This document shows, piece after piece, positions 1 to 64,000 of a DNA stretch of 64,000 nucleotides. Source of the stretch: Occultella glacieicola (GTDB lineage Bacteria > Actinomycetota > Actinomycetes > Actinomycetales > Beutenbergiaceae); the NCBI RefSeq assembly GCF_004353825.1, contig NZ_SMNA01000011.1, forward strand, positions 1-64,000, written 5' to 3'. A program made the position numbers and the translations under genes. The notes under the pieces were generated by a model that was given only the letters and a program-made list of their open reading frames with translations, did no database searches and was not told the origin of the DNA. Position 1 is the first letter of the stretch; every line of letters begins with the position of its first letter.

Positions 1-1
1 G

Positions 2-1846
2 GCCCGGGCGGCGCTCGCGGCGGCCGAGGCCGCCGCGGCTGGGTCCGACCAGCGCTCCGACGCACGCGAGGCGCCGGCGCCGGAACCGGACGTGGACCCC
101 GTCGGCGCGCCTGACCCCACCGGCCCCGAACCGACAGGTGACGACGCGACCGATGCCCCGCCGTCGGCCCCCACCGAGACCACCGACACCGGACCGGCGG
201 CCGACAGCGCCACCCAGGCACCGCCGTCGGGCGCCGACCTGTCCGAGTCCGCGGCCGCGATCGTCGCCGGCTACCGGTTCGAGGGCGGCATGCTGCCCCT
301 CGGCGCGCTCGTCGAGGGCGACCGGGCGATCGCGGGCGCCCAGATCGGCCTGCCGCTGTCGATGATGAACCGCCACGGACTGGTCGCCGGCGCCACCGGG
401 ACCGGCAAGACCCGCACGCTGCAGGGGATGGCGGAGGGCTTGTCGGCGGCCGGGGTCCCGGTGTTCCTCGCCGACATCAAGGGTGACCTGTCCGGCCTCG
501 CCGTGCCGGGGGTGGGCAACGAGAAGCTGCTCGCTCGCACCACGAGCCTCGGCCAGGACTGGCAGGGCGTCGCCTACCCGGTCGAGTTCTACTCGCTCGG
601 CGGGATGGGGCACGGCGCCCCCATCCGCACCACCGTCACCGACTTCGGCCCGCTGCTGCTGTCGAAGGTGCTCGGGCTGAACGACACCCAGGAGTCCTCG
701 CTCGGCCTGATCTTCCACTGGGCCGACGCCCAGGGACTCGCGCTGCTCGACCTCAAGGACCTGCGGTCGACCATCGCCTACCTGACCTCCGACGACGGCA
801 AGGACGAGCTCAGGGGCATCGGCGGGATCTCGACCGCGACGGCCGGGGTGATCCTGCGGGAGATCGTCGCGTTGCAGGCCCAGGGCGCGGACGTCTTCTT
901 CGGCGAGCCCGCGTTCGTCACGTCCGACCTGATCCGGCTGGCCCCGGACGGGCGCGGCGTGATCTCAGCCCTGGAACTGCCGTCGGTACAGGACCGGCCC
1001 GCGCTGTTCTCCACGTTCCTGATGTGGCTGCTCGCGGACCTGTTCAGCGACCTGCCGGAGATCGGGGACGCCGACAAGCCCAAGCTCGTGTTCTTCTTCG
1101 ACGAGGCACACCTGCTCTTCAACGACGCCTCGAAGGACTTCCTGGCGCAGGTGGTCCAGACGGTGCGGCTGATCCGGTCGAAGGGCGTGGGGATCTTCTT
1201 CGTCACCCAGACCCCCAAGGACGTGCCCGGCGACGTGCTCGCCCAGCTCGGCAACCGGGTCCAGCACGCCCTACGGGCCTTCACCCCGGACGACCAGAAG
1301 GCGCTGCGAGCCACGGTGCGCACGTTCCCCGAGTCCGCCTACGACCTCGAGGAGCTGCTGACCTCGCTGGGCACCGGCGAGGCGGTCGTCACCGTGCTCA
1401 CCGAGAAGGGGGCGCCGACCCCGGTCGCCTGGACCAGGCTGCGGGCACCGCAGGCCTCGATGGACCCCGCGCCCGAGGCGACGCTCGCCGCGATGGTGGC
1501 CGGGTCGCCGTCGAACGCGACGTACGGCACCGCGGTCGACAACGAGTCGGCCTACGAACTGCTGACCCGGCGCATCGACTCCGACCGGGCCGCCGCCGCG
1601 GCGGCGGAGCAGGCCGAGGCCGAGGCGAAGGCGAGGGAGAAGGAGGAGGACGACCTGGAGCAGATGCAGGAGAAGCTGCGCCAGGACGCGGCGAAGGAGG
1701 CCGAACGCGCCCAGCGGGACGCCGAGAAGCGGCGGGCCTCGACCTCCCGGAGCGCACGCGGCGGCCTCGATTCGTTCCTGCGCAGTGCCGGCACGGTACT
1801 CGGCAGGGAGATCACCCGGTCCATCTTCGGCACCCGCAGACGCTGA
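2..1846 (+). CDS. HerA-like helicase/ATPase (DUF853 family), 5' end cut by window edge
   Basis: Predicted ATP-driven HerA/VirB4-type translocase of the DUF853 (YjgR-like) family, cytoplasmic, function in vivo unclear. Counting from the GTG at 92, a glycine-rich Walker A (GATGTGKT) lies near residue 100 and a Walker B with FFFDEAHLLF near residue 335. A charged, alanine/glutamate-rich coiled coil follows at about 500-555, before a basic tail. The frame stays open to the window edge through an alanine-rich stretch, and the GTG at 92 has no Shine-Dalgarno-like sequence. The real start is therefore probably upstream and the gene is partial here. It converges on the MFS gene across a strong hairpin. 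Family assignment is confident; biological role is not. Confidence 0.88.
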   Translation, partial: ARAALAAAEAAAAGSDQRSDAREAPAPEPDVDPVGAPDPTGPEPTGDDATDAPPSAPTETTDTGPAADSATQAPPSGADLSESAAAIVAGYRFEGGMLPLGALVEGDRAIAGAQIGLPLSMMNRHGLVAGATGTGKTRTLQGMAEGLSAAGVPVFLADIKGDLSGLAVPGVGNEKLLARTTSLGQDWQGVAYPVEFYSLGGMGHGAPIRTTVTDFGPLLLSKVLGLNDTQESSLGLIFHWADAQGLALLDLKDLRSTIAYLTSDDGKDELRGIGGISTATAGVILREIVALQAQGADVFFGEPAFVTSDLIRLAPDGRGVISALELPSVQDRPALFSTFLMWLLADLFSDLPEIGDADKPKLVFFFDEAHLLFNDASKDFLAQVVQTVRLIRSKGVGIFFVTQTPKDVPGDVLAQLGNRVQHALRAFTPDDQKALRATVRTFPESAYDLEELLTSLGTGEAVVTVLTEKGAPTPVAWTRLRAPQASMDPAPEATLAAMVAGSPSNATYGTAVDNESAYELLTRRIDSDRAAAAAAEQAEAEAKAREKEEDDLEQMQEKLRQDAAKEAERAQRDAEKRRASTSRSARGGLDSFLRSAGTVLGREITRSIFGTRRR

Positions 1847-1847
1847 C

Positions 1848-1888
1848 GATCCCCCGCCGACCCGCTCTCTGCGGTTCGGCGAGGGATC
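1848..1888. terminator. Bidirectional hairpin terminator between converging genes
   Basis: Two 18-nt arms (1848-1865 and 1871-1888) pair at 16 of 18 positions around a TCTCT loop, starting right after the HerA-like stop codon and ending 22 nt before the MFS stop. No U-tract is visible, as is common for actinobacterial terminators. The position between convergent genes supports a shared terminator. Confidence 0.7.
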
Positions 1889-1910
1889 GCCTCGGGATTC
1901 AGCGTCCTCC

Positions 1911-3266
1911 TCAGAACGTGCCCGCTTCGATCGCGGCGGTGCGCTCGGCCTGCTTGGCCGCGTCCTTGGGGTACACCCGGTAGAACAGGAACCAGTAGCC
2001 GGCGTTCAGCAGGTACGGGACCGTTACCAGGTAGAGCATCACCTGCTGGAGCCCGAGGGCGTCGGCCAGGAAGCCCATCGCGAGGGTCATCAGCGCGCTG
2101 ATCGCGCCCTGGATCAGGGAGAACAGCACGGCGAACGCCGTCGCCGAGAGCTGCTTGGGCGCCACGGTGGAGACCATCGGCAGCACGCAGGCGGAGAACC
2201 CGACCGAGGCGATGAGGCCGAAGGCGAAGATCACCGCGTAGATGGCGAAGCCCTTGCCCCAGTCCATCTGCAGCGCCACGTAGGACATGCCGGCCATCGC
2301 GACCAGGTAGATCTGCATGAGGATGATGCGGCCCTTGGCGCCGAACTTGCGGACGAACAGGTCGCCGAGGAGTCCGCCGACGAACGCGGACACCGCCATG
2401 CCTGCCGCGAACACCGACCACAGGATCGCCGCGCCGGGGATGTCCCAGCCGCGCACGTCGACCATGTAGGTCACGAAGAAGGAGAACAGCACGAGGCTGG
2501 TGACCAGCGGGAGCATGCCGGCCAGGAGGCCGATGGTGGGGATCTTGAACAGCTTCGCCGCGTCGGAGATCTTGAACCGGCCCACGTCGGGGTCGTCGGA
2601 GATCGAACTCTGTCGCTTGGGTTCCTTGACGAACAGCAGGATCAGGATGCCGGACAGGACACTGAGGCCACCCATGGTGAACATGCCGTAGCGCCAGCCG
2701 TTCGGGTCGTTCGCGAACAGGGCGATGGCCGGGCCGAGGATCATGCCGAGCACCGAGCCGATACCGCGGACGGTGCCGAACGCCCGGCCGCGGGTCTTGT
2801 CGTCGAACAGGTCGCCGAGCAGGCCGTTCACGATCGGCTCGGAGGCGACGGTGCCGATCACGCCGATGCCGTACAGGATCACCAACCAGGTGAAGTTCGG
2901 CGCGAGGCCGGCGGCGGCGGTCCACAGCCCCCAGACGCCGGTGACGATGAACAGGACCTTCTTGCGGCCGTAGCGGTCGGCGGCGAGCGCCCAGGCCGGT
3001 CCGAAGATCATCCGGGCGAACCGGGCCAGGCTGGCCAGGATGCCGAGCGCCCCGAGGGAGAGCCCGAACGCGTCCCGGATCAGCGGGAAGAACGTGTTGA
3101 TGAGCGAGTTCTCGGAGTTGTCGATCGCTCCTGCGACCGCGAGGGCGCCGACGGCCTTGCCGCGGCCCTTCGTCTCCGGGGTCTCGGTCGCGACCGGACC
3201 GGTCGGGGCGACCGGGTCGGCGGTCGCCGTCCGGCCGGCGCCCTTCACTTCGTCGAGCACACTCAT
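1911..3266 (-). CDS. MFS transporter
   Basis: Major facilitator superfamily permease of 451 aa with about 12 membrane segments after a hydrophilic N-terminus of about 35 residues. A basic MFS-type loop (ADRYGRKK) follows the second or third helix. The ATG at 3266 is chosen because GAGAGGCAG precedes it at good spacing. The reading frame extends upstream, but only through non-coding-looking sequence. The substrate cannot be read from sequence. The upstream region carries phased GTTGCC units that also occur at the uronate operon promoters (about 19.9 and 20.9 kb), so uptake of a sugar acid is a reasonable guess, not a demonstrated role. A phosphotransferase gene lies upstream on the same strand, 229 bp away. 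Confidence 0.85.
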   Translation of the reverse strand: MSVLDEVKGAGRTATADPVAPTGPVATETPETKGRGKAVGALAVAGAIDNSENSLINTFFPLIRDAFGLSLGALGILASLARFARMIFGPAWALAADRYGRKKVLFIVTGVWGLWTAAAGLAPNFTWLVILYGIGVIGTVASEPIVNGLLGDLFDDKTRGRAFGTVRGIGSVLGMILGPAIALFANDPNGWRYGMFTMGGLSVLSGILILLFVKEPKRQSSISDDPDVGRFKISDAAKLFKIPTIGLLAGMLPLVTSLVLFSFFVTYMVDVRGWDIPGAAILWSVFAAGMAVSAFVGGLLGDLFVRKFGAKGRIILMQIYLVAMAGMSYVALQMDWGKGFAIYAVIFAFGLIASVGFSACVLPMVSTVAPKQLSATAFAVLFSLIQGAISALMTLAMGFLADALGLQQVMLYLVTVPYLLNAGYWFLFYRVYPKDAAKQAERTAAIEAGTF

Positions 3267-3347
3267 GATCTGCCTCTCTGCAGCCGCCGGAGGGTCCGAC
3301 AGGGCCGACCGGGGGGTTGGTGGTGTGCCTCCATTGAGGCAGTCGAT

Positions 3348-3423
3348 GGCAACCTCCGGACATCTGTTGCCACCCGTTGCCGGGTGGTTGCCGGGAGTTG
3401 TTCCGGGGTTGCCATGCGTTGCC
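3348..3423 (-). promoter_or_regulatory. Helically phased GTTGCC repeat array upstream of MFS gene
   Basis: GTTGCC begins at 3366, 3376, 3387, 3408 and 3418, with a degenerate copy GTTGTT at 3397. Starts are therefore spaced 10, 11, 10, 11 and 10 bp, one DNA helical turn each. One inverted copy (GGCAAC) sits at 3348. The array lies 100-157 bp upstream of the MFS start codon. Such head-to-tail phasing is typical of cooperative activators or repressors on one DNA face. Which regulator binds is not known. The same hexamer, also at 10-bp spacing, occurs at the uronate promoters. Confidence 0.65.
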
Positions 3424-3495
3424 CCGGAGCGGGTGTCCCGGACCGGGCGGGGGCGCGCGTGCGCAGGCGACCTCGTTGGCGTCGCGCCGGCGCTG

Positions 3496-4824
3496 CTACC
3501 CGAGCTGCTCCAGGAGTCGGCGCAGGTTGGCGGCGACCACGCCGGCCAGCTCCCACCTGGAGTCGGGTTCCAGGGATCGGGCGATCCCCTCGTAGGAGAT
3601 GCACTGGTGGACCAGGTTCGCGATCGGTGCGAGAGCGAGCGCGCGGTCGGTGTCCGCTCCCGGTGCGTGCGCGCGCCAGACGGTGGCGAACTCCTCGAGC
3701 ACGGCGTTCCCCGCGGCCGGGTCCTTCTCCCGTCGGCCGTTCGCGAGCAGCGCGGCGTCCAGGAACGGGTGGGCGATCGCCGCGTCGGTCCAGTCGTAGA
3801 TGACCAGCCGGCCGGCACCGGTGGCGACGTTGCCGAGGTGCAGGTCGCCGTGGGTGAGCGTGTCAGGGACGCCGCACTCGGCCAGCTCCCGCAGGTGCTT
3901 CTCGACGCGGCGTCCGAGCGCGGGCAGTCCCGCGCGTTCGTGCTCGGTCAGCCGGGACAGTTCGACGCTGCCGGTGAGGACGTCGGCGAATGCCGCCAGG
4001 GTCGGCTCGATGGTGCGATCGGGACAACCGGCGCCCCTGAGCGCGTCGACGTGCTCCAGCGAGCGACGCTGCAGTTCGGCCATCGTCCGCGCCGTCCCGA
4101 GGGCCACGTCCGCGCCCTCGGGTTCGGCGGCCCCGCCGGCGTCGGTCTCGGGGAGCGGGTCGAGCAGGAGCCAGCCACGGGCCGGGTCCGTCGCACGGAC
4201 CGTCGGCACCCGTTCGGGGTCCAGGGCACCGACCGCGACCGTGATCGCCGGCTCGGCGTGGAACCAGTCGCACGCGGCCTTGAGGTACAGCGGCACGTTC
4301 GCGCCGCCGTCGCCGCGGCAGTCGAAGCGGACGACGGCGGACAGGCACCAGATCTTGACCGGTTCGCCCGGTCCCTCGCGACGTAGGCCGAGCGCGGCGA
4401 TCTGCCGATCGAGCCACGCGGTCGCCTCGTCGAGCCAGCCGGTCCGGTACCAGTCGGGGCGGGCCGGCGGGGTCGGGACGACGCCGTCGCGCTCGGCGAG
4501 GGCGAGCACGACGGCGGCACGCACCTCCTCGGGCAGCGTCAGCCGGTCGAGGTGGTCCACCGCGACGCGCTGACCGGTGGGCCATGAGGGCGGGTCGGGG
4601 ACGTCGAGCACCTGCACCACCGTGTGGTCACCGACCAGCCGGGCCGGGGCGACCGGCCGCGCCGCCGGGAGGCCGGTCGCCGCTCGCAACTCGGTTGCCG
4701 AGAGCCATCGGCCCGGAACGCTCGGCAGGGTGCGGGTGCCGTCCGCGGCGAGCGTGGTGAGCAGGTCGGTGCCGGCGATCGCGGCGACCCAGACCCACCC
4801 GTCCTGCTCCCGCGACGCCGTCAT
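3496..4824 (-). CDS. APH/choline-kinase-fold phosphotransferase
   Basis: A 442-aa cytoplasmic protein of the aminoglycoside phosphotransferase (APH) superfamily. The Brenner motif HGDLHLGN lies near residues 325-332 and supplies the catalytic Asp and metal-binding Asn. The following IYDWTDA, near 345, is the DFG-equivalent metal-binding motif. The N-terminal half is poorly conserved and could form the nucleotide-binding lobe. The substrate is unknown; such proteins phosphorylate antibiotics, sugars, choline or homoserine-like molecules, and nothing here argues for resistance specifically. The ATG at 4824 begins the only long frame. Just upstream lie copies of a dispersed palindromic repeat, so its promoter must lie in or beyond that array. 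Confidence 0.75.
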   Translation of the reverse strand: MTASREQDGWVWVAAIAGTDLLTTLAADGTRTLPSVPGRWLSATELRAATGLPAARPVAPARLVGDHTVVQVLDVPDPPSWPTGQRVAVDHLDRLTLPEEVRAAVVLALAERDGVVPTPPARPDWYRTGWLDEATAWLDRQIAALGLRREGPGEPVKIWCLSAVVRFDCRGDGGANVPLYLKAACDWFHAEPAITVAVGALDPERVPTVRATDPARGWLLLDPLPETDAGGAAEPEGADVALGTARTMAELQRRSLEHVDALRGAGCPDRTIEPTLAAFADVLTGSVELSRLTEHERAGLPALGRRVEKHLRELAECGVPDTLTHGDLHLGNVATGAGRLVIYDWTDAAIAHPFLDAALLANGRREKDPAAGNAVLEEFATVWRAHAPGADTDRALALAPIANLVHQCISYEGIARSLEPDSRWELAGVVAANLRRLLEQLG

Positions 4825-4836
4825 GGGCCCATCCTG

Positions 4837-5006
4837 CCTGTCGAGAGTGCTGAAATGGTCGCCATTTCCGCACCCTCACCGCCGGGCGCGTCGCCCCACC
4901 GCGCGGCTCACCCTGTCGAGAGTGCTGAAATGGTCGCCATTTCCGCACCCTCACCGCCGGCGCGGGAGTGCTGAACCGGCGCCCACTTCCGCACCCTCAC
5001 CGCCGG
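4837..5006. repeat. Three copies of a 49-bp palindromic dispersed repeat
   Basis: Copies 1 and 2 (4837-4885 and 4912-4960) are essentially identical and 75 bp apart. Copy 3 (about 4964-5006) is diverged. Each has a core hairpin in which GTGCTGAAATGG pairs with CCATTTCCGCAC around TCG with one mismatch, followed by CACCCTCACCGCC. The array lies between the convergent-free ends of the phosphotransferase start and the leuS stop. The rest of this 326-bp intergenic gap (5007-5150) shows nothing recognisable. A fourth, diverged copy is inside larB at 25591-25633. This looks like a REP/BIME-like element; function unknown. Confidence 0.8.
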
Positions 5007-5150
5007 CCTCGGCCGGGTCAGCCGGGTGCGCCGGGCCCGGCGTGGGCGGCGGCCGCGCCACCCGCGACGAGCCGCCGCCTCGGGTGTTCCGATGTCGCAC
5101 GCCTCGGCGGCGTTCGCGCAGGTCGTACCTGCCGGAGAAGCGATCGCCCC

Positions 5151-8097
<2,947 letters not shown>

Positions 8098-8105
<8 letters not shown>

Positions 8106-8160
8106 GTGCGTTTCCTTGGGCAGGGCCACCGACAGGCGGCGGCGTCACGGAGGCTGACAT
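8098..8160 (-). CDS. Short leader ORF overlapping leuS start (20 aa)
   Basis: ATG at 8160 opens a 20-codon frame ([20 protein letters not shown]) whose TGA lies in the sequence ATGTCTGA, overlapping the leuS start by 8 nt. It is preceded by GGGAGG, a near-perfect Shine-Dalgarno at good spacing, and that GGGAGG is the 3' arm of a perfect hairpin. The arrangement suggests that translation of this peptide is gated by the hairpin and passed to leuS by termination-reinitiation. The peptide itself looks functionless. It is too short for statistical support, so this is an inference from layout. Confidence 0.45.
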
Positions 8161-8165
8161 GAGAA

Positions 8166-8237
8166 GACCTCCCGGATAAGGGAGGTCGGCCGCGCTGACG
8201 CGGCGCCACAAGGGGCGCCCGCTGAAGATCAGCGCGG
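8166..8237 (-). promoter_or_regulatory. Attenuator-like leader of leuS: SD-sequestering hairpin and alternative stems
   Basis: Perfect inverted repeats: 8166-8173 with 8180-8187 (8 bp, sequestering GGGAGG behind CCTCCC on the mRNA); 8190-8198 with 8229-8237 (9 bp); 8202-8207 with 8214-8219 (6 bp); 8220-8225 with 8229-8234 (6 bp, 3-nt loop). The segment 8229-8237 can pair either locally or long range but not both, and it contains the stop codon of the first leader ORF, so a stalled ribosome would bias the choice. No U-tract follows the last hairpin, which favours translational over transcriptional control. No T-box consensus is present. Confidence 0.55.
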
Positions 8238-8267
8238 CTGGCTAAGCAGCGAGTCCGTGAAGAACAT
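8229..8267 (-). CDS. Putative leuS leader peptide with tandem Leu codons (12 aa)
   Basis: ATG at 8267 starts MFFTDSLLSQPR and ends with TGA at 8231-8229. It contains consecutive Leu codons CTG CTT, the second rare in such GC-rich DNA, placed five codons before the stop. A purine-rich TGGTGGGC precedes the start. Its stop codon is inside the 5' arm of a 9-bp stem. Tandem cognate codons followed by alternative stems are the hallmark of ribosome-mediated attenuation, here for leucine upstream of leuS. This is an inference; peptides this short occur by chance. Confidence 0.5.
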   Translation of the reverse strand: MFFTDSLLSQPR

Positions 8268-8321
8268 GCCCACCAGCCTACCGCAGCCCGATCCGCGCAG
8301 CCGCGACGATTCCCGCGCAGT

Positions 8322-8352
8322 GATTGGTCTGGTCAACCAGACCAGACCAATC
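8322..8352. promoter_or_regulatory. Operator of the toxin-antitoxin module
   Basis: GATTGGTCTGGT (8322-8333) pairs perfectly with ACCAGACCAATC (8341-8352), leaving a 7-nt spacer. An inner alternative pairs TGGTCTGGT (8325-8333) with ACCAGACCA (8336-8344). One left half-site thus faces two overlapping right half-sites. It lies 12 nt before the antitoxin start codon, where a Phd-type antitoxin would autorepress. The site is also upstream of the divergent leuS leader, so it could affect both directions. Confidence 0.7.
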
Positions 8353-8364
8353 TAGCCTTGCCAC

Positions 8365-8601
8365 ATGGGTGCCCAGGTCAACGTCCAGGAGGCGAAGACT
8401 CGCTTGTCCGAGCTGCTCAAGCGGGTTGAGGCCGGGGAGTCGATCACGATCGCGCGCGCCGGCAGGCCGGTGGCCGAACTGCGGCCCGCCCAACCGGTCG
8501 CCCCCGTGTTCGGCGGACTCGTGCCCGGCCTCGTCGTCGGGCCGGAGTTCTTCGAGGAACTTCCCGAGGACGAGTTGTCGCGCTGGGACGGGACGCCATG
8601 A
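8365..8601 (+). CDS. Antitoxin, Phd/YefM family
   Basis: A 78-aa protein with the Phd/YefM fold signature NVQEAKTRLSELLKRVEAGE in the first 30 residues, then ITIARAGRPVAEL, the usual end of the DNA-binding domain. The acidic, proline-containing tail would wrap the toxin. It is followed by a PIN-domain toxin gene overlapping by ATGA, the standard order for such operons. It probably represses its own promoter through the palindrome at 8322-8352. The leader is only about 12 nt, so the mRNA may be nearly leaderless. Confidence 0.92.
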   Translation: MGAQVNVQEAKTRLSELLKRVEAGESITIARAGRPVAELRPAQPVAPVFGGLVPGLVVGPEFFEELPEDELSRWDGTP

Positions 8602-8987
8602 GATACCTCCTCGACACCCACGTCCTGCTGTGGTTGGCGAATGAGGCCGAACGGGTACCGGTCGAGACTCGGAACCAACTGGCGCAGGCGTCGGGCCGCG
8701 TGGTCTCGAGCGCCTCGGCGATGGAGATCGCACTCAAGACCAGGCTGGGAAGGCTCACGGGTGGCCACGCGATCACGACCGGCTGGCAGCGCGTCCTGTC
8801 GAGCTTCCTGGCCGACGAACTCCCGTTGTCCGGTCCGCACATGCTCTATGCAGGCGGTATGGATTGGGCGCATCGTGACCCGTTCGACCGGATGCTCGTC
8901 GCACAGGCACTGCTCGAAGGGCTCGTCCTGGTCACCCTCGACCGCGCCATCATCGCGCACGCCGAGGTCGAGACCCTGTCCTGGTGA
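8598..8987 (+). CDS. PIN-domain toxin (VapC-like ribonuclease)
   Basis: A 129-aa PIN-domain protein that starts YLLDTHVLLWL, with the first catalytic Asp at residue 5. A mid-protein Glu (AMEIALKTR) and the C-terminal HRDPFDRMLVAQA supply further metal-binding acids, followed by LVTLDRAI. This subgroup (PIN_Smg6-like, paired with Phd-type antitoxins) acts as a metal-dependent RNase. It overlaps the antitoxin by ATGA and is thus translationally coupled. Intact, no sign of inactivation. Confidence 0.92.
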   Translation: MRYLLDTHVLLWLANEAERVPVETRNQLAQASGRVVSSASAMEIALKTRLGRLTGGHAITTGWQRVLSSFLADELPLSGPHMLYAGGMDWAHRDPFDRMLVAQALLEGLVLVTLDRAIIAHAEVETLSW

Positions 8988-9020
8988 GCGCCACTCTCGC
9001 CACCAATGGTTCCCGCGTCG

Positions 9021-10046
9021 TCAGGTCGCGTCGATCCCCGCAGTGCTCTCGCGGACCACGAGCGTGAACGGAACCTTCTCGTCGACGGCCGCCGCCGGCC
9101 CGGTCCCGGCCGCGAGCTGCGCCTCGAGCATCCGCAACGCCACCTCGGCGAGCGCCGACCGGTCCGGGGAGATCGTGGTCAGCGAGGGCGTGACCGCCCG
9201 CGCGTACGGGATGTCGTCGAAGCCGACCACAGCCACGTCGTCCGGCACGTGCAGGCCGCGCAGGTGCAGCGCACGCATCGCGCCGAGGGCAACCCAGTCG
9301 GTCACGGCGAAGATCCCGTCGGGGGCTGCGGCGCCGAGTTCGAGCAGGGCCCGGGCCGCGCGTTCGCCCTCCTCCCCCGAGTTGGCCGTGATCGGCACCA
9401 TCAGCTCGGGAAGCACCGGCAGGCCCGCGGATTCGAGCGCCTCGACGTAGCCTTCCTGGCGGGGCCCGGCGGTCGCCCCGACCAGCGCGATCCGGCGTCT
9501 GCCGAGATCGAGGAGATGCTCGACGGCGGCGCGTGCGGCCTCGGTGTTGTCGATCGCCACGTGGTGGGCCGCGTCGCCGAACGTCTGCTCACCGAGGAGC
9601 ACCAGCGGGGTGCGGTCGGTGCGCTCGGCCAGGTCCGACGGCGCCAGGTGCTGGGCGCTCACGATGAGGCCGTCGATCCGCTGCGGGAAGCGGCCCTCGA
9701 GCGCCTCCCGCTCAGCCGCGTGGTCGCCGCCGCTCTCGTGGATGAGCACGAACCACCCGCGGGCCTCGGCCCGTTCGACGACCCGGCCGGCGAGCGCCGC
9801 GAAGTACGGCATCTCCAACCGGGGCACCACGAGTGCGATCACCCCGGACCGACCGCGGGCGAGGTTGCGGGCCGAGAGGTTCGGGCGGTAGCCCACCTCC
9901 GCTATCGCGGCGAGGACGCGGGTGCGGGTGCGCTCGGTCACGTGCGCGTACCCGTTGATCACGTTGGAGACCGTCTTCATCGACACACCCGCGATCTCGG
10001 CGACATCGGTGAGCCGCGGCTGCGGCGACCTCCGGTCCTGGACCAC
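9021..10046 (-). CDS. LacI-family transcriptional regulator
   Basis: A 341-aa repressor with an N-terminal helix-turn-helix (RLTDVAEIAGVSMKTVSNVING) followed by the hinge helix and a periplasmic-binding-like sugar-sensing domain. The GTG at 10046 is chosen because TAGGGTGA stands about 8 nt upstream; the frame remains open further but would overlap the preceding gene. It is the last gene of a sulfatase / binding protein / regulator operon on this strand. It probably binds the perfect palindrome TCTACAGCGCTGTAGA upstream of the sulfatase. The effector is unknown, perhaps a sugar released by desulfation. Confidence 0.93.
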   Translation of the reverse strand: MVQDRRSPQPRLTDVAEIAGVSMKTVSNVINGYAHVTERTRTRVLAAIAEVGYRPNLSARNLARGRSGVIALVVPRLEMPYFAALAGRVVERAEARGWFVLIHESGGDHAAEREALEGRFPQRIDGLIVSAQHLAPSDLAERTDRTPLVLLGEQTFGDAAHHVAIDNTEAARAAVEHLLDLGRRRIALVGATAGPRQEGYVEALESAGLPVLPELMVPITANSGEEGERAARALLELGAAAPDGIFAVTDWVALGAMRALHLRGLHVPDDVAVVGFDDIPYARAVTPSLTTISPDRSALAEVALRMLEAQLAAGTGPAAAVDEKVPFTLVVRESTAGIDAT

Positions 10047-10116
10047 GGCGGTCACCCTACCGGAGCCGTGCCGCCCGGTTGCGGGCCGAGGGGCGCGCCC
10101 CCGGACCGGGCGCCGG

Positions 10117-11430
10117 TCACGATCCGAAGACGCGGGCGGCCTCGTCGACGAACTGGGCGGCGGCGTCGGCCGGGGTCGCGGCACCGAACCCGACGTCCTG
10201 GTTCAGGCGCGGGAACGCAGTGCCCTGCAGTTCGCCGTAGCCGGTGGGCCACGCCTCCGGAGACGGCCCGACCTGGCCGGCGATCTCGTCCACGAACGCG
10301 ACGGCCCGTCCCTCCGCGGTCTCCGGGTCCAGGGCGAGCAGCTCACGCGAGCTCTCCGACGGTGGCACCCCGAGGGTCAGCCCGATGGAGGTGACCGCAC
10401 GCTCGTCGTTCAGGAGGAAGTCGATCAGCTCGGCAGCGGTGTCCTGGTTCGCCGAGGTGTTCATGACGCACCAGAAGTCGAGCGCCTTGACGAACTGCCC
10501 GTCCAGGGACCCCGCCGTCAGTCCCGGCACCGGACCGACGGCGAGCGGGTGCTCGGGAACCAGCGGCTGCAGGAACGCGACCTGCTGCACCCAGCCGAAC
10601 GTGACCGCGGCGTTGAGCTGCGAGAGCTGCGACGTCTCGAACGTGTCGCTCTCGGCCGTGACGTCCGGCGGGGGCACGGCCCCGGCGGCCCGCAGGTCCT
10701 GCCACATCACCAGCCACTCCTCGATGACGCCGGCACCCACGGCCAGGCCCTGCTCGTCGAACAGGTCGGTTCCGTGCTGGCGAGCCCAGACCTCGAACAT
10801 CTGGAAGTCGCCGCCGGCGTCCGTCGACCCGTACTTGCCCGGCCCGGCCGCCTCGGCGAAGGAGGTGCAGAACTCGGTGAAGTCGGCCCAGCTCCACTGC
10901 TCGGGCAGCTCGAGGCCGTGCTCGGACGCCAGGCCGGTGTTCCGGAACGTGGCGTGCGTGATCGAGGACTGGCCGATCCCGTAGAGGCCGTCGTTCAGGG
11001 CGCCACTGGTGGCCACGTCCTCGTCCAGTGCGTCGGTGTCGATGACCTCGCCCACGTAGTCACCGAGGTCCAGCAGGGCGCCCCGGTCGGCGTACTCCGC
11101 CAGGAACGTCATGGACATCCGCAGCACGTCCGGCCCGTCACCGCCGGCCACCTGGGTGGCCAGCCGGTCCCAGTAGTCGCCGAAGGGAGCCTTCTCGGTG
11201 GCGATCGAGGAGTCGGGGTGGTCCTCACCGAACGCCGCCAGGGCCCCCTCGATGCCCTCGTGCGCCGGCTGGCCGCCGTACCAGGCGACCCGCAGAGCGT
11301 CCCCGTCCGGCCCGCCGCCCGAGCCGTCGGAACCGGAGCCACCGCCGGCGGAGCGGCAACCGGCCAGGGCGCCGGCCACGAGGGCGGCGCCCCCGGCGCC
11401 GAGGAATGCACGTCGATCGATCGTTGACAC
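10117..11430 (-). CDS. Extracellular sugar-binding lipoprotein (ABC family 1) with Tat-type signal
   Basis: A 437-aa solute-binding protein. It begins MSTIDRRAFLGAGG, a twin-arginine motif, and continues into a lipobox LAGC, so it is a predicted Tat-exported lipoprotein on the outer face of the membrane. The mature part has the family 1 SBP pattern (aligned GLYGIGQSS, WSWADF, FGWVQQVAFL). The GTG at 11430 follows GGAGG at 6 nt. It sits between a sulfatase and a LacI regulator, but no permease or ATPase gene is nearby. It must use permeases encoded elsewhere or act as a sensor. The ligand is unknown; a sulfated or desulfated sugar is plausible from context. Confidence 0.9.
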   Translation of the reverse strand: MSTIDRRAFLGAGGAALVAGALAGCRSAGGGSGSDGSGGGPDGDALRVAWYGGQPAHEGIEGALAAFGEDHPDSSIATEKAPFGDYWDRLATQVAGGDGPDVLRMSMTFLAEYADRGALLDLGDYVGEVIDTDALDEDVATSGALNDGLYGIGQSSITHATFRNTGLASEHGLELPEQWSWADFTEFCTSFAEAAGPGKYGSTDAGGDFQMFEVWARQHGTDLFDEQGLAVGAGVIEEWLVMWQDLRAAGAVPPPDVTAESDTFETSQLSQLNAAVTFGWVQQVAFLQPLVPEHPLAVGPVPGLTAGSLDGQFVKALDFWCVMNTSANQDTAAELIDFLLNDERAVTSIGLTLGVPPSESSRELLALDPETAEGRAVAFVDEIAGQVGPSPEAWPTGYGELQGTAFPRLNQDVGFGAATPADAAAQFVDEAARVFGS

Positions 11431-11462
11431 GGTGACCTCCATTGGTCGCGGCGTGGGCCCGG

Positions 11463-12920
11463 TCAGGCCCAGCGCCAGTTGTGGGGACGGTGACGGGGTT
11501 GGTAGTGCCCCTGGGGTAGGTCGTCCGCGGCGCGCAGCAGCCACTGGACGAGCCGGCGGTGCAGGTCGGCACGGATCTCGCCGTACGCGGGGTCGTCGCT
11601 GAGATCGTGGGTCTCGGCGGGGTCGTTGACGAGGTCGAACAGGGCGTCCGCGCCCGTGTCGTCGACGACGAGTTTGAAGTCGCCGGCGACCAGCATCCGC
11701 ATCTCGCCGCTCATCGTGACGCTGTTCAGCTCGTCGAAGGTGGGCCCGTCGTAGGGGAAGTGCAGGGGGGGCCGGTCCGCCTCGGTGTAGGAGACACCGC
11801 CGTAGCCGGACTCACCGAGGATGCTGCCGAACTCGCCCCCCGGGGCCGGGGCGCCACGCAGCAGCGGGGCCAGAGAACGGCCCTGCACGCCGGCCGGGAT
11901 GGGCTCGTCGAGCCACTCGGCGATCGTCGGGAGCAGGTCGACCATCGAGACGAGCTCGTCCCGGCGCTGCGGCACGATCCCCGGTCCGCGGATGGCCAGT
12001 GGAATACGCATCAGTGCGTCCGACATCCCGGCACCCTTGCGCTGCAGTCCGTAGTCACCGAGGAAGTCGCCGTGGTCGGCCAGGAACACGAACAGGGTGT
12101 TCTCGCACACGTCGCCGAGGTGGTCCAGCAGCCGCCCGATCTGGTCGTCGATCAGGCGCAGCATGCCGAGGTAGTTCGCTCGGTAGCGCCGCCAGTGCGC
12201 GTCGTAGCCCGGCCGCTTGTCCTCGATCAGCCTGCGCAGCCAGCGGTAGCGCCAGTCGAGGGAGTCCAGGACCTCGGGGCCGACGGCCCGCTCCGGCACC
12301 TCGGCCTCGGCGAACATGCTGAAGTACGGCTCGGGAACCTGGTAGGGGTTATGGGGCTCCGGGAAGGACAACCAGAGGAGGAAGGGCTGCTCGACGGCGG
12401 TGCGTGCGAGCGCGTCGACGGCTCCGTCGACGATCCGGTACGGGAGCTGGGCCCGGACCCCGAACGGGGTCGGCACGGCGGACACGCCGTGGTCCAGCTC
12501 GCGCAACCACGCGTCGAAGGCGACGTGGACCGGATCGGTGCCCGGTCCGCCGTCGTGCAGGTACGGCCCGTTGAAGGTGTCGAAGTCGGCCGGGCCCCGA
12601 TGCATGTGCGGCTTGCCGCTGAAGTGCAGCGAGTAGCCGGCGCCGCGGAGCAGGTCGAGCAGATCGGTGGCGTAGCGCGCGAACTCCGCGGTGCTGTTCT
12701 GACGTACGCCGTGGGCGCTCGGGAACCTGCCGGTGAGCAGACTGGTGCGGGCCGGCACGCACACCGGGCTGGAGGTGTACGCGCGCGGGAACCGGGCGCC
12801 ACCGGCGAGCAACCGGTCCAGCCGCGGCATCGTGTCCGGGCCGCCCTCGCCCGCCGTGAAGCCGGCGCGCTGCTGGTCGGTCATCAGCAGCACGATGTTC
12901 GGCCGGTTGCTGGAGGTCAT
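11463..12920 (-). CDS. Sulfatase (alkaline-phosphatase superfamily, FGly type)
   Basis: A 485-aa type I sulfatase. The metal-binding NIVLLMTDQQR lies near residues 8-18, and the signature CVPARTSLLTGR begins at Cys54. The C-x-P-x-R pattern marks Cys54 for conversion to formylglycine, so an FGE-type maturase would be needed from elsewhere. A later HGDFLGDYGLQRKG matches the family's metal and substrate region. No signal peptide is visible, so it is probably cytoplasmic and acts on imported sulfated compounds. First gene of the operon; operator palindromes lie about 40 and 85 bp upstream of the ATG at 12920. The ribosome-binding site is weak. Substrate unknown. Confidence 0.93.
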   Translation of the reverse strand: MTSSNRPNIVLLMTDQQRAGFTAGEGGPDTMPRLDRLLAGGARFPRAYTSSPVCVPARTSLLTGRFPSAHGVRQNSTAEFARYATDLLDLLRGAGYSLHFSGKPHMHRGPADFDTFNGPYLHDGGPGTDPVHVAFDAWLRELDHGVSAVPTPFGVRAQLPYRIVDGAVDALARTAVEQPFLLWLSFPEPHNPYQVPEPYFSMFAEAEVPERAVGPEVLDSLDWRYRWLRRLIEDKRPGYDAHWRRYRANYLGMLRLIDDQIGRLLDHLGDVCENTLFVFLADHGDFLGDYGLQRKGAGMSDALMRIPLAIRGPGIVPQRRDELVSMVDLLPTIAEWLDEPIPAGVQGRSLAPLLRGAPAPGGEFGSILGESGYGGVSYTEADRPPLHFPYDGPTFDELNSVTMSGEMRMLVAGDFKLVVDDTGADALFDLVNDPAETHDLSDDPAYGEIRADLHRRLVQWLLRAADDLPQGHYQPRHRPHNWRWA

Positions 12921-12956
12921 GGGGTCGGAGGTTCCTCTCGCGGGGGTGGAAAGGAA

Positions 12957-13017
12957 TCTACAGCGCTGTAGAACGGGAAGTCCAGAGGCTCGGGAGGGCA
13001 ATCTCTAGCGCTGTACC
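12957..13017 (-). promoter_or_regulatory. Two LacI-type operators upstream of the sulfatase operon
   Basis: TCTACAGCGCTGTAGA (12957-12972) is a perfect 16-bp palindrome. A second, degraded copy with the same AGCGCTGTA core lies at 13002-13017, 45 bp away. CpG-centred palindromes of this length are typical LacI-family operators, and a lacI gene ends this operon. Two sites about four helical turns apart would allow looping. Confidence 0.75.
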
Positions 13018-13083
13018 GATACCCGCCGACGGCCGAGCGCGGTCGGGCCGACGAAATGCCGGCCCGACCCGCCGCGCGCGGAC

Positions 13084-13659
13084 TCAGGCTCCGGCGTGGG
13101 TCCGCGCCGTCGCGAGGGCGAGCCGCAGCGCCTCGTCACCGGCGCGGCCGATCCGCTCGGCCAGGGCCGGCGTGGCGGTTCCGGCCACCCCGAAGTCGTC
13201 CGTGGAGGCGTACACCGCCGTCGGGGCGATCAGCGCGCCGAAGTAGGCGAACAGCGGTCGCAGGGCCTGATCGATCGCGAGCTGGTGCCGTGAGGATCCG
13301 CCGGTGGCGCCGAGCAGCACACTCTTGCCCCGCATCGCGACCGGGTCCACGAGGTCAAGGAAGGCCTTGAAGATGCCCGCGTACGAGCCCCGGAACACCG
13401 GGCTCGCCGCGATCAGCAGATCCGCACCCTCGACGGCGCGCAGGGCCTCGTCCAGCGCGGGGCTGGGCAGACCGAGCACGGTCGCGTTCGCGACGTCGAC
13501 CGCATGCTCGCGCGCCTCGACGGTGCGCAGATCGACCTCGACGCCTGCGGTCGTCGCGGCCTCGGCGACGGCGGCGAGCAGGTCGTCGGTCAGGGTCCGG
13601 GTGGTCGAGGGGAAGCCGACGCCGCCGGTGAGGGCGACGATCTTCAGGGTCCGGCTCAT
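13084..13659 (-). CDS. NAD(P)H-dependent FMN reductase
   Basis: A 191-aa flavodoxin-like reductase. It begins KIVALTGGVGFPSTTRTL, the phosphate-binding loop for FMN, and the middle has ASPVFRGSYAGIFKAFLDLV, the typical FMN_red/SsuE-MsuE motif around the flavin ring. It probably supplies reduced FMN to the luciferase-like monooxygenase encoded two genes upstream. The start at 13659 overlaps the end of the MarR gene by ATGA, so the three genes form one coupled operon. Confidence 0.92.
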   Translation of the reverse strand: MSRTLKIVALTGGVGFPSTTRTLTDDLLAAVAEAATTAGVEVDLRTVEAREHAVDVANATVLGLPSPALDEALRAVEGADLLIAASPVFRGSYAGIFKAFLDLVDPVAMRGKSVLLGATGGSSRHQLAIDQALRPLFAYFGALIAPTAVYASTDDFGVAGTATPALAERIGRAGDEALRLALATARTHAGA

Positions 13660-14144
13660 GAGGATCGGAGCTCCGTTCGGGTACGAGTCGTGGGGGTGGT
13701 GGTGGGGGCGTCGGACACGGCGGCCCGCAGCCGCTCGCAGATGCGGGTCAGGGCGGCCTGGTCGTCGTCGTCGAGCCCGGCGTCGACGAGCGCCGCGATG
13801 TGACGCACGTGCCGCCGTCCGATCTGCTTCTGCAGCAGCGCCCCCGCGTCGGTGAGGACGACGACCACGCCGCGACCGTCGTCGTCGGCCTCCCGCCGGG
13901 CGACCAGCCCGGCACCGGCGAGCCGGTCGACCATCCGCGACAGACTCGGTTGCGAGATCAGCAACCGGGCGTTCAGGTCGCGAAGGCGAGCGGCGCCGTC
14001 GGGCATCCGGGAGAGGTTGAACAGCACGTCGTACTCGCGTGAGCTGAGCGGCTCGAAGTCCTTCGCAGCCTCGAACCGCTGCATCAGCGTGACCTGCGTG
14101 CGGAACAGCGACTCCCACGCCGTCGCGGCGGTCCGGGTGGTCAT
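13656..14144 (-). CDS. MarR-family transcriptional regulator
   Basis: A 162-aa winged-helix protein: N-terminal dimerisation helices, then LSSREYDVLFNLSRMPDGAARLRDLNARL, the recognition region (SQPSLSRMVDRL) and the wing (ARREADDDGRGVVVVLTDAG). Overlaps ATGA with both neighbours. A perfect inverted repeat just upstream of the first gene of the operon (15306-15321) is the likely binding site, so it is probably autoregulated together with the flavin enzymes. The inducer is unknown. Confidence 0.93.
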   Translation of the reverse strand: MTTRTAATAWESLFRTQVTLMQRFEAAKDFEPLSSREYDVLFNLSRMPDGAARLRDLNARLLISQPSLSRMVDRLAGAGLVARREADDDGRGVVVVLTDAGALLQKQIGRRHVRHIAALVDAGLDDDDQAALTRICERLRAAVSDAPTTTPTTRTRTELRSS

Positions 14145-15286
14145 GACGCGGTGCGGCCGGTGACGGTGTCCTTGACGACCTCGCCCTGGGTGACGTCGGT
14201 GAGGTCGACCTCAGCACCCCTGGCCGCGACCAGCGCCGCGTGCGTGGGGCCGTCCGGCACGTGCGCCGGCCGGTTCTTCGCGAACTCGGCGCGCAGCGCC
14301 GGAACCACCTCGCCGCCGAGCAGGTCGAGTTGCTCGAGCACGGTCTTCAGCGGCAGGCCGGCGTGGTCCATCAGGAACAGTTGGCGCTGGTAGTCACCGA
14401 AGGACTCGCGGAACTCGAGGGTCTTGTCGATGACCTCCTGCGGGCTGCCGACGGTCAGCGGGGTGGCATCGGTGAACTCCTCCAGCGAGGGGCCGCCGCC
14501 GTAGACCGGCGCGTTGTCGAAGTACGGCCGGAACTCGCGCACGGCGTCCTGGGAGTTCTTGCGCATGAACACCTGCCCGCCGAGGCCGACGATCGCCTGG
14601 TCGGCACTGCCGTGCCCGTAGTGCTCGAAGCGCTGGCGGTACAGGCCGATCAGCTGCTTGAAGTGCTCCTTGGGCCAGAAGATGTTGTTCGCGAAGAAGC
14701 CGTCGCCGTAGAACGCGGCGAGCTCGGCCACCTGCGGGGAACGGATCGAGCCGTGCCACACGAACGGGGCGACGCCGTCGAGCGGGCGCGGGGTGGACGT
14801 GAAGCCCTGCAGCGGGGTGCGGAACCGGCCCTCCCAGTCCACCACCTCCTCGTCCCACAGCTGGCGCAGGAGCTGGTAGTTCTCCACGGTCAGCGGGATC
14901 GCCTGGCGGATGTCCTTGCCGAACCAGGGGTAGACCGGGCCGGTGTTGCCGCGGCCGAGCATCAGGTCCGCGCGACCGTCGGAGACGTGCTGGAGCATCG
15001 CGAAGTCCTCGGCGATCTTCACCGGGTCGTTCGTCGTGATCAGGGTCGTCGAGGTGGACAGGATGATCTTCGACGTCTGCGCGGCGAGGTAGCCGAGCAT
15101 CGTGGTCGGCGAGGAGGGGACGAACGGCGGGTTGTGGTGCTCCCCGGTGGCGAACACGTCCAGGCCGACGTCCTCGGCGTGCTTGGCGATCGTCAGGATC
15201 GCCTTGATCCGTTCGCCCTCGGTGGGGGTCTGGCCGGTGGTCGGGTCGGTGGTGACGTCCCCGACGGTGAAGATCCCGAACTGCAT
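14141..15286 (-). CDS. Luciferase-like (LLM class) flavin-dependent oxidoreductase
   Basis: A 381-aa bacterial-luciferase-type TIM-barrel monooxygenase that uses reduced FMN. It begins MQFGIFTVGDVTTDPTTG, has GLDVFATGEHHNPPFVPSSP near residue 50 (the EHH flavin-site motif) and DLMLGRGNTGPVYPWFG near 120. The ATG at 15286 is chosen for the strong GAGGAGGAGT just upstream. It is the first gene of a MarR/FMN-reductase operon, so substrate oxidation, detoxification or cleavage of a small organic molecule is likely. Substrate not identifiable. Confidence 0.92.
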   Translation of the reverse strand: MQFGIFTVGDVTTDPTTGQTPTEGERIKAILTIAKHAEDVGLDVFATGEHHNPPFVPSSPTTMLGYLAAQTSKIILSTSTTLITTNDPVKIAEDFAMLQHVSDGRADLMLGRGNTGPVYPWFGKDIRQAIPLTVENYQLLRQLWDEEVVDWEGRFRTPLQGFTSTPRPLDGVAPFVWHGSIRSPQVAELAAFYGDGFFANNIFWPKEHFKQLIGLYRQRFEHYGHGSADQAIVGLGGQVFMRKNSQDAVREFRPYFDNAPVYGGGPSLEEFTDATPLTVGSPQEVIDKTLEFRESFGDYQRQLFLMDHAGLPLKTVLEQLDLLGGEVVPALRAEFAKNRPAHVPDGPTHAALVAARGAEVDLTDVTQGEVVKDTVTGRTAS

Positions 15287-15305
15287 CTGAACTCCTCCTC
15301 GATCT

Positions 15306-15336
15306 TCATGCATTTGCATGATTCCAAGGGCTTCAA
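15306..15336 (-). promoter_or_regulatory. MarR operator and promoter of the LLM monooxygenase operon
   Basis: TCATGCA (15306-15312) and TGCATGA (15315-15321) form a perfect inverted repeat around TT. On the minus strand a TTGAAG box (15336-15331) is followed 17 nt later by ATGCAT (15313-15308), which could be -35 and -10, with the operator covering the -10. Its position 20 nt before the start codon of the operon encoding MarR supports autorepression. Confidence 0.6.
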
Positions 15337-15374
15337 CGTACGACGGCGTCAGGTATTCCCGGATGATGGCTCGC

Positions 15375-15438
15375 CGCTCGAACGCGAGGTTGTTGGCCCC
15401 GATCCGAGGAGACAGGCCAATAAACTTGCGTTCGAGCG
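15375..15438. repeat. Long inverted repeat (24-bp arms, 16-nt loop)
   Basis: Arms 15375-15398 and 15415-15438 pair at 21 of 24 positions; the outer 11 bp (CGCTCGAACGC / GCGTTCGAGCG) are perfect. The local sequence is less GC-rich than its surroundings. It lies 23 bp after the stop of the gluconokinase gene, so it may terminate that operon. Two of the three mismatches become G-U pairs only in RNA read from the plus strand, which is the opposite direction. No coding frame is evident in 15287-15460. Confidence 0.6.
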
Positions 15439-15460
15439 CGACCCACAGCCGGACGGTCGG

Positions 15461-17032
15461 TCAGGGGCGGGCGTTCTCGAAGACGTCGGCCACCTCGGCC
15501 AGGGAGCGGATCAACTCGGGCAGCCGGGACCGGCGGGTGGCGTACCCGGCGACCAGGTCCGCGGACACGGGGACCTGAGTGCCGCCGTCGACCCCTCCCT
15601 CACCGCCGGGACCACCGACCGCCTGCAGCGCGGTGGCCAGGTCGGCGGCGCCGTCGAGGGCGTACCAGCCGAGGGCGGCGGCACCGAGGGCGGTGCCGCC
15701 CGCGTCGGAGGCGATCGCGAACGGCCGCCCGATCGTGGCGGCCATGACCTGGCGCCACAGCTGGGCCCGGAACGGCCCGCCGGTGGCCCGCACGGCCCGT
15801 ACCGGCGCGGTCGCGTCCAGCAGGTCGACGATGGTGGCGACCTGCAGGCACACGCCCTCGACCGCGGCCCGCAGGAAGTGGGCCCGGCCGTGATGGTGGC
15901 GCACCCCGAGGAAAGCGCCGGTCAGGTCCGGGTCCCACAGCGGCGCCCGTTCGGAGAGCACGTACGGAAGCATGACGAGTCCGTCCGCGCCGGCCGGGAC
16001 CTGGGTCGCGAGCGCGAGCAGTTCGGTGTCCGCGTGGCCGTGGGTGAGCAGGTCCGGAGTGAACGTCTCCCCCGCCCACCGCAGCGTGATACCGCCGTTG
16101 CTGACGGCCCCGCCGAGCACCCACAGGTCCTCGGTGAGCGCGTAGCAGAACAGCCGGCCGGCGTCGTCGGTGACCGGGCCGTTCACCGCCATCCGGACGG
16201 CCCCGCTGGTGCCGAGGGACAACCCGGCGATGCCCGGCGTGATCGCACCGGTGCCGAGGTTCCCGAGCGGGCCGTCCGCCGCGCCGACCGCCACCGGCAG
16301 GCCCGCGGTCAGGCCGGTGGCATCGGCGACCTCCGCGGCCAGCGGCAGGGTGGCGGTGGTCGGCAGCACCTCCGGCAGCTGGTCGGCGCTGATCCCGGCC
16401 AGGGCCAGCGCCTCCGGGGACCAGGCGCGCGAGTGCACGTCGAACAGCCCGGTGGCCGAGGCGCTGGAGAGTTCGGTGACCAGGTGACCGGTCAGGTGCT
16501 CCAGGACGAGGTCCTTCAGGCCGATCCACCACCGGGCCCGCGCGACCAGGTCCGGCTCGTGCCGGCCGAGCCACCTGAGCTTGACCAGCGGGCTCATCGG
16601 GTGCACCGGGGTGCCGGTCAGCCGGAGCAGCTCCGCGCCACGACCGGCCGCGCGCAGTTCCCGGGCCTGCGGTGCCGAACGGGCGTCGGCCCACGTGATC
16701 AGCGGGGTCAGTGGCACCGAGTCGGCGCCGAGCCCGATCAGCCCGTGCATGGCGGTGGACACAGACACCCCGAGGATCCGCCGACCGTCCAGCGAGGCGA
16801 CGACGTCCGCGAGGGCCGCGTCGATCGCGGCCAGGATGGCGGCCGGGTCCTGCACCTGCCAGCCCGGGTGGGGCTGCTCGAGCCGGTACTCGCGCAGCGC
16901 CTCCGCGGCCGCGGCCCCCACGGCCGTGGCGGACCGGCCCGCCCCGGTCGCGTCGGCCACCTCGAAGGCGGCCACCTTCGCGGCCGTGGTGCCGACGTCG
17001 AGACCGATCAGCACCGGGAGCGGGCCCGCCAT
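15461..17032 (-). CDS. gntK: Gluconokinase, FGGY family
   Basis: Carbohydrate kinase of 523 aa with the N-terminal phosphate motif IGLDVGTT (residues 9-16), an AMHGLIGL segment, LTPLITWADARS and TGTPVHPMSPLVKLRW. These last segments are characteristic of FGGY gluconokinases (as in Bacillus GntK) rather than xylulokinases. A C-terminal ATP-binding region (ATGGPFRAQLWRQV) is present. It would phosphorylate D-gluconate to 6-phosphogluconate, feeding the Gnd enzyme encoded at 23.1 kb. Starts 7 nt after the stop of the upstream reductase gene, with CAGGAGTAG as ribosome-binding site. Its place in a uronate operon is unusual. Confidence 0.85.
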   Translation of the reverse strand: MAGPLPVLIGLDVGTTAAKVAAFEVADATGAGRSATAVGAAAAEALREYRLEQPHPGWQVQDPAAILAAIDAALADVVASLDGRRILGVSVSTAMHGLIGLGADSVPLTPLITWADARSAPQARELRAAGRGAELLRLTGTPVHPMSPLVKLRWLGRHEPDLVARARWWIGLKDLVLEHLTGHLVTELSSASATGLFDVHSRAWSPEALALAGISADQLPEVLPTTATLPLAAEVADATGLTAGLPVAVGAADGPLGNLGTGAITPGIAGLSLGTSGAVRMAVNGPVTDDAGRLFCYALTEDLWVLGGAVSNGGITLRWAGETFTPDLLTHGHADTELLALATQVPAGADGLVMLPYVLSERAPLWDPDLTGAFLGVRHHHGRAHFLRAAVEGVCLQVATIVDLLDATAPVRAVRATGGPFRAQLWRQVMAATIGRPFAIASDAGGTALGAAALGWYALDGAADLATALQAVGGPGGEGGVDGGTQVPVSADLVAGYATRRSRLPELIRSLAEVADVFENARP

Positions 17033-17039
17033 CGCCGAG

Positions 17040-18422
17040 CTACTCCTGGATCGTCGCGGCCTGCGCCACGACGGCCGCGACCAGGTCGGCGTCCGCGCCC
17101 AGGCCCGCCTGCAGGGTGTTCAGCACCGCCGGCACCACCTCGGCGAGGTCACCGGAGTTCGCGGCGTCCTGCGCCGGACCGGCGCCGGGGTCCTTGACCG
17201 GGGCACCGACACCGCGCAGGTGCAGCACCCACCCGGCCAGGGTGGTCGCGGCGCCGACGGGGACGCGCCCCGCGGCTCGTTCGGCGTTCAGGGTGGGCAG
17301 GGTCCGCACCGGGAGCTTCTGCGAGCCGTCGTTGGCGATCTGGGCGAGCAGGTGGCGTACCCGTTCGTTGCGGTACCGGTCCAGGAGCGCGGCCCGGTAG
17401 GCGCTCACGTCCTCGTCCGGTAGGCCGAGGTTGGCCTGTGCCTCGTCCCAGAACTGCTCCACCCAGGCCAGGCACCTGGGGTCGGCGATGGCCTGGTCGA
17501 TGGTCGTGTGGCCGCGGACGCTGCCCACGTAGGCGAGCTGGGAGTGCGACCCGTTGAGCAGCCAGAGCTTGCGCCGTTCGTGCGGGGCCACGTCGTCGAC
17601 GATCTTCACGCCGGCGTCCTCCCAGCGGGGCCGGCCGGCCGGGAACGTGCCCGAGACGACCCACTCGCTGAACGGCTCGGTCGGCACCGGGGAGGCGTCG
17701 TCGTAGCCGCGCTCGGCCGCCACGTGCTCCCGGTCCTCGGGGGTGGTGGCCGGGGTGATCCGGTCCACCATCGAGGTGGCGAAATCGACGTTGGCCGTGG
17801 TCCAGTCCACCAGGGACTCGTCCACGAGCGCGGCGAGCTCGGTGACCAGGGTGCGGGTCACCGCGCCGTTCTCCGGCAGGTTGTCGCAGGACAGGATCGT
17901 CAGCGCACCGGCGCCGGCGGCCCGGCGGGCGAGCAGCCCGGCGACCAGCTTCGCCGGCATCGTGGTGACGGAGGAGCGCGGGTCCTCGCGCAGCGCCTCG
18001 ACGTCTGCGAGCACCTCCGGACGCCGGGCGTCGAGGTGGTCGCCGTCGCCGCGCACGTACCCGTGCTCGGTCACGGTCATCGTCACGATGGCCAGCGCCG
18101 GGTCGGCCAGGTAGCCGAGGTAGGCGTCCTGCTCCGACGCGGCATGCACGGCCGACAGGGACCCGATCAGCTCGTAGTCGTCACCCTCCCGGCCGCGCAC
18201 GATCAGCGTGTACAGCCCGTCCTGCGGGCCCAGTGCCTCCGCCTGGTCCGGGCGGCGGCCGGTGAAGGCCGCGATCCCCCACTCGCCGGCGTCCGGGGCG
18301 TGGTGGGTGTACCAGGCCTGGTGCGCGCGGTGGAAGTTGCCCACGCCGAGGTGCACGATCCGCACCGGCGCGGCGGCCGGGGCGTCGGGTAGGGACCGGG
18401 ACAGACGAGGGGTCGCACTCAC
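17040..18422 (-). CDS. uxuB: Mannitol dehydrogenase family protein, probable fructuronate reductase
   Basis: A 460-aa polyol-specific long-chain dehydrogenase. It shows HLGVGNFHRAHQAWYTHHA near residue 25 (Rossmann and family motif), LSCDNLPENG near 180 and the catalytic-lysine segment KLWLLNGSHSQLAY near 290. In the hexuronate pathway UxuB reduces D-fructuronate to D-mannonate with NADH. Location directly after uronate isomerase (GTGA overlap) supports that role rather than mannitol or arabitol oxidation. Activity on tagaturonate cannot be excluded. Confidence 0.85.
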   Translation of the reverse strand: MSATPRLSRSLPDAPAAAPVRIVHLGVGNFHRAHQAWYTHHAPDAGEWGIAAFTGRRPDQAEALGPQDGLYTLIVRGREGDDYELIGSLSAVHAASEQDAYLGYLADPALAIVTMTVTEHGYVRGDGDHLDARRPEVLADVEALREDPRSSVTTMPAKLVAGLLARRAAGAGALTILSCDNLPENGAVTRTLVTELAALVDESLVDWTTANVDFATSMVDRITPATTPEDREHVAAERGYDDASPVPTEPFSEWVVSGTFPAGRPRWEDAGVKIVDDVAPHERRKLWLLNGSHSQLAYVGSVRGHTTIDQAIADPRCLAWVEQFWDEAQANLGLPDEDVSAYRAALLDRYRNERVRHLLAQIANDGSQKLPVRTLPTLNAERAAGRVPVGAATTLAGWVLHLRGVGAPVKDPGAGPAQDAANSGDLAEVVPAVLNTLQAGLGADADLVAAVVAQAATIQE

Positions 18423-19837
18423 AGCTTGAACACCTTTCGCGGGTTGTTCGCCACCAGGTCGGTGATGGCCTCGAACGCCTCATCCTCGGGGAGCCGGTGC
18501 TCGGTGACCAACTTGGCGATGTACCCGGCGTCCAGGCGGCGGCTCATGTCGTGCCGGGCCGGGATCGAGCAGAACGCGCGGGTGTCGTCGATGAAGCCGG
18601 ACGTGCGGGAGAACCCAGCGGTCTCGGTCACCGCGGACCGGAACCGCTGGATGGCCTCCGGGGCATCGATGAACCACCACGGCACGCCCACGTACACCGA
18701 CGGGTAGAACCCGGCCAGCGGCGCGAGCTCACGCGAATAGACGGTCTCGTCGATGGTGAACAGCACCAGGTGCAGGTTCGGGTGCGTGCCGTAGGCGTTC
18801 AGCAGCGGCCGCAGGGCATCGGTGTACTCGACCGCGATCGGGATGTCGCAGCCGACGTCGGCGCCGTAGGTCTGATGAGTGGGTGTGTGGTGGTTGCGGC
18901 GCACGCCCGGGTGGATGGTCATGACCAGGCCGTCGTCGCAGGACATCCGGGCCATCTCCGAGAGCATGTGCCGACGGAACGCGGTGGTCTCCTCGGCCGT
19001 GGCCGACCCGGCGCGGGCGGCGGCGAAGATCCGGCTCGCCTCCGCCTCGGAGAGGATGTCGGTGCGGGCGTCGATGACGCCGTGGTCCGCGGAGACGGCG
19101 CCGTGGTCGACGAAGTACCGACGGCGGTTCTCGAGCGCGCCGATGTAGCCGGCGTAGTCGCCGGTGCCGACCCCGGAGACCTCGCCGAGACGGTCCACGT
19201 CGGCGGTCCAGGTGGCCAGCGCGGGGTCCAGGTACTTGTCGGGGCGGAACGTCGGGACCACGCGGCGCGTGAACGAGGCGTCCTGGGCGAGCGCCTCGTG
19301 CGCGGACAGGTCGTCGCACGGATCGTCGGTGGTGGCCATCACCGCGATGTCGAAGGCGTCCATCAGGGCGCGCGGGCGGAACTGCGGGGTCGCGATCTTC
19401 GCGGCGATCTGGTCGTAGATCGCGTCTGCGGTCTCCGCGCTCGGGCGCTGCGTGACCCCGAAGATCAGGCCAAGCTCGTCCTCGAGCCAGTACCGGACCG
19501 GGGTGCCCCGGTAGGCGGACCAGTTCGAGCACAGGATCCGGAACGCGGCGCGGGCGTCGTCCTCCGAGAGCGGGCCGCGGCCGACGCCGAGGTCCGCGAG
19601 CGAGGCCCCGTGCGCGTGCAGCATCCGGTTCACGTAGTGGTCCGGGGTGATCAGCAGCGAGGTCGGGTCCCGGAACGGGATGTCCTCGGCGATCCACTGC
19701 GGCGGCACGTGACCGTGCGGGGAGATGATCGGCAGCTCCTTGACGGAGTCGTAGAGCCGGCGTGCGACGGACCGCTGGGAGGGGTCCGCGGGGAGCAGGC
19801 GATCGGGGTGGACGTCAAGGGCTGCGGTGGCTGACAT
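18419..19837 (-). CDS. uxaC: Glucuronate (uronate) isomerase
   Basis: A 472-aa amidohydrolase-fold isomerase converting D-glucuronate to D-fructuronate (and galacturonate to tagaturonate). The metal-binding SPHGHVPP has His41 and His43. Later landmarks are the MTIHPGVRRNHH segment and the C-terminal FCSIPARHDMSRR. The ATG at 19837 is preferred over the in-frame ATG at 19846 because AGGA sits 8 nt upstream. First gene of the uxaC-uxuB-gntK transcript. Operator sequences for the adjacent LacI regulator lie 33-57 bp upstream. Confidence 0.95.
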   Translation of the reverse strand: MSATAALDVHPDRLLPADPSQRSVARRLYDSVKELPIISPHGHVPPQWIAEDIPFRDPTSLLITPDHYVNRMLHAHGASLADLGVGRGPLSEDDARAAFRILCSNWSAYRGTPVRYWLEDELGLIFGVTQRPSAETADAIYDQIAAKIATPQFRPRALMDAFDIAVMATTDDPCDDLSAHEALAQDASFTRRVVPTFRPDKYLDPALATWTADVDRLGEVSGVGTGDYAGYIGALENRRRYFVDHGAVSADHGVIDARTDILSEAEASRIFAAARAGSATAEETTAFRRHMLSEMARMSCDDGLVMTIHPGVRRNHHTPTHQTYGADVGCDIPIAVEYTDALRPLLNAYGTHPNLHLVLFTIDETVYSRELAPLAGFYPSVYVGVPWWFIDAPEAIQRFRSAVTETAGFSRTSGFIDDTRAFCSIPARHDMSRRLDAGYIAKLVTEHRLPEDEAFEAITDLVANNPRKVFKL

Positions 19838-19869
19838 GGTCCTCATCCTCTCGGACCGACCGCCACGGT

Positions 19870-19894
19870 TGGCAACCCGTTGCCAGGTGTTGCC
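19870..19894 (-). promoter_or_regulatory. LacI-type operator upstream of uxaC
   Basis: TGGCAACCCGTTGCCA (19870-19885) is a palindrome with one mismatch, and a further GTTGCC follows at 19889-19894, exactly 10 bp after the GTTGCC at 19879. It lies in the 75-bp gap between the lacI stop and the uxaC start. A matching site precedes lacI itself. Confidence 0.7.
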
Positions 19895-19912
19895 ACGTCG
19901 GACCGTGGTCGG

Positions 19913-20920
19913 TCACGCTTCGATGGCGCTGGTGGACTCGCGCACCACGAGCTTGGTGGGCAGCACCACGGCCTCGGTGGAGCGGGACTGGGCCCCGCGC
20001 GAGATCGCGAGCACGTTGCGCGCCGCGGTCACCCCGAGGGAGTGCAGCGGCGAGGCGACCGTGGTCAGCGCGGGGGTCACGATCTCGGAGAGGTTCGAGT
20101 TGTCGAACCCGACCACGCTCACGTCCCGCGGCACCTGACCCCCCATGGCCCGCACCCCGCGCATGAATCCGATCGCCATCTGGTCGTTGTAGGCGACCAC
20201 CGCGCTCGTGCGCTGGCGGGCCCACTCGGCGGCCGCCGCGACACCGCCGTTGACGGTCGGCGGGTACGGGCCGACGCGACGGACCCGCAGCTCGAGCTCC
20301 ATGCCGGCCTCCCGCAGGCCCCGCCAGCGCATCCCGTCCGCCCAGGACGCCTCCGGGCCGGCCAGGTAGCAGACCTGCTCGTGTCCGAGTTCGCCGAGAT
20401 GCTCGGCCGCCCGCCGCATCCCGCGCAGATTGTCCGTGACCACGCTGGGGACCCCGGTGACCACGCGGTTCAGCACGATCACCGGCTTGACCTTCGCGAT
20501 CTGACGGATCGCCGAGTCCGACATCCGCGAGCTCGTCAGGACGATCCCGTCCACCGTGGACAGGGCCCGCTCCAGGACCGCCCGCTCCCGCTCCGCGGAC
20601 TCCTGCGTCTCGGCCAGCAGCATCGTGTAGCCGGCCTCGTAGGCGGCAAGCTCGGCACCCCGGACCACCTCGAAGAACACCGGGTTCGTCACGTCCGCGA
20701 GGATCACCGCGATCATGGACGTGCGGGTGGTGGACAGGGCGCGCGCCTGCGGGTTCGCCCGGTACCCGAGTTCGGCGGCGACCGCGCGGATCCGCTCGGC
20801 GGTCTCGGCGTTCACCCGCCCGGGCCTGGAGAAGGCCCGCGAGACGGTCGACGGCGCGACCCCGGCGGCCTTCGCGACGTCGTAGATCGTGGTGGATCGG
20901 CCTCCCGGCGGCGCTGCCAC
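19913..20920 (-). CDS. LacI-family regulator of the uronate genes
   Basis: A 335-aa repressor with helix-turn-helix TTIYDVAKAAGVAPSTVSRAFS, hinge NPQARALSTTRT and a sugar-sensing core. GTG at 20920 is the only plausible start, but no Shine-Dalgarno precedes it (the upstream sequence is pyrimidine-rich on this strand), so the mRNA may be leaderless. It is divergent from the TIM-barrel isomerase gene and directly upstream of uxaC. Sites of the form GGCAA-N4-TTGCC occur on both sides of it, indicating control of both transcripts and of itself. Confidence 0.93.
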   Translation of the reverse strand: MAAPPGGRSTTIYDVAKAAGVAPSTVSRAFSRPGRVNAETAERIRAVAAELGYRANPQARALSTTRTSMIAVILADVTNPVFFEVVRGAELAAYEAGYTMLLAETQESAERERAVLERALSTVDGIVLTSSRMSDSAIRQIAKVKPVIVLNRVVTGVPSVVTDNLRGMRRAAEHLGELGHEQVCYLAGPEASWADGMRWRGLREAGMELELRVRRVGPYPPTVNGGVAAAAEWARQRTSAVVAYNDQMAIGFMRGVRAMGGQVPRDVSVVGFDNSNLSEIVTPALTTVASPLHSLGVTAARNVLAISRGAQSRSTEAVVLPTKLVVRESTSAIEA

Positions 20921-20941
20921 GCGGCGAGTCTAGGAGGAACT

Positions 20942-20965
20942 GCAACAAGTGGCAACCGCTTGCCG
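20942..20965. promoter_or_regulatory. LacI-type operator in the divergent lacI / isomerase promoter region
   Basis: TGGCAACCGCTTGCCG (20950-20965) matches the site upstream of uxaC (GGCAA-N4-TTGCC). GCAAC at 20942 and 20952 are again 10 bp apart. The gap of 143 bp serves two divergent genes, so one site can control both. I see no confident -35/-10 pair. Confidence 0.65.
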
Positions 20966-21063
20966 TCCGGGTGGGTCGCTGACTGAATGGAGGAACCGGA
21001 CGCTGGCGCGCCCCGACGTCGACGTCCCGACCGAACCGCCACCCGAACCAGGAGCGATGACCC

Positions 21064-21891
21064 ATGTGGACCCTGTCCGGATTCTCCGATGAGATCTCAC
21101 CCGACCTTCAGGTGCAGGCCTCGACCGCGAAGGACCTCGGCCTGACCCATATCGAGTTCCGCAGCGCGTGGAACACGAACGTGCTCGATCTGGATGCCGA
21201 TCAGTTGGCCGAGGCGAAGCGCATCCTGGACGACCACGGCCTCAAGGTCTCCAGCATCGGCTCCCCGATCGGCAAGATCTTCATCGACTCCGACTTCGGC
21301 CCGCACCTGGACCGGATGCGTCACGCCGCGAAGGTGGCCGAGCACTTCGGCGCCCCGTTCATCCGGATCTTCTCGTTCTACCTGCGTCCGGGCACCGACC
21401 CGGCCTCGGTGCGCGACGAGGTCATCACCCGGATCCGCGCCCTCGCCGAGGTGGCCGCCGAAGCGGGTGTGGTCCTGCTGCACGAGAACGAGAAGGAGAT
21501 CTACGGAGACATCCCGGAGCGCTGCCTCGACATCGTGGAGTCGGTCGACTCCCCCAACCTGCGCCTGGCCTGGGACTCCGCGAACTTCGTCCAGGTCGGC
21601 GTGCGTCCGTTCAGCGACGGGTACGCGATGCTGCGCCCGCACGTGGTCTACATCCAGATCAAGGACGCCCACCTCGCGAACGGCGAGGTGGTCCCGGCCG
21701 GCCGCGGCGACGGCGAGCTGCTGGACACCGTCCGCGCGCTGCGCAGCGACGGTTTCGACGGGTTCTTCTCCCTCGAGCCGCACCTGAGCCAGGCCCACAG
21801 CCTCGGCGGCTTCTCCGGTCCCGAACTGTTCACCGAGGCATGGCAGGCTTTCACCGACATGCTCAAGGCCGAAGAGATCCCCTTCGCCTGA
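21064..21891 (+). CDS. Sugar phosphate isomerase/epimerase-like TIM-barrel protein
   Basis: A 275-aa protein of the xylose-isomerase-like TIM-barrel (AP endonuclease 2) superfamily, IolE/Hyi-like. Metal-site candidates are the Glu in LLHENEKE (about residue 142), the Asp in LAWDSANF (about 173), the His of QIKDAH and the Glu of FSLEPH. AGGAG lies 10 nt before the ATG. It heads a plus-strand operon with a Gfo/Idh oxidoreductase. Its reaction is not predictable; context suggests isomerisation or epimerisation of a sugar acid or inositol-type compound. No UxuA (mannonate dehydratase) is present nearby, and this protein is too short and too different to be a confident UxuA. Confidence 0.85.
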   Translation: MWTLSGFSDEISPDLQVQASTAKDLGLTHIEFRSAWNTNVLDLDADQLAEAKRILDDHGLKVSSIGSPIGKIFIDSDFGPHLDRMRHAAKVAEHFGAPFIRIFSFYLRPGTDPASVRDEVITRIRALAEVAAEAGVVLLHENEKEIYGDIPERCLDIVESVDSPNLRLAWDSANFVQVGVRPFSDGYAMLRPHVVYIQIKDAHLANGEVVPAGRGDGELLDTVRALRSDGFDGFFSLEPHLSQAHSLGGFSGPELFTEAWQAFTDMLKAEEIPFA

Positions 21892-21925
21892 GCGGCCACG
21901 CACGATCTATCGACTGGAGAAACCT

Positions 21926-22954
21926 GTGCCAACGGCGGCGGTCATCGGCTGCGGTGACATCTCGATCGTCCATCTCGAAGCCATCTCCTCACTCGGCGCG
22001 GAGCTCGTCGCCGTGGCGGACACCGACGCCGACCTCGCGCACGCGACCGGTGCCCGCCTCGGGGTCGCGGCCTTCACCGATCACCGACGCCTGCTCGCCG
22101 AGGTCCGCCCGGACGTGGTGCACGTGTGCACCCCGCACGACCAGCACGTGAACGTCGCCCTCGACGCGATCGAGGCCGGAGTGCACGTGATCACCGAGAA
22201 GCCGCTGGCGCACACGATCGCCGACGGTGAGCGACTCGTCGCCGCGGCCGAGGGAGCCCCGGTCAAGGTGGGCGTCTGCCTGCAGAACCGGTACAACGCC
22301 CCGAACGCCCGGATGAAGGAACTGCTCGACTCCGGCGAGCTCGGCGCGGTCCTGGGTGCCTCCGCCGGGGTCTACTGGCATCGGAACGCCGCCTACTACG
22401 AGGCGAAGCCGTGGCGGGGCACCTGGGCGCGCAGCGGCGGTGGCCTGCTGATCAACCAGGCCATCCACACGGTGGACCTGCTCCAGTGGCTGCTCGGCGA
22501 CGTCGAGCAGGTCCGCGGCCACGCGGCCACCCACGTGCTCGGTGACGCGATCGAGGTCGAGGACACCGCCGAGCTGATCCTGGACCACTCCGGCGGCGCC
22601 CGGTCCGTCATGTTCGCCACGAACGCGCACTCGGTGAACGCCCCGGTGTTCGTCGAGGTCCTCACCGAGCAGGCCACCCTGACCATGCGCGGCGACCTGC
22701 GGGTGCACTACACCGACGGACGCACCGAACACGTCGCCGAGCGCACCGCGACCTCGAGCGGACGGGCGTACTGGGGCCTGTCCCACGAGCTCCTGATCGG
22801 TGACTTCTACGCCAGGCTCGACGAGCCGGAGCCGTTCTGGATCTCGCCCGCCGAGGCGGCGAAGTCCCTCGCGATCCTGAAGAGCATCTACGCGCAGTCC
22901 CCTGACCTGGGCGCGCCCGCCGAGGCGGTCCCGCTGACCGCGGGCCGGCGCTGA
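21926..22954 (+). CDS. Gfo/Idh/MocA-family oxidoreductase
   Basis: A 342-aa NAD(P)-dependent sugar dehydrogenase. Rossmann motif VIGCGDISIVHLEAI at the N-terminus, the conserved ITEKPLAHTIADGE (EKP lysine motif) near residue 90, and WRGTWARSGGGLLINQAIHTVDLLQW near 155, where His acts in catalysis. GTG start at 21926 with GGAG upstream. Follows the TIM-barrel gene by 34 nt, and pairs of this type often oxidise and rearrange sugars or inositols together. Substrate unknown. Confidence 0.9.
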   Translation: MPTAAVIGCGDISIVHLEAISSLGAELVAVADTDADLAHATGARLGVAAFTDHRRLLAEVRPDVVHVCTPHDQHVNVALDAIEAGVHVITEKPLAHTIADGERLVAAAEGAPVKVGVCLQNRYNAPNARMKELLDSGELGAVLGASAGVYWHRNAAYYEAKPWRGTWARSGGGLLINQAIHTVDLLQWLLGDVEQVRGHAATHVLGDAIEVEDTAELILDHSGGARSVMFATNAHSVNAPVFVEVLTEQATLTMRGDLRVHYTDGRTEHVAERTATSSGRAYWGLSHELLIGDFYARLDEPEPFWISPAEAAKSLAILKSIYAQSPDLGAPAEAVPLTAGRR

Positions 22955-23090
22955 GGGCGACGCGGAACTGAGACGGTCGCGCCCCGGCGCGGTCCGCGTG
23001 CCACGATCTAGACCAACCGCCCACACCCTCCCCGACGCGGCGTGTCGGGCCGATCCGAACCTCACCCACACACCCGGAAGGACACCCACA

Positions 23091-24536
23091 ATGAGTTCGT
23101 CCCCCAGCGCGACCGCACAGGTCGGCGTCGTCGGACTGGCGGTCATGGGCCGCAACCTCGCGCGCAACTTCGCCAATCACGGGCACACCGTGGCCCTGTA
23201 CAACCGCACCCAGGCGCGCACCGACGACCTGATGGCGGCCCACGGCAGCGACGGCAACTTCGTGCCCGCCACCTCCGTCGAGGAGTTCGTGGCCAGCCTG
23301 GAGCGCCCGCGCCGGATCATCCTGATGGTCCAGGCCGGTGCCGGCACCGACGCCTCGATCGAGTCGCTGCTGCCCTACCTCGAGGAGGGTGACATCGTCG
23401 TCGACGGCGGCAACGCCAACTACGAGGACACCCGGGTCCGCGAGGAGAACCTGCGCGCGAAGGGTCTGCACTTCTTCGGCGTCGGCATCTCCGGCGGGGA
23501 GGAGGGCGCCCTGAACGGCCCGTCGATCATGCCGGGTGGCTCCAAGGAGGGCTACGCCCAGATCGGCCCGCTGCTGGAGGACATCTCCGCGAAGTACGAA
23601 GGCGAGCCCTGCTGCGCCTACATCGGGCCCGACGGTGCCGGCCACTTCGTCAAGATGGTGCACAACGGCATCGAGTACGCCGACATGCAGTTCATCGCCG
23701 AGGCCTACGACGTGCTGAAGGCCGCCGGCCTGGACACGAAGGCGATCTCGGACGCGTTCCGCGAGTGGAACACCGGCGACCTCGACTCGTTCCTGATCGA
23801 GATCACCTCCGAGGTGCTCGACCAGGTGGACGCGAGCACCGGCAAGGCGCTCGTCGACGTGATCAGGGACGCCGCCGGCCAGAAGGGCACCGGCCGCTGG
23901 ACGGTCCAGAACGCCCTCGAGCTCGGGGTGCCGGTGAACACCATCGCCGAGTCCGTGTTCGCCCGCTCGGTCTCCGGGCACGCGGACCTGCGGGCCGCCG
24001 GACAGGCGAGCCTGACCGGCCCGGACCAGACCTTCACGCCCGACGACGTCGCCACCCTGGTCGAGGACGTGCGCCAGGCGCTGTGGGCGTCCAAGGTGAT
24101 CGCGTACGCGCAGGGTCTCGACCTGATCCGCACCGGCAGCATCCAGTACGGCTGGGACATCGACGTGGCCGAGGTCGCGAAGATCTGGCGCGCCGGCTGC
24201 ATCATCCGGGCCCGCCTGCTCGAGCGGATCCGCTCCGAGTACGCGGCCGGGAACCTGCCGACGCTGCTCGCCGCGCCGAGCATCAGCGAGGGCCTGGCCA
24301 ACGCCCAGAAGGGCTGGCGCCGGGTGGTCGCCGACGCGACGTTGGCCGGGGTGCCGGTGCCGGGCTTCGCGAGCGCGGTGTCGTACTACGACTCGGTTCG
24401 CGCCGAGCGCCTGCCCGCGTCCCTGATCCAGGGTCTGCGGGACTTCTTCGGTGCCCACACCTATCAGCGCGTCGACGTCGACGGCACGTTCCACACCGAG
24501 TGGTCCGGCGATCGCTCGGAGACGAAGGAAGCCTGA
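23091..24536 (+). CDS. gnd: 6-phosphogluconate dehydrogenase, decarboxylating
   Basis: A 481-aa pentose-phosphate enzyme converting 6-phosphogluconate and NADP+ to ribulose 5-phosphate and CO2. NADP-binding GVVGLAVMGRNLARNFANHG near residue 12, active-site GISGGEEGALNGPSIMPGG near 130, HFVKMVHNGIEYADMQ near 185, and the C-terminal substrate tail. Typical full length. Starts after GGAAGGACACCCACA. It is followed 3 nt later by larE. Its location with gluconokinase in a uronate region suggests it consumes 6-phosphogluconate produced there. Confidence 0.97.
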   Translation: MSSSPSATAQVGVVGLAVMGRNLARNFANHGHTVALYNRTQARTDDLMAAHGSDGNFVPATSVEEFVASLERPRRIILMVQAGAGTDASIESLLPYLEEGDIVVDGGNANYEDTRVREENLRAKGLHFFGVGISGGEEGALNGPSIMPGGSKEGYAQIGPLLEDISAKYEGEPCCAYIGPDGAGHFVKMVHNGIEYADMQFIAEAYDVLKAAGLDTKAISDAFREWNTGDLDSFLIEITSEVLDQVDASTGKALVDVIRDAAGQKGTGRWTVQNALELGVPVNTIAESVFARSVSGHADLRAAGQASLTGPDQTFTPDDVATLVEDVRQALWASKVIAYAQGLDLIRTGSIQYGWDIDVAEVAKIWRAGCIIRARLLERIRSEYAAGNLPTLLAAPSISEGLANAQKGWRRVVADATLAGVPVPGFASAVSYYDSVRAERLPASLIQGLRDFFGAHTYQRVDVDGTFHTEWSGDRSETKEA

Positions 24537-24539
24537 CCC

Positions 24540-25406
24540 ATGGGGCACGGACCCACGCTGAGCATCCTCACGCCGGGCCAGATCGAGGCCGGCGCCCAGC
24601 GGGTCCGTGCCCTCCTGGCGGGGACCGGGCCGCTCGGCGTCGCCTACTCCGGCGGCGTCGACTCCACGGTGCTGCTGGCCCTGGCGGTGCAGGCCCTCGG
24701 CCGCGAGGACGTGGTCGCGATCCTCGGCATCTCGCCGAGCCTCGCGGGCGACGAACGGACGGCGGCCCACGAGGTCGCGGACGTCATCGGTGCGCGGGTG
24801 GTCGAGGTGCACACCCACGAGGGTGAGAACCCGGACTACCAGCGCAACGACGTCGACCGCTGCTTCTTCTGCAAGGACGAGCTGTTCAACCGGATCTCGG
24901 ACGACGTGGTCGCCGAGCACGGCCTGGTCAGCGTCGCCTACGGGGAGAACGCCGACGACGCCAAGCGCCCGGACCGGCCCGGCGCGCAGGCCGCGACGAA
25001 CCACCGGGTGCTGCGCCCGCTCAGCGAGGCCGGCGTGGACAAGGCGATGGTCCGGGCGATCGCCCGGTCCCTCGGCCTGCCCAATGCGGACAAGCCCGCC
25101 GCCCCGTGCCTGGCCTCGCGGATCCCGCACCACCAGGAGGTCACCCCGGCCAAGCTGGGACAGATCGAGACCGTCGAGGCCGGCCTGCGCCGGCTCGGGT
25201 TCGCCGACTCCCGGGTGCGTCACCACGGCGAGATCGCGCGGCTGGAGCTTCTCGCCCAGGACATCCCGCGGGCCACGGAGCCGGGACTGCGCGAGCAGAT
25301 CCAGGAACTCGTGACCGGCGCCGGGTTCGCGTTCGCGGCCGTGGACCTCAAGGGGATCCAGTCCGGTGCGTTCACGATGGCGCTGGTCGAGGGCCGCGGT
25401 GCCTGA
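24540..25406 (+). CDS. larE: LarE, ATP-dependent sulfur transferase for nickel-pincer cofactor
   Basis: A 288-aa PP-loop protein. The ATP-pyrophosphatase motif SGGVDST lies at residues 37-43. LarE inserts sulfur into the nicotinic-acid-derived precursor of the nickel-pincer nucleotide used by LarA-type racemases and epimerases. Cysteines at 108, 111 (CFFCKDE) and 190 (APCLASR) match the three-cysteine LarE subtype described as carrying an iron-sulfur cluster, rather than the single sacrificial cysteine type. It follows gnd by 3 nt and overlaps larB by 8 nt. No LarA or LarC gene is in the window. Confidence 0.9.
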   Translation: MGHGPTLSILTPGQIEAGAQRVRALLAGTGPLGVAYSGGVDSTVLLALAVQALGREDVVAILGISPSLAGDERTAAHEVADVIGARVVEVHTHEGENPDYQRNDVDRCFFCKDELFNRISDDVVAEHGLVSVAYGENADDAKRPDRPGAQAATNHRVLRPLSEAGVDKAMVRAIARSLGLPNADKPAAPCLASRIPHHQEVTPAKLGQIETVEAGLRRLGFADSRVRHHGEIARLELLAQDIPRATEPGLREQIQELVTGAGFAFAAVDLKGIQSGAFTMALVEGRGA

Positions 25407-26199
25407 GGCCTGGACTCCCCCGCCGGAGCTGAGCCGGCTCGCCGATCTGGACCACGACCGGGGCGCCCGTCGCGGCTACCCGGAGGCGGTCTACTGCGAG
25501 GGCAAGAGCGTCGAGCAGGTCCGCCTGATCGCGGCCGCCTACGCCGCCCGGCACAACCCACCGCAGCGCACCCCGGCCCGCCCCACCCCCGCCGAGAGTG
25601 CTGAAACGGCAGCCACCACCGCACTCCCACCGCAGCCCACCTCGGCCGTGCTGTTCACCCGGGCGAGCGCCGAGCACGCCGCCGCCGTCCTGGCCGAGCT
25701 GCCGGACGCCGTCGACGACCGCGAGGCGCGGCTGGTCGCGTGGCCGCCGACGCCGCCGGAACCGACCGGCGGACTCGTGGTCGTGGCCGCGGCCGGGACC
25801 TCCGACCTGTCGGTGGCTCGCGAGGCCGAGCTCACCGCCCGCTACCTGGGCCGGCGCACCGTGCTGGTCATGGACGTCGGGGTCGCCGGACTGCACCGGG
25901 TGCTGGCCCGGCTCGACCTGCTCCGCTCCGCCGCGGCGATCGTGGTGGTGGCCGGCATGGACGGTGCGCTCCCGGCCGTCGTCGCCGGCCTGGTGAGCGC
26001 CCCCGTCGTCGCGGTTCCGACGTCCGTCGGGTACGGCGCGGCGTTCTCGGGCCTGGCCCCGCTGCTGTCGATGCTGAACGCGTGCGCACCGGGTGTGGGG
26101 GTCGTCAACATCGACAACGGCTACGGCGGCGGCCACCTGGCCGCCCAGATCGCGGCCACCGCGGGGCCGGGCGACGGCACCGCAGGTGAAACTCGGTAG
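25399..26199 (+). CDS. larB: LarB, nickel-pincer cofactor biosynthesis carboxylase
   Basis: A 266-aa protein that carboxylates and hydrolyses nicotinic acid adenine dinucleotide in NPN-cofactor synthesis. The N-terminal domain has LDHDRGARRGYPEAVYCEGKS-type residues (about 14-34). The PurE-like C-terminal domain has AAAGTSDLSVAREAELTA, VAGMDGALPAVVAGL, VAVPTSVGYGA and VNIDNGYGGG. The GTG at 25399 overlaps larE, so the pair is coupled. Residues 65-78, in the linker between domains, are encoded by a diverged copy of the dispersed palindromic repeat seen at 4.8-5.0 kb. That sequence probably entered the gene without breaking it. Confidence 0.9.
   Translation: MPEAWTPPPELSRLADLDHDRGARRGYPEAVYCEGKSVEQVRLIAAAYAARHNPPQRTPARPTPAESAETAATTALPPQPTSAVLFTRASAEHAAAVLAELPDAVDDREARLVAWPPTPPEPTGGLVVVAAAGTSDLSVAREAELTARYLGRRTVLVMDVGVAGLHRVLARLDLLRSAAAIVVVAGMDGALPAVVAGLVSAPVVAVPTSVGYGAAFSGLAPLLSMLNACAPGVGVVNIDNGYGGGHLAAQIAATAGPGDGTAGETR
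25591..25633 (+). repeat. Diverged copy of the dispersed repeat inside larB
   Basis: GAGAGTGCTGAAACGG followed by a CCACC...GCACTCCCACCGC stretch aligns with the 49-bp repeat at 4837-5006. It is in frame and codes for an Ala/Glu/Thr-rich linker between the two LarB domains. Confidence 0.65.
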
Positions 26200-26209
26200 C
26201 ATGATCCGC

Positions 26210-26231
26210 AGCCACGCGATCCGCGGTGGCT
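26210..26231 (+). terminator. Possible hairpin after larB
   Basis: AGCCAC (26210-26215) pairs with GTGGCT (26226-26231), with three more GC pairs inside. It is 10 nt after the larB stop and 26 nt before the next small gene. No U-tract; it could be a terminator or a leader hairpin. Confidence 0.35.
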
Positions 26232-26257
26232 GACCACACCCTTCCAGGATGGAGAAC

Positions 26258-26428
26258 ATGGGCGCCACCGGCGACTATGACAGTACCGACGACACCGGGT
26301 CCGGCGAGCAGCCGACGGCCTCCGATACGGAGAGTCACAGACCCTGGCCCGGACCGGACAATGACGATCCGGAGGGCCATCATCCCGGGCCTCGCGGCCC
26401 GCTGACCCGCGAGGCGGCCGTCCGATGA
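26258..26428 (+). CDS. Small acidic hydrophilic protein (56 aa) upstream of CNNM genes
   Basis: ATG at 26258, preceded by GGAG at 6 nt, opens a 56-codon frame. The product begins MGATGDYDSTDDTGSGEQ and is rich in Asp, Gly, Pro and His, with no membrane segment, so it is probably disordered. Its TGA overlaps the ATG of the next gene (ATGA), a strong sign of real, coupled translation. Not recognised as any family. It may simply couple translation to the membrane protein, or its Asp/His content could bind metal. Confidence 0.55.
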   Translation: MGATGDYDSTDDTGSGEQPTASDTESHRPWPGPDNDDPEGHHPGPRGPLTREAAVR

Positions 26429-27843
26429 CGGAGGTCGCACTCCTCCTGTTCGCCATGGTGCTCGTCGCGGCATGCGGTGGGTTCGTGGCCGCGGAGTTCG
26501 CGCTGGTCACCGTGCCCCGGGCCACCGTCGAACATGAGGCGGCCGCCGGGGACCGTAAGTCCCAGGGCGTCCTGACCGCCCTGCGCAGCCTGTCGACACA
26601 ACTGTCCGGAGCGCAGCTCGGGATCACCGTCACCAACCTTGGCATCGGGTTCCTCGCAGAGCCCGCCATCGCGCGCCTGGTCAGCCCGGGGCTCGAGAAC
26701 GCGGGCCTGACGGCGTCCGGGGCCTCATCGGTCGCGCTCGCGATCGCGCTGGTGCTCGCCACCTCGATCACGATGATCTTCGGCGAGCTGGTGCCGAAGA
26801 ACCTCGCGATCGCGGCTCCCCTCGCCACCGCCCGCGCCGTGGCCGGGTTCCAGCGTGGCTTCACGAAGGCGACTGCCTGGCCGATCCGGTTCTTCAACGG
26901 CACCGCGAACGCGATCCTGCGCCGCCTCGGCATCGAGCCCCAGGAGGAGCTGGCCTCGGCCCGCTCGGCCGAAGAACTCTCCGCGCTGGTGCGCCACTCC
27001 GCGAACTCCGGCACCCTCGCCGAGGACACCGCCGAGCTCGTGGAGCGCTCGCTGGCGTTCGGGGACCGCCGGGCCCGGGACGCGATGACGCCCCGGTCCC
27101 AGATGATCAGCCTGCGTCCGCAGGACAGTCTCGACGTGCTGATCACCACCGCGAAGGAGTCCGGCCACTCCCGGTTCCCGGTGATCGAGGTGATCCAGGA
27201 GAACGGGCACACCGAGATCGACGTGCTCGGCCTGGCGCACGTGCGCGGCGCCCTGGCGGTGCCGTTCGAGCAACGGGCGCACACCCCGGTGTCCACGGTG
27301 GTCACGGACGCGACGCTGGTGCCCGACTCCCTGGAGCTGGACGAGCTGCTCGACGACCTGCGCGCCGGCGGCCTGCAGATGGCCCTCCTGATCGACGAGT
27401 TCGGCTCCCTGGCCGGGCTGGTCACGCTCGAGGACCTCGTCGAGGAGATCGTCGGCGAGGTTCGCGACGAGCACGACACCGACGAGTTCGTCCCGGCCGC
27501 GGACGCGGACGGGAGCTGGCACCTGCCCGGCCTGATGCGGGTCGACGAGGCGAGCGAACGGCTCGGCGTCGAACTGCCCGAGGACGAGGCCTACGACACC
27601 CTCGGTGGGCTGGTCGCGGACGAGTTGGGCCGGCTCGCGGCCGTCGGCGACAGCATCGAGCTGGTCAGCGCGCAGGTGCCCGGCGAGGACCGGCAACGGC
27701 TCCGCGTGGACGTGCTCGAGCTCGACGGGCACCGCGTGGAGTCGGTCCGCATCGCCGTGCTCGGACCGGTCGACCCCGACGACGACGAGCCACCCTCGTC
27801 CAACCGGGGCGACCACGCGAGCGAGCGGGAGGACCACCGGTGA
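26425..27843 (+). CDS. CNNM/CBS-domain membrane protein (hemolysin/CorC-like transporter)
   Basis: A 472-aa protein of the DUF21 (CNNM) family. The N-terminal DUF21 domain has about four membrane segments (FAEFALVTVPRATVE and LGITVTNLGIGFLAEPA are typical, residues 20-85; ELVPKNLAIAAP near 118). A CBS pair follows (about 220-340; AMTPRSQM, LVTLEDLVEEIVGEV) and then a C-terminal CorC_HlyC domain (about 365-440). CNNM proteins transport or sense Mg2+ or Na+. A second paralogue follows with GTGA overlap, so the two probably form a heterodimer. Confidence 0.92.
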   Translation: MTEVALLLFAMVLVAACGGFVAAEFALVTVPRATVEHEAAAGDRKSQGVLTALRSLSTQLSGAQLGITVTNLGIGFLAEPAIARLVSPGLENAGLTASGASSVALAIALVLATSITMIFGELVPKNLAIAAPLATARAVAGFQRGFTKATAWPIRFFNGTANAILRRLGIEPQEELASARSAEELSALVRHSANSGTLAEDTAELVERSLAFGDRRARDAMTPRSQMISLRPQDSLDVLITTAKESGHSRFPVIEVIQENGHTEIDVLGLAHVRGALAVPFEQRAHTPVSTVVTDATLVPDSLELDELLDDLRAGGLQMALLIDEFGSLAGLVTLEDLVEEIVGEVRDEHDTDEFVPAADADGSWHLPGLMRVDEASERLGVELPEDEAYDTLGGLVADELGRLAAVGDSIELVSAQVPGEDRQRLRVDVLELDGHRVESVRIAVLGPVDPDDDEPPSSNRGDHASEREDHR

Positions 27844-28886
27844 GCGCCGCCGTCGGGATCCCCCTGACCCTCGCCCTGCTGGCCCTGAACGCGTTCTTCG
27901 TGGGCGCCGAGTTCGCGCTGATCTCCGCCCGCCGCACGAAGATCGAACCGCTCGCCCTCGAGGGTTCCCGCCGCGCCCGGATCACGCTGAGCGCGATGGA
28001 GCGGGTCTCGATGATGATGGCCGGTGCGCAGCTGGGCATCACGATCGCCTCGCTCGCGCTCGGGTCGATCAGCGAACCGGTCATCGCGCACCTGCTCGAG
28101 GTGCCGTTCGAGGCGATCGGCGTTCCGGACGCCCTGGTCCACCCGATCTCGTTCGCGATCGCCCTGTCCCTGGTCACCTACCTGCACGTGGTGCTCGGCG
28201 AGATGGTGCCCAAGAACATCGCCCTGGCCGGCCCGGAGCGGATGGCGATGGCGCTCGCGCCGCCGCTGACCGTCATCGTACGGGTCCTGTTCCCGCTGCT
28301 GTGGGTGCTGAACGCGCTCGCGAACCTGATCCTGCGCATGATGCGGGTGCAGCCACGCGATGAGGTGGCGAGCACGTTCACGCGGGACGAGGTCGCCTCG
28401 TTGGTCACGGAGTCCCGTTCCGGGGGGCTGATCGAGCTCAACGACGAACGCCTGCTGATGGGCGCCCTGCAGTTCTCGGACCGGGACGTGCGGTCCGTGC
28501 TGCTGCCCATGGCGACGCTGCGGACGCTGCCCGAGGGGGCCAGCCCGGCGACCGCGGAGTCGGTCTCGGTGGAGGGCTTCTCCCGGTTCCCGCTGCGCCG
28601 CCCGGACGGGTCGCTGAGCGGCTACGTGCACATCAAGGACCTCCTCGAGACCGACCCGCTGCTCCGGGAACGTCCGGTGCCGGCCGACGTGGTGCGGACC
28701 CTGCCGGACGTGCGGGCCACCGACTCGCTGCGGTCAGTGCTCGCCGCGATGCAGGGCAGCGGCGCGCATCTGGCGCAGGTCCGCGACACCGACGGCGCCC
28801 CGCTCGGCGTGGTCACGCTGGAGGACGTGCTCGAGGAACTGGTCGGCGTGATCCGGGACGACTCCCGGCGGCTGCCGGCGCGCTGA
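27840..28886 (+). CDS. CNNM/CBS-domain membrane protein, second paralogue
   Basis: A 348-aa DUF21 protein with CBS domains but without the C-terminal CorC_HlyC domain of its partner. FVGAEFALISARRTKIE lies near the N-terminus, GAQLGITIASLALGSISEP at about 62-80, GEMVPKNIALAGPE near 121, and CBS motifs up to VVTLEDVLEELVGVI at the end. It begins inside the stop codon of the preceding gene (GTGA), so the stoichiometry is coupled. Probably cation transport or homeostasis. Confidence 0.92.
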   Translation: MSAAVGIPLTLALLALNAFFVGAEFALISARRTKIEPLALEGSRRARITLSAMERVSMMMAGAQLGITIASLALGSISEPVIAHLLEVPFEAIGVPDALVHPISFAIALSLVTYLHVVLGEMVPKNIALAGPERMAMALAPPLTVIVRVLFPLLWVLNALANLILRMMRVQPRDEVASTFTRDEVASLVTESRSGGLIELNDERLLMGALQFSDRDVRSVLLPMATLRTLPEGASPATAESVSVEGFSRFPLRRPDGSLSGYVHIKDLLETDPLLRERPVPADVVRTLPDVRATDSLRSVLAAMQGSGAHLAQVRDTDGAPLGVVTLEDVLEELVGVIRDDSRRLPAR

Positions 28887-28943
28887 GGCCCGACGGCGGC
28901 CGGTCGCCTCGGGTCCGAACAGGCCCGACGGCAGCCGGTCGCC
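28886..28943. repeat. 23-bp tandem repeat between converging genes
   Basis: A 23-bp unit beginning AGGCCCGACGGC occurs at 28886-28908 and, with one change, at 28921-28943. A palindrome CCCGGATCCGGG follows at 28962-28973. The 99-bp gap separates convergent genes, so it may hold terminators; none is clear. Confidence 0.4.
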
Positions 28944-28985
28944 CTGGCTGCGCGGGCGCGGCCCGGATCCGGGTCGCCGCGGGCG

Positions 28986-29774
28986 TCAGGCGCTGATCAC
29001 CCAGATGGCCGCGGTCGCGTCGGGGCTCAGGTCGACCGAGCCGGCCTCGATCTCGGTGTCGAGGTCCAGCTCAAGGTCGGCGATCTCCCGGAGCAGCTCC
29101 GGTTCGGCATCGCTGATCCTGGCGATGCGTACCGGTTGGCCGGGCGTGACGTCTGCCAGGCGGTGCGCCCGCGGCAGCGCCACGGTGCCGTCAGGCTGCG
29201 GGATCGGGTCCCCGTGCGGATCGCGGACCGGGTGGCCGAGCACCTCGTCCATCCTGCCGAGCAGCCGGTCCGAGACGGAATGCTCAAGCTGTTCCGCGTC
29301 GTCGTGGACCTCGTCCCAACCGTAGCCGAGCTGCAGGGCCAGGTAGGTCTCCATCAGGCGGTGCCGGCGCACCATCGCCAGCGCCACCCGGCGGCCCTGC
29401 ACCGTCAGCGTGATGCGGCGGTACGGCTTGTAGTGCACGAGTCCGGCGCCGGCCAGCCGCTGCACGTTCTCCGAGACCGTCGGCGCGCCCACACCGAGGC
29501 GGGCGGCGAGTTCGGAGGTACTGGCGCCCTCGGGACCCCACTCGCCGATGTTGTAGATGGCCTTGAGGTAGTCCTGCGTGACGTTCGAGGCCGGCAGCTC
29601 GACGTCGTCCAGGCGTAGCGAACCGCCGTGGTCGCTCCCCTCGGACCCTGGTGAGAACGAGCCCAGTGCTCCGGCCACACCCGCGTCCGGGTGTTCGCAA
29701 CGCACGCCCGATGCCAGCGTGAGGCCGGCACAGACCTGTTGCTGCGCCGTCGCCGGCTCGTTCGAGGCGACCAC
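28986..29774 (-). CDS. DtxR/IdeR-family metal-dependent repressor
   Basis: Iron- or manganese-sensing repressor. The winged helix covers VTQDYLKAIYNIGEWGPEGASTSELAARL-type residues (about 64-92) and APTVSENVQRLAGAGLV. The dimerisation/metal domain has RHRLMETYL, HDDAEQLEHSVSD and HPVRDPHGDPIP, and a FeoA/SH3-like C-terminus is present. The usual DtxR start would be near residue 60, but no ATG/GTG/TTG lies there in frame. The first available start (GTG at 29774) gives an odd N-terminal extension with two cysteines. The start is therefore uncertain. The VKOR gene stops 2 nt upstream, so they share a transcript. Confidence 0.88.
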   Translation of the reverse strand: MVASNEPATAQQQVCAGLTLASGVRCEHPDAGVAGALGSFSPGSEGSDHGGSLRLDDVELPASNVTQDYLKAIYNIGEWGPEGASTSELAARLGVGAPTVSENVQRLAGAGLVHYKPYRRITLTVQGRRVALAMVRRHRLMETYLALQLGYGWDEVHDDAEQLEHSVSDRLLGRMDEVLGHPVRDPHGDPIPQPDGTVALPRAHRLADVTPGQPVRIARISDAEPELLREIADLELDLDTEIEAGSVDLSPDATAAIWVISA

Positions 29775-29775
29775 C

Positions 29776-30510
29776 TCAGAACACCAGCAGCCACTTCTCG
29801 CCGAAGGCGAGCACCGCGGCGGCGATCACGATCAGGTACCAGAGCGCGGTGATGATCCAGCGGTTCCCGACCAGGAACGACCGCAGGCCCGGCCCACCGG
29901 GCAGCGCGCCGTTCTGCACCGAACGCGCCGTGGTGTGCACGAACAACGGGATGATCGCCGCCCAGACCACCAGGCAGTACGGGCACAGCGCCCCGATCTG
30001 GGTGAGCGCCTGGACCTGCAGCCAGGTGACGAACCCGATCGCGAACACGGTCCCGGCGAAGAACCCGCGCCAGTACCAGCGCGGCAGGCGCAGGCCACCC
30101 AGCAGCAGGACCCCGGTCGTGATCACCACGGGGAACGCCACCAGCCCGATCACCACGTTCGGGAAGCCGAATGCGCTGGACTGCTCGCTGGCCAGGAACA
30201 CCCCGCAGCCGATCAGCGGGTTGATGTCGCAGGCGGGCGTGAAGTTCGGGTCGGCGAGGGTCGCGAAGTAGTCCAACGTGAGCCGGATCGAGGCCCACAG
30301 GCCGGCGAGCCCCGCCACCAGGGTGAGGATCGCGAACTCCCGACGAGAACCACCGAGCCGCTCATGCTCGGTCGGTTCACTGCGCGCCCCGGCTGCCGGG
30401 ATCGGCTCGAGCCCGTCGAGGTCGTCATCGGCGAGATGGTCGCCGACCTCGCCGGGAGCCAAGCCGTCGGGTACGTCCGCGCTCGCGCTGGTCGGTTGAT
30501 CCAGGCTCAC
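29776..30510 (-). CDS. Vitamin K epoxide reductase family (VKOR) membrane protein
   Basis: A 244-aa protein with about five membrane segments. Conserved loop cysteines Cys94 and Cys102 (CDINPLIGC) and the active-site CPYC (Cys176, Cys179) are all present. Bacterial VKOR reoxidises a DsbA-like partner using quinone, driving disulfide formation in exported proteins. The first 50 residues are acidic and cytoplasmic. No DsbA-type gene is adjacent. GTG start at 30510 after GGAG. Sits between a membrane phosphoesterase and the DtxR regulator on the same strand. Confidence 0.94.
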   Translation of the reverse strand: MSLDQPTSASADVPDGLAPGEVGDHLADDDLDGLEPIPAAGARSEPTEHERLGGSRREFAILTLVAGLAGLWASIRLTLDYFATLADPNFTPACDINPLIGCGVFLASEQSSAFGFPNVVIGLVAFPVVITTGVLLLGGLRLPRWYWRGFFAGTVFAIGFVTWLQVQALTQIGALCPYCLVVWAAIIPLFVHTTARSVQNGALPGGPGLRSFLVGNRWIITALWYLIVIAAAVLAFGEKWLLVF

Positions 30511-30570
30511 AGTCTTGGCTCCGTCACGTCGGGGATCTCACCTCAAGTATGGGACATGCGCGAGGCCCGC

Positions 30571-32883
30571 TCACTCGTCGGTCGAACCCTGTGCGTCCCC
30601 GGGCACGAACGTATCCGGGACCTCCGGGAACGCGTACCAGTCGGAGAGGTCGACGCTGGTGTCCGGGTCGATGGTGATGAGCCGGTAATCCACCGGCAGG
30701 CCCGCCTCGGGATCCCACCGGATCACGGTCATCACGGACGGGTTCGCCAGCGGCCCGATCGTCGGGGTGCCGCTGCCCGCGCCCGCGGTGCTCGCGGACG
30801 TGTACTGCAGCCCGAGGCCGAGCTGCCGTGGCCCGACCTGCCGATGCAGGTGCCCGGAGATGCTGAGCGTCGCGCACCCGGCCTCGACCGCCTGCCGGCC
30901 CGCGAACGGGCTGTGGATGAGCACGATGTCCACCGGCTCCCCGTCCTCATCGAGGCGGCAGGCCTCCTGACTGATCCGGTTGCCCATCTGGTTGATCGTC
31001 TCGTCCCGCTCCGGGCGGGTCGGCGCCCCGAGCGAGGTGAGCGTGGGGTCGGTGTCACCGAGGATCCGGATGCCCTGCACGTCGACCGGCTCACCGTGGA
31101 GCACGGTCCAGCCGGCCGCGGCCTCCTGCTCGGCCGTGGTGACCGAGTCGTGGTTGCCGTCCGAGACGACGACCGGGACGCCGTCGGGGATCCCGCGTGC
31201 GAAGGCGTTCACGCAGTACGACTCGACCGAGGTGCCACCCATCACGGTGTCTCCGGCGTTCAGCACGAGCGAGGCCTCCGACGCGGTCACCGCCGCCCCG
31301 ACCACCGGGGCCATGCCGACGTTGCAGTGCAGGTCGCTGACCAGCAGCATCGTGACGAGATCGGGGTCCGCCTCGGTGGTCTCGGACTCGTCGGCGCCGG
31401 GGCCGTCGGCAGGCCCGTCCGCGTCGGCGCCCTGGGCGTCGGTGGCGTCCGCGTCGGCGCCCGACGGCGACGCGTCCGTTCCGGTGGCGGCGTCGCCGGA
31501 GTCCGTGGTCGGGTCGCCCGAGCCCGTCGGGTCGCCGGTGGACGTGGCGTCGCCCGGAGCTGTGGTCGCGTCGCTGGCGAGGTCGGTCGGCCCGGTCCCG
31601 GAGTCCGGCGGGCTCTCCTGCGGGGTCTCCCCCTCGGCCGGCCCGAGCGGCTCATCCTCAGCCGCGTAGGCGGCCTCGAGGTTCGTCTGCGCCTGGGCGT
31701 AGAACTCGGTGTTGTCGTTGATGGCGTCCACCACGTAGCCGCCGTAGTGGTCCACCAGGGTCGCCAGCCGCCCGGTGATCCGCGCCTCGGCGAGCGGGGT
31801 GTCCGCGAGGATCCGCGAGGTCCGGCCCACACCCCCCGAGGTCTGGGTCGCCTCCACCAGCGGCAGCGCGACGAGCGCCACTGCGAGGGCGATACTGACG
31901 GCGGGCACACCCTGCTGATGCCACGCGCTCTTGACGGCGTCGCGGAGCACGCCGTGGGCTGCCAACCGCCCGAGCGCGACGGCCACCAGGAGCAGCGACC
32001 AGTACAGGATCCACCGCGACACGATGTCCAGGGCGAGCCCGTAGGCGGCGTCCTCGATCGCGGCCTGCGGGTTGGCGAGGAACTGGCTGTAGCTGGTGAG
32101 ATCGGCGGTGAGGCCGGCGACCGGGTTGGTCTCCGGGGTGCTCAGCTCGATCGGGATCTCCTTGACGAGCACGTCCACGCCGAGGTTCAGCGGCAGCGGT
32201 GAGTCGATGATCAGGGCCCCGAGTGGGCCCATGTCCACCTGGATCTCACCGTTCAGACGCACCGTGTAGTCGGCCCGGTGCGGGCCGAGGGAGCCCTCGA
32301 AGTCCGCGGTCATCAGTCCAGCGAACAGCGACAGCACCCCGCTGAGCACGAACGCGACGACCACCCGGATCGTCCGGCGCGTGCGCGGCCGCAACTGGTG
32401 CCACCACTCGAACCGCCGGCGCCCAGGCTGTGCGTCGCCCGGTTCGGTCACCGTCGGGTCGTCGGCCGATCCGCTCGCGCGGTTCGCCGTGACGGCCGTG
32501 CCACCGGCCGGGTCGACGGGCCCAGGTGCGGGGTCGGCAGGCTCTGCCGCCGGGTCGGCAGTCGAGCCGACCGAACCGTCGTCGGCATCCTCTGCCGCTT
32601 CCCCCGACCCGCCGCCGTCCGGGCAGACCGAACCAGCACCGGCCTCGTCCGGGCCGACCGAACCAGCACCGGCCTCGTCCGGGCCGACCGAACCAGCACC
32701 GGCCTCGTCCGTGCCCCCCGCCGACGATCCATCCTCCGGAGCGACTGAACCTGCACCCTCATGGTCTGCGGCCTGCCCTGTGGCACCGTCAGCGCCAGAC
32801 CCGGCGGGGCTCGTTGGACCGTCGGGTCGGTCGACCTCGTCCGGAGTCCGGCCGTCGTCGCTCTGGTCGGGCTTGTCGCTCAT
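30571..32883 (-). CDS. Membrane-anchored metallophosphoesterase with disordered N-terminus
   Basis: A 770-aa protein. Residues 1-130 are acidic and low-complexity, including three tandem ten-residue repeats. Membrane helices follow (TIRVVVAFVLSGVLSLFAGL, WILYWSLLLVAVALGRL and AVSIALAVALVALPL), then a Thr/Asp/Gly-rich linker. The calcineurin-like domain has DLHCN at about 517, GDTVMGG, GNHD at about 576, a metal-binding His in LIHSPF and GHLH at about 677. All metal ligands are present, so it should be active on an unknown phosphoester, likely outside the membrane. No good ribosome-binding site precedes ATG 32883, so it may be leaderless. Confidence 0.85.
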   Translation of the reverse strand: MSDKPDQSDDGRTPDEVDRPDGPTSPAGSGADGATGQAADHEGAGSVAPEDGSSAGGTDEAGAGSVGPDEAGAGSVGPDEAGAGSVCPDGGGSGEAAEDADDGSVGSTADPAAEPADPAPGPVDPAGGTAVTANRASGSADDPTVTEPGDAQPGRRRFEWWHQLRPRTRRTIRVVVAFVLSGVLSLFAGLMTADFEGSLGPHRADYTVRLNGEIQVDMGPLGALIIDSPLPLNLGVDVLVKEIPIELSTPETNPVAGLTADLTSYSQFLANPQAAIEDAAYGLALDIVSRWILYWSLLLVAVALGRLAAHGVLRDAVKSAWHQQGVPAVSIALAVALVALPLVEATQTSGGVGRTSRILADTPLAEARITGRLATLVDHYGGYVVDAINDNTEFYAQAQTNLEAAYAAEDEPLGPAEGETPQESPPDSGTGPTDLASDATTAPGDATSTGDPTGSGDPTTDSGDAATGTDASPSGADADATDAQGADADGPADGPGADESETTEADPDLVTMLLVSDLHCNVGMAPVVGAAVTASEASLVLNAGDTVMGGTSVESYCVNAFARGIPDGVPVVVSDGNHDSVTTAEQEAAAGWTVLHGEPVDVQGIRILGDTDPTLTSLGAPTRPERDETINQMGNRISQEACRLDEDGEPVDIVLIHSPFAGRQAVEAGCATLSISGHLHRQVGPRQLGLGLQYTSASTAGAGSGTPTIGPLANPSVMTVIRWDPEAGLPVDYRLITIDPDTSVDLSDWYAFPEVPDTFVPGDAQGSTDE
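32636..32716 (-). repeat. 30-bp in-frame tandem repeat in the phosphoesterase gene
   Basis: Nearly identical 30-bp units begin at 32636, 32666 and 32696 and encode EAGAGSVGPD-type decapeptides in the disordered N-terminal region. Length variation would be tolerated in frame. Confidence 0.8.
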
Positions 32884-33155
32884 AGGTCGATTTTCACATT
32901 GACCCAGGACTCCGCGCGCACCCGGCCACGCTACGGTCCTGGCGCAGATCCGCAAGCCCGGGGACTCCCCTCGTGGCGGCCCGTGTGCGGCGGTCACGCC
33001 ACCTCGCGCGTCCGCACGCACCCTGTGGACGGCCCGTCACCAAGGCGTCACGGACCTCGGTTCTGCCTGCTCGCGACTCCTTGGTGTCCCAGCATTCACA
33101 ACGGAAATCAGGATTCTGGCGATGTCGGTGGGTCGTCCTAGGGTAGAACCAGCAA

Positions 33156-33171
33156 TCGAACATGCGTCCGA
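33156..33171 (+). promoter_or_regulatory. LexA-type SOS box upstream of the HNH endonuclease gene
   Basis: TCGAACATGCGTCCGA matches the actinobacterial LexA consensus TCGAAC-N4-GTTCGA with one substitution. It ends 42 bp before the start codon. The surrounding 330-bp gap (32884-33213) otherwise shows only promoter-like sequence and no gene. Confidence 0.7.
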
Positions 33172-33213
33172 GTGATATGAGGCACGAGCGTCACAGAGGG
33201 GAGGTGAGCGCAC

Positions 33214-35694
33214 ATGGACGACACAGACACCGGCACCGGCGGCATCCAGGGCACCCGCGGCCCTTCGAATTCGGCCGTGGCGCTCGCGTCCCGCTTGCAC
33301 CTGCCCCTCGGTCACCTGCTGGGTGCGTCGCTGGACGACAAGCTGATCGCCCTCGAGGCGCTGACCAAGTCCATCACGTGCGCCGACCCGATCGACGAAG
33401 CCGACCGGTACGGGGCCACTTTCCTGGGCCAGGCGGCGCTCCGGGCCCACTTGATCTCGGAGTCCCTGACCGGTGCCCAGCTCGACTGGATGGGTCTCGA
33501 GGAAGAGGCCGGCACCTGGGATCCCTCGCGGGGATTCCGCACCTACCCCCACTTCGTCGCGAAGACGTTCGGCATCTCCGGCGCCAACGCTCGCCGTCTG
33601 GTCACGCTGGCCAAGGGTCTCCGCAACAGCCTGCCCGCGACCCGGCGGCGCCTGCGCGCCGGGCAGATCGGCGTCGATCAGGCACAGATCCTGCTCAAGG
33701 CCATCGCCACCGAGGCCACCGCCGAGTCCCTCCAACTACCCTCCAGCCCGGCCGAGGCCACGTCCACGGGGTGCGCGAGCAGTGCGGACACCACCGGCAC
33801 GGCGCCCGCGACGACGGATACCGAGCCGGGCACTGGCGCAAAGGACACCACGGAGCCGGGCGCCGGTCCGGACGGAACCGATGATGTCGCCGAGCCGGAC
33901 GACGCTCCCGTGGCCGACGCTGCCGACGGTGACATATCCGGCGCCGACCCGGCTGACGACCGCCGTCGGGCCGACGGAACTACCGAGAGGCGGGCGCCGA
34001 CGGTCGAGGAACTCCTGCTTGATCACGCCGCCATGCGCTCCCCCGAGGACCTGCGCAAACTCGTCGATCACTATGTCGCCGTCGCAGATCCGGACGCCAC
34101 CGACAAGGCTCACCGGCAGGCCGCCGACCGCGAGTACCTCAGCGTCGACCGCACCCTGGGCGGTTACAACGTGGCCGGGTTCCTGACGATCGAACACGGT
34201 CAGTACATCCGCACCGCCCTCGAGTCCGTGATGGGGCCGCCCGCGGCCGGCGAGACCCGGACCGCCGCCCAGCGGCGCGCCCAGGCCCTCGCAGACCTCG
34301 CCCACACCGCCCTCGACCAGGGCAAGGTCGGCACGTCGGCCTCAGTGCGCCCCCATGTGGGCGTCCTGATCAGCACGCCCGAGTTCCTCGACCTCGTCCG
34401 CAGCACCGAAGCCGCCGAGGCGGCGGGCGGAGTCGGCCGAGGTCCCGCTGCAGGCCCGGAGACGATCGCCGACCCCCTGCCCGGGCTGGCGCCCACCGCC
34501 GACCCGATCATCGACAACCCTCCTCCGGGCGCGGCTCAGACAGGCGCGACGCCGGCGGTGCCCGGTCCGGCGGTGCCCGGTCCGGCGGTGCCCGGCCCAG
34601 TGGTGCCCGGTCTAGCGGTGCCCGGTCCGGCGGTGCCCGGCCCAGTGGTGCCCGGTCTAGCGGTGCCCGGTCCGGCGGTGCCCGGTCCGGCGGTGCCCGG
34701 TCTAGCGGTGCCCGGTCCGGCGGTGCCCGGTCCAGTGGTGCCCGGTCCCTTGACCGCGGATTCAGGCGCCGCTGCCGACCCCGAGCCTGGCCCCGACGCG
34801 CCCGCGTCATCTCCCGAGCAGCACACCGGCGTCGGTTCGGACGAACCGGCCTCGCACGAGCCCCCGAACGCCACCGGTGGACCCGCGGCACCATCCGGGG
34901 AACCCAGCCCCTGCGATGGGACGGCTCCGCCCACCCGCCGAACGGGCGTCACCGGGTCGCCGAGTCGACCCACTGGCACCGCTGTGCCTGCCACGTCGAC
35001 CACCGACGCCAGCACCGCCACGCCCACCATGCCGACCACTGACGCCACCGGCGCCAACTCGGCCACGTCGCCCTGCAGACCGCCGAGCGACGCCACCGGC
35101 ACCGCCCTGCCCACCACGCCGACCACCGACGCCAGCACCGCCACGCCGCCCATCGACGCCACCGGCACCGCCACGCCGCCCACCACCGACGCCACCCTGC
35201 CGCTTGGATCCGTCGCCCAGACGAGGGGCAGCGCCATCAGTTCCACCGGGCGGGACTGGGCCGCTCTCCTGGCCTCCGGTCCCGCGACGTTCATCGACAA
35301 CACCGGCCCCGTCCCCCGCGACCTGCTCGAGCGCATGATCAACTGCCACGGGGAGATCTACCGCATCATCTTCGGGCCCGACAACGAAGTCCTCAACCAC
35401 GGTCGCGCCCACCGCCTCTTCACGGCCCACCAACGCCGCGCCCTGGTCGCCCGCGACCGCCACTGCGTCCACCTCGACTGCACCGCCCCGCCGGAACGCT
35501 GCGAGTCCCACCACGGCGCCCGGGCGTTCGCCGACGGCGGCAACACCGACCTGCACGACGGCTGCCTCCTCTGCTACCACCACCACGCCTGGGTGCACGC
35601 CCACAACATCACCATGAGGAGAATCAACGGGACCTGGCACTTCTACAAGCCCGACGGCACCGAGATCCGACCCACCAAGCCGCCCTGGAACTGA
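33214..35694 (+). CDS. DUF222 / HNH endonuclease family protein (13E12-like)
   Basis: An 826-aa protein with an N-terminal DUF222 domain (about 20-170 and 270-400) and a C-terminal HNH nuclease domain starting near residue 747 (RDRHCVHLDC, then ESHHGARAF, NTDLHDG and CYHHHAWVH). It carries paired cysteines for a structural zinc and the catalytic histidines. Two long low-complexity insertions make it larger than usual (about 400-550 aa): an acidic segment at 170-255 and 13 tandem VPG-containing pentapeptides at 449-513, followed by Thr/Pro repeats. The family is abundant in actinobacteria and of unclear role. The LexA-type box suggests DNA-damage induction. Confidence 0.9.
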   Translation: MDDTDTGTGGIQGTRGPSNSAVALASRLHLPLGHLLGASLDDKLIALEALTKSITCADPIDEADRYGATFLGQAALRAHLISESLTGAQLDWMGLEEEAGTWDPSRGFRTYPHFVAKTFGISGANARRLVTLAKGLRNSLPATRRRLRAGQIGVDQAQILLKAIATEATAESLQLPSSPAEATSTGCASSADTTGTAPATTDTEPGTGAKDTTEPGAGPDGTDDVAEPDDAPVADAADGDISGADPADDRRRADGTTERRAPTVEELLLDHAAMRSPEDLRKLVDHYVAVADPDATDKAHRQAADREYLSVDRTLGGYNVAGFLTIEHGQYIRTALESVMGPPAAGETRTAAQRRAQALADLAHTALDQGKVGTSASVRPHVGVLISTPEFLDLVRSTEAAEAAGGVGRGPAAGPETIADPLPGLAPTADPIIDNPPPGAAQTGATPAVPGPAVPGPAVPGPVVPGLAVPGPAVPGPVVPGLAVPGPAVPGPAVPGLAVPGPAVPGPVVPGPLTADSGAAADPEPGPDAPASSPEQHTGVGSDEPASHEPPNATGGPAAPSGEPSPCDGTAPPTRRTGVTGSPSRPTGTAVPATSTTDASTATPTMPTTDATGANSATSPCRPPSDATGTALPTTPTTDASTATPPIDATGTATPPTTDATLPLGSVAQTRGSAISSTGRDWAALLASGPATFIDNTGPVPRDLLERMINCHGEIYRIIFGPDNEVLNHGRAHRLFTAHQRRALVARDRHCVHLDCTAPPERCESHHGARAFADGGNTDLHDGCLLCYHHHAWVHAHNITMRRINGTWHFYKPDGTEIRPTKPPWN
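34558..34752 (+). repeat. 13 tandem 15-bp units encoding VPG pentapeptides
   Basis: Thirteen consecutive 15-bp units (GTGCCCGGTCCGGCG and variants) encode VPGPA, VPGPV, VPGLA or VPGPL, elastin-like in sequence. The units differ mainly at two positions. The whole array stays in frame, so copy-number change would not disrupt the protein. Confidence 0.9.
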
Positions 35695-35846
35695 GCCGAC
35701 GCATGGCTCGCACCTTCTGCCGGCGATGACGATCGGCCGGTCCGACCGCGACCACGGTCAGTCGGTTCGACGGACCGGCCAACGGTCAGTCCGGTCCCGA
35801 AACGGCCAGGCAGTCCGGCCGACATCGACGGACCGGCCGACATCGA

Positions 35847-35879
35847 CGGACCGGCCGGCGACAATGATCGGCCGGTCCG
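35847..35879. terminator. Bidirectional hairpin between converging genes
   Basis: CGGACCGGCCG (35847-35857) and CGGCCGGTCCG (35869-35879) form perfect 11-bp arms with an 11-nt loop. Additional copies of GACCGGCC and its complement occur across 35728-35880. Lies between the HNH gene and the convergent lipoprotein gene. Confidence 0.6.
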
Positions 35880-35901
35880 GCGACCGACGGCCACCGTGCA
35901 C

Positions 35902-37842
35902 CTACTGGTAGCTCACGAAGTCCGGCATCGGGGTCACCGCGTAGGTCTGGGCCGGTGTGAGCGTCGGCTGATCCTCGTCGATGAAGTTCTTCCAGCCCCA
36001 GTGGACGCCTGCCGGGGCATTGACGTGCAGCGCGGACCAGGTCCCGGCCTTCGCCGCCTGGGTCCCCTGCCCGTCGGCGTGGATGAGCAGCGCCACCTCG
36101 GCGCGGCTGGTGTCGAGGTTCTCGCGGCCCTCGATCATCGACACGCTGAACTGGTGCAGCACGATCAGCTTCTGGGGCAGCCGGTTCTCCCGGACGAAGT
36201 CGGCGAGGTACGTCACGACCGAGTTCACCTCGTCGATGCCGACGTGCCCGATCTGGCGCAGGTGCACCTGGTCCGACTCGAGCCGCCACTCCGGGTCGAG
36301 CGCGATGCCCACGTTCGGGTACCGCAACAGTGACTCGTACGCCTGGACCTGCTCGAGGAAGCTCGTCCGGCCCGGTTGGAAGTCCAGCACCACGTACTGG
36401 CCGGCCGCCTGCGCGGCCTCGATCATCGGGACGAACCCCTCGGCCGGCCACTCGTTGGAGTAGTTGCCGTCCTCCCCGGCGCTGCCCGAAGCCACCGTCA
36501 CGATGATCTCGAGCGCGGGCACGACCGTGTCCTCGGTGAGCGGCTGGTACGTGGCGGCGACGGCTGCGGCGCGCTCGACCGTCGCGGGGGTGTCCTGCTC
36601 GCCGAGCAGCCCAAGCGACGCCGTATGTGGACTCCCGTACAGGGCGACGTACCTCTTCCCGTCGAAGACCAGCTGCCCGCCGCCAGGAAGCTGCGTGCCG
36701 GTGGCCGCAGTCTCGCTCTGCCAGGCGAACTGGGTCAGGTCGCCATAGGTGGTTCCGATGCCGACGACCGACGTCGCCGACGCCAGCGCCGCCATCGCCT
36801 CCGACGAGGCCCGTGGGTCCCCCGCGATCACCAGGACCGTGCCGCCGGCGGCCCGCACGGTCCCGACCGCGGCCGCTTGCACCGGGTCGCCGTCCGCGAG
36901 CGCGAGGACGCCCTCGAGCCGCTCGGTCGCCTCGAGCTCGGGCATCTCGCCGACCGCCTCCGGCGTCTCACCCGGGTCGACGGGGTCGCTCGGGTCGGGG
37001 TCGGAGCCCTCGCCCGCTGCGGTGGTGCCGGTGTCCTCCGGTGCGTCGGCGGGCGAGCCGTCGGCCGTCGGGGTGGCAGCTCCGTCGGAGCCGGCGTCGG
37101 CAGGGTCGGTCGACGCCGGGTCGGACGCCGCAGGATCGGACGCCGCGGGGTCGGTGCCGGCAGGATCGGTGCCGGCCGGATCGGTACCGGCGGAACTGGC
37201 GTCGGCAGGGTCGGTCCCGGCCGGGTCGGTGCCGGCCGGCGACTCGCTCGGGTCGGGCTCAGCGTCCGCGGAACCCTCGGGTAGCACCTGGTCCGTGGGG
37301 AGCGCCGCCAACGCGGCGACCTCGCCACCGGCCGGTGCGGCCTCGGCCTCGGTCAGGTCCAGCCCGAGCAGTTCGCCGAGGTCGCCCACGTCCGCGGGCG
37401 CGGGCGCGATGGTCAGCCCGGTGATGTCGAAGGATTCCAGCACCACACCGCCGACCGTGACCACGGCGCCGACACCGAGCCGGACCCACTCCTGCTCGAC
37501 GCCGATGTCGTCGACGCCGGTGAGGAGCACGGGCACGCCCAGCGCCGACCCGATCGACGCCGCCCGGGCGCTCGCGGAGACGTCGGCAGCGGGCGCGACC
37601 ACGGCAACCTGCGCGGACTCGAAGAACGCCTGGCTGGCCATCATGGCCAGCTCGCTCGCCTCACTGGAGGCGAACAGGGTGGTCGGTTCGGTCGGTGGCT
37701 GCGGCACTCCGGCCGGCCGCGGCGCCTGGGAGGTCGTCGGGCTCGACGGGTCGGGGTCCAGGTTCACGTTCCCGTCGCAGCCCGCCAGGAGCAGCAGGGC
37801 GGCCGCGACCGCGGCCCACCACGCGCGCGAACGATGACGCAA
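35902..37842 (-). CDS. Secreted lipoprotein with repeat linker and TIM-barrel-like C-terminal domain
   Basis: A 646-aa protein. TTG at 37842 after GGGAG gives MRHRSRAWWAAVAAALLLLAGC, a clear lipoprotein signal. Residues about 55-190 resemble a cell-wall-binding-repeat-2 fold (AVVAPAADVSASARAASIGSAL, VPVLLTGVDDIG). A linker of about 110 residues is made of GTDPA/ASDPA-type repeats. The C-terminal 350 residues include a second such segment (AAVGTVRAAGGTVLVIAGD) and a glycosidase-like barrel (YVVLDFQPGR, VGIALDPEWRL, LIVLHQF, ALLIHADGQG). Family not recognised with certainty; cell-surface function likely. Downstream of GH116 on the same strand but 220 bp away, so it is probably a separate unit. 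Confidence 0.7.
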   Translation of the reverse strand: MRHRSRAWWAAVAAALLLLAGCDGNVNLDPDPSSPTTSQAPRPAGVPQPPTEPTTLFASSEASELAMMASQAFFESAQVAVVAPAADVSASARAASIGSALGVPVLLTGVDDIGVEQEWVRLGVGAVVTVGGVVLESFDITGLTIAPAPADVGDLGELLGLDLTEAEAAPAGGEVAALAALPTDQVLPEGSADAEPDPSESPAGTDPAGTDPADASSAGTDPAGTDPAGTDPAASDPAASDPASTDPADAGSDGAATPTADGSPADAPEDTGTTAAGEGSDPDPSDPVDPGETPEAVGEMPELEATERLEGVLALADGDPVQAAAVGTVRAAGGTVLVIAGDPRASSEAMAALASATSVVGIGTTYGDLTQFAWQSETAATGTQLPGGGQLVFDGKRYVALYGSPHTASLGLLGEQDTPATVERAAAVAATYQPLTEDTVVPALEIIVTVASGSAGEDGNYSNEWPAEGFVPMIEAAQAAGQYVVLDFQPGRTSFLEQVQAYESLLRYPNVGIALDPEWRLESDQVHLRQIGHVGIDEVNSVVTYLADFVRENRLPQKLIVLHQFSVSMIEGRENLDTSRAEVALLIHADGQGTQAAKAGTWSALHVNAPAGVHWGWKNFIDEDQPTLTPAQTYAVTPMPDFVSYQ

Positions 37843-38062
37843 AGGGATCTCCCGCCCGGGTTCTCGAGTGTCTGGCGACCCCGTCACCCGGGGCACCACC
37901 ACTGTACGCAATGGACCTGAACGTCCGGGGTGTGATCCCGGTCGCCCGGGCGCCCACCGGGCCCGGTCGCCCACTCCGCATGCCCACCCGCCGGGCTCCG
38001 TCCGGCGGGCGCGCCACCGCCTCCCCAGGGGCGGCCGGTACCTCGTCCGCCTCCTTCGCGTC

Positions 38063-40651
38063 CTACCCGGGGACCCGCACCGACTGCCCGGTGCTCAGCC
38101 GGACCGGGATGTCCATCCGGGTACCGCCGAGCACGAGGACGTCGACGGAGAGCTCCCCGCTCAGGCACCGCAGCTCGTATCCCCCATGCCGTTCGCGCAC
38201 GTCGCCCCAGCCGCGGTCGGTCAGCACCGGCCAGGCCCCACCGGCGGGTGGTGCCGCCACGGTGAGCGTGCCGACGGTCGCGTCCCAGTCGTGCCCGGTG
38301 AGCGCATCGAGAACGCTCCAGCCGGACAAGGCCCTCACATAGTGGTCGCCGCACTCGATCTGGTTGTACGGGTTCCGGCGCCGCCCGTCGTACCGGTCAC
38401 GGAGCCCACGCAGCACCGCGTCGGCCTCCTCGGTCAGCCCCTCCATGATCAGGTGCGCTGCGACCTGCCCCTCGGTGCCGGTCCACACCTCGTCGCAGTA
38501 CTGGGTCGGCACGTCCGGCCGCCCACCGCTGGGCCAGGTGCACATCAGGAGCCCGGTGTCGTCGCCGTCGGCGAACACCCGATCGGTGTTCTCGAAGTCG
38601 GCGAAGCCGACGCGCAGGTTGTGCCGCACCACGGACCGCAGCGCGGTGCGCACGTGCTCGGCGGGGAGGAGGTGCCCGAGGCCGAGCAGGTGCGCCCACC
38701 ACTGCCCGATCAACTGGTCGCCCAGGCACCCGGACTCCCACTGGAACTTCCGCGGGTCGCCCTCCTCGAGCACCTGCACGTAGTACTCGCCGTTGAACAG
38801 CGCCGCGTCGTAGGCGGCGCTGCCTCGCTCGAACCACTCGCGCCACCGATCGGCGACGTCGGAGCGCCCCACGAGCCGGGCCAACTCCTCGCCGGCCCGC
38901 AGAGCCGCCAGCCACAGCGTGCCCATGAACGGGTTCAGCCCGGCCAGGTCGATGTCATGGGTGGACGGCTGGATCCCGTGCAGCATCCCGGTCCCGTCGG
39001 CGTCCCAGGTCCGGGCCACGTACTCGACCAGGCGTTCCACGTTCGGCCAGTACCGCTCCAGCCACGCCGATCCGGCGCCGCCACGCACCTCCCGGTAGGT
39101 CTTGAGCACCGTGCCGAGCATGCCGTCCAGCGCGGGCTGCTCGGGGCCGCCGATCGGCCGGTCCCACAACTGCGGGAGGTAGGTCGGCGAGATGACCCGG
39201 TGCGGGATGAAGCCCGCCGGTGCCTGCATCACGTCGAACTCACACTCGCGCATGTCCCGCTCGATCTGTGGGAACAGCCGGGCGATGCCCTGGGCGTAGT
39301 TGTACACGTGGGTGCAGTTCAGCGGGCAGGAGCCGCCCACCTCGCCGCCCCACATGGTCGTCGACGCACCGAGCACGCCCTCGAACCCGAAGAAGTGCCC
39401 GTCGGCCGCCCGGAAGAATGTCGGGCTGCGCACGATCGCGGCCTGCGCCGCGAGATGCTCGACGGCGTCGCTCGCCAGTGCGCTGCCGCGCAGCATCGTG
39501 GTCCAGGCCCGGGAGTCGGCCTCAAGGTCCGCCCACTGGCTCCGGACCCGGTCGGCGACCGCCTCCGCGTCGGGGTACACGGTGGCGTAGTGGTTGCCGA
39601 GCCAGAACCGGCTCGGCCCCCACTCGGGCCGGGACCCGCCGAACTGGACGAAGTTCACGTACCGGTTCGGGAAGTGCCAGGCGAGCGCGAACCGCACGGT
39701 CACGCTCCGGCCCGGGTCCACCGAGAAGTGCGCGGCCAGCCCACCGTTCCAGGTGGACCCCTCGGGGCTGGCTCCCGAGTGCGCCCGCACCCCGTTCGGC
39801 TGCAGATCCGCCGTCGTCGGTGCCGTCGCCCAGTCGGCCGGACCGAACGGCTGCCGCCCGCGCAGGAAGTCGAGGAACTGCCGCGGGTGCGTCCACTGGG
39901 GCAGCGCGGAGGCCTCGGAGGTGTCGGCTGCCAGGACCATCTGCCCGGCGCCGGGCTCCTCCGGAGCGAGACCATGGTTCTCCAGGATCAGGTCGGTCCA
40001 TCCGTCCCGGCGGCGGACCCGGTTCGTGTTGCCGCCGTAGCCGGGTGCCCGGACGCCGTCGGGCGCGAGTGTCCCGTCGGCGCCGACGGCGTTCTGCACC
40101 GCCCCGCCGAGCCACCCGTGCACGGGCGTGACGTCGGTGTTCGTGATCGTGAAGGTGAACATGGCCACCGGCAGGCTGCTGCGGTCCAGGTCGAGGGGCA
40201 CCATCGGGGTGAACGCCTCGAGGCTGATCCGCACCGGGAGACCGTCGTCGTGGTAGTCGACGCGACCGAACGGATAGGTGCCCGTGAAGGTCGTGGCCTG
40301 GACGCCGTCGGCCTCCCTCAGCAGTTCCCGCTGCCAGCGCGGCACCTCGTCGTCGGTGACCAGCGGGGTGCTGGTGGTGCCCGGCTCGGGCGGTGGTGCC
40401 TGCAGCACCCGGACCGCGTCGAACGGCGGGTCCCACTGCGAGACCCGAACGGCGAAGAACGAGTACGGCAGGTCACCGCGGTGGTTGCCGATGTTGTGCA
40501 GCTGCCACTGCCGCAGCCCACCGTCCGCACCGAGTGCGAGGTTGCCGGTGCCGATGCCGCCGAGCGGCATCGCCACGTGCGGGCCCTCGGTGTGCGGGAT
40601 CGAGCGGGCGACGGCGGAGGTCGCCTCCGCGTGGGCGCGTGCGTCAGTCAT
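38063..40651 (-). CDS. GH116 family glycoside hydrolase
   Basis: An 862-aa GH116 protein (N-terminal GBA2-type beta domain, C-terminal alpha/alpha barrel). MPLGGIGTGNLALGADGGLRQWQLHN, near residue 28, is the family hallmark. The barrel carries GMLHGIQPSTHDIDLAGLN and YCDEVWTGTEGQVAAHLIMEGL. No signal peptide, so cytoplasmic. GH116 includes beta-glucosidases and glucosylceramidases, but members that act as exo-D-arabinofuranosidases on mycobacterial arabinan have been reported. Context with GH172, DUF4185, ribokinase and arabinose-phosphate isomerase favours D-arabinan processing. Last gene of the operon. Confidence 0.88.
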   Translation of the reverse strand: MTDARAHAEATSAVARSIPHTEGPHVAMPLGGIGTGNLALGADGGLRQWQLHNIGNHRGDLPYSFFAVRVSQWDPPFDAVRVLQAPPPEPGTTSTPLVTDDEVPRWQRELLREADGVQATTFTGTYPFGRVDYHDDGLPVRISLEAFTPMVPLDLDRSSLPVAMFTFTITNTDVTPVHGWLGGAVQNAVGADGTLAPDGVRAPGYGGNTNRVRRRDGWTDLILENHGLAPEEPGAGQMVLAADTSEASALPQWTHPRQFLDFLRGRQPFGPADWATAPTTADLQPNGVRAHSGASPEGSTWNGGLAAHFSVDPGRSVTVRFALAWHFPNRYVNFVQFGGSRPEWGPSRFWLGNHYATVYPDAEAVADRVRSQWADLEADSRAWTTMLRGSALASDAVEHLAAQAAIVRSPTFFRAADGHFFGFEGVLGASTTMWGGEVGGSCPLNCTHVYNYAQGIARLFPQIERDMRECEFDVMQAPAGFIPHRVISPTYLPQLWDRPIGGPEQPALDGMLGTVLKTYREVRGGAGSAWLERYWPNVERLVEYVARTWDADGTGMLHGIQPSTHDIDLAGLNPFMGTLWLAALRAGEELARLVGRSDVADRWREWFERGSAAYDAALFNGEYYVQVLEEGDPRKFQWESGCLGDQLIGQWWAHLLGLGHLLPAEHVRTALRSVVRHNLRVGFADFENTDRVFADGDDTGLLMCTWPSGGRPDVPTQYCDEVWTGTEGQVAAHLIMEGLTEEADAVLRGLRDRYDGRRRNPYNQIECGDHYVRALSGWSVLDALTGHDWDATVGTLTVAAPPAGGAWPVLTDRGWGDVRERHGGYELRCLSGELSVDVLVLGGTRMDIPVRLSTGQSVRVPG

Positions 40652-40683
40652 CGGTGCCGTTCGTCGTGTGTCATGTGATCAGC

Positions 40684-41604
40684 TCACTTGATCCCGCTGA
40701 TCCGGATGCCGCTGATGATGTAGCGCTGGAAGATCAGGAACAGCACGATCACGGGGGTGGCGGCGAGCGTGGACCCGGCGAGCAGCAGCCCGTACTCGAT
40801 GCGCCGCTCGGACCGGAACGTGGCCAGGTACTGCTGGATCTGCGTCAGTGCCGAGTCCGGTTCGGTGATCGTCATGATCGGCCAGACGTACGCGTTCCAG
40901 AAGGCCAGGAACGAGGTGATCCCGACCACCACGAACACCGGCTTGGACATCGGCAGGAAGATCGCCGTGAAGATCCGCCACCGGTCCGCGCCGTCGATGA
41001 GCGCGGCCTCCTCGATCGAGGTCGGGATGCCCAGGTAGAACTGCCGGATGAAGAAGATGTGCACCGCGGCGGCCGCGCCGGGAACCACCAGGACCGCGAG
41101 CGTGTTCAGCATGCCCATCCGGGTCACCACGATGTAGGAGGTGAGCAGGATGGCCATCCCAGGGATGAACATCGTCATCAGGACCGCCACCCAGATGGTC
41201 CGCTTGAACGCGAACTCCAGCCGCGCGAACGCGTACGCGGCCATCGAGTTCACGGTCAGGCTCAGCGCCGCGAACAGCAGCGCCCCGCCGAAGGAGACCC
41301 CGACGGCCCGCAGGAACTGGGGGTCGGAGGCGATCTCGACGTAGTTCTGCGGCTGCCAGACGTCCGGGAAGAACTGGAACGGTGAGCTGACCACCTCGTT
41401 GCGGGCCTTGAACCCCGAGATCGCCATCCACGCCAGCGGGAACAGAGCGGCGAGGAAGATGAGCGCCGAGAACACGTAGCGCAGCACCGTCCCACCCGGC
41501 CCGGTGGCGCGGGCCGAGCGCCGCCGGCGGTGCGCGGCGGCGGGGGTCGGTGAGGTGAGTTCCCGGGTGCCGTCGGTGAGGACGATCGGTGCGTTCGCGG
41601 CCAT
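40684..41604 (-). CDS. ABC sugar transporter permease (MalG type)
   Basis: A 306-aa inner-membrane permease with six predicted helices, starting around VLRYVFSALIFLAALFPLAWMAISG. The EAA loop that docks the ATPase is EEAALIDGADRWRIFTAIFLP near residue 200. The ATG at 41604 overlaps the stop of the partner permease (TGATG). It works with the adjacent permease and binding protein; no ATPase gene is present, so a shared MsmK/UgpC-like ATPase from elsewhere is expected. Substrate predicted from context: arabinan oligosaccharides. Confidence 0.94.
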   Translation of the reverse strand: MAANAPIVLTDGTRELTSPTPAAAHRRRRSARATGPGGTVLRYVFSALIFLAALFPLAWMAISGFKARNEVVSSPFQFFPDVWQPQNYVEIASDPQFLRAVGVSFGGALLFAALSLTVNSMAAYAFARLEFAFKRTIWVAVLMTMFIPGMAILLTSYIVVTRMGMLNTLAVLVVPGAAAAVHIFFIRQFYLGIPTSIEEAALIDGADRWRIFTAIFLPMSKPVFVVVGITSFLAFWNAYVWPIMTITEPDSALTQIQQYLATFRSERRIEYGLLLAGSTLAATPVIVLFLIFQRYIISGIRISGIK

Positions 41605-42539
41605 CAGCCGTCCACCGCCTTCTCGGAGTTGATCACCCTGAAGATCACCGCGGACAGCCCGCCGAGGACCACGAACAGCAACAGCGCCGCAGCGATCGAG
41701 TAGCCGACGGTGACGTCGTTGGTGAAGCGCAGGAAGATGTGCAGGTTCGGGAGCAGGGTGGACTGGGTCGGTCCGCCCTGGGTCATGATCAGCGGCAGCT
41801 CGTACTGCTGGATCGTGGCCACGAAGCTGGTCACGAGCAGGTACAGGCCGATGTTGCGCATCAGCGGGATCGTGATGAACACGGTCCGTTGCCACCACTT
41901 CGCCCCGTCGAGCTCGGCCGACTCGAAGTAGCTCTCCGGGATGTCCAGCAGCCCGGCGAGCATGATCAGCGAGGCGAGCCCGAGGCCCAGCCAGATCGCC
42001 GGTGCGGTCAGCGCCAGCAGTGCCGTGCTCGCACTGCCCAGCCACGGCTGGTTCTCGAACCCGACCAGGCTGATCAGCCAGTTCAGCAGGCCCTGCCGGT
42101 ACTCGTAGATCAGCACGAACACGATCGAGGCGATCACCCCGGAGATCACCGTCGGGATGTAGATGCTCACCTTGAGCCATGTCGCCATCCGCGACCCCAT
42201 GGTCTTGACCAGGTTCGCGAACGCGAAAGCCAGGATCATGATCCCCGGGACCACGATCACGGAGAACCGCAGCCCCCGGCCGATCGAGGCCCAGAACACC
42301 GGGTCGGCGAGCACCAGGCGGAAGTTGCGCAGCCCGACGAACGTCGACTCCGTGTAGAAGCTCCAGTTGAAGAAGCTCACGTACCACGCATAGACGAGCG
42401 GCCACAGCACGAAGATCCCGAGCAGGACCAGCGCCGGCGCGAGCATCAGGAAGGCGATCCTGTTGTCACGGTGGGCGGGTTTGGGGCGGCGGCGCGGCCT
42501 GCTCGAGGTCGGTCGCGCCGGTGCCTGGATAGTCGTCAT
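41604..42539 (-). CDS. ABC sugar transporter permease (MalF type)
   Basis: A 311-aa permease: a basic proline-rich N-terminus of about 30 residues, then six membrane segments (IAFLMLAPALVLLGIFVLWPL first). The EAA-type loop (ESAELDGAKWWQRTVFITIPLM) lies near residue 215. The start at 42539 follows AAGGTGAT. Heterodimer partner of the downstream permease. Confidence 0.94.
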   Translation of the reverse strand: MTTIQAPARPTSSRPRRRPKPAHRDNRIAFLMLAPALVLLGIFVLWPLVYAWYVSFFNWSFYTESTFVGLRNFRLVLADPVFWASIGRGLRFSVIVVPGIMILAFAFANLVKTMGSRMATWLKVSIYIPTVISGVIASIVFVLIYEYRQGLLNWLISLVGFENQPWLGSASTALLALTAPAIWLGLGLASLIMLAGLLDIPESYFESAELDGAKWWQRTVFITIPLMRNIGLYLLVTSFVATIQQYELPLIMTQGGPTQSTLLPNLHIFLRFTNDVTVGYSIAAALLLFVVLGGLSAVIFRVINSEKAVDG

Positions 42540-42647
42540 CTCATCACCTTCGAGGTGTCCACGGCTGTCGCCGTCGACTCGGTCGGGTCCACGCAGCGGT
42601 CGGAACCGGGTGGGTGCACCCTGGCCGGGTACACCCACCCGCTCCGG

Positions 42648-43994
42648 TCAGCTACCGGTGCCCGCCAACTGGGAGTTGGCGATCTCGGTGTTGATCTTCT
42701 CGTTCGCCGCGGCGAGCGCCTCCTCCACCGCGGTGCCCTGCATGGCGGCCTCGATCGCCTCGCCCATGGCCAGGCTGACGTTCCAGGGGTAGGCCGGCTC
42801 CGGCTGGGCGAACGGCACGATCTCCTCCTGGATGACGGCGTTCCACGGGTTCACGCTGTCCACGTCCGGGAGCGCGCTGATCGCGTCCGCGACGGACACC
42901 CGCGGCGAGACCTTCGAGAACTGGGTGGCCTCGAAGAACGGCACCACGTTCTCGGTGTCACCGCCGAGCGCCCACTCGATGAACCCGGCCGCCTCGGCCG
43001 ACCGCTCGCTGTTGCCGTCGACCACCCAGGTCCACCCGCCGAGCGTCGCCGTGGTCTGGCCGCTCTGCCCGTCGAAGGACGGCATCGGGGCGACGGCCAC
43101 GTTCGGCACGAGGTCCGGGTAGTCGTTGAGCAACTGGCTGGCGGCCCAGGAGCCGTTCGCCATCATCGCGTACTGGCCGTCGCCGAACGTGGCCGAGTCG
43201 GGGTAGCCCACGCCGTCCGCGGGCGGCAGCGCGCCGCTGGCGAACAGGTCCTGGAACGCCTGCAGCAGCGGCGCGTAGTCCGTGGTCGCCATGGCCTCGG
43301 ACCAGTCGTCGCTGATCGGCAGGTGCCCTGCCACGTTCCACTGGTAGCCCCAGGTGGACCAGGACATGTCCGGCGCGTTCTGGGCGAGCCGGATCCCGAA
43401 CACCTCGTCGTTGGTCAGTGCCTCGGCGTCCGCGACCAGCTCGTCCCAGGTGGTCGGCGGCCCGTCGATGCCGGCCGCCTCGAACAGGTCGGTCCGGTAC
43501 CAGAGCACCGCGGAAGGCTCCACGAGCATCGGGTAGGCGTACTCCTCGCCGTCGACCGTGACCGAGCCGCGGACGTTCTCCTGCAGGTCGTCCCAGGCCT
43601 CGGCGCCGATCAGGTCCGAGAGCGGCGTGATCTCGCTGGCGAGCGCCGCGGCCCGGACGCCGCCGTAGTTCATGGTGCGGATGTCCGGGGCGTTCCCGGC
43701 GGCCTGGGCGGCCGTCATCCGCTGCTCCCAGGCGTCCCCGGGCACCGCGGTGAGGGTGATGTGCACCTCGTCCTGGGACTCGTTGTAGGCGTCCACGACG
43801 CCCTCGTACCATTCGTTCTCCTCATCGGTGAACGAGGTCTGCCAGAAGGTCACCTCGGTGACCCCCTCGGGAACCTCCTCGCCGGGCTCCGAACCGCCGG
43901 TTCCGCCGTCGGGCGTTCCGCTGCAGGCGGCGAGCACCAGAGCGGTGGCGGCCACGACACCGAGGCCGCCGGTCAATCTGCGTGTCGAACGCAT
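42648..43994 (-). CDS. Sugar-binding lipoprotein of the ABC importer
   Basis: A 448-aa family 1 extracellular solute-binding protein. Signal sequence with lipobox LAACSG (cleavage before Cys24), then an alpha/beta binding fold (VTFWQTSFTDEENEWYEGVVDAYNES at the start of the mature part; GSWAASQLLNDYPDL near 270; ATLGGWTWVVDGNS near 320). ATG 43994 is preceded by AAGGAGGATGAG. It delivers ligand to the two adjacent permeases. Ligand predicted from context to be D-arabinan-derived oligosaccharides. Confidence 0.94.
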   Translation of the reverse strand: MRSTRRLTGGLGVVAATALVLAACSGTPDGGTGGSEPGEEVPEGVTEVTFWQTSFTDEENEWYEGVVDAYNESQDEVHITLTAVPGDAWEQRMTAAQAAGNAPDIRTMNYGGVRAAALASEITPLSDLIGAEAWDDLQENVRGSVTVDGEEYAYPMLVEPSAVLWYRTDLFEAAGIDGPPTTWDELVADAEALTNDEVFGIRLAQNAPDMSWSTWGYQWNVAGHLPISDDWSEAMATTDYAPLLQAFQDLFASGALPPADGVGYPDSATFGDGQYAMMANGSWAASQLLNDYPDLVPNVAVAPMPSFDGQSGQTTATLGGWTWVVDGNSERSAEAAGFIEWALGGDTENVVPFFEATQFSKVSPRVSVADAISALPDVDSVNPWNAVIQEEIVPFAQPEPAYPWNVSLAMGEAIEAAMQGTAVEEALAAANEKINTEIANSQLAGTGS

Positions 43995-44039
43995 CTCATC
44001 CTCCTTGATGATCGGCTCCGCGAGGAGCCTCGGTTGGTT

Positions 44040-45188
44040 TCATGCGGGCGCCGGCACGAGCTCGGCGCTGTACCAGAACACGTTGTAGGGACCCCAGATC
44101 GAGAGCGTGAAGTAGATCGTGAGGCCGTCATCGCTGACGTATCGAGGATTCAGGTAGGGGCTGTACAGCCCCGGTGTCTCGGCCTGGGTGGTGAGCACGT
44201 GCGGCTCGCTCCACGGCCCCCAGGGGGTGATGCCCTCGGCGAGCACCGCGTCCCCGTCCGTGGAGTAGGTCATCAGCCACCGGTCGAGGGTGGGGCTGTG
44301 GACCACGGACAGCTCGCCGATGGTCCCCTCCAGGACGGTCTGCGCGTCCGCCATCGACTCCGACCAGCGGGGGTCGCCGTCATCGTCGGTGCCGGCGAAG
44401 TACCGGTAGGCGGACAGGTCCTCGACGGCCTCGGTGGTGGCCGGGACCTTCATCAGCTGCACCCCACCGAACCGGCCGGACGGGATCGACCAGAAGTACA
44501 GGAAGTCCTCCCCGTCCTCGGTGACCTCGGCGACCGAGACCTGAACGAAGTTCGAGTCACCGGGCCACTGCGGCGCCGGCAGCGTCTCCCAGCTGGCGCC
44601 GCCGTCGGTGCTGCGGGCCAGGCCCGCGTGGTTCGCGTCCCACTGGCCCGGCTCGCCCCAGTGCCGTACCGACATGTACTGCAGGTAGAGCGTCTCGCCG
44701 ACGGCGAAGCCGTAGGTCGGGATCTTCGTCACCTCGCCCCCGGCGTCGTTGTGGTCGTGCTCGCCGGGCACCACCTCGAGGGCGAGCCCGATGTCGTCGA
44801 GCAGCCAGCCGTCGAAGGTGAGCCCGTCGCTCGGATCCTCGTCGGTGGTGTAGGCGACCGCGTTCGAGCGCCAATTGCCGCCCTGGCCGCCGACCGCGTC
44901 GGGGTCACGGGTGCCGAACGTGTCGCCGAACACGAGGTAGGTCGTGTCCCCGACGTTGAACATCGAGCCGAGGTCGGTGCCGGCAACCGCGACGCTCGCG
45001 GTGTCGTTGACTCCGGAGTCCGGCCCGGTGAGCTGGGTGATCTGCGTGACGTTCGTGACGCCGTCGAGCACGAACGGGCGGTCGGGGTCGGTGTTCACGT
45101 CGGTGCCTCCTCCGGTCGAGCCGCACGCGACCAGCGCCACCGAGGACACTGTGGCGGCGCAGATCATCGCCATCCTCGCCCGCCTCAT
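44040..45188 (-). CDS. DUF4185 lipoprotein, predicted GH183 endo-D-arabinanase
   Basis: A 382-aa lipoprotein (lipobox LVACGS after MRRARMAMICAATVSSVA). The mature protein is a DUF4185 beta-propeller: SMFNVGDTTYLVFGDTFGT, RSNAVAYTTDEDPSDGL, FAVGETLYLQYMSVRHWGEPGQW and HSPTLDRWLMTYSTDG are recognisable blades. DUF4185 proteins are now classed as GH183 endo-D-arabinanases. Being surface-anchored, it would make the first cuts in external arabinan. Overlaps the GH172 gene by ATGA. Confidence 0.82.
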   Translation of the reverse strand: MRRARMAMICAATVSSVALVACGSTGGGTDVNTDPDRPFVLDGVTNVTQITQLTGPDSGVNDTASVAVAGTDLGSMFNVGDTTYLVFGDTFGTRDPDAVGGQGGNWRSNAVAYTTDEDPSDGLTFDGWLLDDIGLALEVVPGEHDHNDAGGEVTKIPTYGFAVGETLYLQYMSVRHWGEPGQWDANHAGLARSTDGGASWETLPAPQWPGDSNFVQVSVAEVTEDGEDFLYFWSIPSGRFGGVQLMKVPATTEAVEDLSAYRYFAGTDDDGDPRWSESMADAQTVLEGTIGELSVVHSPTLDRWLMTYSTDGDAVLAEGITPWGPWSEPHVLTTQAETPGLYSPYLNPRYVSDDGLTIYFTLSIWGPYNVFWYSAELVPAPA

Positions 45189-46285
45189 CCCAGCCTCGGC
45201 AGCCGTTGACCGACCGGCGCCAGCGTGAGGTGCTCGGCCGGGGTCTCCTGGTACCAGTACGCGGTCGAGGACAGGTCGTCGCTCCGCCGGTTCGCGTGCC
45301 CGTGCTCGATGGTGACCCGGATCGACGTGGTGAACGGCACCGGGTCCTCGATGTGGAACCGGTACGTCGAGACCTGACCGGACCAGTTCTCCCCGCCGGC
45401 CAGGGTGATGCCGTGGTACGGCGCGCTGTAGCTCTCCGACGGGCACCAGGCCGTGTTGAAGTAGTCCTCGGTGCCGGTGCCGTGCAGGCTCGGTGGCCAC
45501 GTCTCGCCGTCGACGAAGATCATGTCGTCGCCCTCGCCGTACCAGTTCCACTCGGCGGTGTGGCGCAGGTTCGTCACGTTCAGGACGCAGCCGACGTAGT
45601 GCCCGCGGCCGGATGTCTGCAGGATCGTGTAGTTGCCCTCGCCGGTCAGGTTCGGCCCCTCGAACAGCAGCTCGGAGTTCGTCAGGCCTGCCGCAGTGGT
45701 CTCGTCCAGGCCGGCCGTCGGGTTCTCCCGGTTCCAGGACGCGTGGAACCGCCCGAGTCCGTCCTCGAGGGCGTCGAACGCGTCGTAGTCGATGTAGTAG
45801 TAGAACCAGAGCACCTCCTCGCTGCACTCGCTGATGATCTCGAATCGGGCGCGGGTCGCGAACGGCATATGGAAGAACGAGTTCAGGGCCTTGCCGTCCT
45901 GCGGGCTCATCTGCAGCGGCGCCGACGCGTAGTTCACGGTGCGCCCGTGCCCCACCCCGAAGAAGTCCCCGAGCGGCACCAGCACCGACGGGTGCGGCGA
46001 GTCGTCCCAGTAGACGGCGAGCACCAGCTTGCGCAGGAAGTCGCGGTCGGCGCTGTCCGGCGTCGGCGCGTCCCGAGGCGCCACCGTCATCCAGATGTGG
46101 TTGACCGAGCCGGCGCCACGCAGGTCGGCCAGCTCGACCCGCTCGCCGGGGTGCAGCGTGAGCCGGTCCTCGTTGCCGCCGGACCGGTCCCAACTGGACG
46201 CGCGCAGGCGCCGGTGCGTGCGCAGCCGCGGCAGGTCGCGCAGGCTGCTGCCGTACGGGCCGTAACCCCCGGTCGCGATCGCCAT
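45185..46285 (-). CDS. DUF2961 / GH172 glycoside hydrolase
   Basis: A 366-aa protein of the DUF2961 family (GH172; exo-acting furanosidases). N-terminal SSWDRSGGNEDRLTLHPGE, VPLGDFFGVGHG near 110, the strongly conserved GTGTEDYFNTAWCPSESY near 235 containing a candidate catalytic Glu, and GLYAS-type elements replaced by SAPYHGITLAGGENW. No signal peptide, so cytoplasmic. ATG 46285 chosen for GAGAGGAA 5 nt upstream over in-frame ATGs at 46300 and 46309. Predicted exo-D-arabinofuranosidase acting on imported oligosaccharides. Confidence 0.85.
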   Translation of the reverse strand: MAIATGGYGPYGSSLRDLPRLRTHRRLRASSWDRSGGNEDRLTLHPGERVELADLRGAGSVNHIWMTVAPRDAPTPDSADRDFLRKLVLAVYWDDSPHPSVLVPLGDFFGVGHGRTVNYASAPLQMSPQDGKALNSFFHMPFATRARFEIISECSEEVLWFYYYIDYDAFDALEDGLGRFHASWNRENPTAGLDETTAAGLTNSELLFEGPNLTGEGNYTILQTSGRGHYVGCVLNVTNLRHTAEWNWYGEGDDMIFVDGETWPPSLHGTGTEDYFNTAWCPSESYSAPYHGITLAGGENWSGQVSTYRFHIEDPVPFTTSIRVTIEHGHANRRSDDLSSTAYWYQETPAEHLTLAPVGQRLPRLG

Positions 46286-46327
46286 CTGATTCCTCTCCAT
46301 CGAGTCCATGTCCCGCACCCGCCCGGC

Positions 46328-47254
46328 TCAGGTCCGCGCCGGTGTGCCGGCCAGGTCGAGCACCTCGGCCCGGCGCGGCGCGGACGCCGCACCCCCGCGT
46401 CGGGTCACGGAGACGGCGGCCGCGGCGTTCGCGAAGGCCACCGCCTCGGTGATCGGGTCGCCGGCGGCCAGGCGGGCGCCCAGGCTGCCGCAGAACGCGT
46501 CCCCCGCCCCGATCGTGTCCAGCACGTCGACCCGGAGCCCGGGCACGTGGACCTCGCCCCGGCCCGGTTCGAGGACGAGCGCACCGTCCGGTCCGAGGGT
46601 GACGATCAGCGCGTAGGACCGGCCCGCGGCCGCCCGGCGGGCCACGTCCAGGACCAGCTCGTCGGCGCGGGCCCCGGTCAGCTGTCGCAGCTCCGGCTCG
46701 TTCGGGACGAGGACGTCGACGGCGTCCGCCAGGTCCGCCGGGACGGTCGCCGCCGGCGCCGGGTTCAGCACGACGCGTACGCCCGCGGCCCGGGCGATCC
46801 GGGCGGCCCGCACGGTGGCGTCCATCGGCAGTTCGAGTTGCAGGAGCAGCACGGTCGCGGACTCGATCCGGGCACGGGCCGCCTCGACGTCGGCGACCGT
46901 GACGGCCAGGTTCGCCCGGGGGATCACGATGATCGAGTTCTGGCCGGTCTCGTCCAGCACCGGCAGGCCGACGCCGGTGCCGTGCTCGGGATCGCTGCTC
47001 ACGTCGGTGGCACCGATCCCCTCGGCGCCGAGGAACTCGCGGAACTCGGCCGCGAACAGGTCCTCGCCGAGGCGCCCGATCACCGCGGTCGTGGCGCCCG
47101 CACGCGCCGCCGCGACCGCCTGGTTGAAGCCCTTGCCGCCGACGAACGTGGCGAACTGGCTCCCGATCAGGGTCTCACCCGGGCCGGGGCGCCGCGGTGC
47201 GGTGGCCACCAGGTCGTACATGAAGGAGGCCAGGACACAGACGTCGGCGCTCAC
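46328..47254 (-). CDS. Ribokinase-family (PfkB) sugar kinase, predicted D-arabinose kinase
   Basis: A 308-aa PfkB kinase. FVGGKGFNQAVAAARAGA near residue 38 is the ribokinase substrate motif, and DTIGAGDAFCGSLGARL near 245 holds the catalytic Asp and anion hole. Overlaps the SIS gene by GTGA. Ribokinases phosphorylate the 5-OH of D-ribose and some accept D-arabinose. Paired with an arabinose-5-phosphate-isomerase-like enzyme and arabinan hydrolases, phosphorylation of D-arabinose to D-arabinose 5-phosphate is the most economical reading. Ribose as substrate is the alternative. Confidence 0.9.
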   Translation of the reverse strand: MSADVCVLASFMYDLVATAPRRPGPGETLIGSQFATFVGGKGFNQAVAAARAGATTAVIGRLGEDLFAAEFREFLGAEGIGATDVSSDPEHGTGVGLPVLDETGQNSIIVIPRANLAVTVADVEAARARIESATVLLLQLELPMDATVRAARIARAAGVRVVLNPAPAATVPADLADAVDVLVPNEPELRQLTGARADELVLDVARRAAAGRSYALIVTLGPDGALVLEPGRGEVHVPGLRVDVLDTIGAGDAFCGSLGARLAAGDPITEAVAFANAAAAVSVTRRGGAASAPRRAEVLDLAGTPART

Positions 47255-47874
47255 GAGGACACCTGCCGTGAGCCGGGCCCGAGCAGCTTCTGTCCGAGCG
47301 CCCCGCTCGGATGGCGTTCGCCGAACTGCTCCGAGGTGAACCCGGAGAGCGTCATCAGCGCGATCGCGAGCGCGTCGCCCACGGCGAGCGTCGACACCGC
47401 CGAGGCCGTCGGGGCGAGCCCGAGCGGATCCGCCTCACCGTCCACGGAGATGTCGAGGGTCACCCTCGCGAAGAACGCCAGGGGCGAGGCCGGGTCCCGG
47501 GTCATGGCGATGATCGGCACGCCCCACGCCGTCAGCATGTTCGCGAACTCGCACACCTCCACGGTCTCGCCGGAGTTCGAGATCAGGATCGCGACGTCAC
47601 CGGGCGTGGCGGCGCCGGAGTCGCCGTGCAGGGCCTCGCCGGCGTGGACGAACTGGGCCGGGGTGCCGGTGCTGGAGAGCGTCGCCGCGATCTTGCGGGC
47701 GATGTGGCCGGACTTGCCGAGACCGGAGACCAGGACCCGCCCGTGGGAGGCCCGGATCAGGGTGATCGCTGCCCCCAGGGTGGGCTCGACGAGGTCCGCC
47801 GTGCGGGCGATCGAGCGGGACTCGATCAGCATGGCGGAGCGGGCTGCGGCGAGGGCGTCGGCGATGGTGACCAC
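47251..47874 (-). CDS. SIS-domain sugar isomerase, KdsD/GutQ-like (arabinose-5-phosphate isomerase)
   Basis: A 207-aa SIS-domain protein without CBS domains. It has VSGLGKSGHIARKIAATLSS, HAGEALHGDSG, ISNSGETVEVCEF and SAVSTLAVGDALAIALM, the pattern of KdsD/GutQ arabinose-5-phosphate isomerases. It would convert D-arabinose 5-phosphate to D-ribulose 5-phosphate, entering the pentose phosphate pathway. This actinobacterium is not expected to make KDO, so a catabolic role fits. First gene of the eight-gene operon; GTG at 47874. Confidence 0.88.
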   Translation of the reverse strand: MVTIADALAAARSAMLIESRSIARTADLVEPTLGAAITLIRASHGRVLVSGLGKSGHIARKIAATLSSTGTPAQFVHAGEALHGDSGAATPGDVAILISNSGETVEVCEFANMLTAWGVPIIAMTRDPASPLAFFARVTLDISVDGEADPLGLAPTASAVSTLAVGDALAIALMTLSGFTSEQFGERHPSGALGQKLLGPGSRQVSS

Positions 47875-47936
47875 GGTGTCTCTCAGTGCCTCTCAGTGCG
47901 TCGGTGCATGAGTGTGACCAGGTGTCGATCAGTGGC

Positions 47937-47995
47937 GGTAAACGATTACTGGTAATCGATTACTCGAGGGTAGGCGGACGACCTGCGGATGTCAA
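47937..47995 (-). promoter_or_regulatory. Promoter with tandem LacI operators for the arabinan operon
   Basis: On the minus strand TTGACA (47995-47990) is followed after 17 nt by TACCCT (47972-47967). Directly downstream lie GGTAATCGATTACT (47951-47964, containing the perfect palindrome GTAATCGATTAC) and an adjoining degenerate copy GGTAAACGATTACT (47937-47950). The operators cover the expected transcription start, so repression by the nearby LacI is predicted. The same palindrome precedes the other transcript at 52062-52073. Confidence 0.8.
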
Positions 47996-48066
47996 CGCCT
48001 CCGGTGCCGCTCGTGGATAACGATCCGCTAACCGACCGCTCGGGCGGCAGCCGCGGACGGCCGGGT

Positions 48067-49137
48067 TCAGAGGATCTCGAGCTGGTCCACGGTCGGAGTC
48101 GGCGGGCGGGCCGCACTCGGCGCATCCAGGTAGAACAGCGCGGTCGAGGCGATGTCGTCGCGCAGCGGGAGGTACCGGCCGCCGGTGCGCCAGCCGAGGG
48201 CCTGGATGTCCACGGTGAGGTCGGTCTCGAAGTGGATCGGGTCCGGCACGTGCCAGCGGTACATGCCGAACCGTTGCTGGGAGGCGTAGAGCCCGTCCGG
48301 ACGCAGTACCTGGTGCAGGCCGAGATAGGGGGTCGTGAACTCCGTGTAGCCCTGCCCGGGCACGTCGAAGTTCCACGCTCCCCCGATGTAGTCCTCGGTG
48401 CCCGTGCCACAGATCGTCGGGTACGGCTCCGCCTGCGCCGCGTCCCCGTCGAGGTAGAACTTGATCTCGCCCTCACCCCACCACCCGGTGGAGTTCACAC
48501 CCCAGGCGAGATAGGTGCCGACGTACTGGCCGCGGCCGCGGACGTCGTCGAGCAGCACGTGCGTGGCTCGGTCCGGCAGCGGGTTGCTGCGCCGCCACTG
48601 CGCGTGCAGCCGCCCGGTGCCGACTTCGTCGCCGCCGTCGGTATAGGTGACCTGGAAGTACACGATCACGGGCTCGGGGCCGAGGTTCTCGATGCTCAGC
48701 CGGGCACCGTCGGCGAACGGCATCGGCCAGTACGAGTTGAAGCCTCCGTGCGGGTTCGCGGCCACCATCGCCGAGCTGAGCTGAGCGAACGCGCCCCAAC
48801 CCTGACCGAAGAAGTCCCCGACCGGCACCTCGATCGCGGGTTCGGACGCCCCATCCCAGTACCCGCGCAGCAGCAGCCGGCGCCAGTTGTCGGTGTGGGT
48901 GGTGAGCCAGAGGTGGGTGATCCGCCCGGACCCGGTGATCCGGGCCAGGTCGTACGTCTGCCCGGGCTCGATCCGCACGCTCGGGGAGACCTTCCAGCCG
49001 ACGCCCAGGTCGCGGGCCGCCTCGGCACCGGTGCCCTCGGTGGCCCGGCCACCGCCGCCCTTGGCGCCGTCGGGGTTCTCCGGGCTGATCGAACGGGTCC
49101 GCACGTCGCGGAGCGCGGCCAGGTCGCTGTTGAACAT
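48067..49137 (-). CDS. Second DUF2961 / GH172 glycoside hydrolase
   Basis: A 356-aa DUF2961 protein. Family hallmarks: HLWLTTHTDNWRRLLLRGYWDG, VPVGDFFGQGWGAF near 103, ICGTGTEDYIGGAWNFD near 225 with the candidate catalytic Glu, and YRWHVPDPIHF near 285. No signal peptide. It is only distantly similar to the GH172 at 45.2 kb, so the two probably cut different linkages or ends. Last gene of the DUF4185 / lacI / GH172 transcript. Confidence 0.85.
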   Translation of the reverse strand: MFNSDLAALRDVRTRSISPENPDGAKGGGGRATEGTGAEAARDLGVGWKVSPSVRIEPGQTYDLARITGSGRITHLWLTTHTDNWRRLLLRGYWDGASEPAIEVPVGDFFGQGWGAFAQLSSAMVAANPHGGFNSYWPMPFADGARLSIENLGPEPVIVYFQVTYTDGGDEVGTGRLHAQWRRSNPLPDRATHVLLDDVRGRGQYVGTYLAWGVNSTGWWGEGEIKFYLDGDAAQAEPYPTICGTGTEDYIGGAWNFDVPGQGYTEFTTPYLGLHQVLRPDGLYASQQRFGMYRWHVPDPIHFETDLTVDIQALGWRTGGRYLPLRDDIASTALFYLDAPSAARPPTPTVDQLEIL

Positions 49138-49181
49138 GAGGCCTCACATCTGTGTCGGGAGCGGTCGAGGGGGATCGGATC

Positions 49182-50198
49182 TCAGGCGGCCGAGGTAGTA
49201 CCCCGGACGAGCAGGTGCGGCGGCAGCAACAGGTGGACCGGTTCGCTGGCCGGGTCCGCGGCGAGGGCCACCAGACGCTCAGCGGCCCGGGTGCCCATCT
49301 CCTCGACCGGCTGGGCCACCAGCGTCACCGCCGGGCTGACCATCTGGGTCCAGCGATCGTCGTCGACTCCCACGAGCGAGATCTCGTCCGGCATCCGCAG
49401 CCCGCTGGCCTGCACACCCCGGTAGGCGCCGGTGGTCAGCGGTCCGTTCATGGCGAAGATCGCGTCCGGGTGGTTGCGCGGGTCCGCGAGCGCGGCCCGC
49501 ACCGCGGCCTCGGCGTCGTCGATCTTGAGGTCGGTGCGCACCATCCGGGCCGGGTCGAGGGTCAGCCCGGCGCCGGTGAGCGCCTGCCGCACGCCCTGGA
49601 GGCGGTCCTCCGTGGTGCTCACGCCGGAGGGGCCCGCCAGGCACATGATGTCGCGGTGGCCGAGCTCGAGCAGGTGCTCGGTGGCGAGCCGGCCGGCCTC
49701 GACGTTGTCCAACAGGATCGTGTCCCCGGTGAAGTCGTGCACGCGCCGGTCGACCACGACGGTCGGCACCTGCGCGGCGAGCAGCGCGCTCAGGTCGGAC
49801 GTCGCCTCGGAGGTCACCGAGACCACCACGCCGGCCATCCGCTGGGCCACGGCCGTGGTCAGGTAGCTGCGCTCCCGGTCGAGTTGCTCATCGGTATTGC
49901 AGAGCATCACCGAGATCCCCGAGCGCACGGCGACATGTTCGACCGCTGTCACCAGCGAGGTGAAGAACGGGTTCTGCACATCGGAGACGATCGCGGCCCA
50001 GACGTCCGCCCGCTGGCGCCGCAGGGCCCGGCCGTTCGGGTTCGGGACGTACCGGGTGACCTCGGCGGCGCGCCGCACCCGGGCGGCCAGCTCGGGGTCG
50101 ACGGAGCCCAGGCCGTTGAGCACCCGGGACACGGTGGCCGTGGAGACCCCGGCCTCCCGCGCGACGTCCGTGATCCGCACCGCCCGCTGCCCGTTCAT
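49182..50198 (-). CDS. LacI-family regulator of the arabinan locus
   Basis: A 338-aa repressor: helix-turn-helix RITDVAREAGVSTATVSRVLNG, hinge NPNGRALRRQRAD, then a sugar-binding core. ATG 50198 overlaps the stop of the preceding gene (ATGA). It sits in the middle of one of the two transcripts that share the palindrome GTAATCGATTAC, so it is the natural candidate to bind it and to repress both. The inducer would be an arabinan-derived sugar. Confidence 0.93.
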   Translation of the reverse strand: MNGQRAVRITDVAREAGVSTATVSRVLNGLGSVDPELAARVRRAAEVTRYVPNPNGRALRRQRADVWAAIVSDVQNPFFTSLVTAVEHVAVRSGISVMLCNTDEQLDRERSYLTTAVAQRMAGVVVSVTSEATSDLSALLAAQVPTVVVDRRVHDFTGDTILLDNVEAGRLATEHLLELGHRDIMCLAGPSGVSTTEDRLQGVRQALTGAGLTLDPARMVRTDLKIDDAEAAVRAALADPRNHPDAIFAMNGPLTTGAYRGVQASGLRMPDEISLVGVDDDRWTQMVSPAVTLVAQPVEEMGTRAAERLVALAADPASEPVHLLLPPHLLVRGTTSAA

Positions 50199-52045
50199 GG
50201 CGCGATCCTCGCACCCTCGCCGTAGACCGCCAGCTCCGACACCGACGTGTAGCCCGCCCAGCCGCCCGCGCGACCTCCCAGCCGGACGCCGGTGCTGATC
50301 TGGGCCGGCACGGTGAATGTGTACGTCCTGGTGCCGGTGGCGGTCCAGTCCGCCGGGTAGGGCGGTTCCACGACGGCCGGCACCTCCACCCAGTCCGCGC
50401 CGCGGCGCACCTGCACCCGGGGCGGCGCGTCGAACCAGCCGGCGCCGTAGTCGTGTGGCCCGGAGGTGAACTCGAGTCGCTCGATCCGCACCGGCTCCGG
50501 CCAGGTGTATCCCCAGTACTCGGCGTCCTTGCGCAGCCCGTTCCAGGAGTCCTCGGCCCGGTCGGTGCTGCCGTCGTTGAGCACCTCGATGCGTCCGGAG
50601 CGGCAGGCGGTGGCGATCGCGCGGACGCCGGGCGCGGTGGCGAGATTGCCGGCGTCGGGCTCGGAGACGGTGTCGGCGCCGCGGGCCGGCGGTGCGGTCC
50701 GCGCGGCCAGGGCCGCCGGGTCCGTGCGGGGCATCGGGTCCAGTCGCAGCGGCCGCAGCGAGAAGTGGTAGCTCGAGCCGCCGTGGGTGGAGGCTCCGAC
50801 GAACCAGTTCGACTGGACCCACGCGTCCCGGCCGTCCTCACTGAGGAACTTGCTCGGGATCGTGGTGGCGTACCCGCCGTGCCGCGGCTCGGCGGACCGC
50901 GGCCCGGACCAGGGGAACGGGCCGAAATCATGGCTCAGGAACGGGCGCCAGGGGCCCCACGGCGTCGGCGACTCGTAGAACTCGAACGTGAACTCGGTCC
51001 AGGACGAGTACAGGTACCGGTCCAGGCCCGGGTTGTAGACGATCCCGCCCTGGGCGAGCACAGAGCCGGGGACCGGTGCCGGTGCCATCGGCACCGGCAC
51101 CGCGGTACCGACCCGGCGGGTGTCGGTCAGGACCGGGACGCGGTCGGTGAGGACGGACGAGAAGGTGGGGACGTCGTCGGGCCCGGTGCCGGCGAAGAAC
51201 TCCCAGGTGGAGCGGTCCAGGACGGAGGCCGCGGGGACCCGGGCCAGGTACAGGTCCTGCGGGTCCGGCACGACGCCCGAGTAGGAGGTGCGCCAGTTGT
51301 GGTCGAGGCCGTAGGCGTAGACGAAGGCGGCCGGGTCCGGCTCACCCGGGCCGACGGTGCCGGCGGTGGCGCGGAGCACGGCGGCGCGGCGGTTGCTCTG
51401 CCCGAAATCGAGGAACATGATCGTGGTGAACTCGTCGGTGAACATGGCCCGCTCGGGTGCGGTCCAGGTGCGCCCGTAGTCGCGGGAGCACACGACGCCG
51501 GCGGCGGGCGCGGTGTTGAACGTGTCCGGCGAGGCCCCGCAGCGCAGGTCCTGCACGGCCAGGTAAAGCTCGTCACGGCCGTCCCCGTCGCCGTCCACGG
51601 CGACCATGCCGGTCGGCTTGCTGTTGAACCGCTCCGGGTCGGTCCAGACCGGGGCGACCTCCCGGCCCGCCGCCAGCCGTTGCCCGGTCAGGCCCGTACG
51701 CGGGTCCCCGTCGACGCGGTTGATCACGAGGTCGGACCACGGACCGTCCGAGAAGCCGAGCCCGTCCCCGCACGCGGCATAGAGGGCGCCGTCGTCGGCC
51801 CAGGCGCTCGGCCAGAGGTCGCCGTCGCTCGGCGAGGAGACGCCGGCCGCGTAGGACACCGCGGCGACCGCGAAGAAGTCCGACGGCGGGGGCACGGTCC
51901 CGGGGGCACCGTCGCCGGGGCGGTGGCTGCCCCGGGCGTCGCGCGCGCCGCCTGTGCCGACTGTGCCGACGGTGCCACCCGCGCCGCCTGTGTCACCTGT
52001 GCCGAACAAGCCGGGCACGCCGGGGAACTCCTCGGGCTGGGTCAC
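50195..52045 (-). CDS. DUF4185-like protein with C-terminal discoidin-like domain
   Basis: A 616-aa protein. Residues about 55-420 form a DUF4185-type propeller (SSPSDGDLWPSAWADDGALYAACGDG at the start; GGIVYNPGLDRYLYSSWTEF and ESPTPWGPW later; PSKFLSEDGRDAWVQSNWF). Residues about 460-610 look like an F5/8 type C (discoidin) carbohydrate-binding domain. The glycine-rich N-terminus has no signal peptide, unlike the lipoprotein DUF4185 at 44 kb. It may act inside the cell on imported oligosaccharides or use an unusual export route. GTG 52045 follows GGAGG. Confidence 0.72.
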   Translation of the reverse strand: MTQPEEFPGVPGLFGTGDTGGAGGTVGTVGTGGARDARGSHRPGDGAPGTVPPPSDFFAVAAVSYAAGVSSPSDGDLWPSAWADDGALYAACGDGLGFSDGPWSDLVINRVDGDPRTGLTGQRLAAGREVAPVWTDPERFNSKPTGMVAVDGDGDGRDELYLAVQDLRCGASPDTFNTAPAAGVVCSRDYGRTWTAPERAMFTDEFTTIMFLDFGQSNRRAAVLRATAGTVGPGEPDPAAFVYAYGLDHNWRTSYSGVVPDPQDLYLARVPAASVLDRSTWEFFAGTGPDDVPTFSSVLTDRVPVLTDTRRVGTAVPVPMAPAPVPGSVLAQGGIVYNPGLDRYLYSSWTEFTFEFYESPTPWGPWRPFLSHDFGPFPWSGPRSAEPRHGGYATTIPSKFLSEDGRDAWVQSNWFVGASTHGGSSYHFSLRPLRLDPMPRTDPAALAARTAPPARGADTVSEPDAGNLATAPGVRAIATACRSGRIEVLNDGSTDRAEDSWNGLRKDAEYWGYTWPEPVRIERLEFTSGPHDYGAGWFDAPPRVQVRRGADWVEVPAVVEPPYPADWTATGTRTYTFTVPAQISTGVRLGGRAGGWAGYTSVSELAVYGEGARIAP

Positions 52046-52060
52046 TCCGCCTCCGATGCC

Positions 52061-52108
52061 GGTAATCGATTACGCACAATCTACCCACACCCGGCGCACC
52101 GAGTTCAA
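52061..52108 (-). promoter_or_regulatory. Promoter and LacI operator of the DUF4185 / lacI / GH172 transcript
   Basis: The perfect palindrome GTAATCGATTAC lies at 52062-52073, 16 nt before the start codon. On the minus strand TTGAAC (52108-52103) and TAGATT (52083-52078) could be -35 and -10 (spacing 19). The layout matches the promoter at 47.97 kb. Confidence 0.72.
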
Positions 52109-52182
52109 CGCCCACCAGCGCGGGGCGGCCAGCATGACGGCGGTGGCCATGCCGGCCGCGTGCGCCCGGTCGTCGTCGACTG

Positions 52183-52959
52183 CTACCGTCCGGAGTTCGG
52201 CGCGCCGGTGGCGTCGGGCCCGATCACGTCGTCCGGGAGCACAAGACCGCGGTCCACGAAGGTGGCCGTGAGCGCCGCGGCCACCACGCCTGGATCGCTG
52301 ATGCCGGTCTCGGCGGCCACGGAGGAGGTCACCGCCGGGTCCACGTCCTGCTCGAGTGCGGCCGCGCAGGCGGCCGTGACCGACGCGAGCGGCCCGGTGT
52401 CACCGACCTGGATCACCGAACTCACCTGCCAGGCGTTTCGGGACACCCGCTGGGCGGTGCCACTGATCTTGACCACGCCGCGGGCGTTCACACTGAACTC
52501 GCCCGGACAGTACTCCGCGGGCACAGGTCCGACCCGGGCGTCGATACCGAGCCCCGCGAACACCTCGACCAAGGCGTCGGTGTGAGCCGCGAACCGCTCC
52601 CGCGGACCGATCCGGGCCACCGGGTCCGCCCCGTAGTGCTCCACCACGAGGCTGCCCCGATGCAGCGGCGCGAAGGCGCCGCCGACCGGTCGCACGACCG
52701 GCCGGAAGCTCGCGGCCCGGGCGACCTCGACGGCCGCGGCATAGCCGGGGTGCAACTGGTCACGCCGGCTGAACGCCAGGATCCGGCCGGGCCTGCGCAG
52801 GTGCAGCAGGCGCACCGGACCGGTCGCCTCGTGCAACCGGTGCAGGAGGGCGGGCACGTGGCCGAACGGGTCGTCCGGGTCGGCCCCCGCGAGTTCCGCA
52901 CGCCGGTGCGCGAGGAACTGCTCGGTCCGCTCCCCCGGTGGCGCGCCGTCCGGGGTCAC
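52183..52959 (-). CDS. Lipoate-protein ligase A family protein
   Basis: A 258-aa protein of the BPL/LPL catalytic fold. PVVRPVGGAFAPLHRGSLVVEHYG near residue 88 corresponds to the RxxGGGxxxH-type ligand loop of LplA, with changes, and GVVKISGTAQRVSRNAWQVSS near 158 to the conserved lysine motif. It may attach lipoate or octanoate to carrier domains, or be an amidotransferase or divergent member. GTG 52959 overlaps the upstream membrane-protein gene by GTGA. Confidence 0.8.
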   Translation of the reverse strand: MTPDGAPPGERTEQFLAHRRAELAGADPDDPFGHVPALLHRLHEATGPVRLLHLRRPGRILAFSRRDQLHPGYAAAVEVARAASFRPVVRPVGGAFAPLHRGSLVVEHYGADPVARIGPRERFAAHTDALVEVFAGLGIDARVGPVPAEYCPGEFSVNARGVVKISGTAQRVSRNAWQVSSVIQVGDTGPLASVTAACAAALEQDVDPAVTSSVAAETGISDPGVVAAALTATFVDRGLVLPDDVIGPDATGAPNSGR

Positions 52960-54176
52960 CGGGAGGGGTCGGTATCCGGCCCGGCCGGTCCGGGTCCGGC
53001 GCTTGTCGGACGAGGATCGGTGGGCCTGCGACCGTCCGGGTCAGTCCTGCCCGGCGAGGTGCCGGACGGGGTGGTCGGGTCGGGCCCGGCGAGGTCGTCG
53101 AGTTCGTCGAGCGGCACCGGCCAGTCCAGGGAGCGGGCTCGCGCGGCGCCACGCGGACGCTCGCCGCTCCGTGCCACGTCACCGGAGGCGATCGTTCCGT
53201 CGGCGAGGAGGCGGTCCCCGGAGCCGCTCGTGCCCGAGCCGGGCGGCGGGCCCTCGGACGCGCTCGTGCCCGCGTCCGGGAGCGTGCCGCGGGATGTCGC
53301 GGCGGGCGGTCCGGCCGACCCGGGACCGGTCCCGACCGCCGGCGGCTCGAGGCCCGGTCCGGGCGCAGGTCGCGGCGCCGGTTCGACGCCCGACCCGGCC
53401 CGCTCGTCCGAGCCAGGCGGCACGTTCGACCCGGCCCGCTCATCCGACCCGGCCCGCTCGTCCGAGCCAGGCCGTACGTTCGAGCCCGGCCGCTCGGCCG
53501 ACGCGGGCCGCTCGGCCGGGCCGGGCTGCTCGCCCGGCGCACGCCTGGTGCGCCGGCGACCGCGCGGCTCCTCCTCCGGTGCCGAGGTGCCGAGCGCCCC
53601 GGAGGCCACCTTCCCGCGGAGCTCCTCGAGCTCACGCTTGCGCCGGCGGGAGCTCCAGACCAGATACCAGATCGCGACCGCCAGCAGCACCGCCACGATC
53701 ACGCCGATCAGGGAGGCGAGACGGAACGAGGGGGCCTGGATGAGCATGTCGTTGCGCGCCACCCGGGTGCTCTCCAGGCCGCCGACGGCGACCGCCAGGG
53801 TGAGCACGTTCGGCGCCGTGAACAGCACCGCCACACCGCCGATGATCAGCCGGGTGCGGGTCGAGTACCGGGCCCGGACCGCCCAGAACCCGAGTGCGAT
53901 CGGGACGGCCGTGAACACGAAGCCGATCGTCAGGCCGAGTAGGACCCCGGCGCTGCTGACCCCCTCGACCTGGTTGCCGATGGTCCGGGCCCACCAGCCC
54001 GGAAGCACCGCGCTGCCGACCAGGTACAACACCGCCACGACCGCCACGGCGGCGACCACGACGGTGGGCCACCGCAGCCACGCGGGGATGGCTGCCTTGG
54101 ATCCGAGCGTGGTACCCCTCGCGGGATCCTCCGGCCGTTCGGGCGGGTTCCCATCCTTGGCTGATCGTGGGCTCAT
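52956..54176 (-). CDS. Membrane protein with disordered cytoplasmic tail
   Basis: A 406-aa protein with four predicted membrane helices in residues 30-200 (PTVVVAAVAVVAVLYLVGSAV, GVLLGLTIGFVFTAVPIALGF, LIIGGVAVLFTAPNVLTLAVAV and LIGVIVAVLLAVAIWYLVW). A basic region follows, then about 200 residues rich in Pro, Ser, Gly and Glu/Asp with short SERPGSDERAG-type repeats. No catalytic motif; family not recognised. Translationally coupled to the lipoate-ligase-like gene. The 160-bp gap upstream holds its promoter; nothing specific is seen there. Confidence 0.75.
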   Translation of the reverse strand: MSPRSAKDGNPPERPEDPARGTTLGSKAAIPAWLRWPTVVVAAVAVVAVLYLVGSAVLPGWWARTIGNQVEGVSSAGVLLGLTIGFVFTAVPIALGFWAVRARYSTRTRLIIGGVAVLFTAPNVLTLAVAVGGLESTRVARNDMLIQAPSFRLASLIGVIVAVLLAVAIWYLVWSSRRRKRELEELRGKVASGALGTSAPEEEPRGRRRTRRAPGEQPGPAERPASAERPGSNVRPGSDERAGSDERAGSNVPPGSDERAGSGVEPAPRPAPGPGLEPPAVGTGPGSAGPPAATSRGTLPDAGTSASEGPPPGSGTSGSGDRLLADGTIASGDVARSGERPRGAARARSLDWPVPLDELDDLAGPDPTTPSGTSPGRTDPDGRRPTDPRPTSAGPGPAGPDTDPSR

Positions 54177-54336
54177 GCGTCACATCCTGTCAGCCCTCGC
54201 CCGAGCACGCCCGAGCCACTCCGGGCGGCCGGGCGGCGAGTCAGTCCCCGCCCTCTCGACGTAGTCTGAAACAGAGGGACGCGGCGACTTCCTCGAGGAC
54301 CACGCGACTGCATCCCCGGCCCTCATCCCGCGCCGC

Positions 54337-56166
54337 TCAGACCAGCGAGTCCTCCCACGCGTGGTGCAGCGCCGCGAACCGGCCGTCACCGGCGATCAGC
54401 TCCTCGGGAGTGCCGTCCTCGACCACCCGGCCGTCGCTCATCACGAGCACCCGGTCCGCGATCGCCACCGTGGACAGCCGGTGCGCGATGATCAGCGCGG
54501 TCCGGTCGGCGAGCAGCGTCTGCAGACCACGCTGGACGAGCCGTTCCCCGGGGATGTCCAGCGAACTGGTCGCCTCGTCCAGGATCAGCACGGCCGGGTC
54601 GGCAAGGAACGCCCGGGCGAACGAGATCAGTTGCCGCTGTCCGGCCGAGACCCGGCCCCCACGCTTGTTCACGTCGGTGTCGTAGCCGTCCGGGAGGGCC
54701 AGGATGAAGTCGTGGGCACCGACGGCCCGGGCCGCGGCCTCCACCTCGGAGTCCGTCGCCTCCGGCTTGGCCAGCGCGATGTTGTCACGCACCGTCCCGG
54801 AGAACAGGTAGGCCTCCTGGGTCACCATCACGATGGCGCGGCGCAGGTCCCGGGAGGCGAGCTCGCGCAGGTCGACACCGTCGAGGGTGACCGAGCCACC
54901 GGTGACGTCGTAGAACCTGGCCACGAGCTTGGCCACCGTGGACTTCCCGGCGCCGGTCTGCCCCACGAGCGCGATGGTCTGCCCGGCGGGGATGTCCAGG
55001 TCCAGGTTCGGTAGGACGACCTTCCCGGCGCCGTACCCGAACTCCACATCGGAGAAGCGCAGGGCCCCCTTGGCGTTGGGCAGCGGCACGGGATCGGCAG
55101 CCTGCCGGACCGTCGGGATCTCCTCGAGCAGCCCGGAGATCTTCTCCAGCGCCGCCGCGGCGGACTGGAACGAGTTGTAGAACATCGCCATCTGCTGCAC
55201 CGGCTGGAAGAACCGCTTCGTGTACAGCAGGGTTGCGATCAGCACGCCGACCTCGAGCGAACCGTCCAGGACCCGGAACCCACCGAACGCGAGCGCGACG
55301 GCCACCGTGACGTTCCCGGTCAGCTGCAGCGCCGGGTCGTAGATGCCGTTCAGGCCCATGGTCCTGGCGGTGTTGGCGCGGTAGTCCTCGGTGAGGGCGC
55401 CGTAGCGGGCGTTGTTGGCGTCCTCGCGGCGGAACGCCTGGACGGCCCGGATCCCGGTCATGTTCTCGACGAAGTTCACGATCAGACGGGCCGAGGCGAC
55501 CCGGGAGATCCGGTAGAGCACCTGGGAGCGCTTCTGGAACCACCGGGTGATCAGCCAGACCGGGATCGCCGCGACCAGCAGCACCAGCCCGGCCTGCACG
55601 TCCAGCACGAACAGCGACACGGCGGTGAAGACCATGTACAGGAAGCCGGACGCCAGCGACGTCACGCCCGAGTCGAGGAGCTCGCGCAGCGCCTCCAGGT
55701 CCGAGGTCTGGCGCGAGATGATCCGGCCCGAGGTGTAGGACTCGTGGAACTCCAGGCTCAGCCGCTGCGTCTGCCCGAACACCCGCTGGCGCAGGTCCAG
55801 GAGCACGGTCTGGGAGACCCGCGCGGCGAGGCGGATGAACGCCGCCGTGGTGGCGCCGGCCACGATCGCGGCGAGGACGTAGCCGCCGCTGATCCAGATG
55901 GCGGGGCCCCAGTTGCCGGCCTGCGCCTGCGGCAGTGCCGTGTCGACCGCGAGCGCGATCAGCGCCGGCCCGAGCACCCGCGTGGCCTGGGCGATCACGA
56001 CGAGTACCACGGTGCCCACGAACGTGGCCCGCAGCGGGGCGAGCGTCGAGCCGAGAAGCCGCAGCGACCGCCGTCGGACCGCCTTGCTGTGCACCCGGTC
56101 GAGCTGGCTGTTCTCCTCGTCCTGGACCCCGAGCGGCACGGACGGGGTTGCCGGTACCCCTTTCAT
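54337..56166 (-). CDS. ABC exporter half-transporter, subunit 2
   Basis: A 609-aa fused membrane/ATPase half-transporter. The type I exporter membrane domain spans about 35-325. The ATPase has GQTGAGKST, then [12 protein letters not shown] with VSAGQRQL as the signature (first residue of the usual LSGGQ altered), and AHRLST. The partner gene upstream overlaps by ATGA, so the two form a heterodimer. The consensus Walker B Glu (ILDEATSS) makes this the catalytically normal site contributor. Substrate unknown (drug, lipid or peptide). Confidence 0.92.
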
Positions 56167-58028
56167 GAGCGCACCTTCCCCACGAGCTCGCTCTCCTCGT
56201 CCTCGATCAGGCTCGAGATCACGAACCGGTAGTGGTCATGGCTCACGAGCAGTTCGGAGTGGGTGCCCACCCCGGTGACCCGGCCGTCCTGGAGGACGGC
56301 GACCCGGTCCGCGAGCGCCACGGTCGAGGGCCGGTGCGCCACGATCAGGGTGGTGGTGCGCTCGAGCTCGGCGCGCAGCTGCTCGGTGACGGCCTCCTCG
56401 GTGCTCACGTCGAGGGCGGAGAGCGGGTCGTCCAGCACGAGCACGTACGGCCGGGCGGCGACGGCCCGGGCGAGCGCGAGCCGTTGCCGCTGTCCCCCGG
56501 ACAGGCTCATCCCCTCCTCGCCGATCAGGGTGTCCACGCCGTCGGGCAGGTCGTGGACGAACAGGGCCTGCGCCACGGTGAGCGCCCGCTCCAGGTCCCT
56601 CTGGTCGTCCTGGCCCGGTGGTGCCCCGAACAGCACGTTCTCCCGCACCGACGCGGAGAACAGGGTGGCGTCCTCGAACGCGATCGACACGAGCGTGCGC
56701 AGGTCGCGGCGGGTCAGGTCGCGCACATCCACGCCGTCGATCCGCAGGGAGCCCGCGGTGACGTCGAACAGCCGCGGCACCAGGGACGCCATGGTCGTCT
56801 TCCCGGACCCGGTCAGGCCGACCAGGGCCATCGTCTCCCCGGGTCGGATGTGCAGGTCCACCCCGGACAGCACCTCTTCCCGTGGCGCCTCGCTCGGCAC
56901 GGTCGTCGGGGCCGGGATGAGGTCGATCGGTGGCGCGTCCGCGTAGTGGAAGTGGACCCCCTCGAACGTCACCTCACCGCGCGGGGCGTTCACCCGCACC
57001 GGTTCGGCCGGGTCCGTGACCTCGTTCACGGTGTCGAGGACCTCGAAGTACCGGTCCACGGCGGTCTTCGCGTACAGCGACATCGAGACGAGCTCACCCA
57101 GCCGCTCGACCGGGCCGTTGACGACCCCGGCGGTGGCGAAGAACGCGACCAGCGCACCGACGGTCATCTGCCCGTCGACGACGAGCCATACCCCCGCGAA
57201 CACGCACAGGCCGAGCACGACCTCCGAGATCGTCATGATCGCGAACGAGAACATCGACAGGACGCGGGCCTTGCTCAGTTCGGTGCCGCGCAGCTCGTCG
57301 GCCTGGCTGGAGAAGTTCCGGTAGGCCTCCCGGCCCCGACCGTACGCCTTCAGCACCCGGATGCCGTGCACGGACTCCTCGACGGTGGTCGCGAGGTCTC
57401 CGGCCTGGTCCTGGCTGAGCCGGGAGATCCGACGGAACCGGCGGGAGAACCGGTAGGAGAAGAACACGACGGGCAGGGCTCCGATGAGGTACGCGACGCC
57501 CAGCGGCGCCGCCATCCGGATCATCAGGACGATCCCGACCACGATCGTGGTGGAGTTCACCACCAGCATCACGATCCCGAACGAGAGCCACCGGCGCAGG
57601 CTGGACAGGTCGCTCATCGACCGGGACAGCAACTGCCCGCCCGGCCACTGGTCGTGGAACGCGATCGGCAGGTCCTGCAGGTGCCGGAACAGCGACATCC
57701 GCAGACCCGCCTCCACGCGCGTGCCGGGGATGAGGATGAAGGCACGCCGGGCGGCGATCAGCCCGGCCTCGAGGATCCCGAGTCCCAGGACGAGCAGAAC
57801 CGCGAACCAGACACCCGAGGTGTCGCCGGCGTCCACGGAGCCGAGCAGCGGCCCGTTGACGGCGTACTCGAGGACCTGCGGGATCGCGAGCGCGCACAGG
57901 CTGGCGCCGAGGGCGCAGATCATGCCGGCGATCAGGCGTGGCAGCGCCGGCTTCACGAATGGATAGAGGCGGGCGAGGGTGGCGACGACCGGCGTGTCCG
58001 CCGAGGAGGCCGCTGGCCGGGACCTCAC
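56163..58028 (-). CDS. ABC exporter half-transporter, subunit 1
   Basis: A 621-aa half-transporter. The membrane domain covers about 30-330. The ATPase shows [40 protein letters not shown] and AHRPSTV. The Walker B is followed by Asp instead of the catalytic Glu (LDDP), as is usual for the degenerate site of heterodimeric exporters. GTG start at 58028. Coupled to the second subunit by ATGA. Confidence 0.92.
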
Positions 58029-58362
58029 GAGTGCGTCGGGGTTGTTCGAACCTTCAGTGACGGCATGGCAGAGCGCTGACCTCCGAGGGTGCAGGTCGGT
58101 TGTGACGTCCGCATCGGCCGTCCGACAGCGGGGTCGGCGGGGGAATACGGCGGTTACCTCAACACTACTCTCATCGGCGTCGCACCTGCACCTGGATTTC
58201 GGTCCGTGGGACGCCGACGGCGCAACCCGCGCCGGACTGGTCCGCTCGCCCCGCCCGGGCGCGGTACCGGCAGGCCGCAGTGGGGTCGACGTCGAGGTCC
58301 AAACGTTTCGATCATGGGATGAGGCGTGGCCGGGTGGACCTCGACAGAGGCCTCGGCGCGGT
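58029..58362. other. 334-bp intergenic region between ABC exporter and Ku gene
   Basis: No supported gene. It must hold the promoter of the ABC exporter operon (minus strand) and the end of the Ku transcript. An AAACGTTT palindrome occurs at 58301-58308 and a TTCGAA at about 58045, neither convincingly part of a known site. No clear terminator hairpin. Confidence 0.5.
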
Positions 58363-59376
58363 TCAGGCCGACTTCTTGGTCCGCCGTCGGGTCGGCTTGG
58401 CCTCCTCTGCCTCGTCGTCCGCCTCCGCCTTCGCGGTCTTCGACTTGGTGTCCTTCGCCGTGCCGGACTTCGAGGCGGCGGACTTCGAGGTCTTGGCCGC
58501 GCCCGAGGTGGACGTGCTCTTCGCCCGGCTCGAGGAGGGCTTCGACGCAGGCGACCCGCCGTCGTCGTCCGCCTCGGCGGTCGTGCTCGCCGTGTCCCGC
58601 TTCGCGCGCGACGCCTCGACGCTGCGGCGCAGGGCCTCCATCAGGTCGAGGACCTCGCCACCCTCCTCGGCCTCCTCGGGCGCCTCGTTCTCGAACGCCT
58701 CGCCCTTCTCGAGCTTGGCCTCGATCAGGCGCTTCATCTGCGCCTGGTAGTCGTCGGTGAACTCCCCGGGAGCGAAGTCCGACTCGTAGCTGCTGACCAG
58801 GGCCGCGGACATCTGGAGCTCCTTCGCGGAGATCTTGACGTCGTCGGCCAGGGCCGGGAAGTCCGCTTCGCGCACCTCGTCGGACCAGAGCAGGGTCTGC
58901 AGCAGCAGCACGTCGCCGCGCACCCGCAGCGCCGCGAGCCGGGTCTTCTGCCGGAGGGTGAAGGAGACGATCGCGGTGCGCTCGGACTCCTCCAGGGTGC
59001 GGCGCAGCAGCACGTAGGACTTCGTCGACGCGGACGTGGGGGCCAGGTAGTAGGAGGATTCCAGCATGATCGGTTCGACCTGCTCGCTCGGGACGAACTC
59101 GAGCACATCGATCTCGCGACTGCGCTCGGCCGGGAGCGTCTGCAGGTCGTCATCGGTCAGCACGACGGTCTGCTCGCCGTCCGTGTAGGCCTTGTCGATG
59201 TGCTCGTAGGGCACCACCTCGCCGCACACCTCGCACTTGCGCTGGTACCGGATCCGGCCGCCGTCCGCATCGTGCACCTGGTGCAGCTTCACGTCGTGGC
59301 TCTCCGTGGCCGAGTAGACCGACACCGGCACGTTCACGAGCCCGAACGTGATGGCCCCCTTCCAGATCGACCGCAT
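58363..59376 (-). CDS. ku: Ku protein (bacterial NHEJ)
   Basis: A 337-aa DNA-end-binding protein. MRSIWKGAITFGLVNVPVSVYSATESHD at the start and the HDADGGRIRYQRKCEVCGEVVPYEHI zinc-like segment near 30-50 are hallmarks. The Ku core runs to about 250. The C-terminal 85 residues are a Lys/Ser/Ala-rich tail, the type that binds DNA ends in actinobacterial Ku. It homodimerises and recruits LigD, which is not encoded here. ATG 59376 is chosen for family start and the GCGAGGGCC upstream. Confidence 0.96.
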   Translation of the reverse strand: MRSIWKGAITFGLVNVPVSVYSATESHDVKLHQVHDADGGRIRYQRKCEVCGEVVPYEHIDKAYTDGEQTVVLTDDDLQTLPAERSREIDVLEFVPSEQVEPIMLESSYYLAPTSASTKSYVLLRRTLEESERTAIVSFTLRQKTRLAALRVRGDVLLLQTLLWSDEVREADFPALADDVKISAKELQMSAALVSSYESDFAPGEFTDDYQAQMKRLIEAKLEKGEAFENEAPEEAEEGGEVLDLMEALRRSVEASRAKRDTASTTAEADDDGGSPASKPSSSRAKSTSTSGAAKTSKSAASKSGTAKDTKSKTAKAEADDEAEEAKPTRRRTKKSA

Positions 59377-59550
59377 CGGCCCTCGCCTCTCCCTCGACAC
59401 CACGATTGTCAGTCCCAGTACACACGTCCGACGGACCGAGCGCCAGACCACGCGGCGTCCATCATGCGGGACGTCCGGACGGTCGGTGGTTGTGCCGGCC
59501 CCGCGCTCCTAGCCTGGCAGACGCCCTGACGCCAGCCGAGGAAGAGGACC

Positions 59551-60084
59551 ATGTCGCTGCTGCTCATCGAGACCACCACCCCCGCCGACGAGGGAGCCCG
59601 CACCTATCTGGACCGGATCGCCGCGGCCATCGACCCGGTCGGAGCCGACTTCGTCGAGGCGCAGGTCACCGCGGACGGCAAGGTCTTCGTCATCGCCGAC
59701 CTCGAGGGCGGCGCGACGAGCGAGGCCACGTTGGCCGCGCTCGCCGGGGCCGGGATCGGGGTCGAGGACTCCGCGCCGGTGCGGCTCGTCGGTGCGGACC
59801 TCGCCCAGATCAAGGCGACCCGGCCCGCGGGCCAGTACCTGGTGGAGTGGGACATCCCCGCCGGGATCAGCATGGACGCCTACCTGACCCGCAAGGCCGA
59901 GAAGAGCCCGCTCTACGACCAGGTGCCGGACGTGCAGTTCCTGCGTACCTACGTCCGCGAGGACATGGTGAAGTGCCTGTGCTTCTACGACGGTCAGGAC
60001 GAGGCCGCCGTCCGGCGCGCCCGCGACGTGGTCTCGACCCCGGTGGACCGCCTGCACGAACTGGACACCAAGGTCTTCGGATGA
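59551..60084 (+). CDS. Tandem DUF4242 protein
   Basis: A 177-aa protein made of two similar ferredoxin-like halves (about 1-83 and 92-177). The second half ends with the DUF4242 pattern YVREDMVKCLCFYDGQDEAAVRRARD. Single-domain DUF4242 proteins include a nickel-binding protein from Streptomyces. The ATG at 59551 is preceded by GAGGAAGAGGACC. First gene of an operon with an acyl-CoA-dehydrogenase-like flavoprotein and an ABC importer, overlapping the next gene by ATGA. Role unknown; metal or small-ligand binding is possible. Confidence 0.8.
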   Translation: MSLLLIETTTPADEGARTYLDRIAAAIDPVGADFVEAQVTADGKVFVIADLEGGATSEATLAALAGAGIGVEDSAPVRLVGADLAQIKATRPAGQYLVEWDIPAGISMDAYLTRKAEKSPLYDQVPDVQFLRTYVREDMVKCLCFYDGQDEAAVRRARDVVSTPVDRLHELDTKVFG

Positions 60085-61181
60085 CGGTCGCCGCCGCGCC
60101 CACGGCGCTCACGGACCGGTCCCCCCTGCCGGGCACGCACCTGGACGAGATCGCGGCGGACGCGGCCCGGGTGGATGCCGAGCGCGTCGACCTGCGGCCG
60201 GCCGTGCGCCGGATCCTCACCGGCGGCGGGCTGCACCGGGGTACGGACGGCGTGGCGACCCAGGCCGCAGTGATCGCCGAGGTGGCCGGGCGGTGCATGA
60301 GCACCGCGTTCTCCCTGTGGGGGCACCGGATGGCCGTCGAGTACCTGGACCGGTTCGGCGGGCCCGAGCAGTCCGGTCGGCTGGCCGACGTGGTGGCCGG
60401 GGTCCGGCCCGGGGTCTCCGCGATGGGTGCCTCGTTCAAGCACTTGGCCCAGCTGCGGGCGGGCGTCCCGCCCGCGGGTCTCGGCATCCGGGCCCGCAGG
60501 GACGACTCAGGTGGCCCGGGTGGCACGGACCTGATCCTGGACGGGTTCGCGCCGTACGCGACGAACCTGCATCCCGACGCCGTGGTCGTGATCGGCGCGC
60601 ACCTGGTCGAGGAGAACGGCGTCACGGACGTGGTCCTCGCGATCGACCTCGACCAGCCCGGCGTCGAGGTCAGGGAGGCCACGGATCTCCTGGCGTTGAA
60701 CTCCACGACGTCGGGGTCCGTGCGTCTGGACGGCGTCCGGGTTCCGGCGACGGCCGTGCTCCCGACTCCGTTCGAGGACCTCGTGGGCGGTGTCCGGGGC
60801 GTGTTCCTGGTGCTGCAGTCGGCGTTCTGCCTGGGGCATGCCGCCGGCTCGCTGGCCCACGCGGACGGACCCGGTGGCCCGTTCGCGGACGAGATCGCGG
60901 CACGCCGGGCCGACCAGGATCGCCTGGCCGGGACGTTGGGCGATCTCGCGACCGGCGCCCATGCCGCCGCCGACCACACCGAGTACCTGCGGGTCCGCCT
61001 TGAGTCGATGGAGCAGGCTCAGGCGAGCGCGCAGTTGGCCCTGTGCCTGACCGGGGGGCGCGGCTACGCCCGGACCCACCCGGTCGCCCGCGGGCTGCGG
61101 GAGGCCGCCTTCCTGCCCGTGCAGGCCCCGACGAAGGGACAACTCCTGTGGGAGCTGCAGTCGCTGAACTCCGCGGCGTAG
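60081..61181 (+). CDS. Acyl-CoA dehydrogenase-like flavoprotein
   Basis: A 366-aa protein of the acyl-CoA dehydrogenase fold. N-terminal helices, SMSTAFSLWGHRM-type segment near residue 72, a middle beta domain (DGFAPYATNLHPDAVVV, LNSTTSGSVRLDGVRVP) and a helical C-terminus with GGRGYARTHPVARGLREAAF. It lacks a clear catalytic Glu of fatty-acid enzymes, and its neighbours encode a sulfonate/nitrate-type importer. A flavin monooxygenase (DszC/SfnB-like) or another non-beta-oxidation role is therefore more likely. Overlaps the downstream ABC gene by 34 nt. Confidence 0.8.
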   Translation: MTVAAAPTALTDRSPLPGTHLDEIAADAARVDAERVDLRPAVRRILTGGGLHRGTDGVATQAAVIAEVAGRCMSTAFSLWGHRMAVEYLDRFGGPEQSGRLADVVAGVRPGVSAMGASFKHLAQLRAGVPPAGLGIRARRDDSGGPGGTDLILDGFAPYATNLHPDAVVVIGAHLVEENGVTDVVLAIDLDQPGVEVREATDLLALNSTTSGSVRLDGVRVPATAVLPTPFEDLVGGVRGVFLVLQSAFCLGHAAGSLAHADGPGGPFADEIAARRADQDRLAGTLGDLATGAHAAADHTEYLRVRLESMEQAQASAQLALCLTGGRGYARTHPVARGLREAAFLPVQAPTKGQLLWELQSLNSAA

Positions 61182-63136
61182 GCGTCGCCTACGGCGGGCG
61201 TCCGGTGCTCGCCGACGTCGACCTGCGGATCGAACCGGGTGAGCTGCTCGCCATCGTCGGCCCGTCCGGGGCCGGCAAGTCCACGTTGCTGCGGGTGCTC
61301 GCGAGCCTGCGCGAGGCCGACTCCGGGCAGGTGCTACGGCCGGAGGCCGGCGGTGGTTCGACCCGCGTGGTCTTCCAGGCCCCGCACCTGCTGCCGTGGC
61401 GCTCCGTGTCCGGGAACGTCCGGATCGGGCTGGAGTACCGCGCCAACGGTGGCCACCGCCGCCGGGGCCGCGCGGACGCGAACGCCCAGGTGGCCACCGC
61501 GCTGGACGAGCTGGGCATCGCCGATCTCGCGAACCGGCGTCCCGGGCAGCTGTCCGGCGGACAGGCCCAGCGGGTGGCGGTCGCCCGGGCGGTCGTCGCG
61601 AATCCCTCCCTGCTGCTGCTGGACGAGCCGTTCGGCGCCCTCGACCCGCTCACCCGGGCCGACGCCCAGGAGTGGCTGCGCGGCGTCCGCGAGCGGCTCG
61701 GGATCGCCATGCTGCTGATCACCCACGACCTCGAGGAGGCGCTCTACCTCGGCGACCGGGTCGGCCTGCTGCATGCCGCGCCCGGACCGCTGGAGTTCCT
61801 CGACTCCCCCGTTCACGAGCGCGCCGATCTCGCGGACGGCACGGCGCGCGCCGCCCTCCTGCACCGGTTCACGAGCAGCGGTGAGAGCAGCGACCTGGAC
61901 AGTTCCGCCGTCGGACCGGGATCCCTCGCCGAACCGGAACCGGCCGGGGCCTCCCGGCGGCAACTGCTCACGGTCGGTGGCGCAGCCACCCTGCTCGCCG
62001 TGCCGGCCGTCGCCGCCGGCGTGGCCCACGCCCGGGAAGTGCCCGCCGACGCCGGCGACGACGCGCCCGGCGCCGATCCTGCCGAGGTCGCCACCCTCCG
62101 GATCGGCTACCTGCCCATCACCGACGCTTCGCCGCTGCTGCTCGCCCATGCCGACGGCGACTTCGCCTCGCGGGGCATCGACGTCCCCGAGCCCACCCTG
62201 TTCCGCGGCTGGGCGCCCCTGGTCGAGGCACTGCAGGGGGGCCAGGTGGACATCGTGCACCTGCTCATGCCGCTCGCGATCCAACTTCGCTACGGCGCGG
62301 GCGTGCCGGTCAAGGTTCTCGGCTGGAACCACACCAACGGATCGGCGCTCGCGGTGGCCCACGACGTGGACGACCTCGCCGACCTCGCTGGCACCACCTT
62401 CGCGGTGCCTGGCTGGTACTCCGTGCACAACGTGGTCTTCCAGAAGATGCTGCGCGACGCGGGCCTTGAGCCCGTCATCGACACCGAGCCGGGACCCGGG
62501 ACCGTCCAGTTGGTGGTGCTGCCGCCCGCGGACATGCCGACCGCGCTCGAGGCGGGGACGGTCTCCGGCTACATCGTCGCGGAGCCGTTCTGCGCCGTCG
62601 CCGAGGTGCAGGGCATCGGGAAGATCCTGCGCTTCACCGGGGACGTCTGGAAGGACCACGCCTGCTGTGTGACCGTGGTGCACGAACGGCTCGTGACGGA
62701 ACGGCCCGACGTGGCGGCCCGTGCCCTGGAGGCGATCGTGGCCGCCCAGCTGCGGATCCGCGACGACCGGCACACCGCCGCCGTCGGGCTCTCCGAGGGT
62801 GGGTACCTGCCCCAGCCGTTGCCGGCGATCGACCTCACCCTCACCGAGGAGCAGGATCCCGCCTACGTGACCTCCGGGGCCGTGCAGCACCCCGAGTGGG
62901 AGTCCCACCGGATCGACTTCCAGCCCTATCCGTTCCCCGGCTACACCGCGGAACTCGTCGACGCGATGCGCGAGACCACGGTGGACGACTCGCTCGACTG
63001 GCTCGACGCCGTCGAGACCGGCGATGTGCACGCCGACCTCGTCGCGACCGATCTGAACCTGGCCGCGATCGAGTCGGTCGGCGGACTCGCCGCGTTCGGG
63101 GTCGGCCCCGACCGAGTGGAGGTGATCGCGCCATGA
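61148..63136 (+). CDS. Fusion of ABC ATPase and NrtA/SsuA-type substrate-binding protein
   Basis: A 662-aa protein. Residues 1-245 are a complete ATPase: GPSGAGKST at 38-46, LSGGQ at 135, LLLLDEP at about 155-161, ITHD. Residues 269-295 read SRRQLLTVGG followed by a hydrophobic stretch, like a Tat signal. Residues about 318-662 are a family 3 solute-binding protein (IGYLPITDASPLLLAHADGDF, DMPTALEAGTVSGYIVAEPF). There is no internal ATG/GTG/TTG start in frame between the domains, so this is one reading frame. The GTG at 61148 follows AAGGGA. Either the binding domain is exported past a membrane anchor or it is cytoplasmic and regulatory. Confidence 0.85.
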   Translation: MGAAVAELRGVGVAYGGRPVLADVDLRIEPGELLAIVGPSGAGKSTLLRVLASLREADSGQVLRPEAGGGSTRVVFQAPHLLPWRSVSGNVRIGLEYRANGGHRRRGRADANAQVATALDELGIADLANRRPGQLSGGQAQRVAVARAVVANPSLLLLDEPFGALDPLTRADAQEWLRGVRERLGIAMLLITHDLEEALYLGDRVGLLHAAPGPLEFLDSPVHERADLADGTARAALLHRFTSSGESSDLDSSAVGPGSLAEPEPAGASRRQLLTVGGAATLLAVPAVAAGVAHAREVPADAGDDAPGADPAEVATLRIGYLPITDASPLLLAHADGDFASRGIDVPEPTLFRGWAPLVEALQGGQVDIVHLLMPLAIQLRYGAGVPVKVLGWNHTNGSALAVAHDVDDLADLAGTTFAVPGWYSVHNVVFQKMLRDAGLEPVIDTEPGPGTVQLVVLPPADMPTALEAGTVSGYIVAEPFCAVAEVQGIGKILRFTGDVWKDHACCVTVVHERLVTERPDVAARALEAIVAAQLRIRDDRHTAAVGLSEGGYLPQPLPAIDLTLTEEQDPAYVTSGAVQHPEWESHRIDFQPYPFPGYTAELVDAMRETTVDDSLDWLDAVETGDVHADLVATDLNLAAIESVGGLAAFGVGPDRVEVIAP

Positions 63137-63975
63137 GCGACGTCCAGCTCGCCGAGGCACCGGTCCGAACGCCCGCCCCGACAGTGCGCCCGGCCGGTGA
63201 CGACCGGAGCAGGCCGCCGCGCGGCGCCTCCCTGGCCGCCCGCGTGCTCGCCCGGGTCGCCGTGGTGGCCGTCGTCCTCGCGCTCTGGTGGCTCGCCACC
63301 GGGGTGATCTTCGCCGACAACGCCGTCGTCGCCCGGATGGGTCCGTGGGCCGCGATCTCGGAACTGGTCCTCAGCCTCGGCGACGTGGCGACCCTGGACG
63401 CGGTCGCCGTCTCCCTCGGCCGGCTGCTGGCCGGGCTGGGCCTGTCCATCGTGGTGGCGGTCCCGCTCGGGCTGCTGCTCGGGTCGAACGCGCTGCTCGA
63501 CTACGCCTCGGCACCGGTGGTGCAGTTCCTGCGGATGACGTCGCCGCTGGCCTGGGCGCCGCTGGTGATCGTGCTGCTCGGCAGCGGTACCCCCGCGGTG
63601 ATCGCGCTGGTCGCGCTCGCGACCACCTGGCCCGTGGTGCTCGGCACTGCGAGCGGCCGCCGGGCCATCGACGCCGGCATGCTGGACATGGTCCGCTCGC
63701 TCGGCGCCACCCGGTGGGAGGGGATCCGCACCGTCGTCCTGCCCGGACTCGTCACGCACCTACGGACTGCGGTCCGGGTGGCCCTCGGGGTCGGTTGGGT
63801 CGTGCTGGTCCCGGCCGAGATGTTCGGGGTCACGAACGGGCTCGGCTACGCGATCCTGAACGCCCGCGACAACCTCGACTACGAGGCCCTCGCCGCCACC
63901 ATGCTGCTGATCGGGGTGGTCGGGTTCCTCCTGGACTCGATCCTGCGCGCGGTCGGCGCCGACGACCAGGCCTGA
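63133..63975 (+). CDS. ABC transporter permease (SsuC/TauC/NrtB type)
   Basis: A 280-aa permease with about six membrane segments and the coupling loop MVRSLGATRWEGIRTVVLPG near residue 188. ATG 63133 overlaps the stop of the ATPase/binding-protein fusion (ATGA). It would homodimerise and import an organic anion such as a sulfonate, nitrate, or thiamine-precursor-like compound. The remaining 25 bases to the window end hold nothing visible. Confidence 0.93.
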   Translation: MSDVQLAEAPVRTPAPTVRPAGDDRSRPPRGASLAARVLARVAVVAVVLALWWLATGVIFADNAVVARMGPWAAISELVLSLGDVATLDAVAVSLGRLLAGLGLSIVVAVPLGLLLGSNALLDYASAPVVQFLRMTSPLAWAPLVIVLLGSGTPAVIALVALATTWPVVLGTASGRRAIDAGMLDMVRSLGATRWEGIRTVVLPGLVTHLRTAVRVALGVGWVVLVPAEMFGVTNGLGYAILNARDNLDYEALAATMLLIGVVGFLLDSILRAVGADDQA

Positions 63976-64000
63976 CCGGCCGGCGAGCTCGACCCGCGGT

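Follow-up and report, generated by a model that had tools for sequence, protein, structure and literature searches.

Which polymer do the hydrolases of this Occultella glacieicola locus act on, and by which route would the released sugar be burned? The locus is made up of 11 minus-strand genes and spans 38063-52045 of the window, by which we mean the whole 64,000-nucleotide stretch of DNA analyzed (contig NZ_SMNA01000011.1). A preliminary description had read it as a complete locus for D-arabinan scavenging and kinase-first D-arabinose catabolism, and sequence comparisons support that reading. We hold it quite probable that an arabinan-scavenging locus with a kinase-first D-arabinose route is the right explanation as a whole. 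Drawing on the genes, folds, residues, operator and replacement pattern described below, we infer its substrates, localization and regulation as follows. Under LacI control, the locus would scavenge D-arabinan of other bacteria, such as mycobacterial-type arabinogalactan or lipoarabinomannan. Arabinan would be cut at the cell surface by the lipoprotein GH183a and taken up as oligosaccharides by the importer, and cytoplasmic GH172a, GH172b, GH116 and GH183b would trim these to D-arabinose. Free D-arabinose would be phosphorylated at C5 by the PfkB protein; the resulting D-arabinose 5-phosphate would be isomerized by the SIS protein, yielding D-ribulose 5-phosphate that could feed the pentose phosphate pathway. 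This kinase-first pair would stand in for the fucose-type isomerase of related genomes.

Gene inventory and operators

Gene calls and Pfam place all genes named in the preliminary description on the minus strand. Pfam confirmed the N-terminal and catalytic parts of GH116, two DUF2961 proteins, one DUF4185 protein above the cut-off, the PfkB and SIS proteins, the binding protein, two permeases and the LacI-family regulator (49182-50198). The importer genes encode permease 2 (40684-41604) and permease 1 (41604-42539), both BPD_transp_1 proteins, and a binding lipoprotein (42648-43994) that matches SBP_bac_1 and SBP_bac_8 and carries the lipobox VLAAC in its translation. The earlier word "complete" does not quite hold, as no gene for the ATP-binding subunit of the importer lies in the locus; an orphan ATPase candidate is present elsewhere in the genome. 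By eye, lipoprotein signals were recognized only on GH183a and the binding protein, in line with the DUF4185 lipoprotein proposed before, and no signal peptide was seen on GH116, GH172b or GH183b.

The same operator had been proposed ahead of both transcripts and was found there. GTAATCGATTAC is located at 52062-52073 ahead of the GH183b-LacI-GH172a transcript, and a tandem pair, GTAATCGTTTAC / GTAATCGATTAC, precedes the SIS transcript at 47938-47963 (47938-47949 and 47952-47963). Shuffled versions of the window gave 0.05 operator matches on average at one mismatch or fewer. Genome-wide, all exact operator matches fall within the locus, and GTAATCGNTTAC has no further exact match in the genome. 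The operator core is presumably a common LacI-family sequence; the core or the near variants sought occur in 11 of the 38 sequences scanned (window included), and in L134 and L135 the operator lies directly ahead of a fucose-type isomerase gene. A scan for sigma-70 promoters found none.

A kinase and isomerase pair in place of a fucose-type isomerase

We surveyed 248 genomes of the order, with counts not corrected for kinship except by genus. A strong GH183 protein (at least 120 bits, a limit set after the scores were seen, in a score gap between 129 and 88 bits) together with GH172 occurs in 22 of them. Seven of these genomes hold a close SIS homolog and 15 a fucose-type isomerase, while none has both and none has neither. 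Counted by genus (n = 10), four have the SIS protein and six the fucose-type isomerase, with none mixed. Because the seven SIS genomes are spread over four genera of two families, they do not represent seven independent cases. One further genome (G004) has GH183 at 129 bits and falls outside the 22, lacking GH172, a close SIS and a fucose-type isomerase. The kinase gene adjoins the SIS gene in all seven genomes. In six of them GH183 lies no more than 20 kb from the SIS gene, which in the seventh is on another contig, 18.6 kb long. In the genome studied here neither a Fucose_iso_C domain nor, in a whole-genome search directed at the fucose-type family of isomerases, a fucose-type isomerase was found. 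Genome by genome, the kinase and SIS pair takes the place of the fucose-type isomerase, and the kinase/isomerase step would be distinct from the fucose-type route, as had been suggested.

The fucose-type isomerase and FGGY kinase of the L019 type are absent from the locus. An FGGY kinase is encoded at 15461-17032, within a uronate-type cluster; it shares 28% identity with the FGGY kinase of L019. We also considered FGGY kinases as a rule in fucose-type loci and abandoned the idea, as only four of the 15 genomes (L017, L018, L019 and L036) show one in the stretches fetched.

The PfkB kinase (46328-47254), a predicted D-arabinose 5-kinase, keeps Asp16, Gly42, Lys43, Asn46, Glu143 and Asp255 of E. 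coli RbsK; with Met in place of Asn14, six of the seven residues of the ribose-binding set are conserved, and we file the protein as ribokinase-like only. It shares the PfkB family and these six residues with RbsK and differs from it by four pocket changes, Ala98 to Gly, Asn14 to Met, Ala45 to Phe and Ile100 to Pro. Across the seven kinases of the clade, Met at the Asn14 position and Phe or Tyr at the Ala45 position are invariable, and Gly occupies the Ala98 position in six, with L010 keeping Ala. Ala98 is retained throughout the 18 comparison kinases, among them E. coli RbsK. Other pocket positions vary among them too, with Leu at Ala45 in four (L122, L124, L132 and L133) and Ser or Thr at Asn14 in L121 and L128. 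The kinase scores 276.8 against a cut-off of 299.65 for the NCBIfam equivalog TIGR02152, a test of specificity that we dropped, as the 10 of 10 relatives scanned fall short as well. Since none of these 11 kinases passes, the comparators are not certified ribokinases.

According to the accessible part of a study of E. coli ribokinase, the A98G exchange increases kcat on D-arabinose 15-fold, and in simulation the Ala98 methyl group is nearest to the 2'-OH of D-arabinose (PMC9604405). The same source gives a KM of 310 mM for D-arabinose with A98G alone, and Gly is therefore not sufficient for an arabinose kinase.

One alternative takes the kinase for an ordinary ribokinase or D-ribulokinase and assumes that the SIS protein serves some other role and that D-arabinose is isomerized by an unrelated enzyme of the genome. 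This would agree with the 38-47% identity of the kinase to ribokinase-like proteins of the order and with the ribokinase-like kinases found near fucose-type isomerases in two other genomes (L132 and L133). However, the search for a fucose-type isomerase was negative, the kinase and SIS genes share a 4-base overlap in addition to their constant association in seven genomes, and the residues changed in the kinase line the C2 side of the pocket. We consider this alternative unlikely and favor a kinase-first route.

The SIS protein (47251-47874), a predicted D-arabinose 5-phosphate isomerase, is a single-SIS protein of 207 amino acids with no CBS part. Alignments show Lys59, Glu111, Glu152 and His193 all present, residues whose roles and numbering we take to be those of KdsD-type enzymes. 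Lys59, Glu152 and His193 are conserved in all seven close SIS proteins and Glu111 in six. Thr stands at the Lys59 position in each of the nine distant SIS proteins found in the order. For comparison we used the 80 KdsD-type matches listed (of at least 80) from an SIS scan of genome contigs. Among these 80, Lys59, Glu152 and His193 are present in all and Glu111 in 70; their SIS domains are 45-58% identical to the protein studied here, and they derive mostly from proteobacteria and from no actinobacterium. Seventy-nine are 321-336 amino acids long, and the remaining one has 195, probably L050, where the match ends at the contig edge. Catalytic residues and SIS domain identity thus connect the protein to KdsD and single-SIS arabinose-5-phosphate isomerases (2xhz, 5uqi), while the missing CBS part, the catabolic context and the negative genome search for KDO 8-phosphate synthase set it apart from KdsD-type enzymes. 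We do not claim formal membership in the KdsD/KpsF/GutQ family (TIGR00393), for which the score of 191.9 lies below the cut-off of 203.7; as the protein has no CBS part, the match covers positions 1-154 of 268. Of 396 genomes in a scan of the phylum, five besides the window match the SIS protein at E 1e-30 or better with 43-46% identity; no further close SIS was found.

Candidate arabinan hydrolases

GH183a, GH172a and GH116 match characterized D-arabinan enzymes with catalytic residues kept, which agrees with the hydrolase identities first proposed. The reference proteins are EndoMA1, ExoMA1 and ExoMA2 of Microbacterium arabinogalactanolyticum, all of which have been crystallized. GH183a (44040-45188) passes Pfam PF13810 with 276.9 bits against a cut-off of 39.5 and matches EndoMA1 (8hhv) at E 8.4e-50. 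Its start codon overlaps the stop codon before it in the sequence ATGA, and the gene caller starts at 45173. As catalytic test for GH183 we used the Asp pair D33 and D51 of EndoMA1 within a five-bladed propeller; GH183a keeps it as D67 and D84 of the 377-residue call and is a candidate surface endo-D-arabinanase. GH183b (50195-52045), the second of two DUF4185 proteins in the earlier reading, combines a predicted GH183 fold with a C-terminal beta-rich part. It remains below the PF13810 cut-off (32.7 bits) and is therefore called GH183-like, yet EndoMA1 is the best match of its predicted fold (Z 29.2, next protein 21.1), and its orthologs in G044 and G171 pass with 41.2 and 42.3 bits. Its D76 and D94 are 18 residues apart as in EndoMA1 and invariant in 11 sequences; the first Asp is unaligned in the joint MAFFT alignment.

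Both DUF2961 proteins match PF11175 (287.8 and 280.7 bits) and keep the Glu of the GEG and GTGTED motifs, which we take to be the two catalytic positions of GH172. Their joint assignment as arabinan enzymes is supported for one of them and less clear for the other: GH172a (48067-49137), an exo-alpha-D-arabinofuranosidase candidate, is close to ExoMA1 (8ic8, E 1.8e-176), but GH172b (45185-46318) is less close to ExoMA1 (E 1.1e-28) than to 4kq7, 8ah3 and the alpha-D-fructofuranosidase alphaFFase1 (E 1.5e-77). GH116 (38063-40651), an exo-beta-D-arabinofuranosidase candidate, matches ExoMA2 (8ic6) at E 3.8e-126 and by motif (FEG, STHD, CTH, PHR) keeps E431, D557 and the substrate residues H446 and R483 of ExoMA2, the set used here to test for exo-beta-D-arabinofuranosidases of GH116 subfamily 4. 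The phmmer alignment puts its nucleophile elsewhere, and a 9-residue insertion follows the nucleophile motif; by sequence, GH116 is related to ExoMA2 only distantly.

The affinity of GH172b to alphaFFase1, together with the distance and insertion of GH116, could indicate another furanoside polymer, such as alpha-fructan or plant L-arabinan, with the kinase and isomerase acting on its sugar. The relationships of GH172a to ExoMA1 and of GH183a to EndoMA1 speak against this, and D-arabinose 5-phosphate would suit a KdsD-type isomerase better than fructose or L-arabinose would, making such a polymer a very improbable target compared with D-arabinan. No match to an Emb arabinosyltransferase was found in the genome. 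KdsD-type isomerases normally run in the biosynthetic direction, toward D-arabinose 5-phosphate, but a role of the pair in making this compound from D-ribulose 5-phosphate, by analogy with KdsD in KDO synthesis, is hardly credible given that no KDO 8-phosphate synthase was found in the genome, that biosynthesis would need no free-sugar kinase and that both genes share an operon with hydrolases and importer.

Relation to known systems and implications

The hydrolase and importer part of the locus is not new, as the scheme put forward for it before has already been published. It is a variant of the D-arabinan utilization locus of Microbacterium arabinogalactanolyticum, which includes GH183, GH172, GH116 and an ABC importer (Nat Commun 2023, PMC10509167). 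As far as the accessible text of that paper goes, both systems share GH183 outside, an SBP_bac_8-type importer, signal-less GH172 and GH116 inside and the conversion of D-arabinose to D-ribulose 5-phosphate, for which "an isomerase and a kinase" are named. The Microbacterium-type set of GH183, GH172, GH116, binding protein and permeases is complete in one locus here. The GH172 of L019 matches ExoMA1 more strongly (E 1.6e-244) than GH172a does, and L019 has a Fucose_iso_C protein and an FGGY kinase, whereas the locus in the window has a PfkB kinase and a KdsD-type SIS protein. PUL42 of Dysgonomonas gadei also contains DUF4185 and DUF2961 enzymes for D-arabinan but belongs to Bacteroidota, and in the accessible part of its description the carbohydrate-active enzyme of highest abundance on arabinan is a predicted fucose isomerase (PMC10115798).

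What is new is the module for burning the sugar, the PfkB kinase with the 207-residue KdsD-type SIS protein. We found no kinase-first route in a D-arabinan locus in the open-access papers searched, though Fig. 9 of PMC10509167, a source accessible in part, could show such genes in other species.

It is fairly likely, in our judgment, that the module consists of a dedicated D-arabinose 5-kinase, naturally bearing the A98G exchange that had been engineered into ribokinase, and a KdsD-type isomerase recruited from lipopolysaccharide synthesis to catabolism, and that in one branch of D-arabinan degraders this kinase-first pathway took over from the fucose-type isomerase. The two proteins would then be the first gene candidates for an old D-arabinokinase activity. 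Around 1960, Volk reportedly described D-arabinokinase (EC 2.7.1.54) and arabinose-5-phosphate isomerase in Propionibacterium pentosaceum, biochemically the same two reactions. To our knowledge, no gene has been assigned to that kinase activity, and our search of the open-access literature found nothing on this work.

If this is correct, the pair would provide genes and a specificity signature for a D-arabinose route for which we found no gene link in the open-access papers searched. It would also offer a natural enzyme for D-arabinose 5-phosphate, of use for making arabinosides, a task for which wild-type E. coli ribokinase performs poorly. The kinase and SIS genes may serve as a simple marker for further degraders of mycobacterial cell-wall arabinan, and D-arabinan degraders would have two alternative, mutually exclusive routes for burning the sugar.

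Organization of the locus

All eleven genes that the preliminary description had listed for predicted D-arabinan scavenging and D-arabinose use (38063-52045) are present and closely packed on the minus strand, and domain scans concur. Gene overlaps and gaps suggest transcription as two units. The first (52045 to 48067) would comprise the genes for the DUF4185 protein GH183b, the regulator LacI and the DUF2961 protein GH172a, and the second (47874 to 38063) those for a KdsD-type isomerase (SIS), a PfkB ribokinase-like kinase, GH172b, GH183a, the importer's binding lipoprotein, two permeases and GH116. By gene call, GH183b and LacI overlap by 4 bases, as do SIS and the kinase, and GH172b and GH183a overlap as ATGA. 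The idea that both transcripts share an operator also held, since GTAATCGATTAC precedes each unit, as a tandem pair in the case of the SIS-led unit. Exact matches to the operator pattern GTAATCGNTTAC were confined to the locus in a search of the whole 5.34-Mb genome.

Other genes of the window include a Phd/YefM antitoxin and PIN-domain toxin pair (8365-8987), a uronate-use cluster of FGGY kinase, mannitol-dehydrogenase-type oxidoreductase and UxaC glucuronate isomerase (15461-19846), a Ku-type end-joining protein (58363-59376) and, by gene call, a single reading frame that combines an ABC ATPase part with an NMT1-type binding part (61205-63136).

Hydrolases and published precedent

GH183a resembles EndoMA1 of M. 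arabinogalactanolyticum (8hhv, E 8.4e-50), GH116 resembles ExoMA2 (8ic6, E 3.8e-126) and GH172a resembles ExoMA1 (8ic8, E 1.8e-176); GH172b lies closer to 4kq7, alphaFFase1 and the Dysgonomonas GH172 8ah3 than to ExoMA1. Judged by motifs, catalytic residues are retained in all five hydrolases. GH183b is divergent (32.7 bits, under the Pfam cut-off), and a PDB sequence search at E 0.1 returned no match for it. With its AlphaFold model (mean pLDDT 70, pTM 0.63, built from 11 sequences), EndoMA1 was the best match both in Foldseek (E 4e-19, TM 0.40/0.50) and in VIA-align (Z 29.2 over 279 residues at rmsd 2.6, against 21.1 for the next protein). Translations inspected by eye indicate no signal peptide on GH183b in the window or in five fetched stretches (L005, L006, L007, L013 and L016), and lipoprotein-like N-termini on shorter relatives (L017 at 13156; L018).

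Outside the locus, the genome holds a further DUF4185 match (C20:375746-376585, L002) and a partial one covering positions 157-276 (C17:420560-420925, L003), the latter within a protein that by eye bears a signal peptide. Two arabinan-type loci (L015:4284-7340 and L016:14087-17275) carry an additional GH172 and a protein of 1018-1062 aa with no counterpart in the window.

PMC10509167 describes the same scheme as here, with endo-acting cleavage outside, import and exo-acting cleavage inside; it reports induction by D-arabinose and cell-wall extract, and mentions a putative isomerase and kinase in the locus. D. gadei PUL42 includes a predicted fucose isomerase, according to PMC10115798. The polymer part of our finding is therefore already known. 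Stretch L019, which comes near the published locus (its GH172 against ExoMA1, E 1.6e-244), encodes both a Fucose_iso_C protein and an FGGY kinase.

Replacement pattern among genomes

The difference lies in the sugar module, which here is predicted to act kinase-first, from D-arabinose through D-arabinose 5-phosphate to D-ribulose 5-phosphate, where related genomes carry a fucose-type isomerase. The SIS protein, DUF4185, DUF2961, the L019 fucose-type isomerase and the kinase each served as a query against the same 248 genomes of the order. At an E-value cut-off of 1e-20, SIS matches fell into two groups, seven genomes at 60-100% identity and nine at 32-43%. Strong GH183 and GH172 occur in all seven close-SIS genomes, and the kinase gene adjoins the close SIS gene in every one; this SIS gene lies less than 20 kb from GH183 in six, and in the seventh (G080) it is on a separate 18.6-kb contig. 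Only one of the nine distant-SIS genomes (G193) has strong GH183, about 106 kb from SIS. The fucose-type isomerase was found in 29 of the 248 genomes, each time at least 64% identical to the query.

Defining the arabinan-type set as GH183 of at least 120 bits plus GH172 gives 22 genomes, which divide into 7 with close SIS and 15 with fucose-type isomerase; none has both and none has neither. Among the remaining 226 genomes, 14 have the fucose-type gene and none has close SIS. With genomes treated as independent though related, Fisher p is 1.6e-8 for SIS versus the 22 and 5.9e-6 for exclusion inside the 22; per genus (n=10), four are SIS, six are fucose-type and none is mixed. The fucose-type gene lies less than 20 kb from a GH183 or GH172 gene in 12/15 and is distant in G012, G101 and G182, with the exact operator directly before the far-off gene in G012 and G182 (L134, L135). 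No fucose-isomerase C domain was found in the window's genome, and the domain is absent from six of the seven SIS genomes; G203 has one weak match under the cut-off.

Four of the 15 fucose-type genomes (L017, L018, L019 and L036) show an L019-like FGGY kinase in their fetched stretches; other arabinan-type loci with fucose-type isomerase (L021, L023, L024, L034 and others) show none in the fetched stretch. Ribokinase-like kinase genes outside the clade of the SIS-adjoining kinases also occur near fucose-type isomerase genes (L132:8171-10710 and L133:6674-10182), and the L132 stretch holds an FGGY kinase too. These gene sets are possibly another wiring of D-arabinose or D-ribulose use.

Isomerase and kinase

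The SIS protein is 45-58% identical over the SIS domain to the 80 KdsD-type matches listed, yet it has no CBS part and 207 aa, versus 321-336 aa in 79 of those 80. It retains Lys59, Glu111, Glu152 and His193, which we take to be the catalytic residues of KdsD-type isomerases. Across the seven close SIS proteins, Lys59, Glu152 and His193 are invariant and Glu111 is kept in six; the nine distant proteins have Thr at Lys59. The seven form one clade (support 98/99) in a tree that also took in 27 of the 80 listed KdsD-type matches, the nine distant SIS proteins and five from a phylum scan. The KpsF model scored 192-198 bits for four close-clade proteins versus 117-141 for the three distant ones scanned. 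A search of the window's genome for KDO 8-phosphate synthase gave no match. The nine single-SIS proteins without Lys59 (L025-L033), several of them near FGGY-like kinase and ABC-ATPase-like genes, are perhaps a different sugar-phosphate isomerase family.

The seven adjoining kinases likewise form one clade (support 100/99) against 18 others, namely 15 ribokinase-like proteins, two near fucose-type isomerases and E. coli RbsK. In E. coli numbering, all seven have Met at Asn14 and Phe or Tyr at Ala45, six have Gly at Ala98 (Ala in L010) and six have Pro at Ile100, and Asp16, Gly42, Lys43, Asn46, Glu143 and Asp255 are retained. Ala98 is found in all 18 comparison kinases, and four of these have Leu at Ala45. 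The Asn14 column is missing in L120, L127, L131 and L132, whose N-termini were called short; the remaining 14 have Asn (12), Ser (1) or Thr (1). PMC9604405 places the Ala98 methyl of E. coli ribokinase closest to the D-arabinose 2'-OH in simulation, and reports a 15-fold higher kcat for A98G with KM still at 310 mM; PMC6452873 mentions Asn14 changes arising in selection on 2-deoxyribose. D-arabinose and D-ribose differ only in their configuration at C2, so the changed kinase positions sit where expected. The KM of A98G and the pocket positions that vary among the comparison kinases speak slightly against the proposed reading.

Genome setting

The search of the rest of the genome for a shared ATPase, suggested in the preliminary description, yielded two UgpC-type ATPases over the curated cut-off. 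By eye, no permease gene lies within 1.5 kb of one of these (C19:424564-425676), and this ATPase is therefore a candidate shared ATPase for the importer of the locus. No Emb-type arabinosyltransferase was found in the genome, suggesting that the organism itself probably lacks arabinan of the mycobacterial type. The replacement pattern, the pocket residues and the operator together support a locus of an already published kind that differs by its predicted kinase-first sugar module.
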